Below are positions 1 through 64,000 of a stretch of DNA of 64,000 bases, piece after piece (position 1 is the stretch's first letter; each line of letters opens with the position of its first letter). The notes beneath the pieces are model-generated. The model was not told the origin of the DNA, made no database searches, and worked only from the letters and a program-made list of their open reading frames with translations. The stretch is taken from contig NZ_JAHHZQ010000001.1 of the NCBI RefSeq assembly GCF_022606355.1, positions 434,001 to 498,000 on the forward strand, in the 5' to 3' direction. Source of the stretch: Leifsonia shinshuensis (GTDB lineage: Bacteria; Actinomycetota; Actinomycetes; Actinomycetales; Microbacteriaceae). Made by a program: the position numbers and the translations under genes.

Positions 1-851
1 CGCGCGAGCAGGAACACCAGGCCGGTGACGAGCGCGCAGTTCGCGCCGGACACAGCCGTGAGATGGCTGAGGGCCGAGACCTTCATCGCTTCGTCGAGGC
101 CGGGGCCGACCGCGGTCTCGTCGCCGATCGCGAGACCGGGCAGCAGGTCGCCGCCGTCGCCCGGCGTTGAGGACGCAGCCCGCGCGAACGCGTCGCGCAC
201 GGGCGCCGCCCAGGCGAGCCAGGGCGGCGGCGCGTCCCGGACGACGGGAGCCTGGGGCGCGCGAAGGCGGTAGCTGGTCTTCTCCCCCGGCTCGTTGACG
301 AGCACCGATGCCTGGGCCGTGATGACGGCGCCGAGCGCGTAGGAGCGCGCGGACCGGGCATCGCCCGGCACGACGATCGAGACGGGTACGCCGCCACCGA
401 CGAGAGTGCGAGGGTCGCCTCGTCCCGCCATCTGTGGGCGGGCTCCCGCGGGGCCGGGCACCACGGTCGTCCCGCGCAGCCGCCAGTGCTCGACACCGTC
501 GAAGCCTGCCGCCGACCGCTGGGGCGCGCTCTCGACACGCACCGCGACCTCCACACGATGCTTCTGCTTCGCCGCGGTCTCGAGCACCGGATCAGTGCGC
601 TGCGGTGCCTGCGCTCCGACGGCGACAGCACCGAGCGCCACCGCAGCGAGAGCGACGGCGGCGGCGGCGAGGCGGCGGGAGCGGCGCGCGCCTCGCTCGT
701 GGCGTCCGGCCGCTGCTGCCACGACCAGGGCGGTCGTCGCGAGCACGCCCGCGCACACCGCGACGACCGGCATCGCGCCGCTCACGCCGATCCCGACTCC
801 ACAGCAGACCCACAGTGCGACGGCGGGGATGACGAGACGCAGGTCGGGCAT
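1..851 (-). CDS. comEC: ComEC/Rec2-type DNA uptake channel protein, N-terminal part (cut by window edge)
   Basis: Reading from the ATG at 851 downwards gives an uninterrupted frame that leaves the window at position 1, so only about the first 283 residues are present. The N-terminus has two to three hydrophobic segments, followed by a soluble OB-fold-like stretch. Near the edge the segment SHLTAVSGANCALVTG is the signature that opens the ComEC 'competence' membrane domain. The family forms the inner-membrane channel for single-stranded DNA during transformation, although in many actinobacteria competence is unproven. The start overlaps the comEA stop by one base (TGATG), so the two are translationally coupled. 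Identification rests on the signature and on comEA being next door. Confidence 0.9.
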   Translation of the reverse strand, partial: MPDLRLVIPAVALWVCCGVGIGVSGAMPVVAVCAGVLATTALVVAAAAGRHERGARRSRRLAAAAVALAAVALGAVAVGAQAPQRTDPVLETAAKQKHRVEVAVRVESAPQRSAAGFDGVEHWRLRGTTVVPGPAGARPQMAGRGDPRTLVGGGVPVSIVVPGDARSARSYALGAVITAQASVLVNEPGEKTSYRLRAPQAPVVRDAPPPWLAWAAPVRDAFARAASSTPGDGGDLLPGLAIGDETAVGPGLDEAMKVSALSHLTAVSGANCALVTGLVFLLA

Positions 852-1492
852 CAGACCGTCACCCGGTCCTTCAGCGCGTCGAACAGCTTCTCGCCCACAC
901 CGGATACGCTCCGGAGGTCGGTCACGGCGGAGAACCCGCCGTGTGCCTCACGCCATTCGATGATGCGCTGGGCCAGCGCCGGCCCGATCCGTGGCAGCGT
1001 CTCGAGCTGTGCGGCGCTCGCCCTGTTCAGGTCGACCCGACCGCCGACGGCACCGGCCTCCGACGCCGCGCCATCGCCCGGTGCGGGAACCTCGCCGACC
1101 GCCGGCACCCGCAACTGCTCTCCGTCACGCAGGAACCGCGCGAGGTTCACGCCCGCCGGGTCCGCCGTCTCGGCGAAACCACCCGCTGCTTCGACCGCGT
1201 CGACGACGCGCGAACCGCCGGCGACCTTGATCAGGCCCGGCCGCGCGACCGCGCCGGAGACGTGCACGTACAGCTCATCACCCGCCGCCGCAGGCGGGGC
1301 TCCGGACGACGAGGCGCCCGGCACCGCGGACGTCGGCACGGCAGACGGAAGCGGCACGCTCCGTCCTCCGGTCATCCCCGACACCAGCGCGGCGACGACG
1401 AACGCGGCGATGAGCAGCACGGTCGCGGCACCGACGCCGACCCTCAGCCGGCGCGACGGTGCCCGGTCCGTCTCCCCCGCCCGATGTCGCAT
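851..1492 (-). CDS. comEA: ComEA-type helix-hairpin-helix DNA-binding protein
   Basis: The 213-residue protein has one N-terminal membrane segment (about residues 20-42), then an SLBB domain containing LYVHVSGAVARPGLI. Two C-terminal helix-hairpin-helix motifs follow (LETLPRIGPALAQRI and LRSVSGVGEKLFDAL). This is the standard ComEA layout: a membrane-anchored receptor that binds incoming double-stranded DNA outside the membrane and passes it to ComEC, whose start overlaps this stop. The ATG at 1492 sits exactly 6 nt after a TAGCGT -10 hexamer, and the intervening GGAGGC could also act as a ribosome site. The mRNA may therefore start at or beside the start codon. Confidence 0.93.
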   Translation of the reverse strand: MRHRAGETDRAPSRRLRVGVGAATVLLIAAFVVAALVSGMTGGRSVPLPSAVPTSAVPGASSSGAPPAAAGDELYVHVSGAVARPGLIKVAGGSRVVDAVEAAGGFAETADPAGVNLARFLRDGEQLRVPAVGEVPAPGDGAASEAGAVGGRVDLNRASAAQLETLPRIGPALAQRIIEWREAHGGFSAVTDLRSVSGVGEKLFDALKDRVTV

Positions 1493-1498
1493 GCCTCC

Positions 1499-1504
1499 AC
1501 GCTA
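1499..1504 (-). promoter_or_regulatory. -10 hexamer TAGCGT for comEA, 6 nt before the start codon
   Basis: TAGCGT on the minus strand, then GGAGGC, then ATG at 1492. It is one of a series in this window with identical spacing that suggests leaderless or near-leaderless transcripts. No clear -35 is visible. Confidence 0.55.
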
Positions 1505-1674
1505 GGAAGGAGCGTGAACCGCGATCAGGCGAACGCCGAATCCGTGGAGAACGCGGTTGGCGGCGGAGGTGGGGAGGACTCCAGCTCACGGCCACCGGCG
1601 GGGGTGAAAACCACCGTTGCCACGGACGGCCGTCAGGCACGGAATCGGCGGTGTCCGATGGTGCGACGCGGGGG

Positions 1675-2271
1675 CTAGGCGAGCTTCCTCAGCGCTTTCG
1701 TGGCTTCGCGACGTGCCAGCGGCAACGGGTGGGCGAGCAGCGTCTCCAGGGGACCGCGTGAACGTGGATCCCTGTGGCGGCCCAGGGCTTCGGCAGCGTG
1801 CGCGACCACGTCGTCGTCGTTCAGCAGCACGATGAGAAGAGGCACCGCGCGCGGGTCTTTCGATCGCCCGAAGAAGCGCAGCAACTGCTCACGATCCCGC
1901 CCGTACCGCGTGTCTCGCGCGAGGATCTCGATCTCGTCGAAGTATTTTTCGCCGGCAATCGCTCCCAGGGCGTTCCCGATCACCCAACGGACACCTCGAC
2001 CGGGGTCGATCTGAGGCAACCGGAAACGTTCGAGGAGCACCGGCGGAGCCGACGTGCGCGCCTCCGGCACGGTCAGCGCCCGCACTATCGGCTCTTCGAC
2101 CCGAGCTCGAAGCTCGGGAGGAACTCGATCATCCAGGTGTGCCAACCAGTCGACGAGAATCGGAATCGCCGCATCGTACGAGTCACGGGTCTGGACGAGC
2201 TCCCATAGATCGTCGATATCGACACCGGCCTGGCTCAGTTCGAAGAGCAGTTCAACTGGCGCGGTCGTCAT
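1675..2271 (-). CDS. HEAT-repeat-like small protein of unknown function
   Basis: 198 residues. The C-terminal half has alpha-helical repeat character (RAVPLLIVLLNDDDVVAHAA and RGPLETLLAHPLPLARREAT), typical of HEAT/PBS-lyase-type repeats that mediate protein-protein contacts. No catalytic motif, signal peptide or membrane segment is visible. The ATG at 2271 was chosen because the reading frame further upstream runs into the leuS terminator hairpin; a GTG one codon earlier is possible. The gene follows leuS on the same strand but is separated by a strong hairpin, so it is probably transcribed separately. The 182 bp between it and comEA show no gene beyond the comEA promoter. Confidence 0.75.
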   Translation of the reverse strand: MTTAPVELLFELSQAGVDIDDLWELVQTRDSYDAAIPILVDWLAHLDDRVPPELRARVEEPIVRALTVPEARTSAPPVLLERFRLPQIDPGRGVRWVIGNALGAIAGEKYFDEIEILARDTRYGRDREQLLRFFGRSKDPRAVPLLIVLLNDDDVVAHAAEALGRHRDPRSRGPLETLLAHPLPLARREATKALRKLA

Positions 2272-2338
2272 CACGGGAACATCATCGCAGCCGCCGCACC
2301 CGACCGATGGATGCGCCACCGCATCCACGGACAACACG

Positions 2339-2369
2339 AGCGGCGGCCCTCCCGGGGAGGACCGCCGCT
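2339..2369 (-). terminator. Hairpin after leuS
   Basis: Outer arms AGCGGCGG and CCGCCGCT are perfectly complementary. An inner CCTCC/GGAGG stem continues after one mismatch, with a 3-nt loop. It lies 31 nt downstream of the leuS stop. There is no T-tract, as is common in high-GC actinobacteria. Confidence 0.6.
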
Positions 2370-2399
2370 CACCGTCGCGACCGCGGCGGACGCTCGGGC

Positions 2400-4988
2400 T
2401 CAGCCGCGGGTGGCGATGTTCACCAGGCGCGGGGCGCGCACGATCACGTTCACGATCTCCCGGTCGCCGACCGAGCGGGTGACCGCCTCCGAACCGCGGG
2501 CCAGGGCCTCCAGCTCGTCTGTGGTGATCTTCGGCGAGACCTCGACCCGGTCGCGTACCTTGCCGTCGACCTGGAAGACCGCGGTGACGGCCTCCTCGAT
2601 CAGCAGCGTGGGGTCGGCCTTGCGCCACGGGACGAGGGCGACGGAGGGCTCATAGCCCAGCTTCTGCCACATGTCCTCCGCGGTGTAGGGCGCGAACAGG
2701 TTCAACGCCATGGCCGTGACCTCCGCGGCCTCTCGCACGGCCGCGTCCGCAGCACCGGGTGCTCCGTCGATGGCCTTGCGGGTCGCGTTCACCAGCTCCA
2801 TCAGCCGCGCGACGACCACGTTGAACTTGAACGCCTCGACCAGGCCAGGCGCGTCGGCCAGGAACCGGTGCGTGATGCGGCGCAGCGCAGGGTCGCCGGT
2901 CTTCCAGACCACGTCGGGGTCGCTGGAGACATCCTGCGCGACGCGCCAGGCGCGCGCCAGGAACTTCGCGCTTCCCGCCGGCGACACGTCGGCCCAGTCG
3001 ATGTCGTCCTCCGGCGGGCCGGCGAACGACATGGTCAAGCGCACCGCGTCGACGCCGTGCTCGTCGAGCTGCTCGGACAGCTTCACCAGGTTGCCGCGCG
3101 ACTTGCTCATGGCGGAGCCGTCCATCAGCACCATGCCCTGGTTCAGCAGTGCCGTGAAGGGTTCCGTGAAGCTGATCGAGCCCAGGTCGAAGAGCACCTT
3201 GGTGATGAAGCGCGCGTACAGCAGGTGCAGGATCGCGTGCGTGACGCCGCCGACGTACTGGTCGACGGGCGCCCACTTCTCGGCCTCCTTCGGGTCGAAC
3301 GCCTGAGTGGGATCGTTCGGGTTCAGGAAGCGCAGGAAGTACCACGAGCTGTCGACGAACGTGTCCATCGTGTCGGTGTCGCGCGTGGCCGGGCCGCCGC
3401 AGTTCGGGCAGGAGACATTGACCCAGTCGGACGCCGCGCCCAGCGGGCTGGTGCCCTTCGGCTGCAGGTCGAGGCCCTCCGCGGGAGGCAGCAGCACCGG
3501 CAGCTCCGACTCGGGCACACGCACCTCGCCGCACTGCTCGCAGTGGATGATCGGGATGGGCGTGCCCCAGTAGCGCTGACGCGAGATCAGCCAGTCACGC
3601 AGGCGGAAGTTCTTCGCCGGCGCGCCCAGCCCCGAACCCTGCAGCGCCTCGGTGACGCGACGGATGGCGTTCGACTTGCTCAGCCCGTCGAACGGGCCCG
3701 AGTTGATCAGGCGGCCCTCGCCGGTCAGCGCGACACCCGTCTCCGACGGGTTCTCCAGTGGAGCGTCCTCTGGCAGGATCGGCTCGCCCGTCACGGGGTC
3801 GGTGTGGATGACCGGGATGGCGCCCGTGACCGGCTGTGTCGTGTCGACGACGATGCGCACCGGCAGGTCGAAGGCACGCGCGAAGTCCAGGTCGCGCTGA
3901 TCGTGGGCCGGCACAGCCATGATCGCACCGTGGCCGTAGTCGCTCAGCACGTAGTCGGCCGCCCAGATCGGGATGCGCTCCCCCGTCAGCGGGTTGACCG
4001 CGTGCCGCTCCAGGAAGACGCCGGTCTTCTCGCGGTCGGTGCTCAGCCGGTCCATCTCGGTCGTGCCGCGCACGGCCTCCAGGTACTGGTCGAAGCGCGC
4101 GCGGACCTCCGGGCGGACGTCCGCCACCAGCTCGGCAGCCAGGTCGGAGTCAGGGGCGACCACCATGAACGTCACGCCGTACAGCGTGTCCGGGCGCGTG
4201 GTGTACACCGTGACCGGCTCGTCGCGGCCCTCGATGGCGAACTGCACGTCGGCACCGGTGGAGCGGCCGATCCAGTTGCGCTGCATCGACAGCACCTTGG
4301 AGGGCCAGGCGCCCTCCAGCTGGTTCAGGTCGTCCAGCAGGCGGTCGGCGTAGTCGGTGATCCGGAAGTACCACTGGGTCAGCTTCTTCTTGGTCACCAG
4401 GTTGTCGCAGCGCTCGCAGCGGCCGTTGACGACCTGCTCGTTGGCCAGCACGGTCTGATCGAAGGGGCACCAGTTGACCTGGGAGGCCTTGCGGTAGGCC
4501 AGGCCCTTCTCGTGCAGCTGCAGGAACAGCCACTGGTTCCAGCGGTAGTAGCCGGGGTCGCTCGTCTGCAGTACGCGATCCCAGTCGAAGCTGGGCGCGT
4601 AGCGGCGCATGGACGCCTTCTGCTGTGCGATGTTGTCGTTGGTCCAGCCGGCCGGGTCGAGCCCGCGCTTGATCGCGGCGTTCTCGGCGGGCAGGCCGAA
4701 GGAGTCCCAGCCGATCGGGTGCAGCACGTTGAAGCCCTGGTGCCGCCAATAGCGGGCGATCACGTCACCCAGCGCGTACGCCTCCGCGTGACCCATGTGC
4801 AGGTCGCCTGACGGGTACGGGAACATGTCGAGCACGTACTTGCGCGGCCGCTTGTCGTCGGGGTCGGCCGTCGAGAACGGCTTCAGCTCGTCCCAGACCG
4901 GAAGCCACTTGTTCTGGATCTCGGCGAAGTCGTAGTGCGCTCCGGCCTCTCGGACCGGTGTTGTCGCTGAATCGTGCTCGTGTGCCAC
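2400..4988 (-). CDS. leuS: Leucyl-tRNA synthetase
   Basis: Charges tRNA-Leu with leucine. The 862-residue length is normal for bacterial LeuRS. The class I signatures are present: HMGH at residues 64-67 and MSKS at 627-630 (MSKSRGN). Between them lies the CP1 editing domain, including [15 protein letters not shown], and zinc-binding-type Cys pairs are visible (CPFDQ, CERC, CEQCG, CPNCG). The GTG at 4988 was chosen because it is preceded by a purine-rich GAGAGAG ribosome site and starts the conserved region. The open frame extends further upstream, but that part is arginine-rich, non-homologous sequence that overlaps the pabB 3' end. Confidence 0.97.
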
Positions 4989-5065
4989 TGGACTCTCTCT
5001 CGGATGTCGCCGCGGCCGGACAGGCCTCGCGGCGAGAAGGCGTCGGGCGCGTGGCCCGAGCTTCC

Positions 5066-5071
5066 AGGGTA
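5066..5071 (-). promoter_or_regulatory. Candidate -10 (TACCCT) of leuS
   Basis: TACCCT lies immediately after the pabB stop codon and 77 nt before the leuS GTG. This would give leuS its own promoter with a leader of about 70 nt. The leader shows no obvious T-box, which in actinobacteria is typical of ileS rather than leuS. Confidence 0.4.
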
Positions 5072-6478
5072 CTAAACGTTCGCGCCGTGTGATCCGTTCC
5101 CTGGGAGCGGTCCGGGAGGTCGCAGACCGGCGGCTCGGAGGAGTGCGTCGGCCTTCACGCGCACCTCGTCCAGCTCGTCCTCCGGCACCGACAGCGCGGT
5201 GATGCCGCCTCCTGCGCCGATCGTCACCGTGCCGCCGCGGAACCGCAGGCTGCGGATCACCACGGCGAGGTCGGCGGAGCCGTCGGCGGCCAGGACCCCG
5301 AAGCATCCGGCGTAGATTCCGCGCGGGCCGCTCTCGAGCCCGTCGAGGATGCGCATCGCCGAGAGCTTCGGCGCGCCCGTCATCGAACCGGCGGGGAACG
5401 CGGCGGCCAGCGCGTCCACCGCGGTGAGGCCGGGCAGCAGTCGCCCCTCGACCGTGCTGACCAGCTGATGGACCTGCGCGTAGCTCTCGACCTCGAGCAG
5501 GTGACGGACGCCGACGCTCCCGGTGACGCTCACCCGGCCGAGGTCGTTGCGCATGAGGTCGACGATCATGACGTTCTCGGCGCGCTCCTTCTCGCTCGCC
5601 TCCAGCTCGGCGCGGAGCCGGAGGTCGTCGGCGAGGGTCGCGCCGCGTGGGCGCGTGCCCTTGATCGGCTTGGTGCGGACGGCGCCGCCGGACGACACGA
5701 GGAGGAACTGCTCGGGCGAGGAGCTGACCAGCGTCTCACCGGCGATCCGCAGGAAGCCCGCGTGGTGGGACGGGCTCGCGCGGCGCAGGCGGAGGTGGAC
5801 CGCGAGCGGGTCGGCGTCGGTGCGCGCGGTCGCGGTGTTGGTCAGGCAGAGCTGGTAGGCGTCGCCGGCCCGGATGGCCTCCTGGCACGCGGCGATCATG
5901 CCGAGGTAGGCGGCGTCGTCGTGACGCCAGGCGACCTGCGCCGCCGCCTCCGAGGAGCCGATCGGGTGCGCCTGCTCGTAGGCGTCGGCGGTTCCCGCGG
6001 CCGTCTCGAGCGCTGCGGCGGTGGAGGCGAGCCAGTCGCCGTCGTCCGTCGCGTCGACGACGGTCACCGTGCCATCGACATGATCGAACGCGATCAGGCG
6101 GTCGATGAACAGGAACGCGGCATCCGCGCCCGCTCCGGCATGGAAGGGCACCCCGAGCGTCGCGGCACCGGCCTCGTAGCCGAGCCAGCCGGTCCAGCCG
6201 AGCGGGAAGCCGGAGGTGTCCCCGCCGGTTTCGAGGTGTTCGCGGAGCCGCTCGAGGATCGTGCCCTCGCTCGTGCCGCTGTCGTCCGTGACCGTGCCGG
6301 CGGCGACGGAGGCGCTGATGACGCGGGCACCCGTGCCGAGGAAGCTGCGGCCGCTCTCGGCGCCGACCCCGCCATCGAGCCAGACCGCATCGCGATCGCC
6401 GTCGCCGAACAGCGTGACGAACGCGTCGGCCGGGTCGACGGCGGTGTCGAGGCGGCGCGTGCGGGGCGGGAGGAGCAC
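5072..6478 (-). CDS. pabB: Aminodeoxychorismate synthase component I (PabB-like chorismate-binding enzyme)
   Basis: Converts chorismate with ammonia from a glutamine amidotransferase to 4-amino-4-deoxychorismate for folate. The 468 residues hold the anthranilate-synthase-I fold. The chorismate-binding region contains [43 protein letters not shown] and [13 protein letters not shown]. The choice of PabB rather than TrpE or a salicylate/isochorismate enzyme rests on [10 protein letters not shown] and on the divergent class IV aminotransferase next door, which supplies the following lyase step. No amidotransferase domain is fused. Start choice: GTG 6478 is preceded by CAGACT and then GGGAGG; an in-frame GTG at 6493 is an alternative. 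Confidence 0.88.
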
Positions 6479-6493
6479 CCTCCCAGTCTGCAC

Positions 6494-6499
6494 TAGCCT
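6494..6499 (+). promoter_or_regulatory. -10 hexamer TAGCCT for pabC, 6 nt before the start codon
   Basis: TAGCCT, then GATCGG, then ATG at 6506. On the other strand the pabB start lies only 13-28 bp away, so the divergent promoters must overlap. Confidence 0.55.
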
Positions 6500-6505
6500 G
6501 ATCGG

Positions 6506-7291
6506 ATGGACGCGACGGTCACCCTCTACGACTGGGCGGCCGGCGCGCTCGCGGTGCGCGACGACTGCGAGGTCGTGGAGACCGAGCTGCTGGCCGCGGA
6601 CTCCTTCCTCGTCGCCTCCGGGCGTGCGCTCGCACTCGGGTTGCACCGGCAGCGATTCGCCGAGTCCGCGGCGGAGCAGGGTTTCGACGACCCCGCGGCG
6701 CTCGACGCGTTCTGGGAGGCCGGCGTCGCACTCCTGCCCGACGACGGCCGGTGGTTCCCGCGGTTCGAGCTCGTGCGGGCACGGGACGCCCTCCGCCTCC
6801 GCTTCCGTCTGCGGACGGCCCCTCCGCTGGGCACCGACCTGGTGGTGGCGACCGCGGCGAGGGACCCGCGGCAGGTGCCGCACCTCAAAGGGCCGGACAT
6901 CGACCGGCTCAACGTGCTCCGCCAACGAGCGCAGCGCGACGGCGCTCAGGAGGCCGTGCTGCTCGACGGCGGCCGGGTCAGCGATGGGACGACGACGGCG
7001 CTGCTCTGGTGGCGCGGCGAGACGCTTTACGCACCGCCGTTCGAATTCGCACGGGTGGACAGCGTGTCGGCACGGACGGTCCGCGGCGTCGCCGCCGCCC
7101 TGGGAGTCCCCGTCGAGGAGGAGGCGGTTCGCCCCTCCGAGCTCGCGGGCGTGACGCTCTGGGCCGTCAATGCGCTGCACGGCATCCGCGATGTCACCGT
7201 CTGGGTCGACGGCCCCGCCCTCGGCCACGACCCTGCGCGCACCGCGGCCTGGCGCTCACGATTCGCCGCGCTCGCGCGGCCGCTCCGCTGA
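6506..7291 (+). CDS. pabC: Class IV aminotransferase, probable 4-amino-4-deoxychorismate lyase
   Basis: 261 residues with the fold-type IV PLP-enzyme layout. The Lys in PHLKGPDIDRLNVL is at the position of the Schiff-base lysine, followed by the EAVLLDGGRVSDGTTTALLWW strand pair that binds the cofactor phosphate. The usual GxVxExTxxN motif is altered here to GRVSDGTTTA, so substrate specificity is less certain. It sits divergent to pabB with about 13-28 bp between start codons. This strongly suggests it performs the lyase step giving 4-aminobenzoate and pyruvate. It converges on cydC with only 18 bp between stops. Confidence 0.82.
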   Translation: MDATVTLYDWAAGALAVRDDCEVVETELLAADSFLVASGRALALGLHRQRFAESAAEQGFDDPAALDAFWEAGVALLPDDGRWFPRFELVRARDALRLRFRLRTAPPLGTDLVVATAARDPRQVPHLKGPDIDRLNVLRQRAQRDGAQEAVLLDGGRVSDGTTTALLWWRGETLYAPPFEFARVDSVSARTVRGVAAALGVPVEEEAVRPSELAGVTLWAVNALHGIRDVTVWVDGPALGHDPARTAAWRSRFAALARPLR

Positions 7292-7309
7292 GCGTTCCGC
7301 CGTGCGGCG

Positions 7310-9052
7310 CTAGGCGACGAGTGTGCCCGCCTCCAGGCGGAGGCGCCGCGTGATCAGGGCGTCGGGAACCTCGGTGTGCGAGATCAGGAGCACGGTACGG
7401 CCGTCGTCCGCGGCCGTGCGGAGGATGTCGCGCACGATGCGTTCAGCGACGGCGGCGTCCACATTCGCGGTCGGCTCGTCCACGACGAGCACCGGATAGT
7501 CCGCCAGCAGGGCCCGTGCCAGCGCGATGCGCTGAGACTGCCCTCCGGAGACGAGGGCGCCGCGCTCGCCGACCGGCGTGTCCAGACCGCCGCGCGCGGC
7601 CGTCCACTCGCCGAGGCCCACGCGGTCGAGCACGGCCAGCAGCTCCTCGTCGGTCGCGGTGTCGCGCGCGAACAGGAGGTTCTGCCGCAGGTCGGAGTCG
7701 AACAGGTAGGGCTGCTGCTCCACCAGCCCGACGACCCGACGCACGTCGTCCTGGCGGACCGATCGCACGTCCACGCCGTCGATCGTGTAGGAGCCCTCCA
7801 GATCGAGGAAGCGAGTGAGCACGTGGGCGAGCGCGGTCTTGCCCGCTCCGGTCTGGCCGCTGAGGACCACGCGCTCGCCCGCACGCAGGTCGAGGTCGAC
7901 CTCGTGGAGCACGGGCGAGGCCGAACCGGGCCAGTGCGCCGACGCGAGCCGCACCCGGAGGCCGGGCACCCCGGTCACCGCGAACTCCCCCGCGTCCGCG
8001 GCGTCGACGGGCACCCCGTCGGGAACGGACGCGGGGACGGTGTCGGCGATCCGCTCCGCACTCGCACGCACCCGCCGCCACGCGCCGAACGCCAGCGGCA
8101 GCGAGCCGAACACCTCGAACACGGCGAGCGGGAGGAGTGCGACGACCGCGAGCGACGGTCCGTCGAGGCGACCCTCCTGCAGGGCCGGGATGCCGCCGGC
8201 GAGCGCGAGCAGCGTCGCGGCACCGGCGAGCACCGACACGGCGCCGGCGGTCACCCCGAGGCCCGCGGCGCGTGAGCGCATCGCCGCGGTCAGCCGAGCG
8301 CTCGCGGAACGGACGCGCTCGCCGGCGGCCGTGAGGCCGTCGAAGGCGATGAGCACGTCGAGGTTCGTCACGAGGTCGTTCACCGCGCCGGACACCTCGG
8401 CACGGAGGGGCGCGATGCGCTTCTCGGATGCGCCGGCCGCCCACCGGTTCACCAGTGTGCCGACCAGGAAGGCTCCGGCGAGCGTCACGAGTAGGGCGAC
8501 TCCGGCCTCCGGGAGGAACAGGAACGCCGCGACGACGGCCGCCAGCACCACGATCCCGCCCGACACCACGGGCTGAACCACCCGGAGGGCGAAGTCGGGC
8601 AGTTCGTCGACGTCGTCCGCCAGCCGCGCGAGCAGCTGGCCCCCGCGTGCGCTCTCGTCGCGGCGGCCGTCCGCGGCGCGCCGGGCACCGATCCCGTCGG
8701 GCCCGAGCGGCACCAACCGCGCGAACAGGTCGGAGCGGATGGCCCCCAGGCGCCCGAACGCCGCGTCGTGGCCGGCCAGGCGCTCCAAGTAGCGGAAGAA
8801 CGCCCGTCCGAGCGCGAAGGCGCGGACGCCGACGACCGCCATCGAGATGTACATGAGCGCCGGCTGCTCCGCCGCGCGCGTGATCAGCCACGCGGACACC
8901 CCGAGCAGTGCCACGGCGCAGGCGCCGCTGAGTGCGCCGAACGCGATCGCCACCCACAGCCGCCGGGCAGGAGGCAGGGCGAGGCGGAGGATGCGCCGCG
9001 TCTGCGTGCGCTCCTCCTCCTCCTCCTGCCGCGTGCTTTCAGCGAGCGACAT
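7310..9052 (-). CDS. cydC: Thiol reductant ABC exporter subunit CydC
   Basis: 580-residue half-transporter with an N-terminal six-helix ABC exporter membrane domain (from about residue 30, RLWVAIAFGALSGACAVALL). The nucleotide-binding domain carries Walker A SGQTGAGKTALAH, signature LVSGGQSQRIALARAL and Walker B YPVLVVDEPTANVD. CydDC exports cysteine/glutathione-type thiols to the outside, which is required to assemble cytochrome bd. It is the last gene of cydABDC and overlaps cydD by 14 nt. The N-terminus is unusually rich in Glu (QEEEEERTQTRR), encoded by repeated CTC on the plus strand; a slightly later start cannot be excluded. Confidence 0.93.
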   Translation of the reverse strand: MSLAESTRQEEEEERTQTRRILRLALPPARRLWVAIAFGALSGACAVALLGVSAWLITRAAEQPALMYISMAVVGVRAFALGRAFFRYLERLAGHDAAFGRLGAIRSDLFARLVPLGPDGIGARRAADGRRDESARGGQLLARLADDVDELPDFALRVVQPVVSGGIVVLAAVVAAFLFLPEAGVALLVTLAGAFLVGTLVNRWAAGASEKRIAPLRAEVSGAVNDLVTNLDVLIAFDGLTAAGERVRSASARLTAAMRSRAAGLGVTAGAVSVLAGAATLLALAGGIPALQEGRLDGPSLAVVALLPLAVFEVFGSLPLAFGAWRRVRASAERIADTVPASVPDGVPVDAADAGEFAVTGVPGLRVRLASAHWPGSASPVLHEVDLDLRAGERVVLSGQTGAGKTALAHVLTRFLDLEGSYTIDGVDVRSVRQDDVRRVVGLVEQQPYLFDSDLRQNLLFARDTATDEELLAVLDRVGLGEWTAARGGLDTPVGERGALVSGGQSQRIALARALLADYPVLVVDEPTANVDAAVAERIVRDILRTAADDGRTVLLISHTEVPDALITRRLRLEAGTLVA

Positions 9053-10667
9053 CGGACAACACCTCCGTCGACAGGAGTGCGTCGGCAGCGGCCACGAGGG
9101 CCTCCCGGTGACTGACCACGAGTACAGCCACCCCGCTGTCGGCGATCCGGCGGAGCGAGCCCACCAGCTCCTCCTCGGTCGCCGCGTCGAGTGCGGACGT
9201 CGGTTCGTCGAGGATCAGCACGGGACACGACCGTGCGCGCAGTCGGTACAAGGCCCGGGCCACCGCCACGCGCTGCGCCTGGCCGCCGGACAGTCCCGCG
9301 CCCTGAGCGCCCACCACGAGCGCCGGCGACAGCTCGCCGGCCGCCGCCGCGCGCAGTGCCGCCTCGATGGCGGCGGCGGAGGGCTCCGGATCGCCGAGCG
9401 CCACGTTCTCGCCGATGGTCCCCGCGAGCAGCCCGGGTCGCTGACCGGCCCAGGCGATCGCGCCGCGACGGCCGGCCGCATCCTCCCGTCCGCCCGCGGC
9501 GATACGGCCGCTGTGCGCCACGAAACCGAGAGCAGCGGCGACCAGGCTCGACTTGCCTGCTCCGCTCGGAGCGCTCAGCACGGCGAGCGTTCCGGGCGCC
9601 ACCTCGGCGACGAAGCCGGACACGGCGTCCCGCCCCTCGTACCGCACGGTGACATCGCTGAACACCAGTCCGGGCGCGCCCAGGGCCGCGACGGCCGCCT
9701 CCGGCAGCACCTCTGCCGCGGCGTCGAGCACCTCGAACGCATCGGCCGCTGCCGCCATGCCCTCCGTGGCAGCGTGATAGGCGGCGCCGACGTTCCGCAG
9801 CGGCAGGAACGCCTCGGGCGCGAGCAGGAGGACGAAGAGCCCGACCGAGAGGTCCAGGGAGCCGCCCAGCAGGCGCAGGCCGATCGCGACGGCGATGAGC
9901 GCGACCGACAGGCTGGCCGCGAGCTCGAGCACGAACCCGGAGAGGAAGGACATCCGCAAGACCTTCATCGTGCGCGACCGGTACTCCTCGCTCACCCGGC
10001 GGATGTGCGCCTCCTGCCGGTGCTGACGCCCGAAGAGCGTGAGCGTCGGCAGCCCGGCGACCACGTCGAGGAAGCCCCTCGACAGCGTCGACAGCGCCGC
10101 CCACTGGCGCTTCTGCGCCGCCTGCGTCGCCCAGCCGACCAGGATCATGAACACCGGGATGAGCGGCAGGGTCAGCACCAGGATGATCCCACTGGTCAGG
10201 TCCTGCCAGCCGATCACGAGCACCAGCAGCGGCATCGCCACCGCGGTGGCGATCAACTGCGGCAGATAGCGGGCGAAGTAGCCGTCGAGGGCGTCCATCC
10301 CGCGACCGGCCACGAGGGTGAGGTCCGCACTGCTGCGCCCGGCGAGCCCCTGCGGGCCGAGCCGGCCGAAGGCGTCCACCAGCTGCGCGCGCAGCTGGCC
10401 GACGACGATCGCTCCCCCGCGCGCCGACATGGCCTCCGCGAGCCAGAGCAGCACGCCGCGCGCGACGATCACGATGACGAGGCCCGCGAACAGCGCGCTG
10501 AGCTCGGGGAAAGAGGAACCCGCGATCCCGCGCACCACCAGCTGGGTGACGAGCCACGCGAACGCGACGACCGCCGCGGTCTGCGCCAGGGTGACGAGCG
10601 CACCCGCCGCCAGCGTCAGCCGGGTGGCCGACGCGTAGCGGAGAAGGCGGGGATCGAGCGGACGCAT
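9039..10667 (-). CDS. cydD: Thiol reductant ABC exporter subunit CydD
   Basis: 542 residues: six-helix membrane domain at the N-terminus, then an ABC domain with Walker A LSAPSGAGKSSLVAAAL, signature LSGGQAQRVAVARALY and Walker B CPVLILDEPTSALD. It starts directly after the cydB stop, and its own 3' end runs 14 nt into cydC, so the heterodimer partners are co-translated. The assignment as CydD rather than CydC follows the usual actinobacterial order cydA-cydB-cydD-cydC. Confidence 0.92.
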   Translation of the reverse strand: MRPLDPRLLRYASATRLTLAAGALVTLAQTAAVVAFAWLVTQLVVRGIAGSSFPELSALFAGLVIVIVARGVLLWLAEAMSARGGAIVVGQLRAQLVDAFGRLGPQGLAGRSSADLTLVAGRGMDALDGYFARYLPQLIATAVAMPLLVLVIGWQDLTSGIILVLTLPLIPVFMILVGWATQAAQKRQWAALSTLSRGFLDVVAGLPTLTLFGRQHRQEAHIRRVSEEYRSRTMKVLRMSFLSGFVLELAASLSVALIAVAIGLRLLGGSLDLSVGLFVLLLAPEAFLPLRNVGAAYHAATEGMAAAADAFEVLDAAAEVLPEAAVAALGAPGLVFSDVTVRYEGRDAVSGFVAEVAPGTLAVLSAPSGAGKSSLVAAALGFVAHSGRIAAGGREDAAGRRGAIAWAGQRPGLLAGTIGENVALGDPEPSAAAIEAALRAAAAGELSPALVVGAQGAGLSGGQAQRVAVARALYRLRARSCPVLILDEPTSALDAATEEELVGSLRRIADSGVAVLVVSHREALVAAADALLSTEVLSDVAR

Positions 10668-10668
10668 C

Positions 10669-11694
10669 TCAGACGGCTGCCGGTTCTGGCTCGGGGTGGT
10701 CGTCGGGGATCTGCGCCCGCGTCACGCGCTTGCGGAAGACCCAGTAGGTGAAGCCCTGGTAGAGCAGGATCAGCGGAAGGAAGATCACCGCCACCCAGGT
10801 CATGATCGTGAGCGTCGTCTCCGAGCTGGAGGCGTTCGCGATGGTCAGGCTGTTCTCCGGGTTGGGCACGGACGGCATCACGTTCGGGAACAGCGCCGTG
10901 AACAGCGCCGCCACGGCGAGGGCGATCGTCGCCGCCATGAAGCCGAACGACCAGCCTTCGGCGCCCCGCAGGTTCAGGACCCACGAGGTGACGAGGGCGA
11001 CGGCCGCGAGCAGTGCGAGCACCAGGAGCGCGACGGAGAAGTGCGCGATCACGGTCCAGGTCAGGAAGGCCGCGGCGACCACGATGGCGAGCACGCCGGA
11101 GCGGGTCGCGAGCCGCCTGGCCCGCTTGCGGATGTCGCCATCCGTCTTAAGCGAGACGAAGACGGCGCCGTGCGTGAAGAACAGCAGCAGCGTCGTCAGG
11201 CCGCCCAGCAGAGCGTAGCCGTTCAGGAGGTCGAACAGGGTGCCCGTGTAGTCGTGGTGCGCGTTCAGTGCGACACCCTGGACGATGTTGGCGAACGCGA
11301 CGCCCCAGAGCAGCGCGGGCACGGCCGAGCCGATCACGATCATCGCGTCGAAGCGACGCTTCCACGTCGACTCCGGCCGCTGGTGCCGGTACTCGAACGA
11401 CACCCCGCGCAGGATGAGCGCGATGAGGATGAGCAGCAGAGCCAGGTAGAAGCCGCTGAACAGCGTGGCGTACCACTCCGGGAAGGCGGCGAACAGGGCG
11501 GCGCCCCCGACGATCAGCCAGGTCTCGTTGAGATCCCAGACCGGGCCGATCGTGTTGATGAGGACGCGCCGGTCGGTCTCGTCCCTGCCGAGGAACGGCA
11601 GGGACATGCCGACGCCGAAGTCGAACCCGTCGAGCACGAAGTAGCCGATGAAGAAGAAGCCGATGATGCCGAACCAGAGAACTGCGAGATCCAT
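10669..11694 (-). CDS. cydB: Cytochrome bd ubiquinol/menaquinol oxidase subunit II
   Basis: 341 residues, hydrophobic throughout, beginning MDLAVLWFGIIGFFFIGYFV, followed by LDGFDFGVGM, the conserved N-terminal signature of subunit II. It also has the family segment RRVLINTIGPVWDLNETWL. It partners CydA in the cytochrome bd complex, which reduces oxygen with high affinity and does not pump protons. It begins 12 nt after the cydA stop. Confidence 0.96.
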   Translation of the reverse strand: MDLAVLWFGIIGFFFIGYFVLDGFDFGVGMSLPFLGRDETDRRVLINTIGPVWDLNETWLIVGGAALFAAFPEWYATLFSGFYLALLLILIALILRGVSFEYRHQRPESTWKRRFDAMIVIGSAVPALLWGVAFANIVQGVALNAHHDYTGTLFDLLNGYALLGGLTTLLLFFTHGAVFVSLKTDGDIRKRARRLATRSGVLAIVVAAAFLTWTVIAHFSVALLVLALLAAVALVTSWVLNLRGAEGWSFGFMAATIALAVAALFTALFPNVMPSVPNPENSLTIANASSSETTLTIMTWVAVIFLPLILLYQGFTYWVFRKRVTRAQIPDDHPEPEPAAV

Positions 11695-11706
11695 TGCCGT
11701 CTCCTC

Positions 11707-13119
11707 CTAGTAGACCGTCGCGACCGGGACGTGCTTGCCCTCGTCGTCGAGATGCTCCTCGGCGGGGGCCGGTCCCTTCTGGGCCGCGCGTTTGATGAGC
11801 TTGAACTCGACGACCGCGAGGGTGCCGTAGACCGCGGTGAAGGCGAGCAGCGAGATCAGGACTTCGAGTCCGGTGGTCCCCGGCGAGACGCCGTCCTGGG
11901 TCTTCATGAGGCTGAACACGATCCAGGGCTGCCTGCCCATCTCGGTGAAGATCCAGCCGACGATCATGGCGCCGAGCGAGAGCGGGAACGCCCAGATCGC
12001 CACCTTCCACATCCACGGCCACGGTGGTGTGCGGCCCTTGCGGGTGAGCCAGAGGCCGACGACCGCGACGAGCACGTGCAGGAGGCCGAGACCGATCATC
12101 CAGCGGAACGACCAGTAGGTCACCCAGATGATCGGGGTGTAGTCGCCCGGGCCGAAGATGTCCTGGTAGTGGGCGTTGAGATCGTTGATGCCTTCGACCG
12201 TGCCGTCGAGGGTGTGCGTCGACAGGAACGAGAGCAGGTAGGGCACACGGATGGAGAACAGCTCGTGCACGCCGTCCGGTGTGCCCAGGGTGAAGATCGA
12301 GAACGAGGCGTCCGCTCCCGTCGAGGTCTTGTAGAGCGCCTCGGCCGCCGCCATCTTCATCGGCTGGGTCTGCACCATGGCCAGGCCGAGCTGGTCACCG
12401 CTGATCACGCTGCCGATGCCGGCGACGACCATCATCCAGAGACCGAACTTGAGCGCCGGACGCATGGTCTCCAGGTTGCGCGTGCGCGAGAGGTGCCAGG
12501 CGGCGACCGCGATGATGAGGCCGGCGGAGACCATGAAGCAGCCGAAGATGGTGTGCGGGAACGCCGCCAGCGCCACCTTGTTCGTGAGCACCGCCCAGAG
12601 GTCGGTCAGCTCGGCGCGGCCGCGTGCGGGGTCGAGCTTGTAGCCGACCGGGTTCTGCATGAACGCGTTGGCGGCGAGGATGAAGTACGCCGAGAGGATG
12701 GAGCCGACGGCGACGATCCAGATGCAGGCCAGATGGATGCCGCGCGGCAGCTTGTCCCAGCCGAAGATCCAGAGGCCGATGAACGTCGCCTCGAGGAAGA
12801 ACGCGAGCAACCCCTCCAGCGCCAGGGGCGCGCCGAAGATGTCGCCGACGAAGCGCGAGTAGTTCGACCAGTTCATGCCGAACTGGAACTCCTGGACGAT
12901 GCCCGTGACGACGCCCATCGCGAAGTTGATCAGGAACAGCTTGCCGAAGAAGTGCGTGAGCTGGAGGTAGTGGACCTTGCCGGTGCGGTACCACGCGGTC
13001 TGGAAGATCGCGACGACGGTCACGAGGCCGATGGTCAGCGGGACGAACAGGAAGTGATAGATGGTCGTGAGTCCGAACTGCCAGCGCGCCAGCAGCAGCG
13101 GATCGAGGATCTCGTGCAC
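11707..13119 (-). CDS. cydA: Cytochrome bd oxidase subunit I
   Basis: 470 residues with about nine membrane helices. Heme-ligand regions are visible: His22 in IYHFLFVPLTIG, the His in FPHTIFGCFMV, and the Met in EMGRQPWIV. The FFGKLFLINFAMGVVTGIVQ segment is also conserved. It is shorter than E. coli CydA (522), consistent with the short Q-loop type. The GTG start follows a GGAAGGGTGGGG ribosome site. The upstream region carries two BlaI-type operators, one of which contains a TACACT -10-like hexamer, so transcription is expected to be repressed by the divergent BlaI. Confidence 0.96.
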   Translation of the reverse strand: MHEILDPLLLARWQFGLTTIYHFLFVPLTIGLVTVVAIFQTAWYRTGKVHYLQLTHFFGKLFLINFAMGVVTGIVQEFQFGMNWSNYSRFVGDIFGAPLALEGLLAFFLEATFIGLWIFGWDKLPRGIHLACIWIVAVGSILSAYFILAANAFMQNPVGYKLDPARGRAELTDLWAVLTNKVALAAFPHTIFGCFMVSAGLIIAVAAWHLSRTRNLETMRPALKFGLWMMVVAGIGSVISGDQLGLAMVQTQPMKMAAAEALYKTSTGADASFSIFTLGTPDGVHELFSIRVPYLLSFLSTHTLDGTVEGINDLNAHYQDIFGPGDYTPIIWVTYWSFRWMIGLGLLHVLVAVVGLWLTRKGRTPPWPWMWKVAIWAFPLSLGAMIVGWIFTEMGRQPWIVFSLMKTQDGVSPGTTGLEVLISLLAFTAVYGTLAVVEFKLIKRAAQKGPAPAEEHLDDEGKHVPVATVY

Positions 13120-13141
13120 GCAGCCCCACCCTTCCGGTCAA

Positions 13142-13160
13142 GTTCTACAGTCTGTAGAAC
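13142..13160. promoter_or_regulatory. BlaI/MecI-type operator 1
   Basis: GTTCTACAGTCTGTAGAAC is a perfect 19-bp palindrome whose TACA-n3-TGTA core matches the class of half-sites bound by BlaI/MecI dimers. It lies 22 bp upstream of the cydA start. Confidence 0.75.
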
Positions 13161-13166
13161 GGCTAC

Positions 13167-13183
13167 TTCTACAGAGTGTAGAA
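13167..13183. promoter_or_regulatory. BlaI/MecI-type operator 2
   Basis: TTCTACAGAGTGTAGAA repeats the 7-nt arms of operator 1 around a 3-nt centre, with centres 24 bp apart. It contains TACACT in the cydA direction (13180-13175), a candidate -10. It ends 20 bp before the blaI -10, so it can control both divergent genes. Confidence 0.75.
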
Positions 13184-13203
13184 CATTCACAGCTACTTCG
13201 CGC

Positions 13204-13209
13204 TACCCT
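13204..13209 (+). promoter_or_regulatory. -10 hexamer TACCCT for blaI, 6 nt before the start codon
   Basis: TACCCT, then GGAGGC, then GTG at 13216. Operator 2 lies over the expected -35 region. Confidence 0.5.
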
Positions 13210-13215
13210 GGAGGC

Positions 13216-13581
13216 GTGGCGAATCTCGGAGAACTCGAACGAGCGGTGATGGACGCCCTCTGGTCGGGCGACTCCCCCATCACCGCAGGCGAACTGCGCG
13301 ACAAATTAGCGGCCTCCCGCACCGACGGCAAGACCCCGGCGCTCACGACCGTCCTCACGGTGCTCTCCCGCCTCGAGCAGAAGGGCTTCGTCGACCGCGA
13401 CCGCGACGCCCGCCCGCACGTCTACTTCGCCACCCTCACCCGCGCCGGGCACGTGGCCGACCTGATGCGCGAAGTGCTCGAGACCTCCTCCGACCGCACT
13501 GAGGCACTCGCGTACTTCGTGGGATCCGTCGACGAGTCCGAGGCCCAGGTGCTGCGCCGGCTGCTCGACGCTCGCAGCTGA
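13216..13581 (+). CDS. blaI: BlaI/MecI/CopY-family winged-helix repressor
   Basis: 121 residues, the normal family size. The N-terminal winged helix begins VANLGELERAVMDALW and continues with ITAGELRDKL and LTTVLTVLSRLEQKGFVDRD. The C-terminal helix forms the dimer interface, and cleavage by a partner M56 protease would destroy it. The GTG at 13216 lies 6 nt after a -10. It is followed 5 nt later by the M56 protease gene, its expected antagonist. The palindromic operators upstream sit between it and cydABDC, so it probably represses itself and the cyd operon. It could also act on genes elsewhere. Confidence 0.92.
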   Translation: MANLGELERAVMDALWSGDSPITAGELRDKLAASRTDGKTPALTTVLTVLSRLEQKGFVDRDRDARPHVYFATLTRAGHVADLMREVLETSSDRTEALAYFVGSVDESEAQVLRRLLDARS

Positions 13582-13586
13582 CCAGG

Positions 13587-14528
13587 ATGCCCGTCGACTC
13601 GACCGCCGTGGTGCTCGGCGTGCTCGCGCTGGCCCTCGCCTGGCCGGTGCCGCTGATCCTCGCGCGCGCGAAGTGGCCGGCCGCCGCACCGGTGCTCGCC
13701 CTCGCACTCTGGCAGTCGATCGCGCTCGCCGGAGGCATCTCGATGATCGGCTCGCTGCTGCTCGCGGGCCTGGAACCGTTCGGCGACGATCTGGCGAGCC
13801 GCGTCACCGGGGCCGCGGCAGCGCTGTTCACGGGGCCGCTCCCGCCGGATGTGTCGCTGCTGCACACGTTCTTCCTGAGCGCGGCGGTGCTGCTGGCGGC
13901 GCACCTGGTGCTGAACCTGGCCCTCACCTCCGTGCGCAGCCGTCGCCAACGGCACCGGCACATGGAGCTCCTGCGCCTGCTGAGCTCGCCGCTGCCCGAC
14001 GAACCGGCGACCCGCATCATCGACCATCCCGCCCCTGCTGCGTACTGTCTGCCTGGCGCACGCAGCGTCACGGTGCTGTCCGAGGGCATGATCGAGCTCC
14101 TCAGCGCCGAGGAGCTGGAGGCCGTCATCTCCCACGAACGCGCCCACCTGCGCCAGAAGCACCACCTGCTCCTCGACGCCTTCCGGTCGTGGAAGCGTGC
14201 ACTCCCCTGGTTCCCGATCGCCACCCGGGCGCAGGACGCGGTGGCGCTCCTCGTGGAGATGCTCGCCGACGACACCGCGCGGCGCACCTCCGGCGACGCG
14301 GTGCTGGCCGATGCCATCCGGATCGTCGACTCGACCGGATCGGCCGGCACGGCGCTCGGCGCCCCGAAGGACCCGCGCACGCCGGAACAGCGGCGCACCG
14401 CCCTGCTCGCGCGCGAGGCCCGGCTCACCGACGACCGCAGGACGGTCGGCACGGGGGTCCGCCTGCTCGTCGTCGTCGCGATCGTCCTGCTCGTGGTCGT
14501 GCCGCCGGTGCTCGTCCTCACGAGCTGA
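13587..14528 (+). CDS. M56-family membrane metallopeptidase (BlaR1-like, no sensor domain)
   Basis: 313 residues with several hydrophobic segments (N-terminal pair, about residues 90-110, and a C-terminal one at about 290-310). The zinc-protease motif HERAH is at residues 183-187, followed by EMLADD downstream. It would inactivate the co-transcribed BlaI. Unlike staphylococcal BlaR1 and MecR1 there is no C-terminal penicillin-binding sensor domain: the protein ends just after the last helix. The inducing signal is therefore not evidently a beta-lactam. The stop codon lies inside a 24-bp tandem duplication. Confidence 0.88.
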   Translation: MPVDSTAVVLGVLALALAWPVPLILARAKWPAAAPVLALALWQSIALAGGISMIGSLLLAGLEPFGDDLASRVTGAAAALFTGPLPPDVSLLHTFFLSAAVLLAAHLVLNLALTSVRSRRQRHRHMELLRLLSSPLPDEPATRIIDHPAPAAYCLPGARSVTVLSEGMIELLSAEELEAVISHERAHLRQKHHLLLDAFRSWKRALPWFPIATRAQDAVALLVEMLADDTARRTSGDAVLADAIRIVDSTGSAGTALGAPKDPRTPEQRRTALLAREARLTDDRRTVGTGVRLLVVVAIVLLVVVPPVLVLTS

Positions 14529-14554
14529 TCGGTGCTCGTCCTCACGAGCTGATC
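14507..14554 (+). repeat. Perfect tandem duplication, 2 x 24 bp
   Basis: Two identical 24-bp units (14507-14530 and 14531-14554) starting GGTGCTCGTCC and ending CGAGCTGATC. The first unit encodes the last residues and stop codon of the M56 protease; the second duplicates that 3' end in the intergenic space. It looks like a recent replication-slippage event. Confidence 0.9.
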
Positions 14555-14567
14555 AGGCGCCTCCCAC

Positions 14568-14573
14568 TAGCCT
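14568..14573 (+). promoter_or_regulatory. -10 hexamer TAGCCT for the tetR gene, 6 nt before the start
   Basis: TAGCCT, then GGAAGC, then ATG at 14580. Confidence 0.5.
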
Positions 14574-14579
14574 GGAAGC

Positions 14580-15170
14580 ATGCCGGAGAAGCGGGGATAC
14601 GCCAAGGGGATCGCCAAACGCGAGGAGATCCTCGCGCGCGCTTTGGAGGTGTTCGCCGACAAGGGCTACCGCAAAGCCTCACTGCGCGAGATCGCCGACT
14701 CCGTCGGCCTCAGCCAGGCGGGCCTCCTGCACCATTTCTCGTCGAAAGAGGAGCTGTTCGCCGAGGTGCTCCGCAAGCGCGACGAGGTGGACTCGGCCGG
14801 CGGTGGGTTCGGTTCCGGCCGGACGGGGGCGTTCGACGGGCTCGTCGGGATCGTACGGCACAACGCCGAGGTCCCTGGTCTTGTCCAGCTCTACGCCACC
14901 ATCTCCGCCGAGGCGGCCGACCCGGAACACCCCGGCCACGAGTACTTCGTCTCGCGCTACGCGCAGATCGTCGGCGGTCTCGAACACTACCTGCGCGACG
15001 AGCAGGAGGCCGGCCGCATCCGCGCCGGCGCCGACCCGCGCACGCTCGCACGCCTGGCGGTCGCGGTCGCCGACGGCATGCAGGTGCAGTGGATGCTCGA
15101 CCCGAGCGCCGACATGGCCGACGCCATCGAGGCGTATTGGGCGCTGATCCGCTCTGCGCCGGGCACATGA
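14580..15170 (+). CDS. TetR/AcrR-family transcriptional regulator
   Basis: 196 residues. The N-terminal TetR helix-turn-helix is clear: ILARALEVFADKGYRKASLR, then EIADSVGLSQAGLLHHFSSK. The C-terminal half is a ligand-binding-type helical domain with no recognisable specificity. Its stop overlaps the start of the dedA gene by 4 nt (ATGA), so it is co-translated with the membrane protein it may regulate. Confidence 0.9.
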   Translation: MPEKRGYAKGIAKREEILARALEVFADKGYRKASLREIADSVGLSQAGLLHHFSSKEELFAEVLRKRDEVDSAGGGFGSGRTGAFDGLVGIVRHNAEVPGLVQLYATISAEAADPEHPGHEYFVSRYAQIVGGLEHYLRDEQEAGRIRAGADPRTLARLAVAVADGMQVQWMLDPSADMADAIEAYWALIRSAPGT

Positions 15171-15841
15171 ACGACGCTCTCACCTGGATCCTGGACATCG
15201 TCCAGTCGGTCGACCCGGTCCTGCGAACCCTGCTGGCGGGAGTCGGGATCATGCTGGAGACCTCGATCCTCATCGGGCTGATCGTCCCCGGCGACACGAT
15301 CGTGCTGGTCGCCTCGACGGCGGTCGCGAGCCCGGTCGAGTACGCCGCGCTCGTGATCGCGGTGATCCTCGGCGCACTCTGCGGCGAATCGATCGGCTTC
15401 GCCCTCGGCCGCTACTTCGGCCCGCGCATCCGGGCCAGCCGGCTCGGTCGGCGACTCGGCCCCCAGAACTTCGACCGGGCGGAGGCCTACCTCGCCAAGC
15501 GCGGCGGCATCGCCGTCTTCCTCTCGCGCTTCCTCCCCGTGCTGCACTCGCTCATCCCGCTGACCGTCGGCATGAGCCCGATGCGCTACCGGACGTTCAT
15601 GGCGTGGACCGCACCCGCCTGCGTGATCTGGGCGTTCGCCTACGTCAGCGTGGGTTCGCTCGCGGCCGGCGGCTACCGCGAGCTGTCGGAGGAGCTCCAC
15701 TGGGCAGGCTACGTGTTCGTCGCCGTGATCGCGGTGTTCATCGGGGTGGTGTTCGTGGTGAAGAAGGTCCTCCAGAAGCGGGAGGCCGCGCACATGGGTG
15801 CGGCGGCCCGGTCGCCCGAGCCGCCGCACGCGGAGCAGTGA
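15167..15841 (+). CDS. DedA-family (SNARE-associated/VTT domain) membrane protein
   Basis: 224 residues with DedA/VTT-domain features. A first amphipathic or re-entrant region contains ILIGLIVPGDTIVLVAS. It is followed by GESIGFALGRYFGPRI and then FLSRFLPVLHSLIPLTVGMS, the conserved F.gRF.p.-type motif. It ends with a long C-terminal membrane helix and a positively charged tail. The family contributes to envelope homeostasis and undecaprenyl-phosphate or phospholipid flipping. ATG 15167 overlaps the tetR stop; it converges with the osmoprotectant operon 25 bp further on. Confidence 0.9.
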   Translation: MNDALTWILDIVQSVDPVLRTLLAGVGIMLETSILIGLIVPGDTIVLVASTAVASPVEYAALVIAVILGALCGESIGFALGRYFGPRIRASRLGRRLGPQNFDRAEAYLAKRGGIAVFLSRFLPVLHSLIPLTVGMSPMRYRTFMAWTAPACVIWAFAYVSVGSLAAGGYRELSEELHWAGYVFVAVIAVFIGVVFVVKKVLQKREAAHMGAAARSPEPPHAEQ

Positions 15842-15866
15842 GAAGGCCTGCGCCTCCCGCTCGCAC

Positions 15867-16799
15867 CTAGACCTTGATCGGGTGCTCCTGCAGCCACTTC
15901 TTCGCCACGGCGTCGGGCTGGGTCTTGCTGGCGCCCTGGTTCTCGGCGTTCATGCTGATGAGGTCGTCCGTGGTCAACTCGGCCGAGACCTTGTTGAGCA
16001 CCGACTTCACCTTGTCCGAGGCCTTCTTCGTGTTGATCAGCGGCACGATGTTCTGCGCGGCGATCAGGTTCTTCGGGTCCTTCAGCACGACGAAACCGTT
16101 GTCCTTGATGGCCGGGGTCGTCGTGTAGATGTCGGCCAGCTGCACATCACCGTTCTTGAGCGCGGTGACGGTGAGCGGGCCGCCCGAGTCGCTGATCGGG
16201 GTGAGCGTCGCCGTCACGCCGTAGGTCGACTTCAGGCCGGGGATGCCGTAGGGGCGGGTGGCGAACTCCGGGTTCGCGCCGACCGTGAGCGGCACGGTGA
16301 CCTTCTTCAGATCTTCGAGGCTCGTCACGCCGTACTTGTCCGAGAACTCCTTGGTGACGTTGTAGGAGTCGGCGTCTTGCGCCTTCGCCTGGTCGAGCAC
16401 CTCGAAGCCCTTCGGCAGGGCATCGTTGAGTGCGGCGTACACGTCGGCGCTCGAGCTCGCCGTGCTGTTCTTGTCGTAGAACTGAAGCAGGTTGCCCGAG
16501 TACTCCGGGACGAGGTCGATCGAGCCGTCCTGGAGCGCCTTCAGGTAGACGTCGCGCTGGCCGATGCTGGGCTTGTAGTTGACCGTGATGCCGTTGGCGG
16601 CCAGAGCCTGGCCGTAGACCTGCATCAGGATCTCCGACTCGCCGAACGCGGCGGAGCCGACGGTGACGGTGTCGCCGGACGAGGAACTGCCGCTGGTGCT
16701 GAATGCGCCGCCTCCGCCGGACGAGCACGCGCTGAGGGCCAGAAGCGCCCCTGCGGCGAGCACACCGGCCGCGATGCGGCCCTTCGTGGATCCGAACAT
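15867..16799 (-). CDS. Osmoprotectant (glycine betaine/choline-type) ABC transporter substrate-binding lipoprotein
   Basis: 310 residues. A lipoprotein signal peptide ends in LLALSAC (Cys about residue 27). An OpuAC/ProX-type binding domain follows: VTVGSAAFGESEILMQVYGQ, LVPEYSGNLLQFY and ADIYTTTPAI. It captures a quaternary-ammonium osmolyte outside the membrane for the two permeases encoded upstream. The ATG at 16799 is preceded by an AGAGAGA ribosome site; the frame extends upstream, but that part lacks a signal. It is the last gene of the four-gene operon, separated from the permease by 71 bp. Confidence 0.92.
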   Translation of the reverse strand: MFGSTKGRIAAGVLAAGALLALSACSSGGGGAFSTSGSSSSGDTVTVGSAAFGESEILMQVYGQALAANGITVNYKPSIGQRDVYLKALQDGSIDLVPEYSGNLLQFYDKNSTASSSADVYAALNDALPKGFEVLDQAKAQDADSYNVTKEFSDKYGVTSLEDLKKVTVPLTVGANPEFATRPYGIPGLKSTYGVTATLTPISDSGGPLTVTALKNGDVQLADIYTTTPAIKDNGFVVLKDPKNLIAAQNIVPLINTKKASDKVKSVLNKVSAELTTDDLISMNAENQGASKTQPDAVAKKWLQEHPIKV

Positions 16800-16870
16800 G
16801 TGATTCTCTCTCTTCTGTGTGCGATGGGTCTGTGTGAGCAGGTACGAGCGGGTCGGCAAGGAACGTCAGG

Positions 16871-17614
16871 TCAGGGAACGGGCTGCCGCCCGGGCACGGT
16901 GACGCCGAACGCGCGCCACGGGTCTTTCGCCCGGTCGGCGCGCACCTTCCCGGCCGCGACGCCGCGCGGGACGACGAGCCTCTGCGTCAGCGCGAACAGC
17001 CCGTCGACGACGAGCGCCAGAACGACCACGATGATCGATCCGCCGAGCATCTCCGGGTAGTTCTGCACGGGAAGCCCGTCGAACAGGAACCGCCCGAGAC
17101 CGCCGACGGGCAGGATCGCGGCGACGGTCCACGTCGCGATGACCTGGAGGGCGCCCGAACGCAGGCCGCCGAGCACGAGTGGGAGCGACAGCGGCAGCTC
17201 GACCTTGGCGAAGATCTGCCACTCGGTCATGCCGATCGCGCGCGCGGCGTCGATCGTGCTCCGGTTCACCGACTCCAGGCCGGAGTACGCCCCCGCGAGC
17301 AGCGGAGGGATGGCCAGGATCGTGAGCGCGATCAGCGGAGGAACGATCGAGATGTTCGCCATGATCAACGCCAGATAGACGACGAGCCCGAGCGTGGGGA
17401 GCGCGCGCAGCGCACCGGAGACGCCGACCGCGAGTCCGCGCAGCCGCCCGGTGTGCCCGATCAGGAATCCGATGGGGAGGGCGACGATGCTCGCGATCAG
17501 CAGCGTGAGCAGCGTGTAGACGATGTGCTCGCCCGTGCGTGCAGGGATGCCGCTCGGCCCCGCCCAGTTGACGGGGTCGAAGAGCCACTGGAAGGCGGCG
17601 AGGAAATCGGTCAT
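16871..17614 (-). CDS. Osmoprotectant ABC transporter permease (second)
   Basis: 247 residues, OpuCB/OpuCD type. An N-terminal helix is followed by five to six membrane segments; the permease signature is in GMTEWQIFAKVELPLSLPLV. It forms the channel with the other permease, whose stop overlaps this ATG by 4 nt. The C-terminal 30 residues are hydrophilic and not conserved in type. Confidence 0.92.
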   Translation of the reverse strand: MTDFLAAFQWLFDPVNWAGPSGIPARTGEHIVYTLLTLLIASIVALPIGFLIGHTGRLRGLAVGVSGALRALPTLGLVVYLALIMANISIVPPLIALTILAIPPLLAGAYSGLESVNRSTIDAARAIGMTEWQIFAKVELPLSLPLVLGGLRSGALQVIATWTVAAILPVGGLGRFLFDGLPVQNYPEMLGGSIIVVVLALVVDGLFALTQRLVVPRGVAAGKVRADRAKDPWRAFGVTVPGRQPVP

Positions 17615-18300
17615 GCGCCGGTCACCGCCTTCATCGCCGCAGAGCGCCGCAGCCGCCCCGTGCGTCGGTCGAGACGCGACCACGGGAGGAGCAGCCGTCC
17701 GAGCAGCACGAGAGCGAGGTCGAACACCAGGGCGACGACCATGATGAGGATGATGCCGACCGCGACCTCCTCGGGGTAGTAGCGGTTGAGGCCGTCCGTG
17801 AAGAGCTGTCCGAGGTTCGGCACCCCGAGGAGCGCGCCGACGCTCACCAGGCTGACCGTCGAGACCGACACCACCCGCAGTCCGGCGAGCACCACCGGGC
17901 CGGCCAACGGCAGCTCGACCGACCAGAACCTGCGCCAGCCCGAGAACCCGATCGCGGTCGCGGATTGGGCGACGTCGCCCGGCACCGAGGCGAGGGCGTC
18001 TGCCGTGGTGCGCACCATGAGCGCCAGAGCGTAGATGCTGAGCGTGACCACCAAGTTCACCGGATTGAGGATCTTCGTGCCGATCAGGGCCGGCATCGCG
18101 ACCAGCAGCGGGAGTGACGGGATCGTGTAGAGGATTCCGCCGATGGTCAGCAGCACCGGCCGGCTCACGCGATAGCGGTTGGCCACCCAGCCGATCGGCA
18201 GTGACACCAGGAACCCGACGACGATCGGGATGACGCTCAACGCCACGTGCGAGACCGTGAGATTCCAGACCAGGCCGAGGTTCGACCACAGGAAGTTCAC
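17611..18300 (-). CDS. Osmoprotectant ABC transporter permease (first)
   Basis: 229 residues with six hydrophobic stretches and the binding-protein-dependent permease loop GFSGWRRFWSVELPLAGPVV. It has the OpuC hallmark opening (LPIGWVANRYRVSRP, then IGGILYTIPSLPLL). It overlaps both neighbours by 4 nt (ATGA), so the transporter is made as one coupled set. Confidence 0.92.
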   Translation of the reverse strand: MNFLWSNLGLVWNLTVSHVALSVIPIVVGFLVSLPIGWVANRYRVSRPVLLTIGGILYTIPSLPLLVAMPALIGTKILNPVNLVVTLSIYALALMVRTTADALASVPGDVAQSATAIGFSGWRRFWSVELPLAGPVVLAGLRVVSVSTVSLVSVGALLGVPNLGQLFTDGLNRYYPEEVAVGIILIMVVALVFDLALVLLGRLLLPWSRLDRRTGRLRRSAAMKAVTGA

Positions 18301-19208
18301 TGCGGAAGCCGTGGAGGGGCGCCACCCTGCGTTACGGCGTCCGCACCACCCGCGACGGACACCGTCGCGGCCTTTGAATCTTCGGATGGGGAGAGCTCGG
18401 CAGTCAGGACGCCTGCGGTGCGCCCCTCACTGTCGACGAGGACCGACCCGGTCGGGGTCTCCTCGATGTGGAGCGCGCGCTTGCCGCGGTCGGCGCCGAC
18501 GAACGACGCGACGAAGTCGTCGGCGGGTGACGCGAGGATCTCCGCCGGCGTTCCCTTCTGGGCCACGATTCCGCCCTTGCGGAAGATGACCACCTGATCG
18601 CCGAGCCGGAACGCCTCGTCGATGTCGTGCGTGACGAACAGCACCGTCTTGCCGAGATCGCGCTGCAAGCGCAGCAGCTCGTTCTGGAGGTCGTCGCGCA
18701 CGATCGGGTCGACCGCGCCGAACGGCTCGTCCATCAGCAGGATGTTCGGGTCGACCGCGAGACCGCGGGCCACACCCACACGCTGCTGCTGGCCTCCGGA
18801 GAGCTGGCTGGGGTACTTGTCGGCGAGCGAGCGCTCGAGGCCGACCGTGTCCATCAGTTCGAGGGCTCGCTCGTGCGCCGCCTTCTTCTTGACGCCCGTG
18901 AGCAGCGGGACGGTCGCGATGTTGTCGACGACCTTGCGGTGCGGCAGCAGGCCGGAATTCTGCATCACGTAGCCGATGCGCCGGCGCAGGTGCACAGGCT
19001 TGAGGCTCTGCACGTCTTCGCCGTCGATCGACACCGTGCCGCTCGTCGGGTCGACCATGCGGTTCACCATGCGCAGGATGGTCGTCTTGCCGCTGCCCGA
19101 CGACCCCACCAGAACGGTGATCTGCCGCGACGGGATGACGAGCGAGAAATCGTCGACCGCCACGGTCCCGTCGGGGAACCGCTTCGTCACCGAGCGGAAC
19201 TCGATCAT
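18297..19208 (-). CDS. Osmoprotectant ABC transporter ATP-binding protein
   Basis: 303 residues: Walker A VGSSGSGKTTILRM, Q-loop region IGYVMQNSGLLPHRKV, signature [16 protein letters not shown], Walker B NILLMDEPFGAVD and H-loop VTHDIDEA. The C-terminal extension of about 60 residues corresponds to the regulatory region where relatives such as OpuCA carry CBS domains. Here it is too short for a full CBS pair. It powers the two permeases; the first overlaps its stop by 4 nt. Confidence 0.93.
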   Translation of the reverse strand: MIEFRSVTKRFPDGTVAVDDFSLVIPSRQITVLVGSSGSGKTTILRMVNRMVDPTSGTVSIDGEDVQSLKPVHLRRRIGYVMQNSGLLPHRKVVDNIATVPLLTGVKKKAAHERALELMDTVGLERSLADKYPSQLSGGQQQRVGVARGLAVDPNILLMDEPFGAVDPIVRDDLQNELLRLQRDLGKTVLFVTHDIDEAFRLGDQVVIFRKGGIVAQKGTPAEILASPADDFVASFVGADRGKRALHIEETPTGSVLVDSEGRTAGVLTAELSPSEDSKAATVSVAGGADAVTQGGAPPRLPQ

Positions 19209-19286
19209 CGGTCCTCAATCCTCGGTCGGTACGGCGTCGTGGTCGCAGTGTGCGGGGCCATCGCCCCCAGCCAAACAGCGTTTCGA

Positions 19287-19305
19287 TCAATTCGCAATGA
19301 ATTGA
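19287..19305. promoter_or_regulatory. Inverted repeat TCAATTC-n5-GAATTGA upstream of the opuC-type operon
   Basis: Perfect 7-bp arms with a 5-bp spacer, in an AT-richer island of the 184 bp between the operon and the tetR gene. It is a candidate operator for the upstream TetR-family protein or a global regulator. The rest of this gap shows no gene. Confidence 0.5.
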
Positions 19306-19392
19306 GTCGGTTTGTGGCAGGAAACCCGGTCACCATGAGACAACCCTGTCGGGTACCACCGACATTCCCGGAGAGGACGAACTCGAAGAGCG

Positions 19393-20052
19393 TCAGCCCT
19401 TCGGGTCGTACCGCCGCTCCAGATACTCGCGCGCCACGATGCGCGCCTCGTCGATGTAACGCGGGTCGCCCATCGGGTCGTCGAGGAACGCCCGGTTGAT
19501 GAGGCCGTCCATGATCTCGACGACGATCTCGAGGCGGAATGCCAGATCGTCGCCCGCGGGGAGGCCGAACTCCTCCGAGAGGATGGCCGCGAACTGGGAG
19601 GCGAACGAGACGGTGCGCTCGGCCTCCTCTTCGCCCGGCAGGCCCGAGCGCTCGGCATCCGTGAACCGGATGATCCGGAATCCCGGCTCGGTGCGGAACA
19701 TCGCGACGAACGCGTCGATCGCGCACTCCACGGCGTTCCACCAGTGCTCGGGGCCTTCGGTGCGGATGGCCTCCACGACGGAGTGCCGGTAGCGCAGGAG
19801 GGCGCGGTCCCTGAGTGCTTGCAGGAGCACGATGCGGTCGGGGAAGTAGCGGTAGACCGTGCCGATGGACGCGCCGGCGCGCTCGGCGACCATCGCGGTG
19901 GTCAGCCGGTCGAAGCCGATCTCGTCGACCACCTCCGCTGCGGCGTCGAGCAGGGCGTCGATCCGAGCAGCGCTCCGCTCCTGGATCGGCTCCGTGCGCA
20001 CGAGCGGCGCTCCGACGGTGTTCTGCGCGGCGACCAGGTCGTTGATGGGCAC
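19393..20052 (-). CDS. TetR-family transcriptional regulator
   Basis: 219 residues. An unstructured lead of about 25 residues precedes the TetR HTH (IDALLDAAAEVVDEIGFDRL, then TAMVAERAGASIGTVYRYFP). The C-terminal domain resembles the TetR_C type with tryptophans near residue 105. GTG start; AAGGAG lies 11 nt upstream and TATCGT (20087-20082) is a possible -10. It lies upstream of, and in the same direction as, the osmoprotectant operon, which it may regulate. Confidence 0.9.
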   Translation of the reverse strand: MPINDLVAAQNTVGAPLVRTEPIQERSAARIDALLDAAAEVVDEIGFDRLTTAMVAERAGASIGTVYRYFPDRIVLLQALRDRALLRYRHSVVEAIRTEGPEHWWNAVECAIDAFVAMFRTEPGFRIIRFTDAERSGLPGEEEAERTVSFASQFAAILSEEFGLPAGDDLAFRLEIVVEIMDGLINRAFLDDPMGDPRYIDEARIVAREYLERRYDPKG

Positions 20053-20106
20053 GAGGGCGGCTCCTTCTTTCTGTGTTCCACGATACGCGTGCGGGTCCCC
20101 AGCCCG

Positions 20107-20127
20107 GCGGCGGGATCTTTCCGCCGC
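20107..20127. promoter_or_regulatory. Inverted repeat GCGGCGG-n7-CCGCCGC
   Basis: A 7-bp perfect stem with loop GATCTTT, in the divergent gap (20053-20256) between the tetR gene and the App1-like gene. It could be an operator or an RNA hairpin. Confidence 0.35.
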
Positions 20128-20196
20128 TCACTTCGGATCATATTCGGGGAAACCTCACCTTTGTCGGGAAAAGCCTCAGACACACCGAAGTTTTGT

Positions 20197-20212
20197 CCCC
20201 CAGATCTGGGGG
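20197..20212. promoter_or_regulatory. Perfect palindrome CCCCCAGATCTGGGGG
   Basis: A 16-bp perfect palindrome 44 bp upstream of the App1-like gene, in the divergent gap. A similar C5-n6-G5 element occurs at 56197-56212. It is a candidate operator. Confidence 0.45.
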
Positions 20213-20256
20213 CTGCGTCGAGCCGATCGTTCACTCCATGAGAAACTGGTACCTCT

Positions 20257-21324
20257 ATGACCTCCACCCCAGCCAAGCGCAGCGCGAGCGTCGAGCCCAT
20301 CATGCACCGCGCCGCGCGCCTTGAGGACGCTTTCCACGAGTTCCGCGCCCGCCGTGCTCGCAAGCGCGGATTCCTGGAGACGGTCGTCCCCTACACGGGC
20401 TACGGAGCGCCGTCCTGGGTGCGCATCCTCGGCCGAGTCGTGCTGGCCAAGGAGCCTCGCCCCGGCAGCCGTGCCGAGCGCAAGCACCGCAAGCGCGAGG
20501 AGTCCATCCGCGGCTGGCGTTCGTTCATCAGCGTGCCTGTCGCGGACGTACCGGTCGTGATCGAGGTGGAGGGCGACCGCCACGAGGTGATGCCCGACCG
20601 CGGCGGCGTGATCGACACCGTCATCCCGGTTCAGCTGGCTCCCGGCTGGCACACGGTCAAGCTGACGGTTCCCGCATCCGCGCGCGTCTTCGAGGCGCCC
20701 GTCTACATCGTCGATCCCAAGGCCACTTTCGGCATCATCTCGGACGTCGACGACACCGTCATGGTCACCGCTCTCCCCCGGCCGCTGCTCGCCGCGTGGA
20801 ACACCTTCGTACTCGACGAGCACGCGCGGGTGCCCACGCCCGGCATGTCGGTCCTCCTCGAACGCCTGGCCGCAGCGCACCCCGGCGCCCCGGTCATCTA
20901 CCTCTCAACGGGCGCCTGGAACGTCGCCCCCACTCTCACCCGCTTCCTCTCGCGCAATCTGTTCCCCGCCGGACCGCTGCTGCTCACCGACTGGGGTCCG
21001 ACGCACGACCGCTTCTTCCGCTCCGGCCGTGAGCACAAACGCACCAGCCTCGCCCGGCTGGCGGACGAGTTCCCCGGACTGCGCTGGCTGCTGGTCGGCG
21101 ACGACGGCCAGCACGACGAGGCCCTCTATGGCGAGTTCACGACCGCCCACCCGGGAAACGTGGCGGCCGTGGCCATCCGGCAGCTGTCGAACGGTGAGGC
21201 GGTGCTCGCCGGCGGCCGTTCGAAGGCCGAGAAGCACAGCGAGATCTCGGGAGCGCCGTGGGTCTACGCTCCCGACGGCGCCGGGCTCCTCGATCAGCTC
21301 CGCGACCTCGACCTCGTGTCCTGA
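20257..21324 (+). CDS. App1-family phosphatidate phosphatase-like protein (DUF2183)
   Basis: 355 residues. The catalytic HAD-type motif is SDVDDT, with Asp163 and Asp165 in DVDDT. It is followed by FVLDEHARVPTPGMSVLLER, YLSTGAWNVAPTLTRFLSRN and WLLVGDDGQHD, matching the App1/DUF2183 domain. That domain in yeast App1 dephosphorylates phosphatidic acid; the bacterial substrate is unproven. The first 150 residues are a predicted beta-rich N-terminal domain typical of bacterial members. No signal peptide is visible, so it is probably cytoplasmic. Confidence 0.85.
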   Translation: MTSTPAKRSASVEPIMHRAARLEDAFHEFRARRARKRGFLETVVPYTGYGAPSWVRILGRVVLAKEPRPGSRAERKHRKREESIRGWRSFISVPVADVPVVIEVEGDRHEVMPDRGGVIDTVIPVQLAPGWHTVKLTVPASARVFEAPVYIVDPKATFGIISDVDDTVMVTALPRPLLAAWNTFVLDEHARVPTPGMSVLLERLAAAHPGAPVIYLSTGAWNVAPTLTRFLSRNLFPAGPLLLTDWGPTHDRFFRSGREHKRTSLARLADEFPGLRWLLVGDDGQHDEALYGEFTTAHPGNVAAVAIRQLSNGEAVLAGGRSKAEKHSEISGAPWVYAPDGAGLLDQLRDLDLVS

Positions 21325-21378
21325 CGCCCCTCTCCGCGCCGTGCACCGGCTGTCGGCGGCCTGCACCAGACTGACACC

Positions 21379-22455
21379 ATGACGTCTCGCGCCGACCTGC
21401 TCCGGATGCGCCGCCTCGCGCACGCCATCGACGGTGAACGTGAGGCCGGCCCTGCCGACGTCGCCCGCCGGCTGCTCGCCGTCCAGGCACAGGACTTCGC
21501 CGCGGGATGCTGGGCGCTCGCGGTGCGCACGACGGGCGCGACGCGCGCCGACGTGCTCGCCGAACTCGACGCGGGGCGGGTCATCCGCTCGTGGCCGATG
21601 CGCGGCACGCTCCACTTCGTTCCGCCGGAAGACCTGCGCTGGATGCTCGGCATCACGACCGCCCGGATGGTCGCTGGTCTCGCCGCGCGCCACCGGCAGC
21701 TGGAGCTCGAGTCCCCCGACTTCGCCCGCGCCCGCGATCTCGTGACCGACGCGCTCTCCGGCGGCCGCAGCATCGGCCGGGCGGAGGTAATGGAGCTCTG
21801 GGAGAACGCCGGCATCGCGACGGGCGGCCAGCGCGGCTACCATCTGATCTACTTCCTCGCCCAGACCGGGGTGCTCTGCTGGGGGCCGACCCTCCGAACA
21901 CAGCAGGCGCTTGTGCTGCTCGACGAGTGGGCGCCGACGACACGACAGCTCGAGCCCGACGAAGCCTGGGGCGAGTTCCTCCTGCGGTACCTTCGCGGCC
22001 ACGGGCCGGCCACGATCAAGGACTTCGTCTGGTGGACGAAGGGTACGGTCGCCGGAGCCAAGACCGGGCTGGCTGTGCTCGGCGACGCCGTCACCACGCT
22101 GGAGGTCGATGGTGTCTCTTATCTCGTGACGGCCGACCTCGCCGATCGCGCGACGTCCACCCCGCAGACCCGCAGCGAGCGGGACGCTGTCGAGCTCCTC
22201 CCCGCGTTCGACGAGTATCTGCTGGGCTACCAAGACCGCCGTCCGGTCCTCGACGAGGCGCACTTCGAGCGGATCGTGCCGGGAGGCAACGGTGTCTTCC
22301 AGCCGACGATCGTGGCGCGTGGGCGCGTCGTCGGCACCTGGCGCAGGCCCGCGGGTGATGGCACGGTCGATCTTCAGCCGTTCGAGCCGTTGACCGCGAC
22401 GCAGGAGCGCGCTGCTGCGCGGTCGGCGGAGGCCTACCGTCGTTTCGCCGTCTGA
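21379..22455 (+). CDS. AlkZ-like winged-helix DNA glycosylase (HTH_42 family)
   Basis: 358 residues of the 'winged helix DNA-binding domain-containing protein' family. The QxQ motif of the AlkZ/AlkX glycosylases is present (Gln36 and Gln38 in LLAVQAQDF). It is followed by IRSWPMRGTLHFV and LLPAFDEYLLGYQDR, both characteristic. Streptomyces AlkZ unhooks interstrand cross-links; relatives outside antibiotic clusters are thought to repair alkylated bases. The ATG at 21379 lies 6 nt after CAGACT, a variant -10 seen before other starts here. Confidence 0.8.
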   Translation: MTSRADLLRMRRLAHAIDGEREAGPADVARRLLAVQAQDFAAGCWALAVRTTGATRADVLAELDAGRVIRSWPMRGTLHFVPPEDLRWMLGITTARMVAGLAARHRQLELESPDFARARDLVTDALSGGRSIGRAEVMELWENAGIATGGQRGYHLIYFLAQTGVLCWGPTLRTQQALVLLDEWAPTTRQLEPDEAWGEFLLRYLRGHGPATIKDFVWWTKGTVAGAKTGLAVLGDAVTTLEVDGVSYLVTADLADRATSTPQTRSERDAVELLPAFDEYLLGYQDRRPVLDEAHFERIVPGGNGVFQPTIVARGRVVGTWRRPAGDGTVDLQPFEPLTATQERAAARSAEAYRRFAV

Positions 22456-22475
22456 GACGGGAGCATTCTGCGGGC

Positions 22476-22481
22476 TACGCT
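22476..22481 (+). promoter_or_regulatory. -10 hexamer TACGCT for the FUSC gene, 6 nt before the start
   Basis: TACGCT, then GGTCAC, then GTG at 22488. No ribosome site is visible, which supports a leaderless mRNA. Confidence 0.5.
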
Positions 22482-22487
22482 GGTCAC

Positions 22488-23561
22488 GTGGCTCCGAAGT
22501 TCCCGGTCAAGATCCAGCTGCCCGCGAACATCCGGGCCGCCTCGAGGGTGCCGTTCCTCCAGGTCGCCAAGACCGCCGCCGCGATGATCATCTCGTGGGG
22601 CATCGCGACGCTGCTCTTCCCCGGCGAGCTCCCGGTGTTCGCGGCGATCGCCGCCCTGCTCGTCGTGCAACCGAGCGTCAACCAGTCGGTCGGGCGCGCG
22701 ATCGAACGATCGATCGGCGTGATCTTCGGCGTGGTGATCGCCTACGTCGTCGGGCTCGCCTTCGGGAGCAACACCTGGATCGTGCTCCTCACCCTGGTCG
22801 CGTCGCTCTTCCTGGCCTGGGCTCTCAAGCTCACGCCGGGCACGGCCAATCAGGTCCCGATCAGCGTCATGCTCGTGCTCTCGCTGGGGGCGGCCAATCT
22901 CGAGTACCCGCTCGCCCGCATCGTCGAGACCGTGCTCGGCGCAGCCGTGGGAGTGATCATCAACATCCTGGTGGTCCCTCCGGTGCTCACCGGACCGGCC
23001 CGCACGTCCGTCCTCACGCTCGGCAGGGAGATCGCAGCGACGCTCGACCGGCTCGCGGCGGCGCTCACGAGCCGGCCGACCCCCGGCGAGCGGGACGCCC
23101 TCCTGATCGAGGCGCGCCTGCTGCGTCCGATGGAGAAGAAGACCGAGGCGGCGCTCACAGCCGCCGACGAGAGCCTCACGCTCAATCCGCGGCAGTCCCG
23201 CCACCGGGCCGTGCTGGAGCACGACCAGGAGCTCTTCGCCCGGTTGCGCCCGCTGATCACCCGTTCGCTCGGGATGACCCGCGCCTTCCACGACCACTAC
23301 GACGACAGCCTCGCGGACGAGCCGACGATCGCCGCGATCGCGGACGAGCTCGAGCGTTCTGCGCACGATCTCCGGCTGCTCTCGCGCGATCCCGACGTCC
23401 CGGTGGCGGAGCCGTCCACCGAGACCGCGGGACTGCCCGTGCTGACCGCGCCCCTCGTCATCACGACGCCGAACCCCCGGCACTGGGTGCTCATCGGCTC
23501 GCTGATGGAGGACCTGCGCCGGATCCACGCCGAGATCACCGGAGACGACGACGCCGCCTGA
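22488..23561 (+). CDS. FUSC-family (aromatic acid exporter-like) membrane protein
   Basis: 357 residues. An N-terminal hydrophobic half has four to six membrane segments (from AAMIISWGIATLLFPGELPV). A cytoplasmic helical half with alternating charged residues follows. The SVNQSVGRAIERSIGVIFGV segment is the FUSC/ArAE signature. Related proteins export aromatic carboxylic acids or other small anions; the substrate here is unknown. GTG start with a -10 at 6 nt. Its 3' end forms one arm of a strong hairpin shared with convergent proS. Confidence 0.85.
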   Translation: MAPKFPVKIQLPANIRAASRVPFLQVAKTAAAMIISWGIATLLFPGELPVFAAIAALLVVQPSVNQSVGRAIERSIGVIFGVVIAYVVGLAFGSNTWIVLLTLVASLFLAWALKLTPGTANQVPISVMLVLSLGAANLEYPLARIVETVLGAAVGVIINILVVPPVLTGPARTSVLTLGREIAATLDRLAAALTSRPTPGERDALLIEARLLRPMEKKTEAALTAADESLTLNPRQSRHRAVLEHDQELFARLRPLITRSLGMTRAFHDHYDDSLADEPTIAAIADELERSAHDLRLLSRDPDVPVAEPSTETAGLPVLTAPLVITTPNPRHWVLIGSLMEDLRRIHAEITGDDDAA

Positions 23562-23590
23562 GCCGTGCACCCGGCACGGTCAGGCGGCGT
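23551..23590. terminator. Bidirectional hairpin between the FUSC gene and proS
   Basis: Left arm ACGCCGCCTGA then CCGTGC, loop ACCCG, right arm GCACGG then TCAGGCGGCGT: 17 paired bases with one bulged G. The left arm includes the last codons and stop of the FUSC gene. It serves both convergent genes. Confidence 0.75.
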
Positions 23591-23613
23591 GAGCGGCCGT
23601 TGCCGGCCGGTCG

Positions 23614-25380
23614 TCAGGCGGTCAGCGCCGCGATCGCCTCCGCGAGCGGGAGCGTGGCGCGCTCGCCCGTGCGGCGATCCCACAGCTCCACCTCGCCGTC
23701 GGCGGCGCCGCGGCCGGCGACCAGGACGCGCGGGATGCCGATGAGCTCCGCATCGCCGAACTTGACGCCGGGCGACACCTTGGGTCGGTCGTCCAGCAGC
23801 ACCTCGAGCCCGGCCGCCTCCAACTCTGCGGTCGCCTGCTCCGCCACGTCGAACGCGACGGCGTCGCGGCCGGCGGCCACCACGTGCACGTCGAACGGGG
23901 ACACGGCTGCCGGCCAGACGAGACCCTTGTCGTCGTTGTTCTCCTCGGCGATGATCGCGAGGATGCGCGTGACTCCGATGCCGTAGGAACCCATTGTGAC
24001 GGTGACGAGCTTGCCGTTCTCGTCCAGCACCTTCAGGCCGAGGGCGTCGGCGTATTTGCGGCCCAGCTGGAAGACGTGGCCGATCTCCATGCCGCGCGCG
24101 AGCTCGACAGGGCCGGAGCCGTCGGGAGCGGGGTCTCCCGGCTTGACCTCGGCGACCTCCACGACACCGTCCCAACCGAAGTCCCGCCCAGCGACCAGGC
24201 CGAAGACGTGCTTGCCGTCGAGGTTCGCGCCGGTGATCCATCCCGAGCCGTCGACGACGCGGGGGTCGACGACGTAGCGGATGCCGGTCGCGGACTCCTC
24301 GCCGAGCACGGCGCCGTCTGCCGACCACGGGCCGATGTAGCCCTTGACGAGGCCAGGGTGCTTGCGGAAGTCGTCCTCGGTGGCCGCATCGACCTCGGCG
24401 GGTGCGAACGCCACCTCCGCGCGCTTCAGGTCGACCTCCCGGTCGCCGGGCAGGCCGACGACCACGAGCTCGCGCGTGCCGTCGAGGTGGGTGAGGGCAA
24501 GGACCACGTTCTTGAGGGTGTCCGCTGCCGTCCAGGGGCGACCGTCGGGCCGCGGGTGCTTCTCGTTGGCGACATCGACGAGAGTCTGGATGGTGGGGAT
24601 GTTCGGGGTGTCGAGCACCTCCTGCGGTGTGAGGCCCTCGTAGCCGCGGGTTGCCGGCGGCGTCGAGGTGAAGGCCTCCACGTTGGCCGCGTAGCCTCCG
24701 GCCGACCGCACGAAGGTGTCCTCGCCGACCGGGGTGGGGTGCAGGAACTCCTCGCTTCGCGACCCTCCCATGGCGCCGGCGTCGGCCTGAACGATCACGT
24801 AGTCGAGGCCGAGGCGCGTGAAGATGCGCTCGTAGGCGTCGCGCTGCGCCATATAGCTGGCGTCGAGGCCCTCGTCGGTGTAGTCGAACGAGTAGGCGTC
24901 CTTCATCGTGAACTCGCGGCCGCGGAGCAGCCCCGCGCGCGGACGGGCTTCGTCGCGGTACTTGTCCTGGATCTGGTAGATCGACAGCGGCAGGTCTTTG
25001 TACGACGAGTACAGGTCCTTCACGAGCAGCGTGAAGACCTCTTCGTGCGTGGGCGCGAGCAGGTAGTCGGCGTCTTTGCGGTCCTTCAGGCGGAAGATGC
25101 CGTCGCCGTACTCCTCCCAGCGTCCCGTCGCCTCATAGGGCTCGCGCGGGAGCAGCGCGGGGAAGTGCACCTCGTGCGCTCCCGCCGCCGTCATCTCTTC
25201 GCGGATGATCTGCTCGATCTTGCCCTTGACGCGCAAACCCAGCGGCAACCACGCGAAGATGCCCGGCGCCTGGCGACGGATGTAGCCCGCGCGCACGAGG
25301 AGCTTGTGGCTGGTCACCTCCGCGTCGGAGGGGTCTTCACGGAGGGTGCGGAGGAAGTAGTTCGTCAGGCGAGTAGGCAC
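23614..25380 (-). CDS. proS: Prolyl-tRNA synthetase (bacterial type with editing domain)
   Basis: 588 residues. Class II motifs are visible: motif 1 in [20 protein letters not shown], motif 2 [20 protein letters not shown] and motif 3 [11 protein letters not shown]. The insertion domain at about residues 235-390 is the editing (INS) domain that removes Ala-tRNA-Pro, and the C-terminal anticodon domain ends the protein. The GTG at 25380 lies exactly 6 nt after TAACAT, with no ribosome site. The gene appears to be transcribed as a leaderless mRNA from its own promoter, 47 bp after ispG. Confidence 0.97.
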
Positions 25381-25386
25381 CGTTCC

Positions 25387-25392
25387 ATGTTA
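25387..25392 (-). promoter_or_regulatory. -10 hexamer TAACAT for proS, 6 nt before the start
   Basis: TAACAT, then GGAACG, then GTG at 25380. Confidence 0.55.
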
Positions 25393-25427
25393 GTGGTGCG
25401 GTGGAGGTCGGCTCGGCCGCGGGCGGG

Positions 25428-26585
25428 CTAGTGGCCGACGGTGACCGTCGGCTCGCCCGAGGCGACCTGGGCGGCCTCCATCTCGGCGGCGATGCGGTTG
25501 GCCTCGGCGATGAGGGTCGATACGATCTCGGCCTCCGGCACGGTCTTGATGACCTCGCCCTTGACGAAGATCTGGCCCTTGCCGTTGCCGCTGGCGACGC
25601 CGAGGTCGGCCTCGCGGGCCTCCCCCGGCCCGTTGACGACGCAGCCCATGACCGCCACGCGCAGCGGGACGCTCATGCCCTGCAGTCCCTCGGTCACGCT
25701 GTCCGCGAGGGTGTAGACGTCGACCTGGGCGCGTCCGCAGCTCGGGCAGGACACGATCTCGAGCTTGCGCTCGCGCAGGTTGAGCGACTGGAGGATCTGG
25801 AGGCCGACCTTGACCTCCTCGGCCGGCGGGGCAGACAGCGAGACGCGGATCGTGTCGCCGATGCCCTCCGCGAGCAGGATGCCGAACGCGGTCGCGGACT
25901 TGATGGTGCCCTGGAAGGCGGGGCCGGCCTCCGTCACGCCGAGGTGGAGGGGCCAGTCGCCGCGCTCGGCGAGCTGCCGGTAGGCCTTGACCATGACGAT
26001 CGGATCGTTGTGCTTGACGGAGATCTTGAAGTCGTGGAAGTCGTGCTCCTCGAAGAGGCTCGCCTCCCAGACCGCGCTCTCGACGAGCGCCTCCGCCGTC
26101 GGCTTGCCGTACTTCTGCAGCAGGCTCGGCTCGAGGGAACCCGCGTTGACACCGATGCGCAGCGACACTCCTGCGGCCTTGGCGTAGGCGGCGATCTTGC
26201 CGACCTGGTCGTCGAACTTGCGGATGTTGCCCGGGTTGACGCGCACGGCCGCACAGCCGGCGTCGATGGCCGCGTACACGTAGTTGGGCTGGAAGTGGAT
26301 GTCGGCGATGACGGGGATCTGGCTCTTCCTGGCGATGATCGGCAGAGCCTCGGCATCGTCGCGGCTCGGCACGGCGACACGCACGATGTCGCACCCGGAG
26401 GCCGTGAGCTCGGCGATCTGCTGCAGGGTCGCGTTGATATTCGTCGTCGGCGTCGTGGTCATCGACTGCACGCTGACGGGGGCGTCACCGCCGACCAGGA
26501 CCTTTCCGACACGGATCTGACGGGACTTGCGACGGGGTGCGAGGGTCTCGGGGACCTTGGGCATCCCCAGGTTGATTGCTGCCAC
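25428..26585 (-). CDS. ispG: 4-hydroxy-3-methylbut-2-en-1-yl diphosphate synthase
   Basis: 385 residues. The iron-sulfur enzyme of the MEP isoprenoid pathway converts methylerythritol cyclodiphosphate to HMBPP. The N-terminal TIM barrel holds [13 protein letters not shown] and [16 protein letters not shown]. The [4Fe-4S] cysteines are in [11 protein letters not shown] and [14 protein letters not shown]. It sits beside dxr and the M50 protease, as in other actinobacteria. GTG start 6 nt after TAGGAT. Confidence 0.97.
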
Positions 26586-26591
26586 CCGACA

Positions 26592-26597
26592 ATCCTA
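26592..26597 (-). promoter_or_regulatory. -10 hexamer TAGGAT for ispG, 6 nt before the start
   Basis: TAGGAT, then TGTCGG, then GTG at 26585. No ribosome site. Confidence 0.55.
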
Positions 26598-26640
26598 CGC
26601 GTGCGGGTGGGAGGTGGCTGGGCGCGGCCGGGGAGCCGGC

Positions 26641-27972
26641 TCAACCGAACAGATTGACCGGCTTCACGATGTCGGCGTACATCAGCAGGAGGCTCATCCC
26701 ACCCAGGACGACGACCACGGCCATCGTGAGCGGCATGAGCTTGGCCATGTCCACCGGTCCCGGGTCGCGTCGCTTGAAGAGCTTCGCGATCGAGCGGCGG
26801 AAGCCCTCCCACAGCGCGCCGGCGATGTGCCCGCCGTCGAGCGGCAGCAGCGGGATGAGGTTGAAGACGAAGAGGGCGACGTTGAGCGAGGCCAGGATGC
26901 CCAGCATCGTGTAGACCTTGTCGATCACGGGGACGCCGTCGAGCGCGGTGAGCTCACCCGCCGCGCGACCGACGCCGACCAGGCTCATCGGGCCGTTCGG
27001 GTCGCGCTTACCCGAGCCGAAGGCGGCGTTCCAGACATCGACCATCCGCTGAGGGAGGTGGATGACGACCCCGACGACGGCGCCGGTCTGCGCCCCCACC
27101 GCAGGCAGCACGGACGTGATCGGCTGGGGAACGAGCTCCGGAACCGAGCCGATGCCCACGAATCCGGCGGTCAGCGTCTCGGTGCTGCCGTCCCCGGCCT
27201 TCACGATCTGCCCGTTCGCGTCCGTCTTCGCTACGGTGTTCGTCTTCGGGACGAGTGTGACCGTGCGCTCCTGGCCGTCGCGCCGCACGACGACGGCGAG
27301 CGAACGGTCGGCCGAGTCGCGGATGATCGCCGTCGACTGCGCCCACGTCGTGATGGCCTGGCCATCGATGCTGACGATCGTGTCGCCCGGCTTGAGGCCG
27401 GCAGCCGCGGCCGGTCCCGCCGGATCGCCCGGTGCGCAGGTCTGGCTGGTCGATGTCGCCGGCAGGACGCACTGGTTCACCGAGCCGATGGTCGTCGAGT
27501 TCTGCGGCGTGCCGAACCCCATCAGGATCACCCCGAAGAGCACCGTCGCGATCAGCAGGTTCATGAACGGGCCGCCGAACATGATGATGATCCGCTTCCA
27601 GACCGCCAGGCGGTAGAAGGTGCGGTCCTCCTCGCCGACCAGGACGGTCTCCGAGCTCGCGGTTCGGGCGTCCTGCACCATCGCCTGCATGAAGCCGGTG
27701 GTCGCGTTGCGGCCGCTGCCGCCCTCCTTACCGGGCGGGAACATCCCGATCATCGAGATGTAGCCGCCGAGCGGGATCGCCTTGATTCCGTACTCGGTCT
27801 CACCCTTCTTGACCGAGAACAGCGTCCGGCCGAACCCGATCATGTACTGGGTGACCTTGACGCCGAACAGCTTGGCCGGCACCAGGTGGCCGATCTCGTG
27901 CAGCGCGATCGACAGCGCGACGCCGATCAGGATGATGACGACGCCGAGGATGAAGAGCAGCACGGAATCCAC
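26641..27972 (-). CDS. rseP: M50-family site-2 protease (RseP/Rip1 type)
   Basis: 443 residues. An N-terminal membrane helix carries the zinc motif HEIGH (residues 25-29), with partner LIPLLPLDGGHIAG near residue 370. A PDZ-like region lies between (GLKPGDTIVSIDGQAITTWA). Family members cut transmembrane anti-sigma factors within the membrane after a first-site cleavage. The order dxr - protease - ispG matches the Rip1 locus of mycobacteria (established knowledge), with one extra lipoprotein gene inserted here. GTG start 6 nt after TAACCT. Confidence 0.93.
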   Translation of the reverse strand: MDSVLLFILGVVIILIGVALSIALHEIGHLVPAKLFGVKVTQYMIGFGRTLFSVKKGETEYGIKAIPLGGYISMIGMFPPGKEGGSGRNATTGFMQAMVQDARTASSETVLVGEEDRTFYRLAVWKRIIIMFGGPFMNLLIATVLFGVILMGFGTPQNSTTIGSVNQCVLPATSTSQTCAPGDPAGPAAAAGLKPGDTIVSIDGQAITTWAQSTAIIRDSADRSLAVVVRRDGQERTVTLVPKTNTVAKTDANGQIVKAGDGSTETLTAGFVGIGSVPELVPQPITSVLPAVGAQTGAVVGVVIHLPQRMVDVWNAAFGSGKRDPNGPMSLVGVGRAAGELTALDGVPVIDKVYTMLGILASLNVALFVFNLIPLLPLDGGHIAGALWEGFRRSIAKLFKRRDPGPVDMAKLMPLTMAVVVVLGGMSLLLMYADIVKPVNLFG

Positions 27973-27978
27973 GTGGAC

Positions 27979-27984
27979 AGGTTA
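27979..27984 (-). promoter_or_regulatory. -10 hexamer TAACCT for the M50 protease gene, 6 nt before the start
   Basis: TAACCT, then GTCCAC, then GTG at 27972. Confidence 0.55.
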
Positions 27985-28027
27985 GCGGCGATCTCTTGGA
28001 GCGAGCCCCATGCGGTATGAGTGCGAG

Positions 28028-28729
28028 CTATGCGCCGCCGAACATGGCAGGCGCGGAGATCCAGCTGATCGGCCCCGGCCACGGGCGGGCGCCCACGAGC
28101 ACGCCGACCGCCCCGCCCTCGACCTCGGGAGAGCCCGGAGACCTCTCGACCAGGACCCAGCTCTCCTGGCTGCCATCGGGCATGGTGGCCGAACTCTGCC
28201 CTGATCCGGCGACGGGTTGTGCGTTCTCATACGGCTCACCCACTGCCACGCCGACCGTGGTGCCCAGAGCGACATCGCCTGCTGCGGCGGCGGAGAGCAT
28301 CACACTCCAGGCCGGCGTGACGAGGTAATCGTAGGTGACCGGCGCCCCGTAATGATGGTCGACGACGCGCAGGCCGCCGAACTCGGTCAGCGTCGAGGGG
28401 ACGGTGTGGTTCGTTCCCCCGGCCTCGGAGGTGGCCGTCGGAGCACCGAGCACCGCAGTCAGCGCCGCGATCGCCTGCGCGGGGTCAGTGCGGTAGTCGA
28501 GCAGGGCGACCGTCTCCGTACCGTGCTGCAGGTGCAGGCCGTCACCGCCGACGAGTATCGCATCGACGGTCGAGAGCGGATCCGCCGACGCCGATCGCGA
28601 CGGAGTGGACGTCGACGACGATGCAGTGGCCGTCGGCACTGGAGCGCCGGCCTTGCCGGAGCAGGCCGCCAGGAGCAGCACTCCGATGGCTACCGCCGCG
28701 ACCGCGATGACGGAGCTGATGCGCGCCAT
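28028..28729 (-). CDS. Lipoprotein of unknown function
   Basis: 233 residues. The signal peptide ends in the lipobox LLLAAC (Cys about residue 23), followed by a Ser/Thr/Pro-rich linker (PVPTATASSSTSTPS) that would span the cell wall. A globular beta-rich part follows with no family I recognise; it contains VDAILVGGDGLHLQHG and a C-terminal WVLVERSPGSPE segment. ATG 28729 was chosen because AGGGGG lies 4 nt upstream; a GTG at 28750 is in frame. A TAGGCT -10 overlaps the dxr stop. It lies between dxr and the site-2 protease gene. Confidence 0.8.
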   Translation of the reverse strand: MARISSVIAVAAVAIGVLLLAACSGKAGAPVPTATASSSTSTPSRSASADPLSTVDAILVGGDGLHLQHGTETVALLDYRTDPAQAIAALTAVLGAPTATSEAGGTNHTVPSTLTEFGGLRVVDHHYGAPVTYDYLVTPAWSVMLSAAAAGDVALGTTVGVAVGEPYENAQPVAGSGQSSATMPDGSQESWVLVERSPGSPEVEGGAVGVLVGARPWPGPISWISAPAMFGGA

Positions 28730-28775
28730 GATCCCCCTGAACGAACGCACACAAATACTGATGGTGAGCGGTAGC

Positions 28776-29861
28776 CTACGCGGCGATGATCGCGTCCGCC
28801 GTCGAACGCGCCCAGCGCTCCGCCTCCGCGAGCGTTTCGAGGTCGAGGTCGGCCGCCGCCTCGTGCTCGTCCACCACCCGCTCGACCGTCTCCACGATGT
28901 CGAGGTAGCCGATGGCGCCGGCGTGGAACGCCGCGACCGCCTGCTCGTTCGCGGCGTTGAAGACGGCCGGGTACGTCGAGCCGGCCGTGCCGACGCGCTT
29001 CGCCAAAGCGACGGCGGGGAACGCCTCGTCGTCGAGCGGCTCGAACGTCCAGCTGTGCGCCCGCGACCAGTCGAGCGGCGCGCCGACGCCCGGCACGCGG
29101 TCGGGCCAGCCCAGGCCCAGCGAGATCGGGAGACGCATGTCGGGGGGCGACGCCTGCGCGATCGTGGAGCCGTCGACGAACTCCACCATCGAGTGGACGA
29201 CCGACTGCGGATGCACAGTGACGTCGATCCGGTCGTAGGGGACGTCGAAGAGCAGGTGCGCCTCGATGACCTCCAGGCCCTTGTTCACCAGGGTCGCGGA
29301 ATTCGTCGTCACGACCAGCCCCATGTCCCACGTCGGGTGCGCCAGCGCCTCCGCCGGGGTCACGTCGCGCAGCGACTCCCTCGACCGCCCGCGGAACGGC
29401 CCGCCCGATGCGGTGAGGACCAGCCGCCGCACCTCCGAGGCGGATCCGGAGCGCAGCGCCTGCGCGAGCGCCGAGTGCTCCGAGTCGACGGGGACGAGCT
29501 GGCCGGGAGCAGCAGCCTCCTTGACCAGCGCTCCCCCGACGATCAGCGACTCCTTGTTGGCCAGGGCGAGCATGGCGCCGGTCTCCAGCGCAGCCAGGGT
29601 CGGGCCGAGGCCCACGGAGCCGGTGATGCCGTTGAGCACCACGTCGGCTTCCACCTCCCGGATCAACCGCACGGAGTCCTCGGCCCCGAGCGCCGTCTCG
29701 CGGATCCCGAACCGCTCGGCCTGCTCGGCGAGGAGATCGGCGTTGCGCCCCGCGGTCAGGCCCACGACCTCGAACCGGCCCGGGTTCGCGGCCACGACGT
29801 CGAGCGCCTGCGTGCCGATCGAACCGGTCGACCCGAGGATGACGACGCGGCGGGCATCCAT
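28776..29861 (-). CDS. dxr: 1-deoxy-D-xylulose-5-phosphate reductoisomerase
   Basis: 361 residues. NADPH-binding [18 protein letters not shown] at the N-terminus; catalytic-domain segments include [43 protein letters not shown], and [15 protein letters not shown]. It performs the first committed step of the MEP pathway, the same pathway as ispG four genes away. The ATG overlaps the FKBP gene's stop by one base (TGATG). Confidence 0.97.
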
Positions 29862-30847
29862 CAGCGTGTGGTGCCGAGGATGTCGATCACGAAGACCATG
29901 GTGTCCGTGCCCTTGATGTCGCCCTGGCCGGCCGACCCGTAGCCGTCGGCAGGCGGCACGATGGTGATGACCTGTGAGCCGACGGTTTGACCCTCGAGGG
30001 CCTTTTGGAATCCCTTCACGACCTGGGTCGTCTGGAACGACGCGGTCTCACCGCGGCTCCAGCTCGAGTCGAATACCTGACCGTTTCGCCACAGTACCCC
30101 CTTGTACTGGATCGTGACGCTGTCGCCTGGGAGGACGGTCTCGCCCGAGCCCTTCTTGAGGATCGCGATCCGCGTCTCCGTGGGCGGATCGGCCTTCGGG
30201 ATCGTGATGGTCGGCTCACCGGTCTTGCTGAGCTTCACGGTCGGGAATCCCGCGGTGGGTGCGACAGGAGTCCCGTCCGCCTTGGTCGGCAGTTTGGGCG
30301 GGATGTTGACGATGTCGGCGAGCAGCACGACGGGAGCATCCTGCTTCAGGCCGAGCTTCGAGTACGACGTGCCGAACGCCTGCTCTGCCGTCGAGGTCAC
30401 GACGACGCGCGAGCCGACGGTGAGGCATTCGACCCCTCGGACGAATCCGGGAAGCCACTTCGTGTCATCGACGGGCGCATCGACCGCGGCCTGGTCACCG
30501 AAACCTTCGGGTGCGGCGATCTCCTTGCCTGTCGTACCGTCGTAGGCGGCGAGTCCCAGCCCGACGGTCTCGCCCGCCTTCACCTTCGGTCCTGTGCCCT
30601 TCACAACGACCGTGCGCTGGATGTCCGTCGCCTTGAGCGGAGTCGTGAAGGTCACCGTCGGAGTCTGTCGGAACTCGCCGGACACCTTGATCGAGTCGGA
30701 GACACTCCCCGGTTTCACGTTCTGACAGGTCGCCACCGAGGCCGACGTGGACGATGGGGACGGCGTCGAGCCGTTGCCGGAGCTGCTGCACGCGGCGAGG
30801 CCGGCGACGACGAGGGCGGCTGTGAGGACGGAGAGGGATCTGCGCAC
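29861..30847 (-). CDS. FKBP-type peptidyl-prolyl isomerase lipoprotein
   Basis: 328 residues. A lipoprotein signal peptide ends in VVAGLAAC. The C-terminal 90 residues are a clear FKBP domain ([61 protein letters not shown]). The preceding 150 residues look like a degenerate second FKBP domain ([16 protein letters not shown], then [19 protein letters not shown]). It would fold secreted proteins outside the membrane. GTG 30847 gives a proper basic signal-peptide start ([12 protein letters not shown]) and lies 8 nt after CAGACT; an ATG at 30871 would add an acidic lead. Confidence 0.9.
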
Positions 30848-30908
30848 GATCGCCCAGTCTGCCGCATCCACCTCGGTCCCCGCTGAACGGACGCTCCGGA
30901 AGCGCCCA

Positions 30909-30914
30909 TACGAT
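30909..30914 (+). promoter_or_regulatory. -10 hexamer TACGAT for gabT, 7 nt before the chosen start
   Basis: TACGAT, then GGAGGTC, then ATG at 30922. The earlier in-frame ATG at 30913 overlaps this hexamer, which argues against it. Confidence 0.5.
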
Positions 30915-30921
30915 GGAGGTC

Positions 30922-32259
30922 ATGACCCGTGACTTCTCCGTCCCCCAGTCCCGCCACCTCGTCACCGAGCTGCCCGGCCCGCGGTCGGTCGAGCTGCAGC
31001 AGCGCAGAGCCGCCTCGGTCAGCCGGGGCGCCGGGACCCTGGCGAACATCTACATGGAGTCCGGTTCCGGGGCCATCCTGGTCGACGTCGACGGCAACCG
31101 TCTCATCGACCTGGGCTGCGGTATCGGCGTCACGACCATCGGCCATGCCCACCCCGCGGTCGCGGCCGCGGCCGCCGAGCAGGCCGCCAAGCTCACCCAC
31201 ACGCTGTTCACCGTGACGCCGTACGAGAACTACGTGCGGGTCGCCGAGAAGCTCGCGGAGATCACCCCCGGCGAATTCGAGAAGCGCAGCATCCTGGTCA
31301 ACTCCGGTGCGGAGGCCGTCGAGAACGCGGTGAAGATCGCGCGCAAGCACACGGGCCGCCGCGCCATCGCGACCCTCGACCACGCGTTCCACGGCCGCAC
31401 CAACCTGACCATGGCGATGACCTACCGCCCCTGGCCGGAGCGCGCCGGAATGGGCCCGTTCCCCGGCGAGATCTACAGCCTCCCGATCAGCTACCCGTTC
31501 CGCGATCCGGAGGGGATGACCGGCGAGGAGGCCGCCGAGCGGACGATCGACTACATCACCACCCACATCGGAGCCACCGAGCTCGCGGCGCTGTTCGTCG
31601 AGCCCGTGCAGGGCGACGGCGGCATCATCATCCCGGCCCCCGGCTATTTCAAGCGGCTCTCTGAGTTCTGCATCGAGAACGGCATCGTGTTCGTCGCGGA
31701 CGAGATCCAGGCCGGCATCGGCCGCACGGGGACGTGGTACTCGATCGAGCACCACGGCGTCGTCCCCGACCTGGTGACCAGCGCGAAGGGCATCGCGGGC
31801 GGCTTCCCGCTGGCCGCCGTGACCGGCCGCGCGGAGATCATGGACGCTGTGCAGCCCGGCGGCATCGGCGGCACCTTCGGTGGCAACCCGGTGTCGACCG
31901 CCGCGGCGCTGGCCGTGTTCGAGGCCTTCGAGCAGGAGGACCTGCTCGCGGAGGCCCGCCGCGTCGAGAAGGCGCTCTGGGCGCGCATCGGCGACTGGGC
32001 CGAGCGGTTCCCGGTCGTCGGCGAGGTGCGCGGCGTCGGGGCGATGTTCGGGATCGAGCTCGTCGTTCCCGGCACGAAGAAGCCGAACCCGGAGGGGCTG
32101 AAGGCCGTGCTCGCACACGCCACGGCCAACGGCGTCATCCCGCTCGACGCCGGAAGCTGGGACAGCGTCCTCCGCCTCCTGCCGTCCGTCGTGATCAGCG
32201 AGGAGCTGATCGACGACGCGGCGACAGTGATCGAGGAGGCGCTCGGCCGCCTCGGCTGA
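30922..32259 (+). CDS. gabT: 4-aminobutyrate aminotransferase (class III), first paralogue
   Basis: 445 residues of PLP fold-type I. Pyridoxal-lysine is Lys289 in TSAKGIAGGFPLAAVTG. Cofactor contacts are NSGAEAVENAVKIAR and HAFHGRTNLTMAMT, with EIQAGIGRTG also present. It moves the amino group of GABA (or a related omega-amino acid) to 2-oxoglutarate, giving succinate semialdehyde. A very similar paralogue lies at 35310. The start at the second ATG is based on the GGAGG just upstream and on the promoter position. Confidence 0.92.
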   Translation: MTRDFSVPQSRHLVTELPGPRSVELQQRRAASVSRGAGTLANIYMESGSGAILVDVDGNRLIDLGCGIGVTTIGHAHPAVAAAAAEQAAKLTHTLFTVTPYENYVRVAEKLAEITPGEFEKRSILVNSGAEAVENAVKIARKHTGRRAIATLDHAFHGRTNLTMAMTYRPWPERAGMGPFPGEIYSLPISYPFRDPEGMTGEEAAERTIDYITTHIGATELAALFVEPVQGDGGIIIPAPGYFKRLSEFCIENGIVFVADEIQAGIGRTGTWYSIEHHGVVPDLVTSAKGIAGGFPLAAVTGRAEIMDAVQPGGIGGTFGGNPVSTAAALAVFEAFEQEDLLAEARRVEKALWARIGDWAERFPVVGEVRGVGAMFGIELVVPGTKKPNPEGLKAVLAHATANGVIPLDAGSWDSVLRLLPSVVISEELIDDAATVIEEALGRLG

Positions 32260-32269
32260 CCGGCGCAGC

Positions 32270-33175
32270 ATGCACCAGACACGTCGGCACGTCGTCGCCA
32301 CGGTCCTCGCGGCCGCGGCGGCTCTGACCGTGCTCCCTGCGTTCGACACGCCGGCAGCCGACGCCGTCCCGCCGGCCCGCGCTAGCCTCCCGGCCGCCGC
32401 GGCGACCGCCGCGCCTGGCTTCGACCCCGGCGACATCATCAGCGACGACAGCTTCTACAACCCGTACGCGATGACCGCCGCGCAGGTCCAGCGGTTCCTG
32501 GAGGCGCGCGACTGCACCCCGAAGGACGACTCGCCGTGCCTCGCGGACTTCCGCATGGACGTCCCGCGCACACCGGCGTCCCCTAAGCGCTGCGCGGCCA
32601 TCCCCGCGCGCACGAGCGAGCGGGCCAGCAGCATCATCGTCCGCATCGCGCAGGCGTGCACCATCAGCCCACGCGTCCTCCTCGTGCTGCTGCAGAAGGA
32701 GCAGTCGCTGCTGACCACGCCCAGCGCCGGCGGCTACCAGAAGGCCACGGGGTATGCCTGCCCGGACACGGCGGCCTGCGACGCGCGTTACTTCGGGTTC
32801 TTCAATCAGGTGTACCGCGCGGCCTGGCAGTTCCGCGAATACACCGCGCACCCCGGCGACTGGCGCTATCGGATCGGCGCGAACGACATCCAGTTCCACC
32901 CCGACACCACGTGCGGGTCGAGCCGGGTCGAGATCGTCGATCAGGCGACCGCCAACCTCTACAACTACACGCCCTATCAGCCCGACGAGCAGACCCTCGC
33001 CCACCCGACGGGCCCGGCCGGCGCCTGCTCCGCCTACGGCAACCTCAACTTCTCCCGACTCTACGACCGATGGTTCGGCGACCCGCGCGCCGTGCGCTAC
33101 CCCGGATTCCAGCTGCCCTGCCTGACCTACACCGGAGGTCACGGGTGCGCGCCGATCCGCCCCTTCCAGCTCTGA
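32270..33175 (+). CDS. Secreted conserved actinobacterial protein, possibly lysozyme-like
   Basis: 301 residues. A Sec signal peptide (RRHVVATVLAAAAALTVLPA) is followed by an Ala-rich linker. The mature part has a pattern I recognise from secreted proteins of Arthrobacter-type actinobacteria: DPGDIISDDSFYNPYAMTAA, QVQRFLEARDC, LLVLLQKEQSLLT, GYACPDTAACDARYFGFFNQ. Eight or more cysteines suggest disulfides. LLQKEQSLLT resembles the catalytic-Glu helix of transglycosylase folds, but that is inference and I would not assign an enzyme. It starts 10 nt after gabT with no ribosome site, so it is probably co-transcribed. Confidence 0.8.
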   Translation: MHQTRRHVVATVLAAAAALTVLPAFDTPAADAVPPARASLPAAAATAAPGFDPGDIISDDSFYNPYAMTAAQVQRFLEARDCTPKDDSPCLADFRMDVPRTPASPKRCAAIPARTSERASSIIVRIAQACTISPRVLLVLLQKEQSLLTTPSAGGYQKATGYACPDTAACDARYFGFFNQVYRAAWQFREYTAHPGDWRYRIGANDIQFHPDTTCGSSRVEIVDQATANLYNYTPYQPDEQTLAHPTGPAGACSAYGNLNFSRLYDRWFGDPRAVRYPGFQLPCLTYTGGHGCAPIRPFQL

Positions 33176-33209
33176 GCGACGCATGCCGGCCGAGGCATAC
33201 GAACGGAAC

Positions 33210-33215
33210 TAACCT
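33210..33215 (+). promoter_or_regulatory. -10 hexamer TAACCT for plsC, 6 nt before the start
   Basis: TAACCT, then CGTTCT, then GTG at 33222. No ribosome site. Confidence 0.55.
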
Positions 33216-33221
33216 CGTTCT

Positions 33222-33992
33222 GTGAACCAGCGCACTCCCGACGACGGGCAGCCGACCGCGGACGATGTCGTCCCGCGCCCCGGGCTCCTCTATTTCGTGG
33301 GCCGGCACGTGGTCGCACCACTGCTCCGGCTCATCTACCGGCCCAAGGTGATCGGCACGCGCAACGTCCCCAAGCACGGCAAGATCATCCTCGCGAGCAA
33401 CCATCTGTCGTTCATCGACTCCCTGGTGATCCCGATGACCGCGCCGCGGCGCGTCCAGTTCCTGGCCAAGTCGCACTACTTCGAGGGCACGGGCGCGAAG
33501 GGAGCGGTCTCCCGCGCGTTCTTCACGGCCATCGGCGCCGTCGGCGTCAAGCGCGGAGCGGGCCAGGCGGCCCAGGAGGCGCTCGAGCAGTCCCGGCGCA
33601 TCATCGACACGGGCGCCGCGTTCGCCGTCTACCCCGAAGGCACCCGTTCCCTCGACGGCCGTCTCTACAAAGGCAGGACGGGAATCGGCTGGCTCGCGCT
33701 CACGACAGGTGCGAAGGTGGTGCCGGTCGGCCTGATCGGCACCGCCGACGTGCAGCCCGTCGGCGCGAAGCTCCCCCGCGTGCGCCCGATCACGATCGCC
33801 TTCGGCGAGCCCATCGACGTCGCGCACTACGGCCCGGCCGACTCCGGCCGAGCGCGACGCCAGGCGACCGACGAGATCATGGCCGCCATCCACGCCCTGA
33901 CCGGGCAGGAACTGGCCGGGATCTACAACGAGTCCCCGCCGGCCAACACCGTCGAACGCGTCAAGCGGGCACTGCGCCCCGAGCGCCTCTAG
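33222..33992 (+). CDS. plsC: 1-acyl-sn-glycerol-3-phosphate acyltransferase
   Basis: 256 residues. The acyltransferase block I motif NHLSFID places His61 and Asp66 in the active site, and YPEGTRSLDGRLYKG is the glycerophosphate-binding block III. It makes phosphatidic acid from lysophosphatidate at the membrane. The family also includes acyltransferases acting on other lipids. The C-terminal 40 residues are hydrophilic. GTG start with a -10 at 6 nt. Its stop shares CTAG with the convergent CGNR gene. Confidence 0.9.
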   Translation: MNQRTPDDGQPTADDVVPRPGLLYFVGRHVVAPLLRLIYRPKVIGTRNVPKHGKIILASNHLSFIDSLVIPMTAPRRVQFLAKSHYFEGTGAKGAVSRAFFTAIGAVGVKRGAGQAAQEALEQSRRIIDTGAAFAVYPEGTRSLDGRLYKGRTGIGWLALTTGAKVVPVGLIGTADVQPVGAKLPRVRPITIAFGEPIDVAHYGPADSGRARRQATDEIMAAIHALTGQELAGIYNESPPANTVERVKRALRPERL

Positions 33993-34486
33993 TCTTCGGC
34001 GGCCGACGTCGACCCGGCGTGCTCCTCGCGCCGGGAGCGGAACGTGCGGGCCTTCTGGCGATTGCCGCAGACCTCCATCGAGCACCACTGCCGGGAGCCG
34101 TTGCGCGATCCGTCGTAGAACGCCCAGCGGCAGTCGTCGCCGCCGCACAGCTTCACCCGTCCGAGCTTGCCCTGGATGCTGAGCACCACCGAGCTGGCCA
34201 CCGCCGCCTCCGCAGCGGTGCGCGCGCTCAGCTCGACCGCACGTTCGCCACACGCTGTCGTCAGCTGCACGGCGGGCAGGTCCGCCTCCTCACCGTCGAC
34301 GACCTGGCGCAGCGCGTCGCGCACGCGGCGGGCCTCGGCCGGCTCCCCCGGTTCGACACCGTGCTCGCGCGCCCAGGCCGCGAAGCCGGACGCGTCGTCG
34401 AGTGCGTCCGTCTGCTCCTCGACATCGAGCGTGTTGAGGAACGCGACCAGGTAGTCGGCCCCGAGATCAGGCCCATTCGTACGCAT
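33989..34486 (-). CDS. CGNR zinc-finger transcriptional regulator (ABATE domain)
   Basis: 165 residues. An N-terminal stress-response ABATE-type domain (ADYLVAFLNTLDVEEQTDAL) is followed by a C-terminal CGNR zinc finger with Cys in KLCGGDDCRWAFYD and WCSMEVCGNRQKARTF. Family members regulate stress or antibiotic functions; targets are unknown. ATG 34486 lies 6 nt after a perfect TACAAT -10. The upstream GTAACC repeats may be its own operator. Convergent with plsC, the last 4 bp are shared. Confidence 0.9.
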   Translation of the reverse strand: MRTNGPDLGADYLVAFLNTLDVEEQTDALDDASGFAAWAREHGVEPGEPAEARRVRDALRQVVDGEEADLPAVQLTTACGERAVELSARTAAEAAVASSVVLSIQGKLGRVKLCGGDDCRWAFYDGSRNGSRQWCSMEVCGNRQKARTFRSRREEHAGSTSAAED

Positions 34487-34492
34487 GTAACC

Positions 34493-34498
34493 ATTGTA
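34493..34498 (-). promoter_or_regulatory. -10 hexamer TACAAT for the CGNR gene, 6 nt before the start
   Basis: TACAAT, then GGTTAC, then ATG at 34486. The best-matching -10 in the window, with no space for a ribosome site. Confidence 0.65.
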
Positions 34499-34509
34499 AC
34501 GCAATAGCA

Positions 34510-34529
34510 GGTTACGCTAGGCTGTAACC
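34510..34529. promoter_or_regulatory. Inverted repeat GGTTAC-n8-GTAACC, candidate operator
   Basis: Perfect 6-bp arms. The spacer holds TAGGCT (34518-34523), a -10 for the small plus-strand gene. Two more GTAAC copies occur at 34487-34492 and 34496-34500, inside the CGNR promoter. It is a likely autoregulatory site for the CGNR protein. Confidence 0.55.
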
Positions 34530-34553
34530 ACTCAAAGCCGATAGGTGGTTATC

Positions 34554-34769
34554 ATGCATCCGCTCGTCTTCTGGTCCATCTCGCAGGACGCCCTCCTTCG
34601 CCGGCGGCAGGACGAAGCACTGCTCCGGGCGCAGCGCGATTCGGGTATCGAACAGCCGGCTCCGCTCACCCGCGACGAACGCTGGGTCGCCGCCATCCAC
34701 CGCTGGGCCGCGGCCCAACCGGTGCCGACGCCGTCGGAGGCCCCGCGCCTGCGGGGGCGCGCGATCTGA
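34554..34769 (+). CDS. Small protein of unknown function
   Basis: 71 residues, charged, with no signal or membrane segment: MHPLVFWSISQDALLRRRQD at the N-terminus, then RDERWVAAIHRWAAAQ. It is divergent from the CGNR regulator, with a TAGGCT -10 inside the shared operator and AGGTGG 8 nt before the ATG. Position and promoter support it as a real gene, probably regulated by its neighbour. I recognise no family. Confidence 0.6.
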   Translation: MHPLVFWSISQDALLRRRQDEALLRAQRDSGIEQPAPLTRDERWVAAIHRWAAAQPVPTPSEAPRLRGRAI

Positions 34770-34776
34770 GGGACGG

Positions 34777-34803
34777 GCCTGAGGCCGGCCGCCGGTCTCA
34801 GGC
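34777..34803. terminator. Hairpin between the small gene and osmC
   Basis: Outer arms GCCTGAG and CTCAGGC plus an inner CCGG/CCGG stem. It overlaps the osmC stop codon; convergent genes end here. Confidence 0.5.
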
Positions 34804-35271
34804 GAGCGTCAGGAGCTCCGGCTCGTGACCGACCGGGAAGTTGACGCTCGCCGCGATGAAGCACTTGGCCGCCGCCGGAGCATGCAGGGAGGCGGCGAGC
34901 TCGGCCTGCGCGGGGTCGGCGATGGTGACCTTCGGACGGAGGACCGCGCTGGTGAAGTGACCCCCGCCGTCATTGGTCTGCTCCATCACGCCGGTCGCGC
35001 GATCCGTGTAGCCCACCACGACGACGCCGGCTCGGGCGGCCTCCGCCAGATAGCTGAGCATGTGGCACTGGCTGAGGGCGGCGAGCAGCAGCTCCTCCGG
35101 GTTCCAGCGGTCGGTGTCCCCGAAGAAGGCGCGGTCGGCCGACCCCTCGATGGAGTGCTTGCCCTCAGCGCTCACCGTATGGTCACGCCCGTACGACCGG
35201 TAGCCGCTGGTGCCATCGCCCCGGTTGCCGGTCCACTGCACATCGATCTCGTAGCGGTGCTCTAGCTTCAT
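34798..35271 (-). CDS. OsmC-family protein
   Basis: 157 residues of the OsmC/Ohr fold. ELLLAALSQCHMLSYLAEAA carries the first redox cysteine. The second expected Cys corresponds to the one in AAKCFIAASVNFPV. Members reduce organic hydroperoxides with lipoyl or thiol donors; whether this is Ohr or a general OsmC protein cannot be decided. It is divergent from the second gabT with 38 bp between starts. Confidence 0.88.
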   Translation of the reverse strand: MKLEHRYEIDVQWTGNRGDGTSGYRSYGRDHTVSAEGKHSIEGSADRAFFGDTDRWNPEELLLAALSQCHMLSYLAEAARAGVVVVGYTDRATGVMEQTNDGGGHFTSAVLRPKVTIADPAQAELAASLHAPAAAKCFIAASVNFPVGHEPELLTLA

Positions 35272-35309
35272 GCGTCGATTCTCGCACCCCGGCTAAACTG
35301 GCCAGCATC

Positions 35310-36665
35310 ATGACTGACACCCTGAGCACGCCCACGTTCACCGTGGAGCAAGAACGCCGCATCGTCACCGCCGTCCCCGGCCCCAAGTCTCAGGAGCTGC
35401 ACCAGCGACGCCTCGCCGTCGTCCCGACCGGCGTGTCGTCTGCGCTCCCCGTCTACATCGCGCGCGCCAACGGCGCCATCCTCGTCGATGTCGACGGCAA
35501 CCAGTTCGTCGACTTCGGCGCGGGCATCGGCGTCACGACCGTCGGCCACACCGAGACGGCCGTCGTCGCCGCAGCGGCCGACCAGCTGCAGGACGTCATC
35601 CACACGCTCTTCACGATCACGCCCTATGAGGAGTACGTGCGCGTCGCCGAGCTCCTCGCCGAGCGCACACCCGGCGATCACGCCAAGAAGACGGTGCTGG
35701 TCAACTCGGGCGCGGAAGCCGTCGAGAACGGCGTGAAGATCGCTCGCAAGCACACCGGCCGCCGCGCCGTCGCGGTGCTCGACCACGCCTACCACGGCCG
35801 CACCAACCTCACCATGGCGATGAACTACAAGGCGATGCCCTACGCCACCGGCTTCGGCCCGTTCGCCGGCGACGTTTACCACGCCCCGAACTCCTACCCC
35901 TACCGTGACGGCCTCAGCGGCCAGGAGGCGGCCGCCCGCACGATCGCCTACCTCGAGAAGGTCGTCGGAGCCTCCGACCTGGCCTGCCTCGTCGCAGAGC
36001 CCATCCAGGGCGAGGGCGGCTTCGTGGTGCCGGCAGAGGGCTACCTCACCGCTCTCCAGGAGTGGTGCACCGCGAACGGCGTCGTGTTCATCGCCGACGA
36101 GATCCAGAGCGGCATGGCGCGCACCGGCGCCTACTTCGCGAGCGAGCACTTCGGTCTCGTCCCTGACCTGGTGCTCAGCGCCAAGGGCATCGCCGGCGGC
36201 CTCCCCCTCGCTGCGGTCACGGGCCGTGCCGAGATCATGGACTCCGCGCAGCCCGGCGGGCTGGGTGGCACCTTCGGAGGCAACCCGGTCGCCGCCGCTG
36301 CCGCTGTCGCGGTGTTCGAGCAGATCGAGAAGGGTGACCTCCTCGCCCACGGCGCACGGATCGAGAACGCGCTCAAGCCTGCGCTCGAGAAGCTGCAGCA
36401 GAAGTACGACATCATCGGCGACGTGCGCGGCATCGGAGCGATGGTCGCCGTCGAGCTGGTGCAGCCCGGCACGGCTCAGACCACCAAGACACCCAACCCG
36501 GACGCGGTGAACGCGATCATCGCCTACGCCGCCCAGCGCGGCATCCTGTTCCTCAACGCGGGCACCTGGGGCAACGTGCTGCGATTCCTGCCGAGCCTCG
36601 CGGTGTCCGACGCGCTCATCGCCGACGCCGTCTCGGTGCTCGACGACGCCTTCGCCGCGCTGTGA
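35310..36665 (+). CDS. gabT: 4-aminobutyrate aminotransferase, second paralogue
   Basis: 451 residues, closely similar to the first paralogue over its whole length. Lys292 in SAKGIAGGLPLAAVTG binds PLP, and HAYHGRTNLTMAMN and DEIQSGMARTG are also present. TAAACT lies 10 nt before the ATG. Its stop overlaps the asparaginase GTG by 4 nt (GTGA), so amino-group release from GABA and asparagine may be expressed together. The substrate could be GABA or another omega-amino acid from polyamines. Confidence 0.92.
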   Translation: MTDTLSTPTFTVEQERRIVTAVPGPKSQELHQRRLAVVPTGVSSALPVYIARANGAILVDVDGNQFVDFGAGIGVTTVGHTETAVVAAAADQLQDVIHTLFTITPYEEYVRVAELLAERTPGDHAKKTVLVNSGAEAVENGVKIARKHTGRRAVAVLDHAYHGRTNLTMAMNYKAMPYATGFGPFAGDVYHAPNSYPYRDGLSGQEAAARTIAYLEKVVGASDLACLVAEPIQGEGGFVVPAEGYLTALQEWCTANGVVFIADEIQSGMARTGAYFASEHFGLVPDLVLSAKGIAGGLPLAAVTGRAEIMDSAQPGGLGGTFGGNPVAAAAAVAVFEQIEKGDLLAHGARIENALKPALEKLQQKYDIIGDVRGIGAMVAVELVQPGTAQTTKTPNPDAVNAIIAYAAQRGILFLNAGTWGNVLRFLPSLAVSDALIADAVSVLDDAFAAL

Positions 36666-37660
36666 CCCCGGAGGTCTTCGGCACCGGCGAGGCGGTCGAG
36701 CTCGCGGTCGTCGAGCGCAGCGGCTTCGTGGAATCGCGGCACGCCGGCTCGGCCGTCGTGCTCGGTCCCGACGGCGCTGTGGCGATCTCGCTCGGCGCTC
36801 CGGAGAAGCCGGTGTTCCCGCGCTCGTCGCTCAAGCCGTTCCAGGCCGTCGCCGTCATGGGCGCCGGTGTGCACCTGGAGGGTGCGGCAGCGGTGCTGGC
36901 GACCGCCAGCCACGCCGGCACCCCCGCGCACATCTCGGTGGTCCGCGGCCTGCTCGCGCAGGCCCAGCTGACGGAGGATGCCCTGCTCTGCCCCGCCGAC
37001 TGGCCGCTCGACGCGTCCGCGCGTGAGGCGGCGATCCGCGACGGCGCCCAGCGCAGCCCGGTGTTCATGAACTGCTCCGGCAAGCACGCGGCGATGCTGC
37101 TCGCCTGCCGGGTCAACAACTGGCCGTTCGAGAGCTATCTCGATCCGCAGCACCCGCTGCAGCAGCACATCCGCGACACCACGGAACGCCTGACCGGCGA
37201 GAAGGTCGTGGCCACCGGGGTCGACGGCTGCGGCGCCCCCGTCCACGCCATGTCGCTCCTCGCGCTCGCGCGCGGCATCCAGCGCATCGGAACGGCCTCC
37301 GACGGCTCGCCGTTCGCACTGTTCCGCAACGCGGCACAGCTGCGCACGGCCGTGCTCGCCGACGGCTGGGCGATCGATGGGCCGGGGCGCGCCAACACGG
37401 TCGTGATCGACGAGCTGGGGATCTTCGCCAAGCTGGGCGCAGAAGGGGTCATGGTCATGGCGGCGCCCGATGGCACGACCGTGGCGCTCAAGATCCTCGA
37501 CGGCAGCCTGCGTGCCGCCACGATCGTGGCGCTGTCGCTGCTCGCCGACGCCGGCGCGCTCGATCGCGCTGCGATCGACGCCGTCGCACCGAAGCTCGAC
37601 CTGGCCGTCCTCGGCCGCGGCGCCCCCGTCGGCACCATCCGCGCCTCCTACGCCCGCTGA
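36662..37660 (+). CDS. Asparaginase (asparaginase II / Rhizobium type)
   Basis: 332 residues. It matches the Rhizobium-type family, unrelated to E. coli AnsA/AnsB. The SxxK pair is Ser55/Lys58 in RSSLKPFQ. The cysteines of NCSGKHAAML and DGCGAPVHAM correspond to the zinc-site residues described for Rhizobium ReAV (established knowledge of that family). It hydrolyses asparagine to aspartate and ammonia. GTG start coupled to gabT. No signal peptide is seen, so it is cytoplasmic. Confidence 0.9.
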   Translation: MTPEVFGTGEAVELAVVERSGFVESRHAGSAVVLGPDGAVAISLGAPEKPVFPRSSLKPFQAVAVMGAGVHLEGAAAVLATASHAGTPAHISVVRGLLAQAQLTEDALLCPADWPLDASAREAAIRDGAQRSPVFMNCSGKHAAMLLACRVNNWPFESYLDPQHPLQQHIRDTTERLTGEKVVATGVDGCGAPVHAMSLLALARGIQRIGTASDGSPFALFRNAAQLRTAVLADGWAIDGPGRANTVVIDELGIFAKLGAEGVMVMAAPDGTTVALKILDGSLRAATIVALSLLADAGALDRAAIDAVAPKLDLAVLGRGAPVGTIRASYAR

Positions 37661-37672
37661 CCCACGCCGAGG

Positions 37673-37719
37673 GGTACGCAAACGCCCCTAAAACTCAGTT
37701 TTAGGGGCGTTTACGTACC
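37673..37719. terminator. Strong bidirectional terminator between the asparaginase gene and potC
   Basis: AAACGCCCCTAAAACT and its exact complement flank a single base at 37696; GGTACG/CGTACC extends the stem after one mismatch. The A-run and T-run on either side allow intrinsic termination in both directions, which is rare in this GC-rich window. Confidence 0.9.
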
Positions 37720-37738
37720 GCTCGGTCGGCGGTGCCCG

Positions 37739-38563
37739 CTACTGGGTGGCGCGAGCGAGGCGGCGCGCGCGGGCGGCGGCGGTGAGCTGGGTGATCAGGA
37801 CCACGAGGATGGTCAGGATGAACACCGCGGACGCGATCACGTTCGCCTGGGCCGGGATGCCGCGCGACGCCGCGATGTAGATGTACATCGGGAACGTGGT
37901 GACCGCACCGGCGTTGAAATTCGTGATGATGAAGTCGTCGAAGCTCAACGAGAACGACAACAGGGCGGCCGACAGGATGCCGGGCAGGAGCAGCGGGAAC
38001 GTGATCCGCCAGAACACCGCGTTGGGCGACCCGTACAGATCGCGCCCCGCCTCCTCCAGCGCCGGGTCGAGCGACGCGACGCGCGCCTTCACCGTGACCA
38101 CCACGAAGCTGATGCAGAACATGACGTGGGCGATGATGATCGTCCCGAAGCCCTTGTTCACGCCCAGGCTCAGGAACTGCGCCGCAAGGCCGGCACCGAG
38201 CACGACCTCCGGGCTGGCCATCGGCAGGAAGAGCAGCAGGCTGGTCTGGGAACGGAACCGGAAGCGGTAGCGCATCAGGGCGATGGCGATCATCGTCCCG
38301 AGGACCGTCGCGATCACGGTCGAGACGATACCGATGATGATGCTGGCCGTGAAGGCGTCGCAGATCCCGGCCGCGTCGCACACGTTCGTCCAGTTGCGCA
38401 GGGTGAAGCCGCGCCACGCGATGTTGTTCTTGATCGCGTCGTTGAAGGAGAACGCGAACGTGTAGACGATCGGGATCAGCAGGAAGGCCAGGGCGAGGAA
38501 GGCGTAGACGCCCAATCCCAGGCCGCGGAAGCGGAAGCGCGCGCGGGGCTCGGTGGTCGTCAC
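37739..38563 (-). CDS. potC: Polyamine ABC transporter permease PotC-like
   Basis: 274 residues, six membrane segments, with permease motif LEEAGRDLYGSPNAVFWRIT before the last helices. GTG start overlaps the potB stop by 4 nt, with GGAGG 7 nt upstream. It forms the spermidine/putrescine channel with PotB. Confidence 0.9.
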   Translation of the reverse strand: MTTTEPRARFRFRGLGLGVYAFLALAFLLIPIVYTFAFSFNDAIKNNIAWRGFTLRNWTNVCDAAGICDAFTASIIIGIVSTVIATVLGTMIAIALMRYRFRFRSQTSLLLFLPMASPEVVLGAGLAAQFLSLGVNKGFGTIIIAHVMFCISFVVVTVKARVASLDPALEEAGRDLYGSPNAVFWRITFPLLLPGILSAALLSFSLSFDDFIITNFNAGAVTTFPMYIYIAASRGIPAQANVIASAVFILTILVVLITQLTAAARARRLARATQ

Positions 38564-39480
38564 AGCAGGTCCTCCGTTCCGCTCCGCCGCACATACAGCC
38601 CGACGATGACCAGGATGACCGCCATCAGGACCACTGACATGGCGGCCGCCGTCGGATAGTTCTGCAGCACGAGGAAGTTGCTCTCGATGACGTTGCCCAT
38701 CATCGAGGTGTCGGCCGCGCCGAGGAAGTCCTGGGACGCGTTGATGTAGTCGCCCGCCGCCGGGATGAAGGTCAGCAGCGTCCCCGACACGATGCCGGGC
38801 ATCGACAGCGGGATGGTCACCTTGCGGAAGGTCGTCCAGTTGCTCGCATAGAGGTCCTGGCCGGCCTCCAGCAGCCGGGTGTCCAGTCGTTCCAGCGTGG
38901 AGTACAGCGGCAGTGTCATGAACGGGATGAAGTTGTACGTCAGACCGAAGATGACCGAGAACGGCGTGCCGGTGATGTGGGCGTCCGGCGGGAGGATGCT
39001 GAGCGCCTTGAGCGAGCTCGCTACCCACGCGTCGTCACTGAGGATGGCTTTCCACGCGAGCGTGCGCAGCAGGAAGCTGATGAAGAACGGCGCGATGACC
39101 AGCGTCATCAGGAGGTTCTGCAGCACCGGACGTGCCCGCATCTTCACTCCGATGAAGTAGGCCAGCGGATAGCTGATCACGAGCGCCGCAGCGGTCGCGA
39201 TCAATGCGTAGCCGAACGAGCGCAGGATCTGCGGCCAGTACTCGGAGATCGAGTCGGTGTAGTTCTGCCACTGGAACGCGGCCTGGTATTGCCCGATGTC
39301 GCCCTCGGGCACCGGCGCCTGGAACGACGTGATGATGAGCGACACCAGCGGGGTGAGGAAGAACAGCACCAGGTAGAGCACACCCGGGAGCAGCAGGACC
39401 AGCGCGATCCCCGACTTGCGGCGGACGGCGGGTTCCTGATCCCTCGTCGCCGGAGGCCCTGTGAAGGCGGCGATCGCCAT
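38560..39480 (-). CDS. potB: Polyamine ABC transporter permease PotB-like
   Basis: 306 residues. A short cytoplasmic lead is followed by six membrane segments beginning SGIALVLLLPGVLYLVLFFL. The EAA-type loop LLEAGQDLYASNWTTFRKVT contacts the ATPase. It directly follows the potA stop and is coupled to potC. Confidence 0.9.
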   Translation of the reverse strand: MAIAAFTGPPATRDQEPAVRRKSGIALVLLLPGVLYLVLFFLTPLVSLIITSFQAPVPEGDIGQYQAAFQWQNYTDSISEYWPQILRSFGYALIATAAALVISYPLAYFIGVKMRARPVLQNLLMTLVIAPFFISFLLRTLAWKAILSDDAWVASSLKALSILPPDAHITGTPFSVIFGLTYNFIPFMTLPLYSTLERLDTRLLEAGQDLYASNWTTFRKVTIPLSMPGIVSGTLLTFIPAAGDYINASQDFLGAADTSMMGNVIESNFLVLQNYPTAAAMSVVLMAVILVIVGLYVRRSGTEDLL

Positions 39481-40680
39481 CTATGCCTCCTCCAGCTCGG
39501 ACAGCAACCGCTCCTTCGCCTGCGCCGCCACCGCCTGCGTGTCGGTGTCGTCGGCGAAGCGACCGTCGGCCGGGGGCTCGTCCGCGAGCACGAACGTGTG
39601 GGAGGGCTCCCACGACACCCAGACCTCGTCGCCGAACCCGGCTGCCGGCCCGCTCGCCAGGTTCTGGGCGAACACGACCACGGTGCCGAGGCCGGCGACG
39701 TCGACCAGGTACTGCGTGCTCACGCCGCTGAACGACACGTCGATGACCCGGCCGGGACCGAGGCGGTTCGCGCCGGACGGGATGGTCTGCTCGGCCGTGT
39801 GCAGCGTGAGCTTCTCCGGACGGACCCCGACGGTGACCGTGCCGGACGTGCGCTGGGCGCGCGAACGCGGCACCTGGATGCGCGCGCCGGCGACCTCCAC
39901 GCCGAGCGTGTCGCCTGCGCCGTCGAACACCGGCCCGACGAAGAGGTTCGACTGGCCGAGGAAGTTCGCCACGAACACCGTCGACGGCAGCTCGTAGAGC
40001 AGCTCGGGCGCACCCATCTGCTCGATCCGGCCCTTGTTCATCACGGCGACTGTGTCGGCCATGGTCATGGCCTCCTCCTGGTCGTGGGTCACGTGCACGA
40101 ACGTCAGGCCGACCTCCGTCTGGATCGATTTCAGCTCGAGCTGCATCTGCCGGCGGAGCTTGAGGTCGAGAGCGCCGAGCGGCTCGTCGAGCAGCAGCAG
40201 CGCCGGCCGGTTGACGACGGCGCGCGCCAGGGCCACACGCTGCTGCTGGCCGCCGGAGAGCTGGGCGGGGCGACGGGCGGCGAGGTGGTCGAGCTCGACC
40301 AGCTGCAGCGCTTCGTGCGCCTTCGCCACCGGGTCGCCGATCTTGCGGCGGCGGAGGCCGAACGCGACGTTCTCGAGGATCGTCATGTGCGGGAAAAGGG
40401 CGTAGCTCTGGAACACGGTGTTGACCGGCCGCTGGAAGGGCTTGGTACGTGTCACGTCCTGCCCACCGATGAGGATGCGGCCCTCCGTGGGATCCTCCAG
40501 GCCGGCGACGAGCCGAAGCGTCGTGGTCTTGCCGCAGCCGCTCGGGCCGAGCAGTGCGAAGAACGACCCCGCGGGGATGGTCAGGTCGAGGTTCTCGATG
40601 GCCGTGAATCCGGGGAACCGCTTGCGGATGCCGATCAGCTGCAGGTCGGCTCCGGACTCGGCGAAGACTCCCTTCGGCAT
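39481..40680 (-). CDS. potA: Polyamine ABC transporter ATP-binding protein PotA-like
   Basis: 399 residues: Walker [18 protein letters not shown], signature [15 protein letters not shown], Walker [14 protein letters not shown] and H-loop [22 protein letters not shown]-terminal TOBE regulatory domain starts near residue 270. The ATG overlaps the potD stop by one base. Confidence 0.92.
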
Positions 40681-41894
40681 CAGGCCCCCAGGATCACTTT
40701 CTGGAACGCCGCCTGGTACTTCTGCTCCTGGGCCGGCGTGAGGGTGCGGAAGACGTGCACCTTCGAGAGGGTCTCCTCGTCGGGGAAGATCAGCTGGTTC
40801 TCCGCCAGCTTCGCGTCGATCTTCACGGCCGCCTCCTTCGCGCCCTGCACGGGCGTGATGTAGTTGACCCACGCGGCGACCTCTGCCGCGACCTCCGGCT
40901 CGTAGTAGTAGTCGATGAGCTTCTCGGCGTTGGCCTTGCGCGGCGAGCCGATCGGGATGACGAAGTTGTCGCTCCAGAGCGTGCCACCGGCCTCCGGGAT
41001 GGCGAACTGCCAGTTGTCGCCGGCCTCGGCGTTCAGCTGGGTGATGTCTCCCGACCAGCAGATCGCCGCGAGCGTGTCACCGGACTTCAGGTCGTTGAGG
41101 TACGAGTTGCCCTTGATGTTGCGGATCTGGCCGTCGTTGACCTCCTTGGTCAGGGTGTCGATGGCCTTGTTGAAGTCGTCGTCGCTGAACTCCTTGGAGA
41201 TGTCGACGCCCTGCTGCAACAGGAGGAGCCCCATCGTGTCGCGCATCTCGCTGAGCACGCCGACCTTGCCTTTGAGGTCGGGCTTCCAGAGGTCCTCGAT
41301 CGACTTCAGACCGTTCGGCAGCTTCTCCTTGTTCCAGCAGATGCCGGCGAATCCGCTCTGCCACGGCAGCGACTTCGCCCGCCCCGGGTCGAAGTCGACG
41401 TTCACCAAGTTCGAGGTGAGGTTCTTCTTGTTCGGGATCGCCGCCTGGTCGAACGACTGCACGTAGCCGAGGCGGATCCAGCGCGCGATCATCCAGTCGG
41501 TGAGACAGACGGTGTCGGCGCCGATGTCCTTGCCGAGCGCGAGCTGGTCCTTGACCTTCGCGTAGTAGGTGTTGTTGTCGTCGACGGCGACGTCGTACTT
41601 GACCTTCAGCCCGGACTGCTTCTGGAACGCCTCCAGCGTCGGGTACTTGCCGTTCTGGTCCTGGTCGAGGTACGCCTGCCAGTTGGCCCAGGTGAGGGTC
41701 TTGTCGGTGCTCGACTGGTCCTTGGCGGGCGTCGGCTTGCTGGAGGCCCCTCCTGTCGAGCACGCGGCCAGCGCCAGCGCCGCGGCACTGGCGGTCGCGC
41801 CGGCGAGCAGACCGCGGCGGGTGAGTTGCGAGGCACGAGCCGATTGCACCAGTTGGCGGATCATCGGGTCGTTCGGGAGAGGCCTGTTCTTCAC
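40680..41894 (-). CDS. potD: Polyamine ABC transporter substrate-binding protein PotD-like (Tat lipoprotein)
   Basis: 404 residues. The signal peptide has a twin-arginine motif (TRRGLLAG) and a lipobox (LALAAC), so it is probably exported folded by Tat and lipidated. The PotD-type domain includes LTWANWQAYLD, FAGICWNKEKLPNGLKSIED and FVIPIGSPRKANAEKLIDYY. It binds putrescine or spermidine outside. GTG 41894 was chosen because GAAGGAG lies 8 nt upstream and the signal peptide then has normal length. It is the first gene of potDABC. Confidence 0.9.
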   Translation of the reverse strand: MKNRPLPNDPMIRQLVQSARASQLTRRGLLAGATASAAALALAACSTGGASSKPTPAKDQSSTDKTLTWANWQAYLDQDQNGKYPTLEAFQKQSGLKVKYDVAVDDNNTYYAKVKDQLALGKDIGADTVCLTDWMIARWIRLGYVQSFDQAAIPNKKNLTSNLVNVDFDPGRAKSLPWQSGFAGICWNKEKLPNGLKSIEDLWKPDLKGKVGVLSEMRDTMGLLLLQQGVDISKEFSDDDFNKAIDTLTKEVNDGQIRNIKGNSYLNDLKSGDTLAAICWSGDITQLNAEAGDNWQFAIPEAGGTLWSDNFVIPIGSPRKANAEKLIDYYYEPEVAAEVAAWVNYITPVQGAKEAAVKIDAKLAENQLIFPDEETLSKVHVFRTLTPAQEQKYQAAFQKVILGA

Positions 41895-42263
41895 GTGCGG
41901 AGCTCCTTCGGGTCTGGCTGGTGGTACCTGCAGGGCGATCCGCCGGGGCACTGCGTCGTGCCTCGGGGTGGGTAGATCCTGGCACACCACCGACGCGATC
42001 CGCACCCATCGGAGACCGAATCGTCCATCTTGAAACATGATCGTCACGAAATCCGCGTCGATTCGCCCGAAAGACGCGGGAAACCGCACACGGCGTCTCC
42101 CCCGCGGAGGAGCAGCGAGACGAACTGTCGATATCCGCGTTAGCTCGACACAGAATTTACGGAATCAGCACCATCCTTCATGAATTGCTATCGAAATCCT
42201 CCGTGAAGGGCGCTAGGGTGTTCTCGAACCATCACGTCGAAGTGCAAGGAGCTGAGGAGCCCC
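41895..42263. other. Intergenic region between potD and ald
   Basis: 369 bp without a gene, AT-richer towards the ald side. Seen here: the potD ribosome site, the ald promoter (42214) and its ribosome sites (AAGGAG 42246-42251, GAGGAG 42254-42259), and a small TTCATGAA palindrome at 42177-42184. No AldR-type gene is adjacent. The potD promoter could not be placed with confidence. Confidence 0.7.
42214..42219 (+). promoter_or_regulatory. Candidate -10 (TAGGGT) of ald
   Basis: TAGGGT lies 44 nt before the ald ATG. A leader of about 38 nt with two ribosome-site-like stretches contrasts with the leaderless genes in this window. Confidence 0.5.
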
Positions 42264-43379
42264 ATGAAGGTCGCGATCCCCCGCGAGATCAAGAACAACG
42301 AATTCCGCGTGGCGATTACGCCCGCAGGCGTCCATGACCTGGTCGGCGCCGGACACGAGGTGTACGTGGAGACCGGAGCCGGTGTCGGCTCCTCCATCCC
42401 GGACGACTTCTACGCGGGAGCCGGCGCCACCATCCTCCCGGATGCCGCCTCCACCTGGGCCGCCGGAGACCTGATCCTGAAGGTGAAGGAGCCGATCGCC
42501 TCCGAGTACGGCTACTTCCGCGAGGGGCTCGTGCTGTTCACCTACCTCCACCTCGCCGCGGACGAGGAGCTGACGCGCGCCCTGATCGCGTCCGGCGTCA
42601 CGGCGATCGCCTACGAGACGGTGCAGCTGCCCAACCGCGCACTCCCGCTGCTCGCACCGATGAGCGAGGTCGCCGGCCGGCTCGCCCCCATCGTCGGGGC
42701 CACGACCATGATGAAGCCGAACGGCGGCCCCGGGCTGCTCGTCCCCGGCGTCCCCGGCACGCATCCGGCCGTCGTCACCGTGCTCGGAGGCGGCGTCGCC
42801 GGCACGAACGCCACCTCGGTGGCGGTCGGCCTCGGTGCCGAGGTCACTGTGCTCGACACCAACATCGCGCGGCTCCGCGAACTCGACGCGCTCTACGCCG
42901 GTCGCATCAAGACCATCGCCTCGAACAGCTTCGAGATCGACAAGGCCGTCGTCGCCTCCGACCTCGTGATCGGCTCGGTGCTCGTGCCGGGAGCCAAGGC
43001 GCCCAAGCTGGTCAGCAACGAGCTGGTCTCGCGCATGAAGCCGGGCAGTGTGCTCGTCGACATCGCCGTCGACCAGGGCGGCTGCTTCGCCGACTCGCAC
43101 CCCACCACCCACGCCGACCCCACCTTCACGGTGCACCAGTCGTTGTTCTACTGCGTGGCGAACATGCCCGGGGCCGTCCCGCACACCTCCACATACGCGC
43201 TCACCAACGCGACGCTGCCCTACGCACGCGCCATCGCCAACAACGGCTGGCAGGCGGCGCTCCGTGCGGACGCATCGCTCGCGCTCGGCCTCAACGTGCA
43301 CGCCGGCCACGTCACCAACCCGGGTGTCGCCGAGGCGCACGGAATCGTGGACGCCGCCGTCGCCGACGCCCTGGTCTGA
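42264..43379 (+). CDS. ald: Alanine dehydrogenase
   Basis: 371 residues, the standard length. Lys75 (LKVKEP) and His96 (TYLHLAADEE) are the substrate-binding and catalytic residues known from Mycobacterium tuberculosis Ald. The Rossmann motif is VTVLGGGVAGTNATSVAVG, and VDQGGCFADSHPTTH follows. It interconverts alanine and pyruvate plus ammonia with NAD, and in relatives helps redox balance under low oxygen. Flanked by its own promoter and a terminator, it is monocistronic. Confidence 0.96.
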   Translation: MKVAIPREIKNNEFRVAITPAGVHDLVGAGHEVYVETGAGVGSSIPDDFYAGAGATILPDAASTWAAGDLILKVKEPIASEYGYFREGLVLFTYLHLAADEELTRALIASGVTAIAYETVQLPNRALPLLAPMSEVAGRLAPIVGATTMMKPNGGPGLLVPGVPGTHPAVVTVLGGGVAGTNATSVAVGLGAEVTVLDTNIARLRELDALYAGRIKTIASNSFEIDKAVVASDLVIGSVLVPGAKAPKLVSNELVSRMKPGSVLVDIAVDQGGCFADSHPTTHADPTFTVHQSLFYCVANMPGAVPHTSTYALTNATLPYARAIANNGWQAALRADASLALGLNVHAGHVTNPGVAEAHGIVDAAVADALV

Positions 43380-43380
43380 C

Positions 43381-43439
43381 CGCAGGCGAGGGAGCTCCTC
43401 TGCCCGGCCGTTCGCGCGGCCGGCAGAGGAGTTCCTGCG
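43381..43439. terminator. Hairpin between ald and the zinc-ribbon/FHA gene
   Basis: CTCCTCTGCCCGGCCG pairs with CGGCCGGCAGAGGAG (one bulge) around a TTCGCG loop. Outer CGCAGG/CCTGCG extends it. The convergent genes both end nearby. Confidence 0.75.
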
Positions 43440-43464
43440 TTTCCGACGCCGAATCAGGGAGACG

Positions 43465-44052
43465 TCAGCTGACGTCGAACCATTGGTCGCCGATGTCGAC
43501 CCTGGTCCCCCGGCCCACCCGGTAGCGGCGGCCCGCTTCGCATTGCCGCGCCACGCCACCGAGCGGGCGCGCGACAGTGCCGTTGCCGGAATAGCGGTCG
43601 CAGATCCAGAGGTCGTCGCCTTCGAGCCCGAACTCGAGGTGCGTCTTGGAGACGCTGCGTGCCGGGTCCGAGATGGCGACCAGCTGGTCGACGTGCTCCC
43701 CCGGCTGCGTGATCGGGCGCCGTCCGATCAGCCCGCTGCCGAGCACGTCCACTGACTCCCCGGTGGAGAAGCTCAGCCGGAACAGCCGCACGGAGGCCGC
43801 ACGCGGGGCGCTCTCGATCGAGACGACCTCGATGGCCTCGGTCGGCGGGAGCCCGTCATCATCGACGTCCACCGAGCCAGGGAACCGGCCGGCGACCGCG
43901 GGCTTCGCGAGAGGCTGGACGATCGAGGTGTCGGACGGTCGCGAGTCGGCGACCTCCGGCGGCCGCACCCGCGACGCCGTCACCGAACTCCCGCAGTTTC
44001 CGCAGAACAGCGTCCCCTCGGAGAGCGCCGCTCCGCACACCCGGCATCTCAT
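43465..44052 (-). CDS. Zinc-ribbon plus FHA-domain protein
   Basis: 195 residues. The N-terminal zinc ribbon has Cys3, Cys6, Cys17 and Cys20 (CRVC, then CGNC). An acidic linker follows, then a C-terminal FHA domain with GRRPI, SVSKTHLEF and GNGTVARP, the phosphothreonine-binding loops. It is the last gene of the kinase/MoxR cluster and overlaps the transglutaminase-like gene by 4 nt. It is a likely reader of proteins phosphorylated by the cluster's kinase (inference). Confidence 0.88.
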   Translation of the reverse strand: MRCRVCGAALSEGTLFCGNCGSSVTASRVRPPEVADSRPSDTSIVQPLAKPAVAGRFPGSVDVDDDGLPPTEAIEVVSIESAPRAASVRLFRLSFSTGESVDVLGSGLIGRRPITQPGEHVDQLVAISDPARSVSKTHLEFGLEGDDLWICDRYSGNGTVARPLGGVARQCEAGRRYRVGRGTRVDIGDQWFDVS

Positions 44053-46361
44053 CGCCTGTTCGTCCTCTCTCGCGTCCTTCCACGGTAGCCGAGCGATCGC
44101 AGAGACACGGCCGCCAGCAGCCGCTTCCACCGCGTGTCGCGGCGATCCAGCTGTGCACGCAGCTCGTCGACCGCCTTCCACACCGTCTCCGCCTCGGCCC
44201 GAGTCGGAGCGAACGGGCTGAACACCGCGCGGTCGGCCACTTTGGCGAGCGCCGCAGCCCTCGTACCGCCGATGGTCGACGCGAACTCCACCCGGGTCGC
44301 GGCGGGCGGCGGATCGTACCCGTGGTCGACGGCCGCATCGGCGAACTCGCGCCACCCGCCGACGATCCGGTCGGCAGCCGACGCCGCCGACCGCCGGAGG
44401 GAGCGCCGCCGCCATTTGGCTGCGATGACCGCCAGGAACGGCGCCGCGAGCAGGGCCAGCACCAGCAGGGTCCAGCCGATGGCGGTGAGGACGGCCAGGA
44501 GGGTCTCCAGGACGGGATCGGGCGTGTGCTGCGGCGTGTTGTCGACCTGGGCCTGCGGCGGCTCCTCGTTCTGCTGAGGGCTGTCGTCGATGGGCGGCTG
44601 CACATTGGTCTGCGGCCGGGAGATCTCGGTCGGCTGCTCCGGCTGCTTCGGCGGCACCGGCCGGACCGGAGGGGTCGGGTCGACCGTCACCCAGCCGGAG
44701 GTGGTCTGCACCTCCATCCAGGCCGAGACATCGGCGCCGAGGAACGTGACAGGCCCGGCCCCCGTGTCCGCGGGAGCGACGAAGCCCATGACGACCCGGG
44801 CGGGGAATCCGAGCTGCCGCGCCATCAGCGCGGCCGTCACGGCGTACTGCTCCTGGTCGCCGAGCATCGGGACGTTCGTCAGCAGCTCGGTGATCCGATC
44901 GGCGCCGTGCCCCGAACGGCTGGCCGGCTCGTTCGGGCCGACTCCGTGGCTGAGGTAGCCGTCGGTCGCGAGGCCCTGGAGCGCGGCCGCCAGCTTGGCG
45001 CCGGCGCCAGAGACGCCCGAGGTGTACTTCTGCAGGGTCGACTGCAGTTCGTCGGGGATCACGGCCGGCCGGGGCACGGTGTCGGAGCCGGGCTCGACCT
45101 TCGTCAGCTGACTCGCCGAGAGCTTCGGCGGAGTGACGGAGTCCGCCACGTACACGTCACCGTCGCGTAGGGCGGACATGACGGCACCGGTTCCGGTGAC
45201 GTCGTTGTAGAAGTAGGCACCGGAGAGCGTCGAACCGCGGCTCCCGAGGAACTGGATCTGCTCGAGCTGTCCCGTTCCCGGCACCCACGGACCTCGGTAG
45301 CCGCGCACGGTGACGGTCAGCTGCGTCTGCGTACCCTTCGTGCCCGCCTGGTCGAGCCGGTAGGGCAGGCGGGCGAACGCGCCCGAGGCGCTCGTGGCGG
45401 CCGCGCTCCCCACCGAGTAGGTCACTCCGTCGTAGGTGTCGAGCGTGGCGATCCGGATGCGCCGGTCCGCCGGTAGCCCCGAGACACTGAGCATCGGCTT
45501 CGACGAGGCGCCAGGCTCGAAGTACGACCGGAAGCCGCTGAGCGGGCTGGGGAACGCCCGCGGGTCGAACGGCTGCTCGACCGCCGTCCGCACCACCTGC
45601 CGGTCGTTCGCCGGTGGCACCAGGGCGGTGGCCCCGATCCCGACGACGGCGGCGCCTGCGAGCATCACCGCGGCCCCGGTCGCCGTCAGCACAGCCGTCG
45701 AACCGCGCTCCCTGCGCGTCTCGACGGTGAGGCCGCTCTGCTCGCGCAGCGTGCGCACCGCAGCCGTCCGCCGACGCAGTCGCAGCCGGATGTTCCAGAC
45801 CAGCAGCAGCGCGAACAGCCCGAGGACGAGCCAGAGCGGCGCGCTCGCGATCGCCGAGCCCAAGGCGATCCCGGCGACGAGGACGACCACGGGTGGGATG
45901 CCCGCCAGCTCGGGGAGGGAGGAGCGGAGTGCGGTCGTCGTGGTGATCACACTCGCCAGCAGAACGAGGATGAACGCGGGGACGAGGAGCGCCTGATAGG
46001 AACCGACCGGGACCGAGATGGTGACCAGCTGCTTCCACGACGACCACGTGCCCTGGACGAGATCGACGAAGCCCTGCGGCGTCGGCAGCAACCCGCCGGC
46101 CGTCGCCTCCCCCGGGATCGCGAGCTGGACGCCCGTGCCCAGATACACCACGACGATCAAGCCGCCGACCACGATACTGGGCCAGCGGAAGACCGCCCCG
46201 AGCACGGCGATCGCCGACCCGAGCGCGATCGTGACCACGAACATCGTGACGAACGCCGTCGACTGGTAGACGGGCCAGAACGACCACGCCGCCAGCGCGA
46301 GCGCCGCCACCGCGAATCCGACATCCGCGGCGGCCGAACGCCAGGGCAGCCGCCCGATCAC
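44049..46361 (-). CDS. Transglutaminase-like membrane protein (TgpA type), catalytic residues replaced
   Basis: 770 residues. Five to six N-terminal membrane segments (residues 1-190) precede a long extracytoplasmic part with the transglutaminase-like core at about 495-565. A Pro/Gln-rich linker and one more helix (about 623-650) follow, then a cytoplasmic tail. In the core, the family's GDCE is GDQEQY (Gln503 where Cys is expected). The His of DAHAW is Ser546 (DVSAW); Asp561 (DPTPP) remains. It is therefore predicted to be non-catalytic. GTG start overlaps the DUF58 stop; such proteins accompany MoxR and DUF58 in many bacteria. Confidence 0.88.
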   Translation of the reverse strand: MIGRLPWRSAAADVGFAVAALALAAWSFWPVYQSTAFVTMFVVTIALGSAIAVLGAVFRWPSIVVGGLIVVVYLGTGVQLAIPGEATAGGLLPTPQGFVDLVQGTWSSWKQLVTISVPVGSYQALLVPAFILVLLASVITTTTALRSSLPELAGIPPVVVLVAGIALGSAIASAPLWLVLGLFALLLVWNIRLRLRRRTAAVRTLREQSGLTVETRRERGSTAVLTATGAAVMLAGAAVVGIGATALVPPANDRQVVRTAVEQPFDPRAFPSPLSGFRSYFEPGASSKPMLSVSGLPADRRIRIATLDTYDGVTYSVGSAAATSASGAFARLPYRLDQAGTKGTQTQLTVTVRGYRGPWVPGTGQLEQIQFLGSRGSTLSGAYFYNDVTGTGAVMSALRDGDVYVADSVTPPKLSASQLTKVEPGSDTVPRPAVIPDELQSTLQKYTSGVSGAGAKLAAALQGLATDGYLSHGVGPNEPASRSGHGADRITELLTNVPMLGDQEQYAVTAALMARQLGFPARVVMGFVAPADTGAGPVTFLGADVSAWMEVQTTSGWVTVDPTPPVRPVPPKQPEQPTEISRPQTNVQPPIDDSPQQNEEPPQAQVDNTPQHTPDPVLETLLAVLTAIGWTLLVLALLAAPFLAVIAAKWRRRSLRRSAASAADRIVGGWREFADAAVDHGYDPPPAATRVEFASTIGGTRAAALAKVADRAVFSPFAPTRAEAETVWKAVDELRAQLDRRDTRWKRLLAAVSLRSLGYRGRTRERTNRR

Positions 46362-47701
46362 GTCGCGAGCCGTTTCGCGAGGCTGCGCTGGAGGTCCTCC
46401 AGGTAGCCGATGGTCAGCACGCTGAGGTCGGCGACCCGGCGCAGTGTGGGAACAGCGCCCTCGTCGCAGACGATGGCCAGCACGTCCACGCCGAGCGGGA
46501 AGTGCGCTGCTGCCGAGCGCAGCTGGGTCGCGGTGACCGTCGACCCGCAGACCAGGAAGACGATCGATGTTCCCGCGGCGTCATCGCTCGCGACCTGAGC
46601 GAGCTCAGGCAGCCGGAGGGCCGACTCCGCCGTCTCGACACCGGCCAGGTCGTCGAGCAGCCGGCCACGGCCCACCGTGCTCAGCCGGCGGGCACTGAAC
46701 ACCACGCGTTTGGCGAACTCGGGCGTCTCTGCGCTCGCGACCACCGAGACCGTGCGCGAGTCCAGCATCGCCCGCACGCCCAGGGAGCCCGTCGCGCTCA
46801 CGGCCAGCTCGAACTCCTCGTCGGAGGCGTAGTCGGCCGCGGAGAGGCTGAGCGCAACAAGGAGGTGGCTGCGCCGGGTCTCCTCGAACTGGCGCACCAT
46901 GTAGCTGCCGGTCTTCGCCGTGCTCTTCCAGTGGATGTTCCTGCGTTCGTCTCCTGGCATGTACTCGCGGAGCGCGTGGAACGCGACGTCGCTCTGCGTC
47001 AGGTCGCGCGTGGGCGCGCCCTCCAGGTCGCGCACGAATCCGGTGCTCATGCTCGGGATCGCGATGATGCGCGGATGCACGAACAGGTCGAGCGAGTCGG
47101 CCCACACCATCTCCCGGCGCAGCAGCCCGATCGGGTCGGCGCGAACGGTCCGCACCGGGCCGATCGGGACGATGCCGCGCCTGCTGGTCGGCACGACGAA
47201 GACGTCGGAATGCTCCTCGCCGCTCAGCAGCGCCGGCACGGCGAACTCGGCGAGGCCGGCGCCGACCGGAACCTCCACCCGTACGCCGGGCAGGCGGCGC
47301 CGTGCCGGGTTGCGGACGGTAACCTCCCCCGGTGCGCGGTCGCCGACGACGACGCGGTTGGTGGGCAGCGTGAGCCCGACGTCGTAGGCGATGCGGCCGA
47401 CCAGATAGAGCGAGGCGATCAGGAGCAGGGCGGCGGCCGCCCAGCCCGTCACCACCGCCTCCGTCCAGCCCAGGACGTAGCCGGCGACGAGTGCCAGAGC
47501 CGTCACCGCTGTCATCGACCAGCCGAGCGGCGTGATCACCGCCCCGAGCACGCGCGCGGCCGACGCCACGGTCTTGCCGAAAGCCGCGCTCGTGCGGACG
47601 ACCCAGACGATCGCGTCCGCGAGCAACCCGTCACGCTCGCCGACGATGCGGGCGCGCGCGTTGGTGAGCTCGACCTGGGTGCGGGTGACGGTGCTGGTCA
47701 C
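46358..47701 (-). CDS. DUF58-domain protein
   Basis: 447 residues. Two adjacent membrane helices (about 50-95) are followed by a beta-rich region, then the DUF58 signature YMPGDERRNIHWKSTAKTG with a von Willebrand-A-like C-terminal half. DUF58 proteins are standard partners of MoxR AAA+ ATPases in envelope assembly or maturation. GTG start overlaps the moxR stop by 4 nt, and its stop overlaps the next gene by 4 nt. Confidence 0.92.
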   Translation of the reverse strand: MTSTVTRTQVELTNARARIVGERDGLLADAIVWVVRTSAAFGKTVASAARVLGAVITPLGWSMTAVTALALVAGYVLGWTEAVVTGWAAAALLLIASLYLVGRIAYDVGLTLPTNRVVVGDRAPGEVTVRNPARRRLPGVRVEVPVGAGLAEFAVPALLSGEEHSDVFVVPTSRRGIVPIGPVRTVRADPIGLLRREMVWADSLDLFVHPRIIAIPSMSTGFVRDLEGAPTRDLTQSDVAFHALREYMPGDERRNIHWKSTAKTGSYMVRQFEETRRSHLLVALSLSAADYASDEEFELAVSATGSLGVRAMLDSRTVSVVASAETPEFAKRVVFSARRLSTVGRGRLLDDLAGVETAESALRLPELAQVASDDAAGTSIVFLVCGSTVTATQLRSAAAHFPLGVDVLAIVCDEGAVPTLRRVADLSVLTIGYLEDLQRSLAKRLAT

Positions 47702-48669
47702 ACGGCGGCCCGATCGCTCGGCGGCGGCACCTCGATCAGCAGCTGACCGACGACGCTGGAGGCCGTGACGCCCTCGAACTCGGCCTCGGGATCGAGCACG
47801 AGTCGGTGCGCGAGCACCGGCTCCGCCAGCGCTTTCACGTCGTCGGGCGTCACGTAGTAACGGCCGGTGGACGCGGCGAGGGTCTTGGCTGCGCGCACGA
47901 GCGCGAGCGCGCCGCGCACGCTGACGCCGAGTCGGATCTCGTCGGCCGTCCGGCTGGCGTCGACCAGCCGGGAGACGTAGTCGTTGATCGACGGGTCCAC
48001 GTGGACGCCACGCGCCATATCGGCCATCTCGATGACGGTCTCCGCCGAGATCACCTCCGGCACGACGATCTCGTGCGCGCGGCGCTCCGCCCCCTCGAGG
48101 ATGCGCAGGGTCGCCTCGTGGTCCGGGTAGCCGATCGACGCCTTCATCAGGAAGCGGTCGAGCTGCGCCTCCGGCAGCCGGTAAGTCCCCGCCTGCTCGA
48201 TCGGGTTCTGGGTGGCGATCACCATGAACGGCTCACCGACGGGATGACGCACTCCGTCTACGGTGACCTGCTGCTCCTCCATGACCTCCAGCAGGGCCGA
48301 CTGGGTCTTGGGCGAGGCGCGGTTGATCTCGTCGGCCAGCACGATGTTGGCGAACACGGGCCCGCGGTGGAACTCGAAGGCGCCCGTCCGCTGGTCGTAG
48401 ATGTTGACGCCGGTGATGTCGCCCGGAAGCAGGTCGGGAGTGAACTGGACCCGGTTGGTCGTGCCCCGCACGCTCTCGGCCATGGCCCGCGCCAACGACG
48501 TCTTGCCGGTGCCGGGGAAGTCCTCGAGGAGCAGATGGCCCTCGCTCAGCAGGGCGGTGAGCGCCAGCCGGATGACATGGGACTTGCCGAGGAGGACACG
48601 GTCGATGTTCTGCACGAGGCGGTCGAACACGCCCGAGAACCAGCCGGCCTGCTCGGGGGTCATCGTCAT
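47698..48669 (-). CDS. MoxR-family AAA+ ATPase
   Basis: 323 residues: Walker A EDFPGTGKTSLARAMA, Walker B NIVLADEINRASPKTQSALL, sensor 1 FMVIATQNPIEQAGTYRLPE, and arginine-finger segment LPEAQLDRFLM. MoxR proteins act as chaperone-like ATPases that load or activate metal- or VWA-containing partners. ATG 48669 has a GAGAGAGG ribosome site 7 nt upstream. An in-frame ATG at 48747 overlaps the giant gene's stop (ATGA) and would add 26 residues; given the coupling seen elsewhere in this operon it remains possible. Confidence 0.93.
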   Translation of the reverse strand: MTMTPEQAGWFSGVFDRLVQNIDRVLLGKSHVIRLALTALLSEGHLLLEDFPGTGKTSLARAMAESVRGTTNRVQFTPDLLPGDITGVNIYDQRTGAFEFHRGPVFANIVLADEINRASPKTQSALLEVMEEQQVTVDGVRHPVGEPFMVIATQNPIEQAGTYRLPEAQLDRFLMKASIGYPDHEATLRILEGAERRAHEIVVPEVISAETVIEMADMARGVHVDPSINDYVSRLVDASRTADEIRLGVSVRGALALVRAAKTLAASTGRYYVTPDDVKALAEPVLAHRLVLDPEAEFEGVTASSVVGQLLIEVPPPSDRAAV

Positions 48670-48743
48670 GCTGTGGCCTCTCTCGGGGTGCGTGAGCAGC
48701 GCCGCGTTCGCGCGCGCGCCGTCCTCAGTATGCCGGTCCTCGC

Positions 48744-51700
48744 TCATGGCATGCCTGAGGCCGGATACGACGTCGAGTACGTGTCGCTCCCGACGCGCAC
48801 CGTGACGGTGAGCGACGGGTTCACGGCGCCGGGCGACGCCTGGCAGGTCGCGGTCTGCCCGACCGGCGGCATCGGCGCCTCCGGTCCGTTGCCGCAGCTG
48901 TAGGTGACGAGGGTGTAGCCCGAGCCGGTCGGCCAGCTCGTCCAGCTGAAGGTGCTCGTCGTCGCGTCGTAACGTGCGCCGCCGATCGCGGTGCTCACGG
49001 CCACGCCCATCCGCGTGCTGTAGTTCTGCGGCGAACAGAGCTGGGAGCCGTCGGGGTAGGTCTCGCAGATGCTGGTGATGCTGAGAGTCAGCCCGGTGCC
49101 GTAATGTGCTCCGTTGCCGCCCGAGACCATGCCGCTCGTGCCGGACAGCTGGCCGTTCTCCACCACCCCGTTGTCGCCGATGAGCTGGTAGTTGACGATC
49201 GGGCTCGAGCCGCTGCCGTTCTGGTAGTCGACGGCGGCCTGGAAGTCCCAGGTGCTCGCGAGGTTCTGCGCCGGCCCGGTGATCTTCACGCTGCGCACCG
49301 GCCCCGGCTGCAGGCGCTGCGTCGCCGAGACGACGGCGCTCGCCGTGCAGCCCTGGCCGTTGTAGGCGTAGACGACGAAGTTGTAGGTCTGGTTCGCGCT
49401 GAGCCCGGTGAAGGTCGCGCTGCCGCCCTGGACCTGCTGGAAGGTCGACGAGGTCGGATCCACATGGAGGACGGGATTCCCCGTCTCGACACCCGTCACA
49501 CTGCATCCCGGTTGGGCACCGCCCTGGAACACGCCGGCGTAGTACGCGATGACGGCCTTGCCGTTCGGGGTGAACACGTTCGGCCAGGAGAGGACGGCGC
49601 TCGACCCGTCGCCGGTGTTCGGGTTCGCTGCCGGCGCGATGCCGGTCAGCAGCGGAGCTCCCGCCGGCACGCCGCTTCCCGACGTCTGGTTCCACGTCGT
49701 GCGGCCCTGGTAGAAGTCGTTCCGGCTCGCGATGCTGAAGCCGATGGCCACACCGTTCGCGATGGAGGCGTCGACCACGTTGAGCGCGTAGCTCCCGCTG
49801 TCGCCCGGAGACACCTGAAGGGCGTTCGTGATCCCGCCGACCGTCACCACGTACGAGCTGATCGGGCTGGCCCCCGGAGCGTCGGCCGGGCGGTTCCAGG
49901 TGATCCGGAGTCCGTTGTTCAGCGGCGTGTAGTTCACGTTCGCCGGAGCGTTCGGCACCACGTCCGACCAGACCGGCTCCACATAGCTGGTCGGGTCGGA
50001 CAGGCCGAGGGCGTTGCGGGCGCGCACAGCGAGGGTCACAGCGTTCCCCCTGCCGTTGCCGGGCGTCGTGATCGCGCACACCGTGGTGCTGCACTGCGTC
50101 GTGCCAAGCACGGCGCCGGAGGCCGCGCTGCTCATCGTGACCTCGAAACCGGTGATGGGCGAGTTGTTGAACGCCCCCGGCGTCCAGCTGAGCGTCAGGC
50201 TTCGGTCGCCGATCGCCGAGATCTGCACGTTCGAAACGGGGGCCGGGCGGTCTTGGACCGACACCGTCACCGTGCCCCAGGTGTAGCGATCGGGATCGTC
50301 GGTGGCGTCGGCGACCTCGTACTGCAGGGTGGTGTCGACCGGAGCCGCCGTGTTCGAGACGGAGATCTGCAGCACCGAGTTGTCGGAGCTCGGAGTGATC
50401 GCGACGCCGTCGGGGAGGGCTCCGCCGAGACCGCGGACGGCCAGGACACGCAGCGGCTTGTTCGGGAACGGGTTGGTCGCGGTGTCGTTGGCGAGAACGT
50501 CGACGGTCGTCGTCTGTCCGCGCGGAGCGATGACGCGGTCGGGCTGCGGGCTCGCCAGCGGGCGCGTCGACGGCACGATGTTGAGGTCGATGCGGCCGGC
50601 CTGGCCCGCGTTCACCGCGTCCTTGACGCCGATGGAGATCGAGGGGGTGCTCCCCTTCTGGACGCCTGCTCCGACCGAGATCGTGAGCTTCTGGCCCGAG
50701 AGCGACAGCGAGACGCCGTCCGGTCGCGGGTTCTGGATCGAGTACTGGAGCTCGGACTGGTCTTTCGCATACGGGTAGCTCGTGAGCTTGGTGAGATCGA
50801 CCGTCTTCGACTGGCCCGGCTCGAAGTCGATCAGCGCCCCGGTGAAGACGGGAGGCTGATTCTCGCGAGGGGTGACGTCGATCGGCAGCACGATCGTGGC
50901 GACGTTGCCGTTCGGGTCGTTCGCGCTGCTGCCGTCTGTCACCTGGAACGAGATGCTCGCCGGGCCGAAGTAGCGGCTGGACGACGTGTACTGCAGGGTG
51001 TCGGAGGCGACCACCAGGTCGTCGCCGTTGGCGTGGGTCGCGCGGACCGTCGCGGCGTCCGTCAGCCTCACCTTGCGGCCGCCGACGGCGACGATGTAGT
51101 CGTTCAGGTGGATCGTCAGCGTCTTCTCGCTGACCACCGTGAGCTTGGGGGCACCCCGTTTGAGCTGGGGCAGCGCGTCGTCGTAACCGGGGAGCCGTAC
51201 GAACCCGTAGGCGGCGTACGACTCGTCGTCCGGGTTGGCGACCTTGAACGGGATGATCTGGCTCTTCGCGGTGATCGCTACGCGGATGCGCTTGTCCGGG
51301 GTCACCTGGGCGGTGTTCCCGTACCCCGGCACGATCGAGAGCTTGAGGGAGGAGACCGGGCCGTCGGCGAAGAACACGTTCGACAGCGCGCTCACGTCGA
51401 CGGTGTCGCGTCCCAGGATGTCGGAGAGCCCGAGCACGGTGTCGGTCACCACCGGACGCGCTGGCGGTGCGTTCTTGTCGACCGTCACGCGGAGGAACGC
51501 CTGGCTGGTGCCGCCCCGTTCGTTCTGGATCGTGTAGAGGAAGCCGTAGGCGCCCTCCTGCTGCGGCGCCGTCACCACCACGATGTCGCCCTGGATCTTG
51601 GCCTTCGCCTTGCCGTCGAGCGACGTGACCGCCGTGACGCTCAGCGGGCTGCCGTCCGGATCCGAGTCGTTCGCGAGCACCTGGACGCTGAGGGTCCGTC

Positions 51701-54653
51701 CCGGACGGGTCGTGACGTCGTCTTCGACGGCGACGGGGTTGCGCGCGCCGTCGACACGCGGTGCGATCCCGACCCGCACGGTGCCCGTGGCCCTGGCGCC
51801 GAGCGCATCCACGACGGCGTAGGTGAACGAGTCGGTTCCCGCTGCGTACTCCCCCGCCTGGAAGTCCATCCAATCGCTGCCGGAGGCCACGACGGCGCCC
51901 TTCTGCGGATTGGTCTCCTGGCCGATGAACTGCACGGAGTCGCCGTCGGGGTCGATGCCCGAGAGCGGGATCGTGATCCGCACCGTGTCGCCGGCGAGGA
52001 CGCGGGCCGTGACCGTCTTGGGCACGGGCGGGTTGTTGGTCGCCACGTCGCGCTCGCGCACGGCGATGCTCACTTCGGCGGTGGCCCACTGCCCGTCGGC
52101 GCCGTAGACGCGGTACGCCGCGGTGTAGTTGCCGGGCTTCGACGGCGCGAGATACCGCAGGTGATCCCCGCTGGCGAACAGGAGGCCGGCCCCGGCGGGC
52201 AGTGGCGTCGCGAGCGTCGGGTCGAGGGTCAGCTTGTCGCCGTCCGGCTGCACGTCGTTGGCCAGCACGGGGATGTCGACGACGTCGTCCACCCGCACGG
52301 CCACGGAGTCGGGGACGGCGATGGGCGGCTGGTGCACGGTGAGCGGCGGGAGCTGGACGACGGTGACCGTGCCCTCGGCGTCGGCCAGGCCGTTGCTGAG
52401 CCGGTAGTGGAAGTCGACGGGCTCGCTGAGCGGCCTCGTCAGCGACACGCGCAGCGTGCGCTGCTGGAGCACCTGTACCTTGATGCCGGACGCTGGGGAG
52501 GGATCCGTGACCCCTGTCACCAGGAGCACGCCCCCCGACGGGTCGATGTCGGTCGACAGCACGTCGACGTCCTGCGTCGACTGCTCGCGGATGAAGGCCG
52601 TGTGCGGCACGGCGATCGGCGTCGTCTTGGCCCCGGGCGGCGCCTTCACCTCGACGCGCACGGTGCCCGTCGTCGTGATCACGCCGTCCGTCACCGAATA
52701 CTCGATGTTGTGGGTCCCGGCCTGGTCGGACGCGAAGCGGAACGTTCCGCCCTGGTAGTCCGGTGTGATCGTGGCGTCCGCCTTGGACGGCACGGTGCTC
52801 AGCCGGACGACGCCGTTGCCACCGCGCACGTGGTCGAGCGGCCGGACGGTCGTCTCCTGACCCTGATAGGTCACGACGGCGAACGGATCGGCGATGATCG
52901 GCACCTGGCCGGGGGGCTGCACCGTCACGGCCAGCTGACCGGAACCTTCGGCCCGCCCGTCCGAGAGCACCAGCGCGACGTCCTTGAGGCCGCCTCCCGT
53001 CCCGTGGTCGGAGTACGCGACCTGCCCCTGCGGGGTGAAGGTCACAGTGTCGGGGGCGGGGACCGTGGCGCTCGCCAGGTAGAACGGGTCGCCGTCGGGG
53101 TCGTAGCAGTCACCGAGAACGGAGGTGGTGACCCGGCCGCCGGCCTGGACGACCGCCTTCGCCGTGCGGACGCACACGGGAGGCGAGTTCTCGTTCGGGG
53201 TGCGGACCGTCACGGTCACGTGCGCCGTCGCCGTCCCGCCGCGTCCGTCGGAGATGGTGTAGTCGAAGCCGATGGAGCCGCTCGCGGTCGGCGGGAGGGA
53301 GATCTGGAGCAGCTGGTCCGAGTTCGTCAACTGGATCGTCCCCTGGTCGGCGGGGATCGCGGTGAACGAGTCGATCGTCAGCACGTCGCCGTTCGGGTCG
53401 TAGTCGTTGAGCAGCACCGGGAGCGGCGTGACGCGTCCCGGCCGCGCGCCGAACTGGTCGTCGACCGCGACCGGGGGCTGCTCCTGCTTCGCGTACTGGG
53501 GCGTCGTGTCCTGCTTGGACTGGTCCACGAGCTCCTGCGTGGTCTTCTTGGAGATCAGCTCGTCCCAGTTGTCGATGCGCGCGTTGCCCGACTGCACGGC
53601 CCAGGAGACACCGGAGCGGGCGTCGTTCAGGACCACGCGGTCGCGGTTCACCCGGAACGAGAGCACCGCGTTGGCCGGCACCTGACTCAGCGGGCTCCGG
53701 GTCCCCGCCGCCGACGAGGAGCAGCCGCGCCACGCGGCGCCTCCGTTCCAGGCGGCGTACACGCATCCCGCCACCGCCACCGGCGCGGCGGGCGCCCCCG
53801 ACACCGTGCCGAGCACCCGCGTCGGGGCCGAGCCGTCGAGGGGGACGCGGACGAGACCGGAGGAGGTCGCGATCCACACGGCCGTTCCGTCGCTCGACGG
53901 CGCCTGCAGCATCGCGTCGGTGTCGTCGCCGAGCACCCGGGCGAGGTTCACGGCGCCGTCGCTGGTCCACAGCGTCTTCTCGTCCGGGTCGAACACCGCC
54001 CACCGGCCGCCCGCCGACGTGACCTGCACGTGAGCGCCCTCGCCCCGGGTTGGCACCTTCACGGTCGAACTCGCCGGCTGCTCACCGCCCAGGTCGATGC
54101 GCACCATGCTGCGGGATCCCGGCTGGTAGACGAACAGCACGCCGGAGGGATCCATCGCGGCGAGGGCGCGACCGCCGAGGTCGATCGTCGCGGCCGACCC
54201 CGAGTTGAACTGGTCGAGCTGATCGATCGAGGTCAGCCAGAGCTGGCCGGTCGTCTGGGAGAGCATCGCGACATGGTTGCCGGAGACGGCCACCTGCGGC
54301 GACCGCGGAGGAAGGGCGACCGACTTGCCGGCCTCGGCGGTCGCCGGGTCGACCACCGCCGCCGTGTTCGCCTCCTTGTCGAGCAGCAGAACGTTCTCGC
54401 CGTCCTGCACGACGTCGAGCGCCTCCCCGGAGCCCGCGACGATCGAGTTCAGCGAGTCGATCTCGGTGTTGGCGCGGCCGAGCGCCTTCTTCGTGTCGCT
54501 GGCCACCCACACCGCGGCGTCGTTCAGCTGCAGGTGTTGCGCGCTGTAGCCGCCCGAGAACACGGCGAGTGTCGTCACCAGTGCGGCGACGACCGTTCCG
54601 CTCAGCGCCGTCGCGGCGATCGACTTGTGGGCGAGCAGCCACGACCGGATCAT
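48744..54653 (-). CDS. Giant membrane-anchored Ig-like/fibronectin type III surface protein
   Basis: 1969 residues. A short cytoplasmic end and one membrane helix (about 12-35) begin the protein. Then comes a 350-residue region with repeated V/L-rich beta strands (propeller-like). About ten to eleven cadherin/Ig-like repeats follow (about 395-1450), several with the pattern VLANDxDPDGxxLxV. Four fibronectin-III-like domains close the protein (about 1460-1969, for example LTLSWTPGAFNNSPITGFEV). There is no LPXTG or C-terminal anchor. It is probably an elongated stalk reaching through the wall. The ATG overlaps the kinase stop. The open plus-strand frame covering the same DNA is a high-GC shadow. 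Confidence 0.9.
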   Translation of the reverse strand: MIRSWLLAHKSIAATALSGTVVAALVTTLAVFSGGYSAQHLQLNDAAVWVASDTKKALGRANTEIDSLNSIVAGSGEALDVVQDGENVLLLDKEANTAAVVDPATAEAGKSVALPPRSPQVAVSGNHVAMLSQTTGQLWLTSIDQLDQFNSGSAATIDLGGRALAAMDPSGVLFVYQPGSRSMVRIDLGGEQPASSTVKVPTRGEGAHVQVTSAGGRWAVFDPDEKTLWTSDGAVNLARVLGDDTDAMLQAPSSDGTAVWIATSSGLVRVPLDGSAPTRVLGTVSGAPAAPVAVAGCVYAAWNGGAAWRGCSSSAAGTRSPLSQVPANAVLSFRVNRDRVVLNDARSGVSWAVQSGNARIDNWDELISKKTTQELVDQSKQDTTPQYAKQEQPPVAVDDQFGARPGRVTPLPVLLNDYDPNGDVLTIDSFTAIPADQGTIQLTNSDQLLQISLPPTASGSIGFDYTISDGRGGTATAHVTVTVRTPNENSPPVCVRTAKAVVQAGGRVTTSVLGDCYDPDGDPFYLASATVPAPDTVTFTPQGQVAYSDHGTGGGLKDVALVLSDGRAEGSGQLAVTVQPPGQVPIIADPFAVVTYQGQETTVRPLDHVRGGNGVVRLSTVPSKADATITPDYQGGTFRFASDQAGTHNIEYSVTDGVITTTGTVRVEVKAPPGAKTTPIAVPHTAFIREQSTQDVDVLSTDIDPSGGVLLVTGVTDPSPASGIKVQVLQQRTLRVSLTRPLSEPVDFHYRLSNGLADAEGTVTVVQLPPLTVHQPPIAVPDSVAVRVDDVVDIPVLANDVQPDGDKLTLDPTLATPLPAGAGLLFASGDHLRYLAPSKPGNYTAAYRVYGADGQWATAEVSIAVRERDVATNNPPVPKTVTARVLAGDTVRITIPLSGIDPDGDSVQFIGQETNPQKGAVVASGSDWMDFQAGEYAAGTDSFTYAVVDALGARATGTVRVGIAPRVDGARNPVAVEDDVTTRPGRTLSVQVLANDSDPDGSPLSVTAVTSLDGKAKAKIQGDIVVVTAPQQEGAYGFLYTIQNERGGTSQAFLRVTVDKNAPPARPVVTDTVLGLSDILGRDTVDVSALSNVFFADGPVSSLKLSIVPGYGNTAQVTPDKRIRVAITAKSQIIPFKVANPDDESYAAYGFVRLPGYDDALPQLKRGAPKLTVVSEKTLTIHLNDYIVAVGGRKVRLTDAATVRATHANGDDLVVASDTLQYTSSSRYFGPASISFQVTDGSSANDPNGNVATIVLPIDVTPRENQPPVFTGALIDFEPGQSKTVDLTKLTSYPYAKDQSELQYSIQNPRPDGVSLSLSGQKLTISVGAGVQKGSTPSISIGVKDAVNAGQAGRIDLNIVPSTRPLASPQPDRVIAPRGQTTTVDVLANDTATNPFPNKPLRVLAVRGLGGALPDGVAITPSSDNSVLQISVSNTAAPVDTTLQYEVADATDDPDRYTWGTVTVSVQDRPAPVSNVQISAIGDRSLTLSWTPGAFNNSPITGFEVTMSSAASGAVLGTTQCSTTVCAITTPGNGRGNAVTLAVRARNALGLSDPTSYVEPVWSDVVPNAPANVNYTPLNNGLRITWNRPADAPGASPISSYVVTVGGITNALQVSPGDSGSYALNVVDASIANGVAIGFSIASRNDFYQGRTTWNQTSGSGVPAGAPLLTGIAPAANPNTGDGSSAVLSWPNVFTPNGKAVIAYYAGVFQGGAQPGCSVTGVETGNPVLHVDPTSSTFQQVQGGSATFTGLSANQTYNFVVYAYNGQGCTASAVVSATQRLQPGPVRSVKITGPAQNLASTWDFQAAVDYQNGSGSSPIVNYQLIGDNGVVENGQLSGTSGMVSGGNGAHYGTGLTLSITSICETYPDGSQLCSPQNYSTRMGVAVSTAIGGARYDATTSTFSWTSWPTGSGYTLVTYSCGNGPEAPMPPVGQTATCQASPGAVNPSLTVTVRVGSDTYSTSYPASGMP

Positions 54654-56080
54654 GGTGAAGCGGTCCTCTGCACGCACTTCTGCCCGCTCGGCGACCCCGT
54701 CTTGCCGTCGCGGTTGACCGTGACGGTCACGCACACGGTCTCACCCGGCTTCGCATCGACACGGAACTCGGTCGCACGCTGGCTGCTCGGCGGCTGGTCG
54801 TCGACGGTGACCACGTAGCTGTCGCCGCTCTCGATCCCCGGATCGCTCCACGTGAAGACGATGGTGCTCTCGGAGACCCGGCCGCTCAGGTCGCGCACGG
54901 TCGGGATGTCGTTCGCGGAGCCGGCGCGAACCAGGACGACCGCGGCGGTCACTCCGAGGACCACCACCAGCAGCGCGCACGCGACCAGCGAGATCACGAG
55001 GGCCCTGGACACCCGCGACGGCGCGGCGGGCGGCGAGGTCGGCGAGCTGCCGATGCTCTCGCGCACCATCGTGCGGGTCGGAGTGCGGGTGGTCGTCGCG
55101 GCCGCGGCCGGCGTCTTGCGGCGACGACGCTGCGAGCCGGGATCGACGGCCACGACGCCCTTCACCCTGGTGCGCTCCTCCGGATCGTCGGCCGTGGCGA
55201 GCGCCCAGTCGTCCATCGCGACCTCGATGGGCGTCTGCGGCAGGCCGAGCTCGGCCTCCACGGACTGCAGTTCGCGGATCAGCTCGAGCGCGCTGCGCTG
55301 ACGAGCGGACGGCTTGCGCGACATCGAGCGCATCAGGAGCTGTTCGAGCCGTGGCGGAACGTCTGCGCGGCCGATGGGCTGAGGCCGGCCCTTGGTGATG
55401 CGCTGGATGAGCTCCGCCGACGTGTTCTCTTTGCCCGGCTGCTCGAACGGTGACCGGCCGGCCAGCAGGGAGTAGATCGTCGCGCCGATCGACCAGACCT
55501 CGCTCGCGATGGTGCCGCTCGTCTCGTCCAGCAGCACCTCGGGCGCGGACCAGGGGATCGACAGCCCGATCGCCTCGGTGACATCGGCCTCGCTCAGTGT
55601 CGCGGCGATGCCGAAGTCGCTCAGCACGGGATGGCCGTACGCGGTGGTGAGGATGTTCGACGGCTTGATGTCACGGTGCAGCACGCCCGCGCGGTGCGCC
55701 GTCTCGACCGCGCTCGCGATGCGGACGCCGATGCTCAGCACCTCGGGCACCGGCAGCGGCTCCGACCGGTAGCGCTGCCCGATCGCCGACGAGCAGAGCT
55801 CCATGACCAGATACGGCCGGCCGTCGGCCGACACGCTCGCCTGGTAGACGGTGAGGATCGACGGGTGGGTGCTGAGCTGGGCCATCAGGTTGGCCTCCGC
55901 CTGGAACATCTGCTTGACCTGGCTCGTGACGACCTCTGCCAGCATCACCTTGACCGCGACCTGCCGGCGCGGCATGTTCTGCTCGTACAGGAACACGTCG
56001 GCGAAGCCGCCCGAACCGAGCACCCTGACGTACGAGAAGCCAGGCAGGTTCGGCGGCTGTGAAGGCAAGCGCCGAGCCAA
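54650..56080 (-). CDS. Membrane Ser/Thr protein kinase (PknB type) with Fn3-like ectodomain
   Basis: 476 residues. Kinase domain 15-275: glycine loop VLGSGGFADVF, Lys44 in VAVKVM, catalytic loop HRDIKPSN, SDFGIA and APEVL. A basic Thr-rich juxtamembrane region (QRRRRKTPAAAATTTRTPTR) offers autophosphorylation sites. One membrane helix (about 363-388) leads to a 90-residue extracellular domain of Fn3 character (VFTWSDPGIESGDSYVVTVD) instead of PASTA repeats. TTG start, supported by GGGAGGGG 5 nt upstream. The stop overlaps the giant protein gene, its likely partner. Confidence 0.93.
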   Translation of the reverse strand: MARRLPSQPPNLPGFSYVRVLGSGGFADVFLYEQNMPRRQVAVKVMLAEVVTSQVKQMFQAEANLMAQLSTHPSILTVYQASVSADGRPYLVMELCSSAIGQRYRSEPLPVPEVLSIGVRIASAVETAHRAGVLHRDIKPSNILTTAYGHPVLSDFGIAATLSEADVTEAIGLSIPWSAPEVLLDETSGTIASEVWSIGATIYSLLAGRSPFEQPGKENTSAELIQRITKGRPQPIGRADVPPRLEQLLMRSMSRKPSARQRSALELIRELQSVEAELGLPQTPIEVAMDDWALATADDPEERTRVKGVVAVDPGSQRRRRKTPAAAATTTRTPTRTMVRESIGSSPTSPPAAPSRVSRALVISLVACALLVVVLGVTAAVVLVRAGSANDIPTVRDLSGRVSESTIVFTWSDPGIESGDSYVVTVDDQPPSSQRATEFRVDAKPGETVCVTVTVNRDGKTGSPSGQKCVQRTASP

Positions 56081-56134
56081 GCAGCCCCTCCCGTCGTCGG
56101 CCGAACGCGATCGCGGCGGCGAAGGCGTTTCCCA

Positions 56135-56140
56135 ATTGTA
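56135..56140 (-). promoter_or_regulatory. -10 hexamer TACAAT of the kinase gene
   Basis: TACAAT in the 181-bp gap between PP2C and kinase, with a weak CTGAGC -35 sixteen bases upstream. It gives a leader of about 48 nt ending in the GGGAGGGG ribosome site. The same gap holds a C5-n6-G5 element (56197-56212). The kinase and genes downstream can thus be transcribed apart from FHA-PP2C. Confidence 0.6.
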
Positions 56141-56261
56141 GGCAGCAGGGAGAGGCGCTCAGGGAGCCGGGACCCGCACTGGGGACAACTGGATTACCCC
56201 CAACTCGGGGGGCACTCCGGCGTGCCGTGGAGGCTGTGGAGGAATGCCGTCCGACAGCTGG

Positions 56262-57098
56262 TCAGTGCCTCCGAGCCGCCCGCCGGGGGAAGCCCTCGCG
56301 GTGCGTGCCGCTCTCCGGCGTCGCCAGGACGTCGACTACCACGACGGTCACGTTGTCGCGGCCGCCGTTGCCCAGCGCCGCGTCCATCAGCTGTTGCGCG
56401 GCGTCGAGCGGCGAGTTGCCCTCGCCGAGGAAGTACCGGATCCCGTGCTCCGTCAGCTCCTTCGTGAGCCCGTCGGAACAGACCAGCAGTCGCGATCCGG
56501 CCACGATCGGGAAGAGGAAGTAGTCGGGGACCGGGTCCTCGTTGAACCCGACGGCCCGCGTGATCACGTTGCTGTGCGGGTGGACCTCGGCCTCCTCCGG
56601 GGTGATCGCGCCGGCATCCAGCAGCTCTTGCACGATCGAGTGGTCGACGGTCAGCTGTTCGAGCGTGCCGTCGCGAAAGCTGTAGACGCGCGAATCGCCG
56701 ATGTTGAAGACGAGCCAGTACGGAGCACCCTCCACCAGCGTCAGAGCGATGCCCGTCACGGTGGTGCCCGTGCCGAGGTCCGTCTGGCCGACTCCCCTGG
56801 TCATGTCGCCCACGGCGTCGCGCAGCGCGCTCGTCAGCGACGTCTCCGTCACGAAATCGGCGCGGACCTTCTCAGCCAGCCGGGTCACGACCGCGGTGCT
56901 CGCGAAGTCGCCCGCCGTGTGACCTCCCATACCGTCGGCGACCGCGAAGATCGGCGACCGCGCGAGGAGGCTGTCCTCGTTGACGCTACGACGGTAGCCG
57001 GTGTCGCTGAGCGCCGCCCAGCCGAGGCTGATGCGCGCATCGGCACCCCCCGGGACCACCACGGTGTGGCGACGGTTGGTGCGACCGATCTGGGTCAC
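56262..57098 (-). CDS. PP2C-family Ser/Thr protein phosphatase
   Basis: 278 residues. The metal-binding motifs of the family are all present: VNEDSLL, VADGMGGHTAGD, FNIGDSRVY, LVCSDGLT and GGRDNVTVVVV. No membrane segment, so it is cytoplasmic. It is the expected opponent of the kinase encoded next. GTG start overlaps the FHA gene stop by 4 nt. Confidence 0.95.
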   Translation of the reverse strand: MTQIGRTNRRHTVVVPGGADARISLGWAALSDTGYRRSVNEDSLLARSPIFAVADGMGGHTAGDFASTAVVTRLAEKVRADFVTETSLTSALRDAVGDMTRGVGQTDLGTGTTVTGIALTLVEGAPYWLVFNIGDSRVYSFRDGTLEQLTVDHSIVQELLDAGAITPEEAEVHPHSNVITRAVGFNEDPVPDYFLFPIVAGSRLLVCSDGLTKELTEHGIRYFLGEGNSPLDAAQQLMDAALGNGGRDNVTVVVVDVLATPESGTHREGFPRRAARRH

Positions 57099-58363
57099 TC
57101 GCGTCCTTCTTCTCGACGGTCCGCCCCCGACGCCGGCCGAGGTGCACCCTGCGGGTCATCGGCCGGGACGGCGGTGATCTCGATGATATTACCGTCGCCG
57201 ATCTGCACAACGGAGCCGGGCAGCACGACCGTCGACTCGCCCGGCCGCAGGCGGGCGGACGCCCCACCCGGCCGAACGACGACGGTACCGTTCGTCGACC
57301 GGAGGTCGGTGACGACGACGGCGTCCCCCGACTGCTCGATGCGCAGGTGCGTCGACGAGACCTCCTGATCGGGCGACGGCACCGCGATCAGGCGCGGCAG
57401 CACACCGGAGTCCACCCGCGGCAGCGCGGGCTTGCGACCCACGAGGATCGGGGCGTCCAGCTCGAAGCTGTCCCCCGGTCCGACGCGAACGGCGAAGCGC
57501 AGCGGTGCCCGCTCCGGCGCGACCGGCGCGAGCTCCGACGGCCGAGGCGATGTCCCGTCGCCGGTGCGGCCACCGGGCGTGTCGCGCGAACCGGTGGTCA
57601 GCGGCTGCTCCGTCGCCGTCCCCGGCTCCTCGATGTCGATCGCGCCGGGGAGCTCGTGCGCGACGGGAACCCGCTGGACCACCGGCTCGGCCTCGGGCGA
57701 CTCGGCGAGTTCCGCCCGGGAGTCGTGGCGCGAGAACAGGCTCGAGCTCCGGGGACGGTCGCGGATGATCGTCTCGTCGGCGCTTGCGTCGCCCGCGGGC
57801 GAATCGTCGGCGCCGGAGTCGCCGGCCCGTACCGAGACGACCGGTTCGGCGCTGCGCTCTACGCGCTCGATCGGCGCACTCGACCAGGTCAGCAGCTCGC
57901 CGTCCACCACCCCGAGCCCGATCGGCAGCGAGCCGACGGCGAGCCGGGCGACCGGAGCGGTGGGCAGGTCGTCCCCGCCGAGCGCGAGGCCGGTGACGTT
58001 CCGGAACTCCGCGAGCACCCAGGGCTGCACGCCCCCGGAGCCGAACCGCCGGGCACCGCCGACGGAGAAGATGTCGAGCGCCGCCGAGCCGCGGACCACC
58101 GCGGTCACGACGATCTCGCCCTGAGCGTTCGGCTCGCCGAGCTCCGCGACGGCGAACGAGCGCACGCTGTCCGGTCCGGCCAGGGGGAACGCCCCGACCA
58201 CCGACTCGATGGTCGCCAGATCGGAGTCGGCGAGCCACCACACCGCCTCGACGATGCTGTCGGCGGCCGTGCTCTCGACGCAGGCGACGAACCGCCGCCC
58301 GGCGATCAGCAGCCAGCGGGACGGGCCGGCGGTCGGGGCGTACCGCGTGAAGCCGGGAGCCAC
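57095..58363 (-). CDS. FHA-domain protein
   Basis: 422 residues. The N-terminal 170 residues form an unrecognised globular domain. A long acidic, Pro/Ser-rich linker (about 190-285) includes Thr in ADETIIRD, a good kinase target. The C-terminal FHA domain (about 300-400) has ILVGRKPAL, EVSSTHLRIEQSGD and RSTNGTVVV. It is the first gene of the cluster, with TACACT as -10 (58436-58431) and GGAGG 8 nt before the GTG. It probably binds phosphothreonine on the kinase or on itself. Confidence 0.9.
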   Translation of the reverse strand: MAPGFTRYAPTAGPSRWLLIAGRRFVACVESTAADSIVEAVWWLADSDLATIESVVGAFPLAGPDSVRSFAVAELGEPNAQGEIVVTAVVRGSAALDIFSVGGARRFGSGGVQPWVLAEFRNVTGLALGGDDLPTAPVARLAVGSLPIGLGVVDGELLTWSSAPIERVERSAEPVVSVRAGDSGADDSPAGDASADETIIRDRPRSSSLFSRHDSRAELAESPEAEPVVQRVPVAHELPGAIDIEEPGTATEQPLTTGSRDTPGGRTGDGTSPRPSELAPVAPERAPLRFAVRVGPGDSFELDAPILVGRKPALPRVDSGVLPRLIAVPSPDQEVSSTHLRIEQSGDAVVVTDLRSTNGTVVVRPGGASARLRPGESTVVLPGSVVQIGDGNIIEITAVPADDPQGAPRPASGADRREEGRE

Positions 58364-58430
58364 TCGGGGTTCCTCCAGGTCTGCGACGGACCGGGGCTGC
58401 TCCCCGATGTAGGACGTGACGTACGGGACG

Positions 58431-58436
58431 AGTGTA
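58431..58436 (-). promoter_or_regulatory. Candidate -10 (TACACT) of the FHA-PP2C operon
   Basis: TACACT between the cache gene's stop and the FHA gene, with about a 60-nt leader. It lies only 10 bp beyond the cache stop codon. Confidence 0.45.
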
Positions 58437-58445
58437 GTCGCCGAC

Positions 58446-59204
58446 TCAGGTGGGCTGCGCCGAGGCGACGAGGCGGAACGGGGTCCCCGGGCACCGGATC
58501 GCGTCGTCCCCGACCTGAGCGACGGCCCCCACCAGCACCGTCGGGTCGGTCGACACCATCACCCGCCCCCACTCGTTGACCAGCATCGTCGGGCACCCGA
58601 CTCCCAACAGCGCCGGCAGCAGTTCACGCTCGAGACGCCGGACGTAGACGTCCACACCGACCACGCCGAGCATCCGCCCGCCATGCTCGACGGGCGAGGT
58701 GATGGTGACGATGTAGTCGCAGGCGCAGAGGTGGTCGACGTACGGCCCGGTGATGTGCGTGCGATGCGTCGATCGCGGGATGCTGTACCACTCCAGCGAC
58801 CGGAAGTCGCGCAGATAGTCCGAGTACGAGCGGGAGGCCAGATCCAGCCGGCTCGGCTCGGTCGTCGCCCCCGTGAGCGGGTTGTCGTCGAGCGGTCCGA
58901 GCCACCAGGCGAAGTGGAGGTCGTCCCCTCCGGTGAACTCCGGCGCGGCGACGAACCCCGCGCCGACGAGCACCGGATCGTCCTCGCGCAGCGCGGGGAC
59001 GACCAAGCGCTCGATGAGCTCGTCCAACGCGGCGGCAGGAATCCCGTCCGCGCCCTGATCGGCGAGGACGGCGTCCCGCCATCCCGTGAGCCGCTCCTGG
59101 AGGTCGCCGAACAGGGCGCTCACGCGCGCGGCCGCAGCGTCGATCTGTGCCACAGCGTCGATGCGTGCCGACTCGGCCCGCGTCTTCGAGACCGGCTCAG
59201 CCAT
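58446..59204 (-). CDS. Soluble cache-domain (PDC sensor-like) protein
   Basis: 252 residues. After a helical start, the central part (about 75-235) resembles a double cache/PDC domain: VGAGFVAAPE, LDLASRSYSDYLRDFRSLEW, the binding-loop segment SIPRSTHRTHITGPYVDH, and MLGVVGVDVYVRRLE. Cache domains normally sit outside the membrane, but no signal peptide or membrane helix is present, so this one is cytoplasmic. The ATG lies 8 nt inside the regulator gene's 3' end. It probably senses a small carboxylate for the adjoining regulator (inference). Confidence 0.8.
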   Translation of the reverse strand: MAEPVSKTRAESARIDAVAQIDAAAARVSALFGDLQERLTGWRDAVLADQGADGIPAAALDELIERLVVPALREDDPVLVGAGFVAAPEFTGGDDLHFAWWLGPLDDNPLTGATTEPSRLDLASRSYSDYLRDFRSLEWYSIPRSTHRTHITGPYVDHLCACDYIVTITSPVEHGGRMLGVVGVDVYVRRLERELLPALLGVGCPTMLVNEWGRVMVSTDPTVLVGAVAQVGDDAIRCPGTPFRLVASAQPT

Positions 59205-59982
59205 CGATCGTCCCTCCCGTCTCGATCCGGGCCTTCGCGGCCAGCAGCCAGCGCGCCACCCGGCCCAGCAGAGCGGTGACCTCGGCTCTCGCGCCCGCGG
59301 CGTCGCTCGCGGCGACGGCGTCGGCGATCGCCCGCACCGACCCGGCCGTACCCTCGCGAAGCGCGGCGTCGCGCATCCCGAGCCACAAGAGCGGTCCGAA
59401 CTCGGCCTGCAGCCGGATCTGCTCGCGCACCAGACGGGTCGACTGGCTCAGCACAGCGAGCTCGAGGAGGAATCCCCCGGCGCTGCGCCGCGCCTCCGCC
59501 GGCTCGCCGAAGTCCGCCGCGGCGAGCCAGGCCGCCAGCCGGGCGTCGTCGGCCGGGGTCGTCCGCTCGGCCGCCCGGTCGGCGCATCCCGCCGCGATCG
59601 CCGTCACGTACACGGTGAGGTCGCTGAGCTCGACCTGCGAGAGCCCGCGGAGCCGCGTCGCCAGCATCGGCTCGTCGGCGTCGCCGGGGTGGACGACGAA
59701 ACTGCCGCCGTCCCTGCCGCGGCGCGTCTCGACCAGCCCGGCCTCGCGCAGCATCCCGAGGGCTTCGCGCGCGGTCACGAGCGCGACGCCGAACCGCCGC
59801 GCCAGATCGGCCTCGTTGGGCAGCCGCTCCCCCGGGCTGAGCACGCCCAGCACGATCGCATCGGTGAGGCGGCGCGCGACCTGCTCGGCGCGTCCGGCGT
59901 CCGAGAGCTGCGCGAAGACGGCGTCGCGCGCCCCTGGCGCCGGCCGCGTCGTTCGGGCAGCATCGCGGATGGGGGTGGTCAC
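59197..59982 (-). CDS. FadR-subfamily GntR transcriptional regulator
   Basis: 261 residues. The N-terminal GntR winged helix contains LSPGERLPNEADLARRFGVA and REALGMLREAGLVETRRGRD. The FCD ligand domain follows, helical throughout. Divergent from the CoA-transferase operon; a palindrome at 60006-60023 overlaps that promoter. GTG 59982 lies 6 nt after TATCGT. It probably represses the catabolic operon until an acyl-CoA or acid ligand binds. Confidence 0.92.
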   Translation of the reverse strand: MTTPIRDAARTTRPAPGARDAVFAQLSDAGRAEQVARRLTDAIVLGVLSPGERLPNEADLARRFGVALVTAREALGMLREAGLVETRRGRDGGSFVVHPGDADEPMLATRLRGLSQVELSDLTVYVTAIAAGCADRAAERTTPADDARLAAWLAAADFGEPAEARRSAGGFLLELAVLSQSTRLVREQIRLQAEFGPLLWLGMRDAALREGTAGSVRAIADAVAASDAAGARAEVTALLGRVARWLLAAKARIETGGTIDG

Positions 59983-59988
59983 CCCTCC

Positions 59989-59994
59989 ACGATA
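59989..59994 (-). promoter_or_regulatory. -10 hexamer TATCGT for the FadR-type gene, 6 nt before the start
   Basis: TATCGT, then GGAGGG, then GTG at 59982. Confidence 0.5.
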
Positions 59995-60005
59995 TCCCGC
60001 CCTAA

Positions 60006-60023
60006 TCATTCGATATAGGATGA
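60006..60023. promoter_or_regulatory. Candidate FadR/GntR operator overlapping the catabolic promoter
   Basis: TCATTCGATATAGGATGA is an imperfect 18-bp palindrome (14 of 18 positions symmetric) in the divergent gap. It includes TAGGAT (60016-60021), the likely -10 for the CoA-transferase gene. Confidence 0.5.
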
Positions 60024-60070
60024 ATTCGGAGCGTGCCCGATGGACGGCCGTGAGAGCGAAGGAGCGGACC

Positions 60071-61240
60071 ATGACCGACAGCATCCTGTCCGGAGTGCGG
60101 GTCGCCGACTTCTCCCGGGTCCTGGCCGGTCCGTACGCCACGATGATGCTCGCCGACTTCGGTGCCGACGTCGTCAAGATCGAGAGCCCCGCCGGCGACG
60201 ACACCCGAGCGTGGCGGCCGCCCGTCGACGACGCGGGCGAGTCCACCTACTTCGGTGCGGTCAACCGCAACAAGCGCTCCGTCGTGTGCGACCTGACCAC
60301 GGCCGACGGCCTCGCGGCCGCACGCGCGCTCGCCGAGACGGCCGACGTGGTCGTCGAGAACTTCCGGCCCGGCGTCATGGAGCGCTTCGGCCTCGACGAT
60401 CGGAGTCTGCGTGCAGCCAACCCCGGGCTGGTCTACTGCTCGATCACGGGCTTCGGGCGCGAGGCCGGCGCCGGCCTCCCCGGCTACGACCTGCTCGTAC
60501 AGGCGGTCGGCGGCCTGATGAGCATCACGGGTCCGGCCGAGGGAGAGCCCAGCAAAGTGGGCGTCGCGCTCGTCGACGTCCTCACCGGCCAGAACGCGCT
60601 CGCCGGCATCCTGCTCGCCCTGCGCGAGCGCGACCGCACCGGGCGGGGCTCACGCGTCGACGTCGACCTCCTGGGCTCGCTGCTCGCGGCGCTGACCAAC
60701 CAGGCCTCGAGCACTCTCGCGACCGGCCACTCCCCTGCCCGGCTGGGCAACGCGCACCCGAGCATCGCGCCGTACGAGCTCTTCCGTGCCGCCGACCGCG
60801 AGCTCGTCGTCGCCGTCGGCAACGACCGTCAGTTCGCCGCGTTCGCGGCGGCGCTCGGCCTCCCGGAGCTCTCCGGCGATCCCCGGTTCGCGACCAACGA
60901 GGAGCGGGTGCGCAACCGTCACGAGCTGCGTGCGCTCCTCGAGCCGGCGTTGCGCCGCCGCGACGCGGCCGACTGGGTGGCCGACTTCGGCGCGGCCCGG
61001 GTTCCGTCCGGTCTCGTCAACAGCGTCGCCGAAGCGTTCGAGTTCGCGGCATCGCTCGGCCTCGACGCGATCGCGACGACCGTCGACCCCGTCACCGGAC
61101 GCACCTCCCGTCAACCCGCGACCCCCATCCGCCTCGACACGGCCCCCGCCGTTCACCGAACGCCGCCGCCGCTGCTCGGCGCGCACGACCCCGTGTGGAC
61201 GGAGGCCGTCTCCGACCGCACCGAAAGGACCGCTCCATGA
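60071..61240 (+). CDS. CaiB/BaiF-family CoA-transferase
   Basis: 389 residues of the class III CoA-transferase family. The opening contains [20 protein letters not shown], then [34 protein letters not shown], and [12 protein letters not shown]; the [10 protein letters not shown] segment (from about residue 196) holds the conserved Asp. These enzymes move CoA from a donor such as succinyl-CoA to a carboxylic acid. Its partnership with a glutaryl-CoA-dehydrogenase-like gene suggests a succinyl-CoA:glutarate-type activity (inference). AAGGAG lies 7 nt before the ATG; the stop overlaps the next gene by 4 nt. Confidence 0.92.
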
Positions 61241-62406
61241 CCCCTGCATCCGCCACGCTCGACGAGGCCTTCAGCATCGACCACCTCCTCACCGCGGAGG
61301 AGCTGCGCTGGCGCGACGACGCCCGGCGCTTCGCCGCGGAGCGCATCGCCCCCGTGATCGCGCAGGACTTCGAGGACAAGCATTTCCGGAAGGAGCTCGT
61401 CGGCGAGCTGGGAGCCCTCGGCGTGCTCGGCATGCATCTGAAGGACCCCGGCTGCGCGGGCGCCGGCGCGGTCGCCTACGGCCTGGTCTGCCACGAACTG
61501 GAGGCGGTGGACAGCGGCTGGCGCACCTTCGTCTCCGTCCAGGGCTCGCTCGCCATGAGCGCGATCTCCAAGTTCGGCTCCGACGAGCAGAAGGCCGAGT
61601 GGCTCGCGCCCATGGCCCGCGGCGAGCGCATCGGCTGCTTCGCGCTCACCGAGCCTCAGGGCGGCAGCGACCCCGCCGCCATGACGACGCGGGCACGCCG
61701 CGACGGCGACGACTGGGTGATCACCGGCGCCAAGCGCTGGATCGGCCTGGCGTCGCTCGCCGATGTCGCCGTGGTCTGGGCGGCGACCGACGAGGGCGTG
61801 CGCGGCTTCGCGGTCCCGACATCGACCCCGGGGTTCACGGCGACGCCGATCGACGGCAAGCTGTCGATGCGCGCCTCGGTGCAGTGCGACATCCTGCTCG
61901 ACGAGGTGCGGGTCCCCAGTTCGGCGATGCTGCCGGGTGCGCGTGGTCTGTCGGGGCCGTTCTCGTGCCTCAACGAGGCGCGCTACGGCATCGTCTGGGG
62001 TGCGATGGGCGCCGCGCGCTCCTGCCTGGAGGTGTCCATCGAGCGTGCGACGACGCGCGAGGTCTTCGGACGGCCGATCGGCGCGACCCAGCTGATCCAG
62101 CAGAAGCTGGCGGACATGCTGGTGGAGTACGAGAAGGGGATGCTGCTCGCCCTGCACCTGGGCCGGCTCAAGGAGGCCGGGCGGCTCACGCCGACCCAGA
62201 TCAGCGTCGGCAAGCTTAACAGCGTCCGCGAGGCGCTCGCGATCGCCAGGGAGGCCCGCACCATCCTCGGCGGCGACGGCATCACCGACGCGTTCCCGGT
62301 GATGCGGCACATGGCCAACCTGGAATCGGTGCGCACGTACGAGGGCACCGACGAGATCCACACGCTCGTCCTCGGGCGCGCGCTGACCGGACTGGCGGCG
62401 TTCTGA
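61237..62406 (+). CDS. gcdH: Acyl-CoA dehydrogenase, glutaryl-CoA-dehydrogenase-like
   Basis: 389 residues. The C-terminus reads AFPVMRHMANLESVRTYEGT, then DEIHTLVLGRALTG, close to glutaryl-CoA dehydrogenase, with Glu369 as catalytic base. LNEARYGIVWGAMGAARSCL and FALTEPQGGSDPAAM are also characteristic. It would oxidise and decarboxylate glutaryl-CoA to crotonyl-CoA with FAD. One position of the family motif (usually GTHDIH) is GTDEIH here, so another short acyl-CoA is possible. Overlaps of 4 nt upstream and 1 nt downstream. Confidence 0.88.
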   Translation: MTPASATLDEAFSIDHLLTAEELRWRDDARRFAAERIAPVIAQDFEDKHFRKELVGELGALGVLGMHLKDPGCAGAGAVAYGLVCHELEAVDSGWRTFVSVQGSLAMSAISKFGSDEQKAEWLAPMARGERIGCFALTEPQGGSDPAAMTTRARRDGDDWVITGAKRWIGLASLADVAVVWAATDEGVRGFAVPTSTPGFTATPIDGKLSMRASVQCDILLDEVRVPSSAMLPGARGLSGPFSCLNEARYGIVWGAMGAARSCLEVSIERATTREVFGRPIGATQLIQQKLADMLVEYEKGMLLALHLGRLKEAGRLTPTQISVGKLNSVREALAIAREARTILGGDGITDAFPVMRHMANLESVRTYEGTDEIHTLVLGRALTGLAAF

Positions 62407-63797
62407 TGGGCGACCCCATCGTCGACGCGGCGACCGCCGCCGCCGCGGCCGCGCTCCTGCCGACGACGCGCGACCAGCGGGCGGCCTGGCTCGAACGGCT
62501 CGCCGCCGCTCTGGAGGCCGACCGCGCCACCCTCGTCGCCCTCGCGGCCGAGGAGACCCACCTGTCGGAAGCGCGGCTCGACGGAGAGGTCACCCGCACT
62601 GCAGCGCAGCTCCGCTTCTTCGCAGGGGTCGCGCGCGAGGGTGCTTATCTCGAGGCCGCGATCGACTCGCCCGACCCCGCCCTCATCCCGCCGCGGCCCG
62701 ACCTGCGGCGCATGCTCCGGCCGATCGGACCTGTCGCCGTCTACACCGCGTCCAACTTCCCCTTCGCGTTCTCGGTGCTCGGCAACGACACGGCGTCCGC
62801 GCTCGCCGCAGGCTGCCCGGTGATCGTCAAGGCGCACCCGGGACATCCCCGGCTGTCGCGGCGCACCGCGGAGCTCGCGCTCGACGTGCTCCCGAACGGC
62901 TGGTTCGCTCTCGTGGAGGGCATGGAGGCCGGCGTCGCGCTCGTGCAGCACCCGGCCGTGCGCGCGGCTGGGTTCACCGGTTCCGAGCGCGGCGGTCGTG
63001 CCCTGTTCGACCTCGCGGCGTCCCGGCCGGACCCGATCCCGTTCTACGGCGAGCTCGGCAGCATCAATCCGGTGATCGTCACGCGCGCAGCGGCCCGCGA
63101 ACGCGGCGCCGACATCGGGGCGGGCCTCGTCGGCTCCTTCACGCGGGACGCCGGTCAGTACTGCACGAAGCCGGGCCTGGTGTTCGCGCCGTCCGGTGAG
63201 GGCGTCGACGACGCCGTGGCCGCTGCCCTCGGCTCAGCTCCGGCCTCGCGCCAGCTGACCGACGGGATGAGTGCCGCGTATGCCGAGGCGATCGAGCTGT
63301 TCGGCGCGGACGACGATGCCACCGTGCTTCTCGGCATCGACCACCCGGGCGCCTCGGTCCCCGCGGTCGTCCTGACGGACGCGGCAGCCTTCATCGCCGG
63401 GCCCGACCGTTTCCTCCAGGAGCGGTTCGGCCCGGTGACGGTCGTGGTCTCCTATCGCGACGAGGAGCTGCCTGCCGTGCTCGCCGCCCTGCAGCCGTCG
63501 CTCACCGCCACGATCCACCGCGGTGCCGGCGAGGATGTCACCGCTCTGGCGGCCGCACTGACGCCGATCGCCGGCCGGTTGCTGTTCGACGGCTGGCCGA
63601 CCGGGGTGGCGATCGGCTGGGCGCAGCACCACGGCGGTTCGTGGCCGGCGACCACGGCCAGCATCCACACCTCGGTGGGTGCCACGGCGATCCGCCGCTG
63701 GCTGACGCCCATCGCCTACCAGGACGCCCCGCAGGACGTGCTTCCTCCGGAGCTGCGCGACGGCAACCCGCTCGCCGTCCCGCGCCGCGAGTCCTGA
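62406..63797 (+). CDS. Aldehyde dehydrogenase (2-oxoglutarate-semialdehyde dehydrogenase-like)
   Basis: 463 residues. The catalytic Cys253 lies in AGQYCTKPGL and the general base Glu216 in YGELGSINPV; AVYTASNFPFAFSVLGNDTA and CPVIVKAHPGHPRLS form the cofactor region. The sequence type matches the NADP-preferring group that includes alpha-ketoglutarate semialdehyde dehydrogenases. In this operon the substrate may be a C5 semialdehyde such as glutarate semialdehyde (inference). It starts with TGATG coupling and is followed by a long inverted repeat. Confidence 0.9.
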   Translation: MGDPIVDAATAAAAAALLPTTRDQRAAWLERLAAALEADRATLVALAAEETHLSEARLDGEVTRTAAQLRFFAGVAREGAYLEAAIDSPDPALIPPRPDLRRMLRPIGPVAVYTASNFPFAFSVLGNDTASALAAGCPVIVKAHPGHPRLSRRTAELALDVLPNGWFALVEGMEAGVALVQHPAVRAAGFTGSERGGRALFDLAASRPDPIPFYGELGSINPVIVTRAAARERGADIGAGLVGSFTRDAGQYCTKPGLVFAPSGEGVDDAVAAALGSAPASRQLTDGMSAAYAEAIELFGADDDATVLLGIDHPGASVPAVVLTDAAAFIAGPDRFLQERFGPVTVVVSYRDEELPAVLAALQPSLTATIHRGAGEDVTALAAALTPIAGRLLFDGWPTGVAIGWAQHHGGSWPATTASIHTSVGATAIRRWLTPIAYQDAPQDVLPPELRDGNPLAVPRRES

Positions 63798-63801
63798 CCC
63801 G

Positions 63802-63873
63802 CAGCCATCGCTTCCTCACTTTCTCCCGCTCACACACGGCGTGTCGCGTGAAGAAGTGAGGAAGCGATGGCTG
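63802..63873. terminator. Long inverted repeat after the aldehyde dehydrogenase gene
   Basis: Perfect 20-bp arms (63802-63821 and 63854-63873, CAGCCATCGCTTCCTCACTT and its complement) around a 32-nt spacer that itself can pair (CACAC/GTGTC region). It lies between convergent stops. It may be a terminator or a dispersed intergenic element. Confidence 0.7.
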
Positions 63874-63883
63874 GAGTCGGGGG

Positions 63884-64000
63884 TCAGTCGGCGGCGGGGG
63901 CAGCTTCCTTGGGAGTTTCGCGGCGCGCGCGGAGCAGCTGGGCCACTTGGATGGCGTCACCCTCGGGCGCGGTCGACAGGCGGTCCGGTCGGGCGATGAA
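63884..64000 (-). CDS. 3' end of an unidentified gene (cut by window edge)
   Basis: An open minus-strand frame enters at the window edge and stops at 63884. It gives 38 residues: FIARPDRLSTAPEGDAIQVA, then a helical QLLRARRETPKEAAPAA tail. The Ala/Pro-rich tail and the hairpin just beyond its stop are typical of a real C-terminus. The family cannot be identified from so little. Confidence 0.55.
   Translation of the reverse strand, partial: FIARPDRLSTAPEGDAIQVAQLLRARRETPKEAAPAAD

Follow-up and report, generated by a model that had tools for sequence, protein, structure and literature searches.

What would a protein kinase, a phosphatase and two FHA proteins do beside a MoxR ATPase and a giant surface protein in Leifsonia shinshuensis? 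The window, a stretch of 64,000 nt from this organism, carries eight consecutive minus-strand genes running from 58363 down to 43465. They encode an FHA protein (FHA1; 57095..58363, 422 residues from a GTG start; Pfam FHA, 1.3e-07), a PP2C phosphatase (56262..57098, 278 residues; PP2C_2, 1.2e-10), a membrane Ser/Thr kinase (54650..56080, 476 residues from a TTG start; Pkinase, 2.9e-40), the giant protein (48744..54653, 1969 residues from an ATG start; Big_9 in seven stretches, fn3 in two), a MoxR AAA+ ATPase (47698..48747, 349 residues; AAA_3, 4.4e-63, and AAA_lid_2), a DUF58 membrane protein (46358..47701, 447 residues; DUF58, 6.3e-11), a TgpA-type transglutaminase homologue (TG; 44049..46361, 770 residues; TgpA_N, 2.1e-14, and Transglut_core, 7.9e-12) and a zinc ribbon/FHA protein (ZNFHA; 43465..44052, 195 residues; Zn_Ribbon_1, with FHA below the cut-off). 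The ORF coordinates and Pfam matches for all parts confirm the eight genes of the initial annotation, as they do the 1969 residues that it gave for the giant; its span of 43465..58436 contains the set, but the upper end lies 73 nt upstream of the FHA1 start. It had put the junctions with 4 nt overlaps at five or more, and the count is six of seven (ATGA or GTGA, the latter between FHA1 and PP2C). The PP2C/kinase junction is the sole exception, with a spacer of 181 nt (56081..56261, minus strand).

The initial annotation knew of no named function for this set. That is not correct: the core is the published PFNA operon of Bifidobacterium, which is described as pkb2, fn3, aaa-atp, duf58 and tgm, with prpC and fha in some species. 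The window has the same five core genes, kinase, giant Fn3 protein, MoxR, DUF58 and TG, in the same order and direction, and the N-termini of the bifidobacterial giants and the cluster TGs align with those of the window. The N-terminal 395 residues of the window giant match those of Bifidobacterium saguini (L108; BLASTP, 5e-25) and Flavimobilis (L144; 2e-36), so that homology to the PFNA giants extends beyond the repeats. The window differs in having FHA and PP2C ahead of the kinase and, as the last gene of the set, that of a zinc ribbon/FHA protein, and its host is not a bifidobacterium. On gene content, order and homology, the window set is a PFNA-type operon outside Bifidobacterium.

Related loci show how firmly these genes stay together. 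Among 16 loci fetched via the giant, the kinase, DUF58 and TG were each found in 15, MoxR in 14, PP2C in 11 and any FHA protein in 12 (L151–L167 were fetched around giant matches; L152 repeats L053, L167 has only a partial giant of 97 bits and the weak L168–L170 were dropped). The 36 giant-bearing loci fetched via TG, which leave out L060 and L068–L070 of 40, contain MoxR in 35, DUF58 in 36 and the kinase in 30 (35 with extensions, one doubtful); L031–L067 were fetched around TG matches and have a TG by selection. A tree was built without L041, L045, L061 and L152 and took in 11 of the 80 named loci. The initial annotation had proposed one dedicated envelope system, to be doubted if kinase and MoxR genes were separated in related genomes. 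The genes are found together in different families and in two or more gene orders, and separation is not the rule: the kinase is missing in two of 52 loci (one at a contig end, one an orphan giant) and doubtful in L058. It lies downstream, after PP2C and FHA, in L046, L047, L049 and L051, whereas L055 and L166 have it on the opposite strand. MoxR is absent from between the giant and DUF58 in L055, L162, L142, L149 and L150, and can therefore be dispensable or act from elsewhere; the giant of L151 has no partner gene within about 25 kb on either side. Besides the window's own family, the system occurs in Cellulomonas, Actinotalea and Flavimobilis (Jonesiaceae), and four genomes that belong to other classes have it too. 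The same profiles found a giant, kinase or PP2C in none of 20 loci (12–20 kb) around TgpA genes outside the cluster, 19 of which have MoxR, DUF58 and TgpA together. As far as sequence comparison can tell, the eight genes are a conserved actinobacterial envelope system, linked across families, and a PFNA-type system is not confined to bifidobacteria, contrary to what one paper states for its FN3 protein.

The active sites outside TG are intact. The key residues of the kinase, PP2C, MoxR and FHA domains are retained wherever the column is readable, barring single rows, and the PP2C of the window has its metal-binding residues. In ZNFHA the second FHA domain scores 19.3 bits against a Pfam cut-off of 20.7, and the zinc-ribbon Cys residues are readable in only 21–22 of 40 rows. 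The kinase consists of a kinase domain, a juxtamembrane linker (with Thr337 in RTMVRES), one TM helix and a single Fn3-like ectodomain with two Cys residues; in L059 it stops at the TM helix. The ectodomain has an fn3 E value of 0.053, below the Pfam cut-off, and its profile matches the second Fn3 domain of the giant with an hhalign probability of 69%, the first with 25% and the Big_9 domains with under 1%. It is not a PASTA kinase of the PknB/Stk1 type (NCBIfam NF033483, 174.5 against a cut-off of 450 bits; no PASTA domain in Pfam). FHA1 has its FHA domain at residues 329–389 after a long linker, in which Thr198 lies within DETIIRDR. For the motif T-[VIL]-[VILM]-R, 62 kinase juxtamembrane segments give 24 matches, where shuffling gave a mean of 1.6 and at most 7 in 200 shuffles, and 38 FHA1 proteins give 25, against a mean of 3.6 after shuffling; at least three of the FHA1 matches lie inside or after the FHA domain itself. 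This enrichment is post hoc, the motif having been spotted visually in these very sequences before counting, and the related sequences are not independent. MoxR, which the PFNA kinase of B. longum is reported to phosphorylate (PMC8430577), is nearly devoid of the motif, with one match in 123 proteins. Matches in TG were rejected as phosphosites, since by their offsets they fall on conserved positions that are extracellular or within TM helices. Threonine phosphorylation, as the initial annotation proposed, is a plausible switch, with a linker motif common to the kinase and FHA1.

The spacer before the kinase is a probable second promoter. It contains a palindrome, CCCCCGAGTTGGGGG, at 56197–56211 and an extended −10-like element, TGCCTACAATTG, at 56133–56144; both are recognisable, with variants, in the seven same-genus loci compared, and in its own genome the element is exact at this spacer only, with one further site at one mismatch. 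A σ70 promoter scan of the locus gave no site. Since this conserved promoter-like spacer precedes the kinase, FHA and PP2C may be expressed separately, the kinase staying in one unit with MoxR; the six overlaps would favour co-transcription of the set, and the spacer may start a second message. At the other end, a GC-rich hairpin (43391..43435; no strand assigned; 14 nt arms, 93% complementary, with an inner 7 nt pair) sits between ZNFHA and a convergent alanine dehydrogenase-like gene and is a probable shared transcription end for the two; a T-tail terminator scan did not list it, and its four terminator-like sites are all inside genes. The only non-overlapping junction, its promoter-like element, the 10 of 52 loci in which PP2C was not found and the separate start reported upstream of prpC in B. 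longum would also suit two separate modules, FHA–PP2C and kinase–giant–MoxR, independently expressed and loosely sharing a function. We regard this division as unlikely, as the genes remain linked in rearranged orders and the linker motif is common to both halves.

The TG is where our analysis departs from the published accounts. It has the TgpA_N plus Transglut_core architecture, with TM helices, an extracellular TG fold and a cytosolic DUF4129-like tail (below the Pfam cut-off), and the TG profile finds TgpA of Pseudomonas aeruginosa (6G49; E = 3.3e-4), which represents a locus type in which genes for homologous MoxR, DUF58 and TgpA-type proteins are neighbours. Purified TgpA is reported to be active. 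In the alignment the window TG lacks the Cys-His-Asp triad of the active enzyme, with Gln503 at the Cys position, Ser546 at the His position and Asp561 retained. The initial annotation had recognised a TgpA-like gene, rightly, without remarking on the loss of the catalytic Cys and His. Cys is found in none of the 53 scorable rows of cluster TGs (four further rows, from split ORFs, have no letter in this column), and the position is occupied by Asp, Gln, Ala, Glu, Gly or Ser; the His position is mostly Ser, Thr, Glu, Gln or Ala, with His retained in nine of 54 scorable rows. The alignment from which the residue numbers of the window TG are taken was given 57 of the 65 sequences left after thinning 80. 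A contig scan of the named genomes could not serve to judge the active site, as a peptide spanning it was the only route to 68 of 80 loci, and we therefore recounted the Bifidobacteriaceae TGs from a full-length profile search: Cys is present in none of 51 scorable rows, each from a locus covered over only about 3–5 kb. Together the two sets represent about 101 distinct genes (L243 and L245 repeat L056 and L057). In contrast, TgpA homologues outside the cluster keep both Cys and His in 49 of 49 rows. These are about 44 genes (five were fetched twice) in a non-random sample: 29 of the 30 best PF11992 matches, placed outside giant clusters by comparing positions (the remaining one, L200, yielded no TG row), and 20 hand-picked from the matches listed. 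An apparent in-frame TGA in the TG of some bifidobacteria is an ordinary stop near the C-terminal end in the four such loci inspected (L277 and L279–L281).

The dead TG appears to be maintained. Between the window and seven same-genus loci its dN/dS is 0.11–0.28, indicating purifying selection. Judged by the alignments, the cluster TG is a conserved pseudoenzyme, Cys being absent from every scorable copy, and this status is the new point of the present analysis. Because the catalytic Cys is missing throughout, the system probably works via binding and assembly and not by cross-linking. Inactive TG domains fused to TM helices are also described for RloB of the Pseudomonas rlo operon, the TG domain of which is predicted to lie outside the inner membrane; RloB, likened here by description only, has an aspartic protease and an ATP-grasp protein as partners, not MoxR, DUF58 or a kinase.

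These data bear on the reading of the PFNA operon as a host-immune sensor, in which the kinase signals the binding of host cytokines to the giant Fn3 protein and TG is an active enzyme or a cysteine protease. FN3 fragments from B. longum are reported to bind TNF-α, TNF to raise expression of the operon, and the bifidobacterial PFNA genes to be under positive selection. This reading is quite unlikely, given the same system in the family of the window, in the three other genera and in genomes of other classes, and given that no scorable TG, those of Bifidobacteriaceae among them, has the Cys; gut species may have put the system to cytokine binding only late. We consider it improbable that TG is active through a relocated active site or with another nucleophile. 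The Transglut_core model does still match, and the segment around the site, G-D-x-E-Q-Y/F-A, is strongly conserved, but the Cys position varies freely and includes Ala and Gly, which cannot serve as nucleophiles, the His position is mostly another residue, and a catalytic residue would be expected to be conserved. Another nucleophile was accordingly discarded as the main reading.

The remaining proteins are the giant, MoxR and DUF58. The giant has an N-terminal membrane anchor, a domain of ∼360 residues, Big_9/cadherin-like repeats, two Fn3 domains and a variable C-terminus (68 of 76 sequences were left after thinning, and 60 of them were aligned). The ∼360-residue domain has no Pfam family above the cut-off; a weak propeller match (E = 5.6e-4) to designed proteins suggests that it is possibly propeller-like. 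The Walker motifs of the window MoxR are intact. The cluster DUF58, which we take to be possibly vWA-like, was compared with the MIDAS motif of DUF58 as reference: the Asp column holds Asp in 48 of 128 cluster rows versus 21 of 22 outside, and loss of MIDAS as a second dead site was dropped as the outside rows also lack the S-x-S part. The literature describes DUF58 as of unknown function. The MoxR of the window matches bpMoxR above the cut-off (41 against 27 bits) and AAA_3 far better (211 bits). It is extremely unlikely that the set is a relative of the MoxR–vWA–β-propeller ternary systems, which published work presents as conflict systems that carry effector domains and with which it shares MoxR, a possible propeller and a possibly vWA-like DUF58, as Pfam shows no vWA protein fused to effector domains and no effector domain of the described type among the eight proteins, and the N-terminal anchor puts the bulk of the giant outside the cell. 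The initial annotation had also likened the set to the control of type VI secretion. The likeness holds at the level of function, since PpkA and Fha, a kinase and an FHA protein, act on a membrane machine there (PMC3953482); kinship was rejected, with the NCBIfam TagH model TIGR03354 scoring 21.8 against a cut-off of 120 bits and no type VI core part found by Pfam among the eight proteins.

The reading that we prefer, and hold at slightly less than evenly balanced, is a PFNA-type, phosphorylation-gated MoxR machine with a dead TG as receptor that displays the giant. MoxR, DUF58 and the membrane-embedded TG homologue would form an ATP-driven membrane machine that assembles or displays the giant on the cell surface, where it may have an adhesive or structural role. 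The TG domain outside the membrane would serve the N-terminally anchored giant as its receptor or holder and would not act as an enzyme. The kinase would sample the outside via its one Fn3-like domain, PP2C would reverse its action and the two FHA proteins would gate the machine by binding phosphothreonine, for which T-[VIL]-[VILM]-R-like sequences in the FHA1 linker and the juxtamembrane part of the kinase are the probable sites. More tentatively still, a TgpA-type TG may, across Actinomycetota, have turned once into an obligately dead receptor, with the phosphorylation-gated MoxR machine building giant Ig/Fn3 fibres on the surface, a T-Φ-Φ-R docking motif common to kinase and FHA protein, and the bifidobacterial cytokine role arising late from this general envelope machine.

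The published accounts cited here frame the PFNA operon as a host-immune sensing system of Bifidobacterium with a transglutaminase, and treat its TG as an enzyme and its FN3 protein as confined to that genus. Should the system prove general in Actinomycetota, with a TG that is always dead, both points would need revision, and PFNA-type function would be testable in actinomycetes besides gut bifidobacteria. With a conserved pseudoenzyme as its neighbour, a MoxR–DUF58 pair would also offer a handle on the role of such pairs.

All eight genes proposed in the initial annotation are present on the minus strand of the window (43465–58363): gene coordinates and starts were determined and Pfam gives the expected domains. 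They encode an FHA protein (FHA1), a PP2C phosphatase, a kinase, a giant Ig/Fn3 surface protein (1969 residues), MoxR, a DUF58 protein, a TgpA-like transglutaminase (TG) and a zinc-ribbon/FHA protein. The annotation had counted at least five 4-nt overlaps; an ATGA or GTGA overlap is found at six of the seven junctions, the exception being the PP2C–kinase junction, which has a 181-nt spacer. The core of the cluster is the bifidobacterial PFNA operon: kinase–giant Fn3 protein–MoxR–DUF58–TG. For Bifidobacterium longum GT15 it is reported that all eight genes of this operon are co-transcribed, that transcription starts lie upstream of pkb2 and of prpC, and that the Pkb2 kinase phosphorylates MoxR of the same operon (PMC8430577). 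A 2023 paper places the operon in 77 of 99 species and states that the FN3 protein is found in Bifidobacterium only (PMC10688814), and a 2025 review likens the operon to the mycobacterial moxR operon (PMC12067865). A literature search by titles and abstract openings gave, among the matches listed, no published account of the gene set outside Bifidobacterium and none terming the cluster TG inactive.

The TG of the window reads GDQEQYA in place of the GxCxxF of TgpA-type enzymes, with Q503 at the Cys position, and DVSAW in place of DAHAW, with S546 at the His position. No Cys occurs in the nucleophile column of the 53 scorable cluster TG rows, the window included (D 18, Q 13, A 8, E 7, G 4, S 3); the three Cys rows in the same alignment set come from loci without the giant (L068–L070). 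The His is kept in nine of 54 scorable rows, mostly those with Asp at the Cys position. The Bifidobacteriaceae TGs found by the full-length profile have neither Cys (0/51; S 46, D 2, E 2, G 1) nor His (0/51). Outside the cluster, TgpA homologues that were identified with Pfam PF11992 or fetched around such matches have both Cys and His in 49 of 49 rows; the second TG protein of Bifidobacteriaceae keeps the Cys in 19 of 19 loci, and an intact TG is also encoded in the window's own genome, at G000:C1:120119. The 20 loci fetched around outside-cluster TgpA genes contain MoxR (20), DUF58 (19) and one weak FHA match, and none has a giant, kinase or PP2C by our profiles. In a quick tree, which carries warnings for long branches and letter make-up, a single branch (SH-aLRT 94) parts 61 cluster-type TGs from 23 others. 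The window TG is not a decaying gene, since its dN/dS is low: 0.11 to 0.28 against seven same-genus loci and 0.37 against one family member from another genus. The TG is split over frames in L041, L045 and L061, and in L061 the giant is split too; these splits are likely to be assembly errors, as an ambiguous base sits near the break in L041.

With the window TG as query, 55 of 60 relatives gave matches, many of them TgpA homologues of any kind. The cluster itself was seen, in stretches of up to 20 kb, both in Microbacteriaceae and in further families of the order. All eight genes are present in 13 of the 15 loci L031–L045, all from Microbacteriaceae; in L040 the PP2C and zinc-ribbon/FHA genes are not detectable, and in L044 the second FHA gene precedes the kinase. 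Five genomes (G001, G020, G031, G035 and G399) each have two distant copies of the cluster, and two (G281 and G324; L155–L160) have three. A profile of the giant N-terminal region matched 52 of 346 genomes drawn from the phylum at 1e-6, many only in the Big_9 part; matches along almost the full profile were found in Microbacteriaceae, in two further families of its order and, from other classes, in four genomes (G164, G190, G264 and G153). A scan of named genomes gave 80 loci (73 Bifidobacteriaceae, six Cellulomonadaceae and one Jonesiaceae), of which 77 have a giant by our threshold; these 77, all with a TG by selection, contain kinase (77), DUF58 (77), MoxR (74) and PP2C (44). The L056 stretch is from Bifidobacterium scaligerum.

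Gene presence was scored as the best match at E 1e-3 to our own profiles, so that some PP2C, FHA and kinase matches could be other relatives. The 16 loci fetched via giant matches have kinase (15), DUF58 (15), TG (15), MoxR (14), PP2C (11) and any FHA gene (12), and the 36 giant-bearing loci fetched via TG matches have, within the stretch, kinase (30), MoxR (35), DUF58 (36), PP2C (29) and any FHA gene (33). Pooling these 52 loci and adding neighbouring stretches gives kinase 50, MoxR 49, DUF58 51, TG 51, PP2C 42 and FHA 46. The order varies: the kinase is found downstream in L046, L047, L049 and L051, behind an FHA gene, PP2C and another FHA gene, and L055 and L166 carry it on the opposite strand. 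In L055, L162, L142, L149 and L150 MoxR is absent between giant and DUF58, and none is recognizable in the fetched stretch. A full-length orphan giant gene (L151, G041:C11) has no cluster partner within ∼25 kb on either side; at C12 the same genome also has a cluster, which includes kinase, MoxR and TG. In a 1.4-Mb genome (L058/L233, G032) two FHA genes, one PP2C and two kinases are found close to the cluster and resemble the common fha-pstP-pknAB locus; the L058 kinase may belong to an ordinary pknA/pknB neighbourhood.

Apart from single rows, and wherever the column is readable, MoxR retains its Walker residues, the kinase and PP2C their catalytic residues and the FHA proteins those that bind phosphopeptides (the kinase Lys could not be read in 20 of 82 rows, nor the zinc-ribbon Cys in 18–19 of 40). 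The giant is better conserved in its repeats and most variable in its last 400 residues. No Pfam family covers its N-terminal region (∼390 residues). In a profile search this region hit designed Pizza propellers at E 5.6e-4, with the PknD sensor propeller reaching just E 6.3; a propeller fold is faintly suggested. The kinase ectodomain is one Fn3-like domain with two Cys; with the transmembrane helix set by hydrophobicity alone, it spans 70–160 residues in 57 of 62 kinases, and by profile comparison it is closer to the second (69%) and first (25%) Fn3 of the giant than to Big_9 (under 1%).

A T-[VIL]-[VILM]-R motif, first spotted by eye and then counted in the same sequences, occurs 24 times in 20 of 62 juxtamembrane segments (shuffled mean 1.6; at most 7 across 200 shuffles); FHA1 proteins contain it 25 times, in 21 of 38 (shuffled mean 3.6). 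Not all of the latter are linker sites, because at least three (L032, L156 and L161) fall within or behind the FHA domain. There is no match among 93 PP2C proteins and one in 123 MoxR proteins. With Met permitted at the second position, the eight proteins of the window contain two sites, FHA1 T198 and kinase T337.

The 181-nt spacer ahead of the kinase contains a palindrome and an extended −10-like element, which are recognizable, with variants, in seven same-genus loci; the exact element occurs in the window's own genome only here, and this suggests a promoter for the six-gene unit beginning with the kinase. A GC-rich hairpin 3′ of the last cluster gene faces an alanine dehydrogenase-like gene, which lies with an aminotransferase-like gene and spermidine/putrescine-type ABC transport genes at 35310–43379 (names read from translations). 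Directly upstream of the cluster, a PDC/cache-like sensor ORF (58446–59204) shares 8 nt with an ORF (59197–60246) read from its translation as a GntR-like regulator.

The MoxR-less clusters, the orphan giant L151 and the near absence of the motif from MoxR are exceptions to the mechanism that we propose. The linkage is conserved through rearrangement, which argues for a shared function of the cluster genes. In the proposed mechanism MoxR would drive a membrane machine in which the dead TG would serve as a receptor instead of an enzyme and which phosphorylation would gate.
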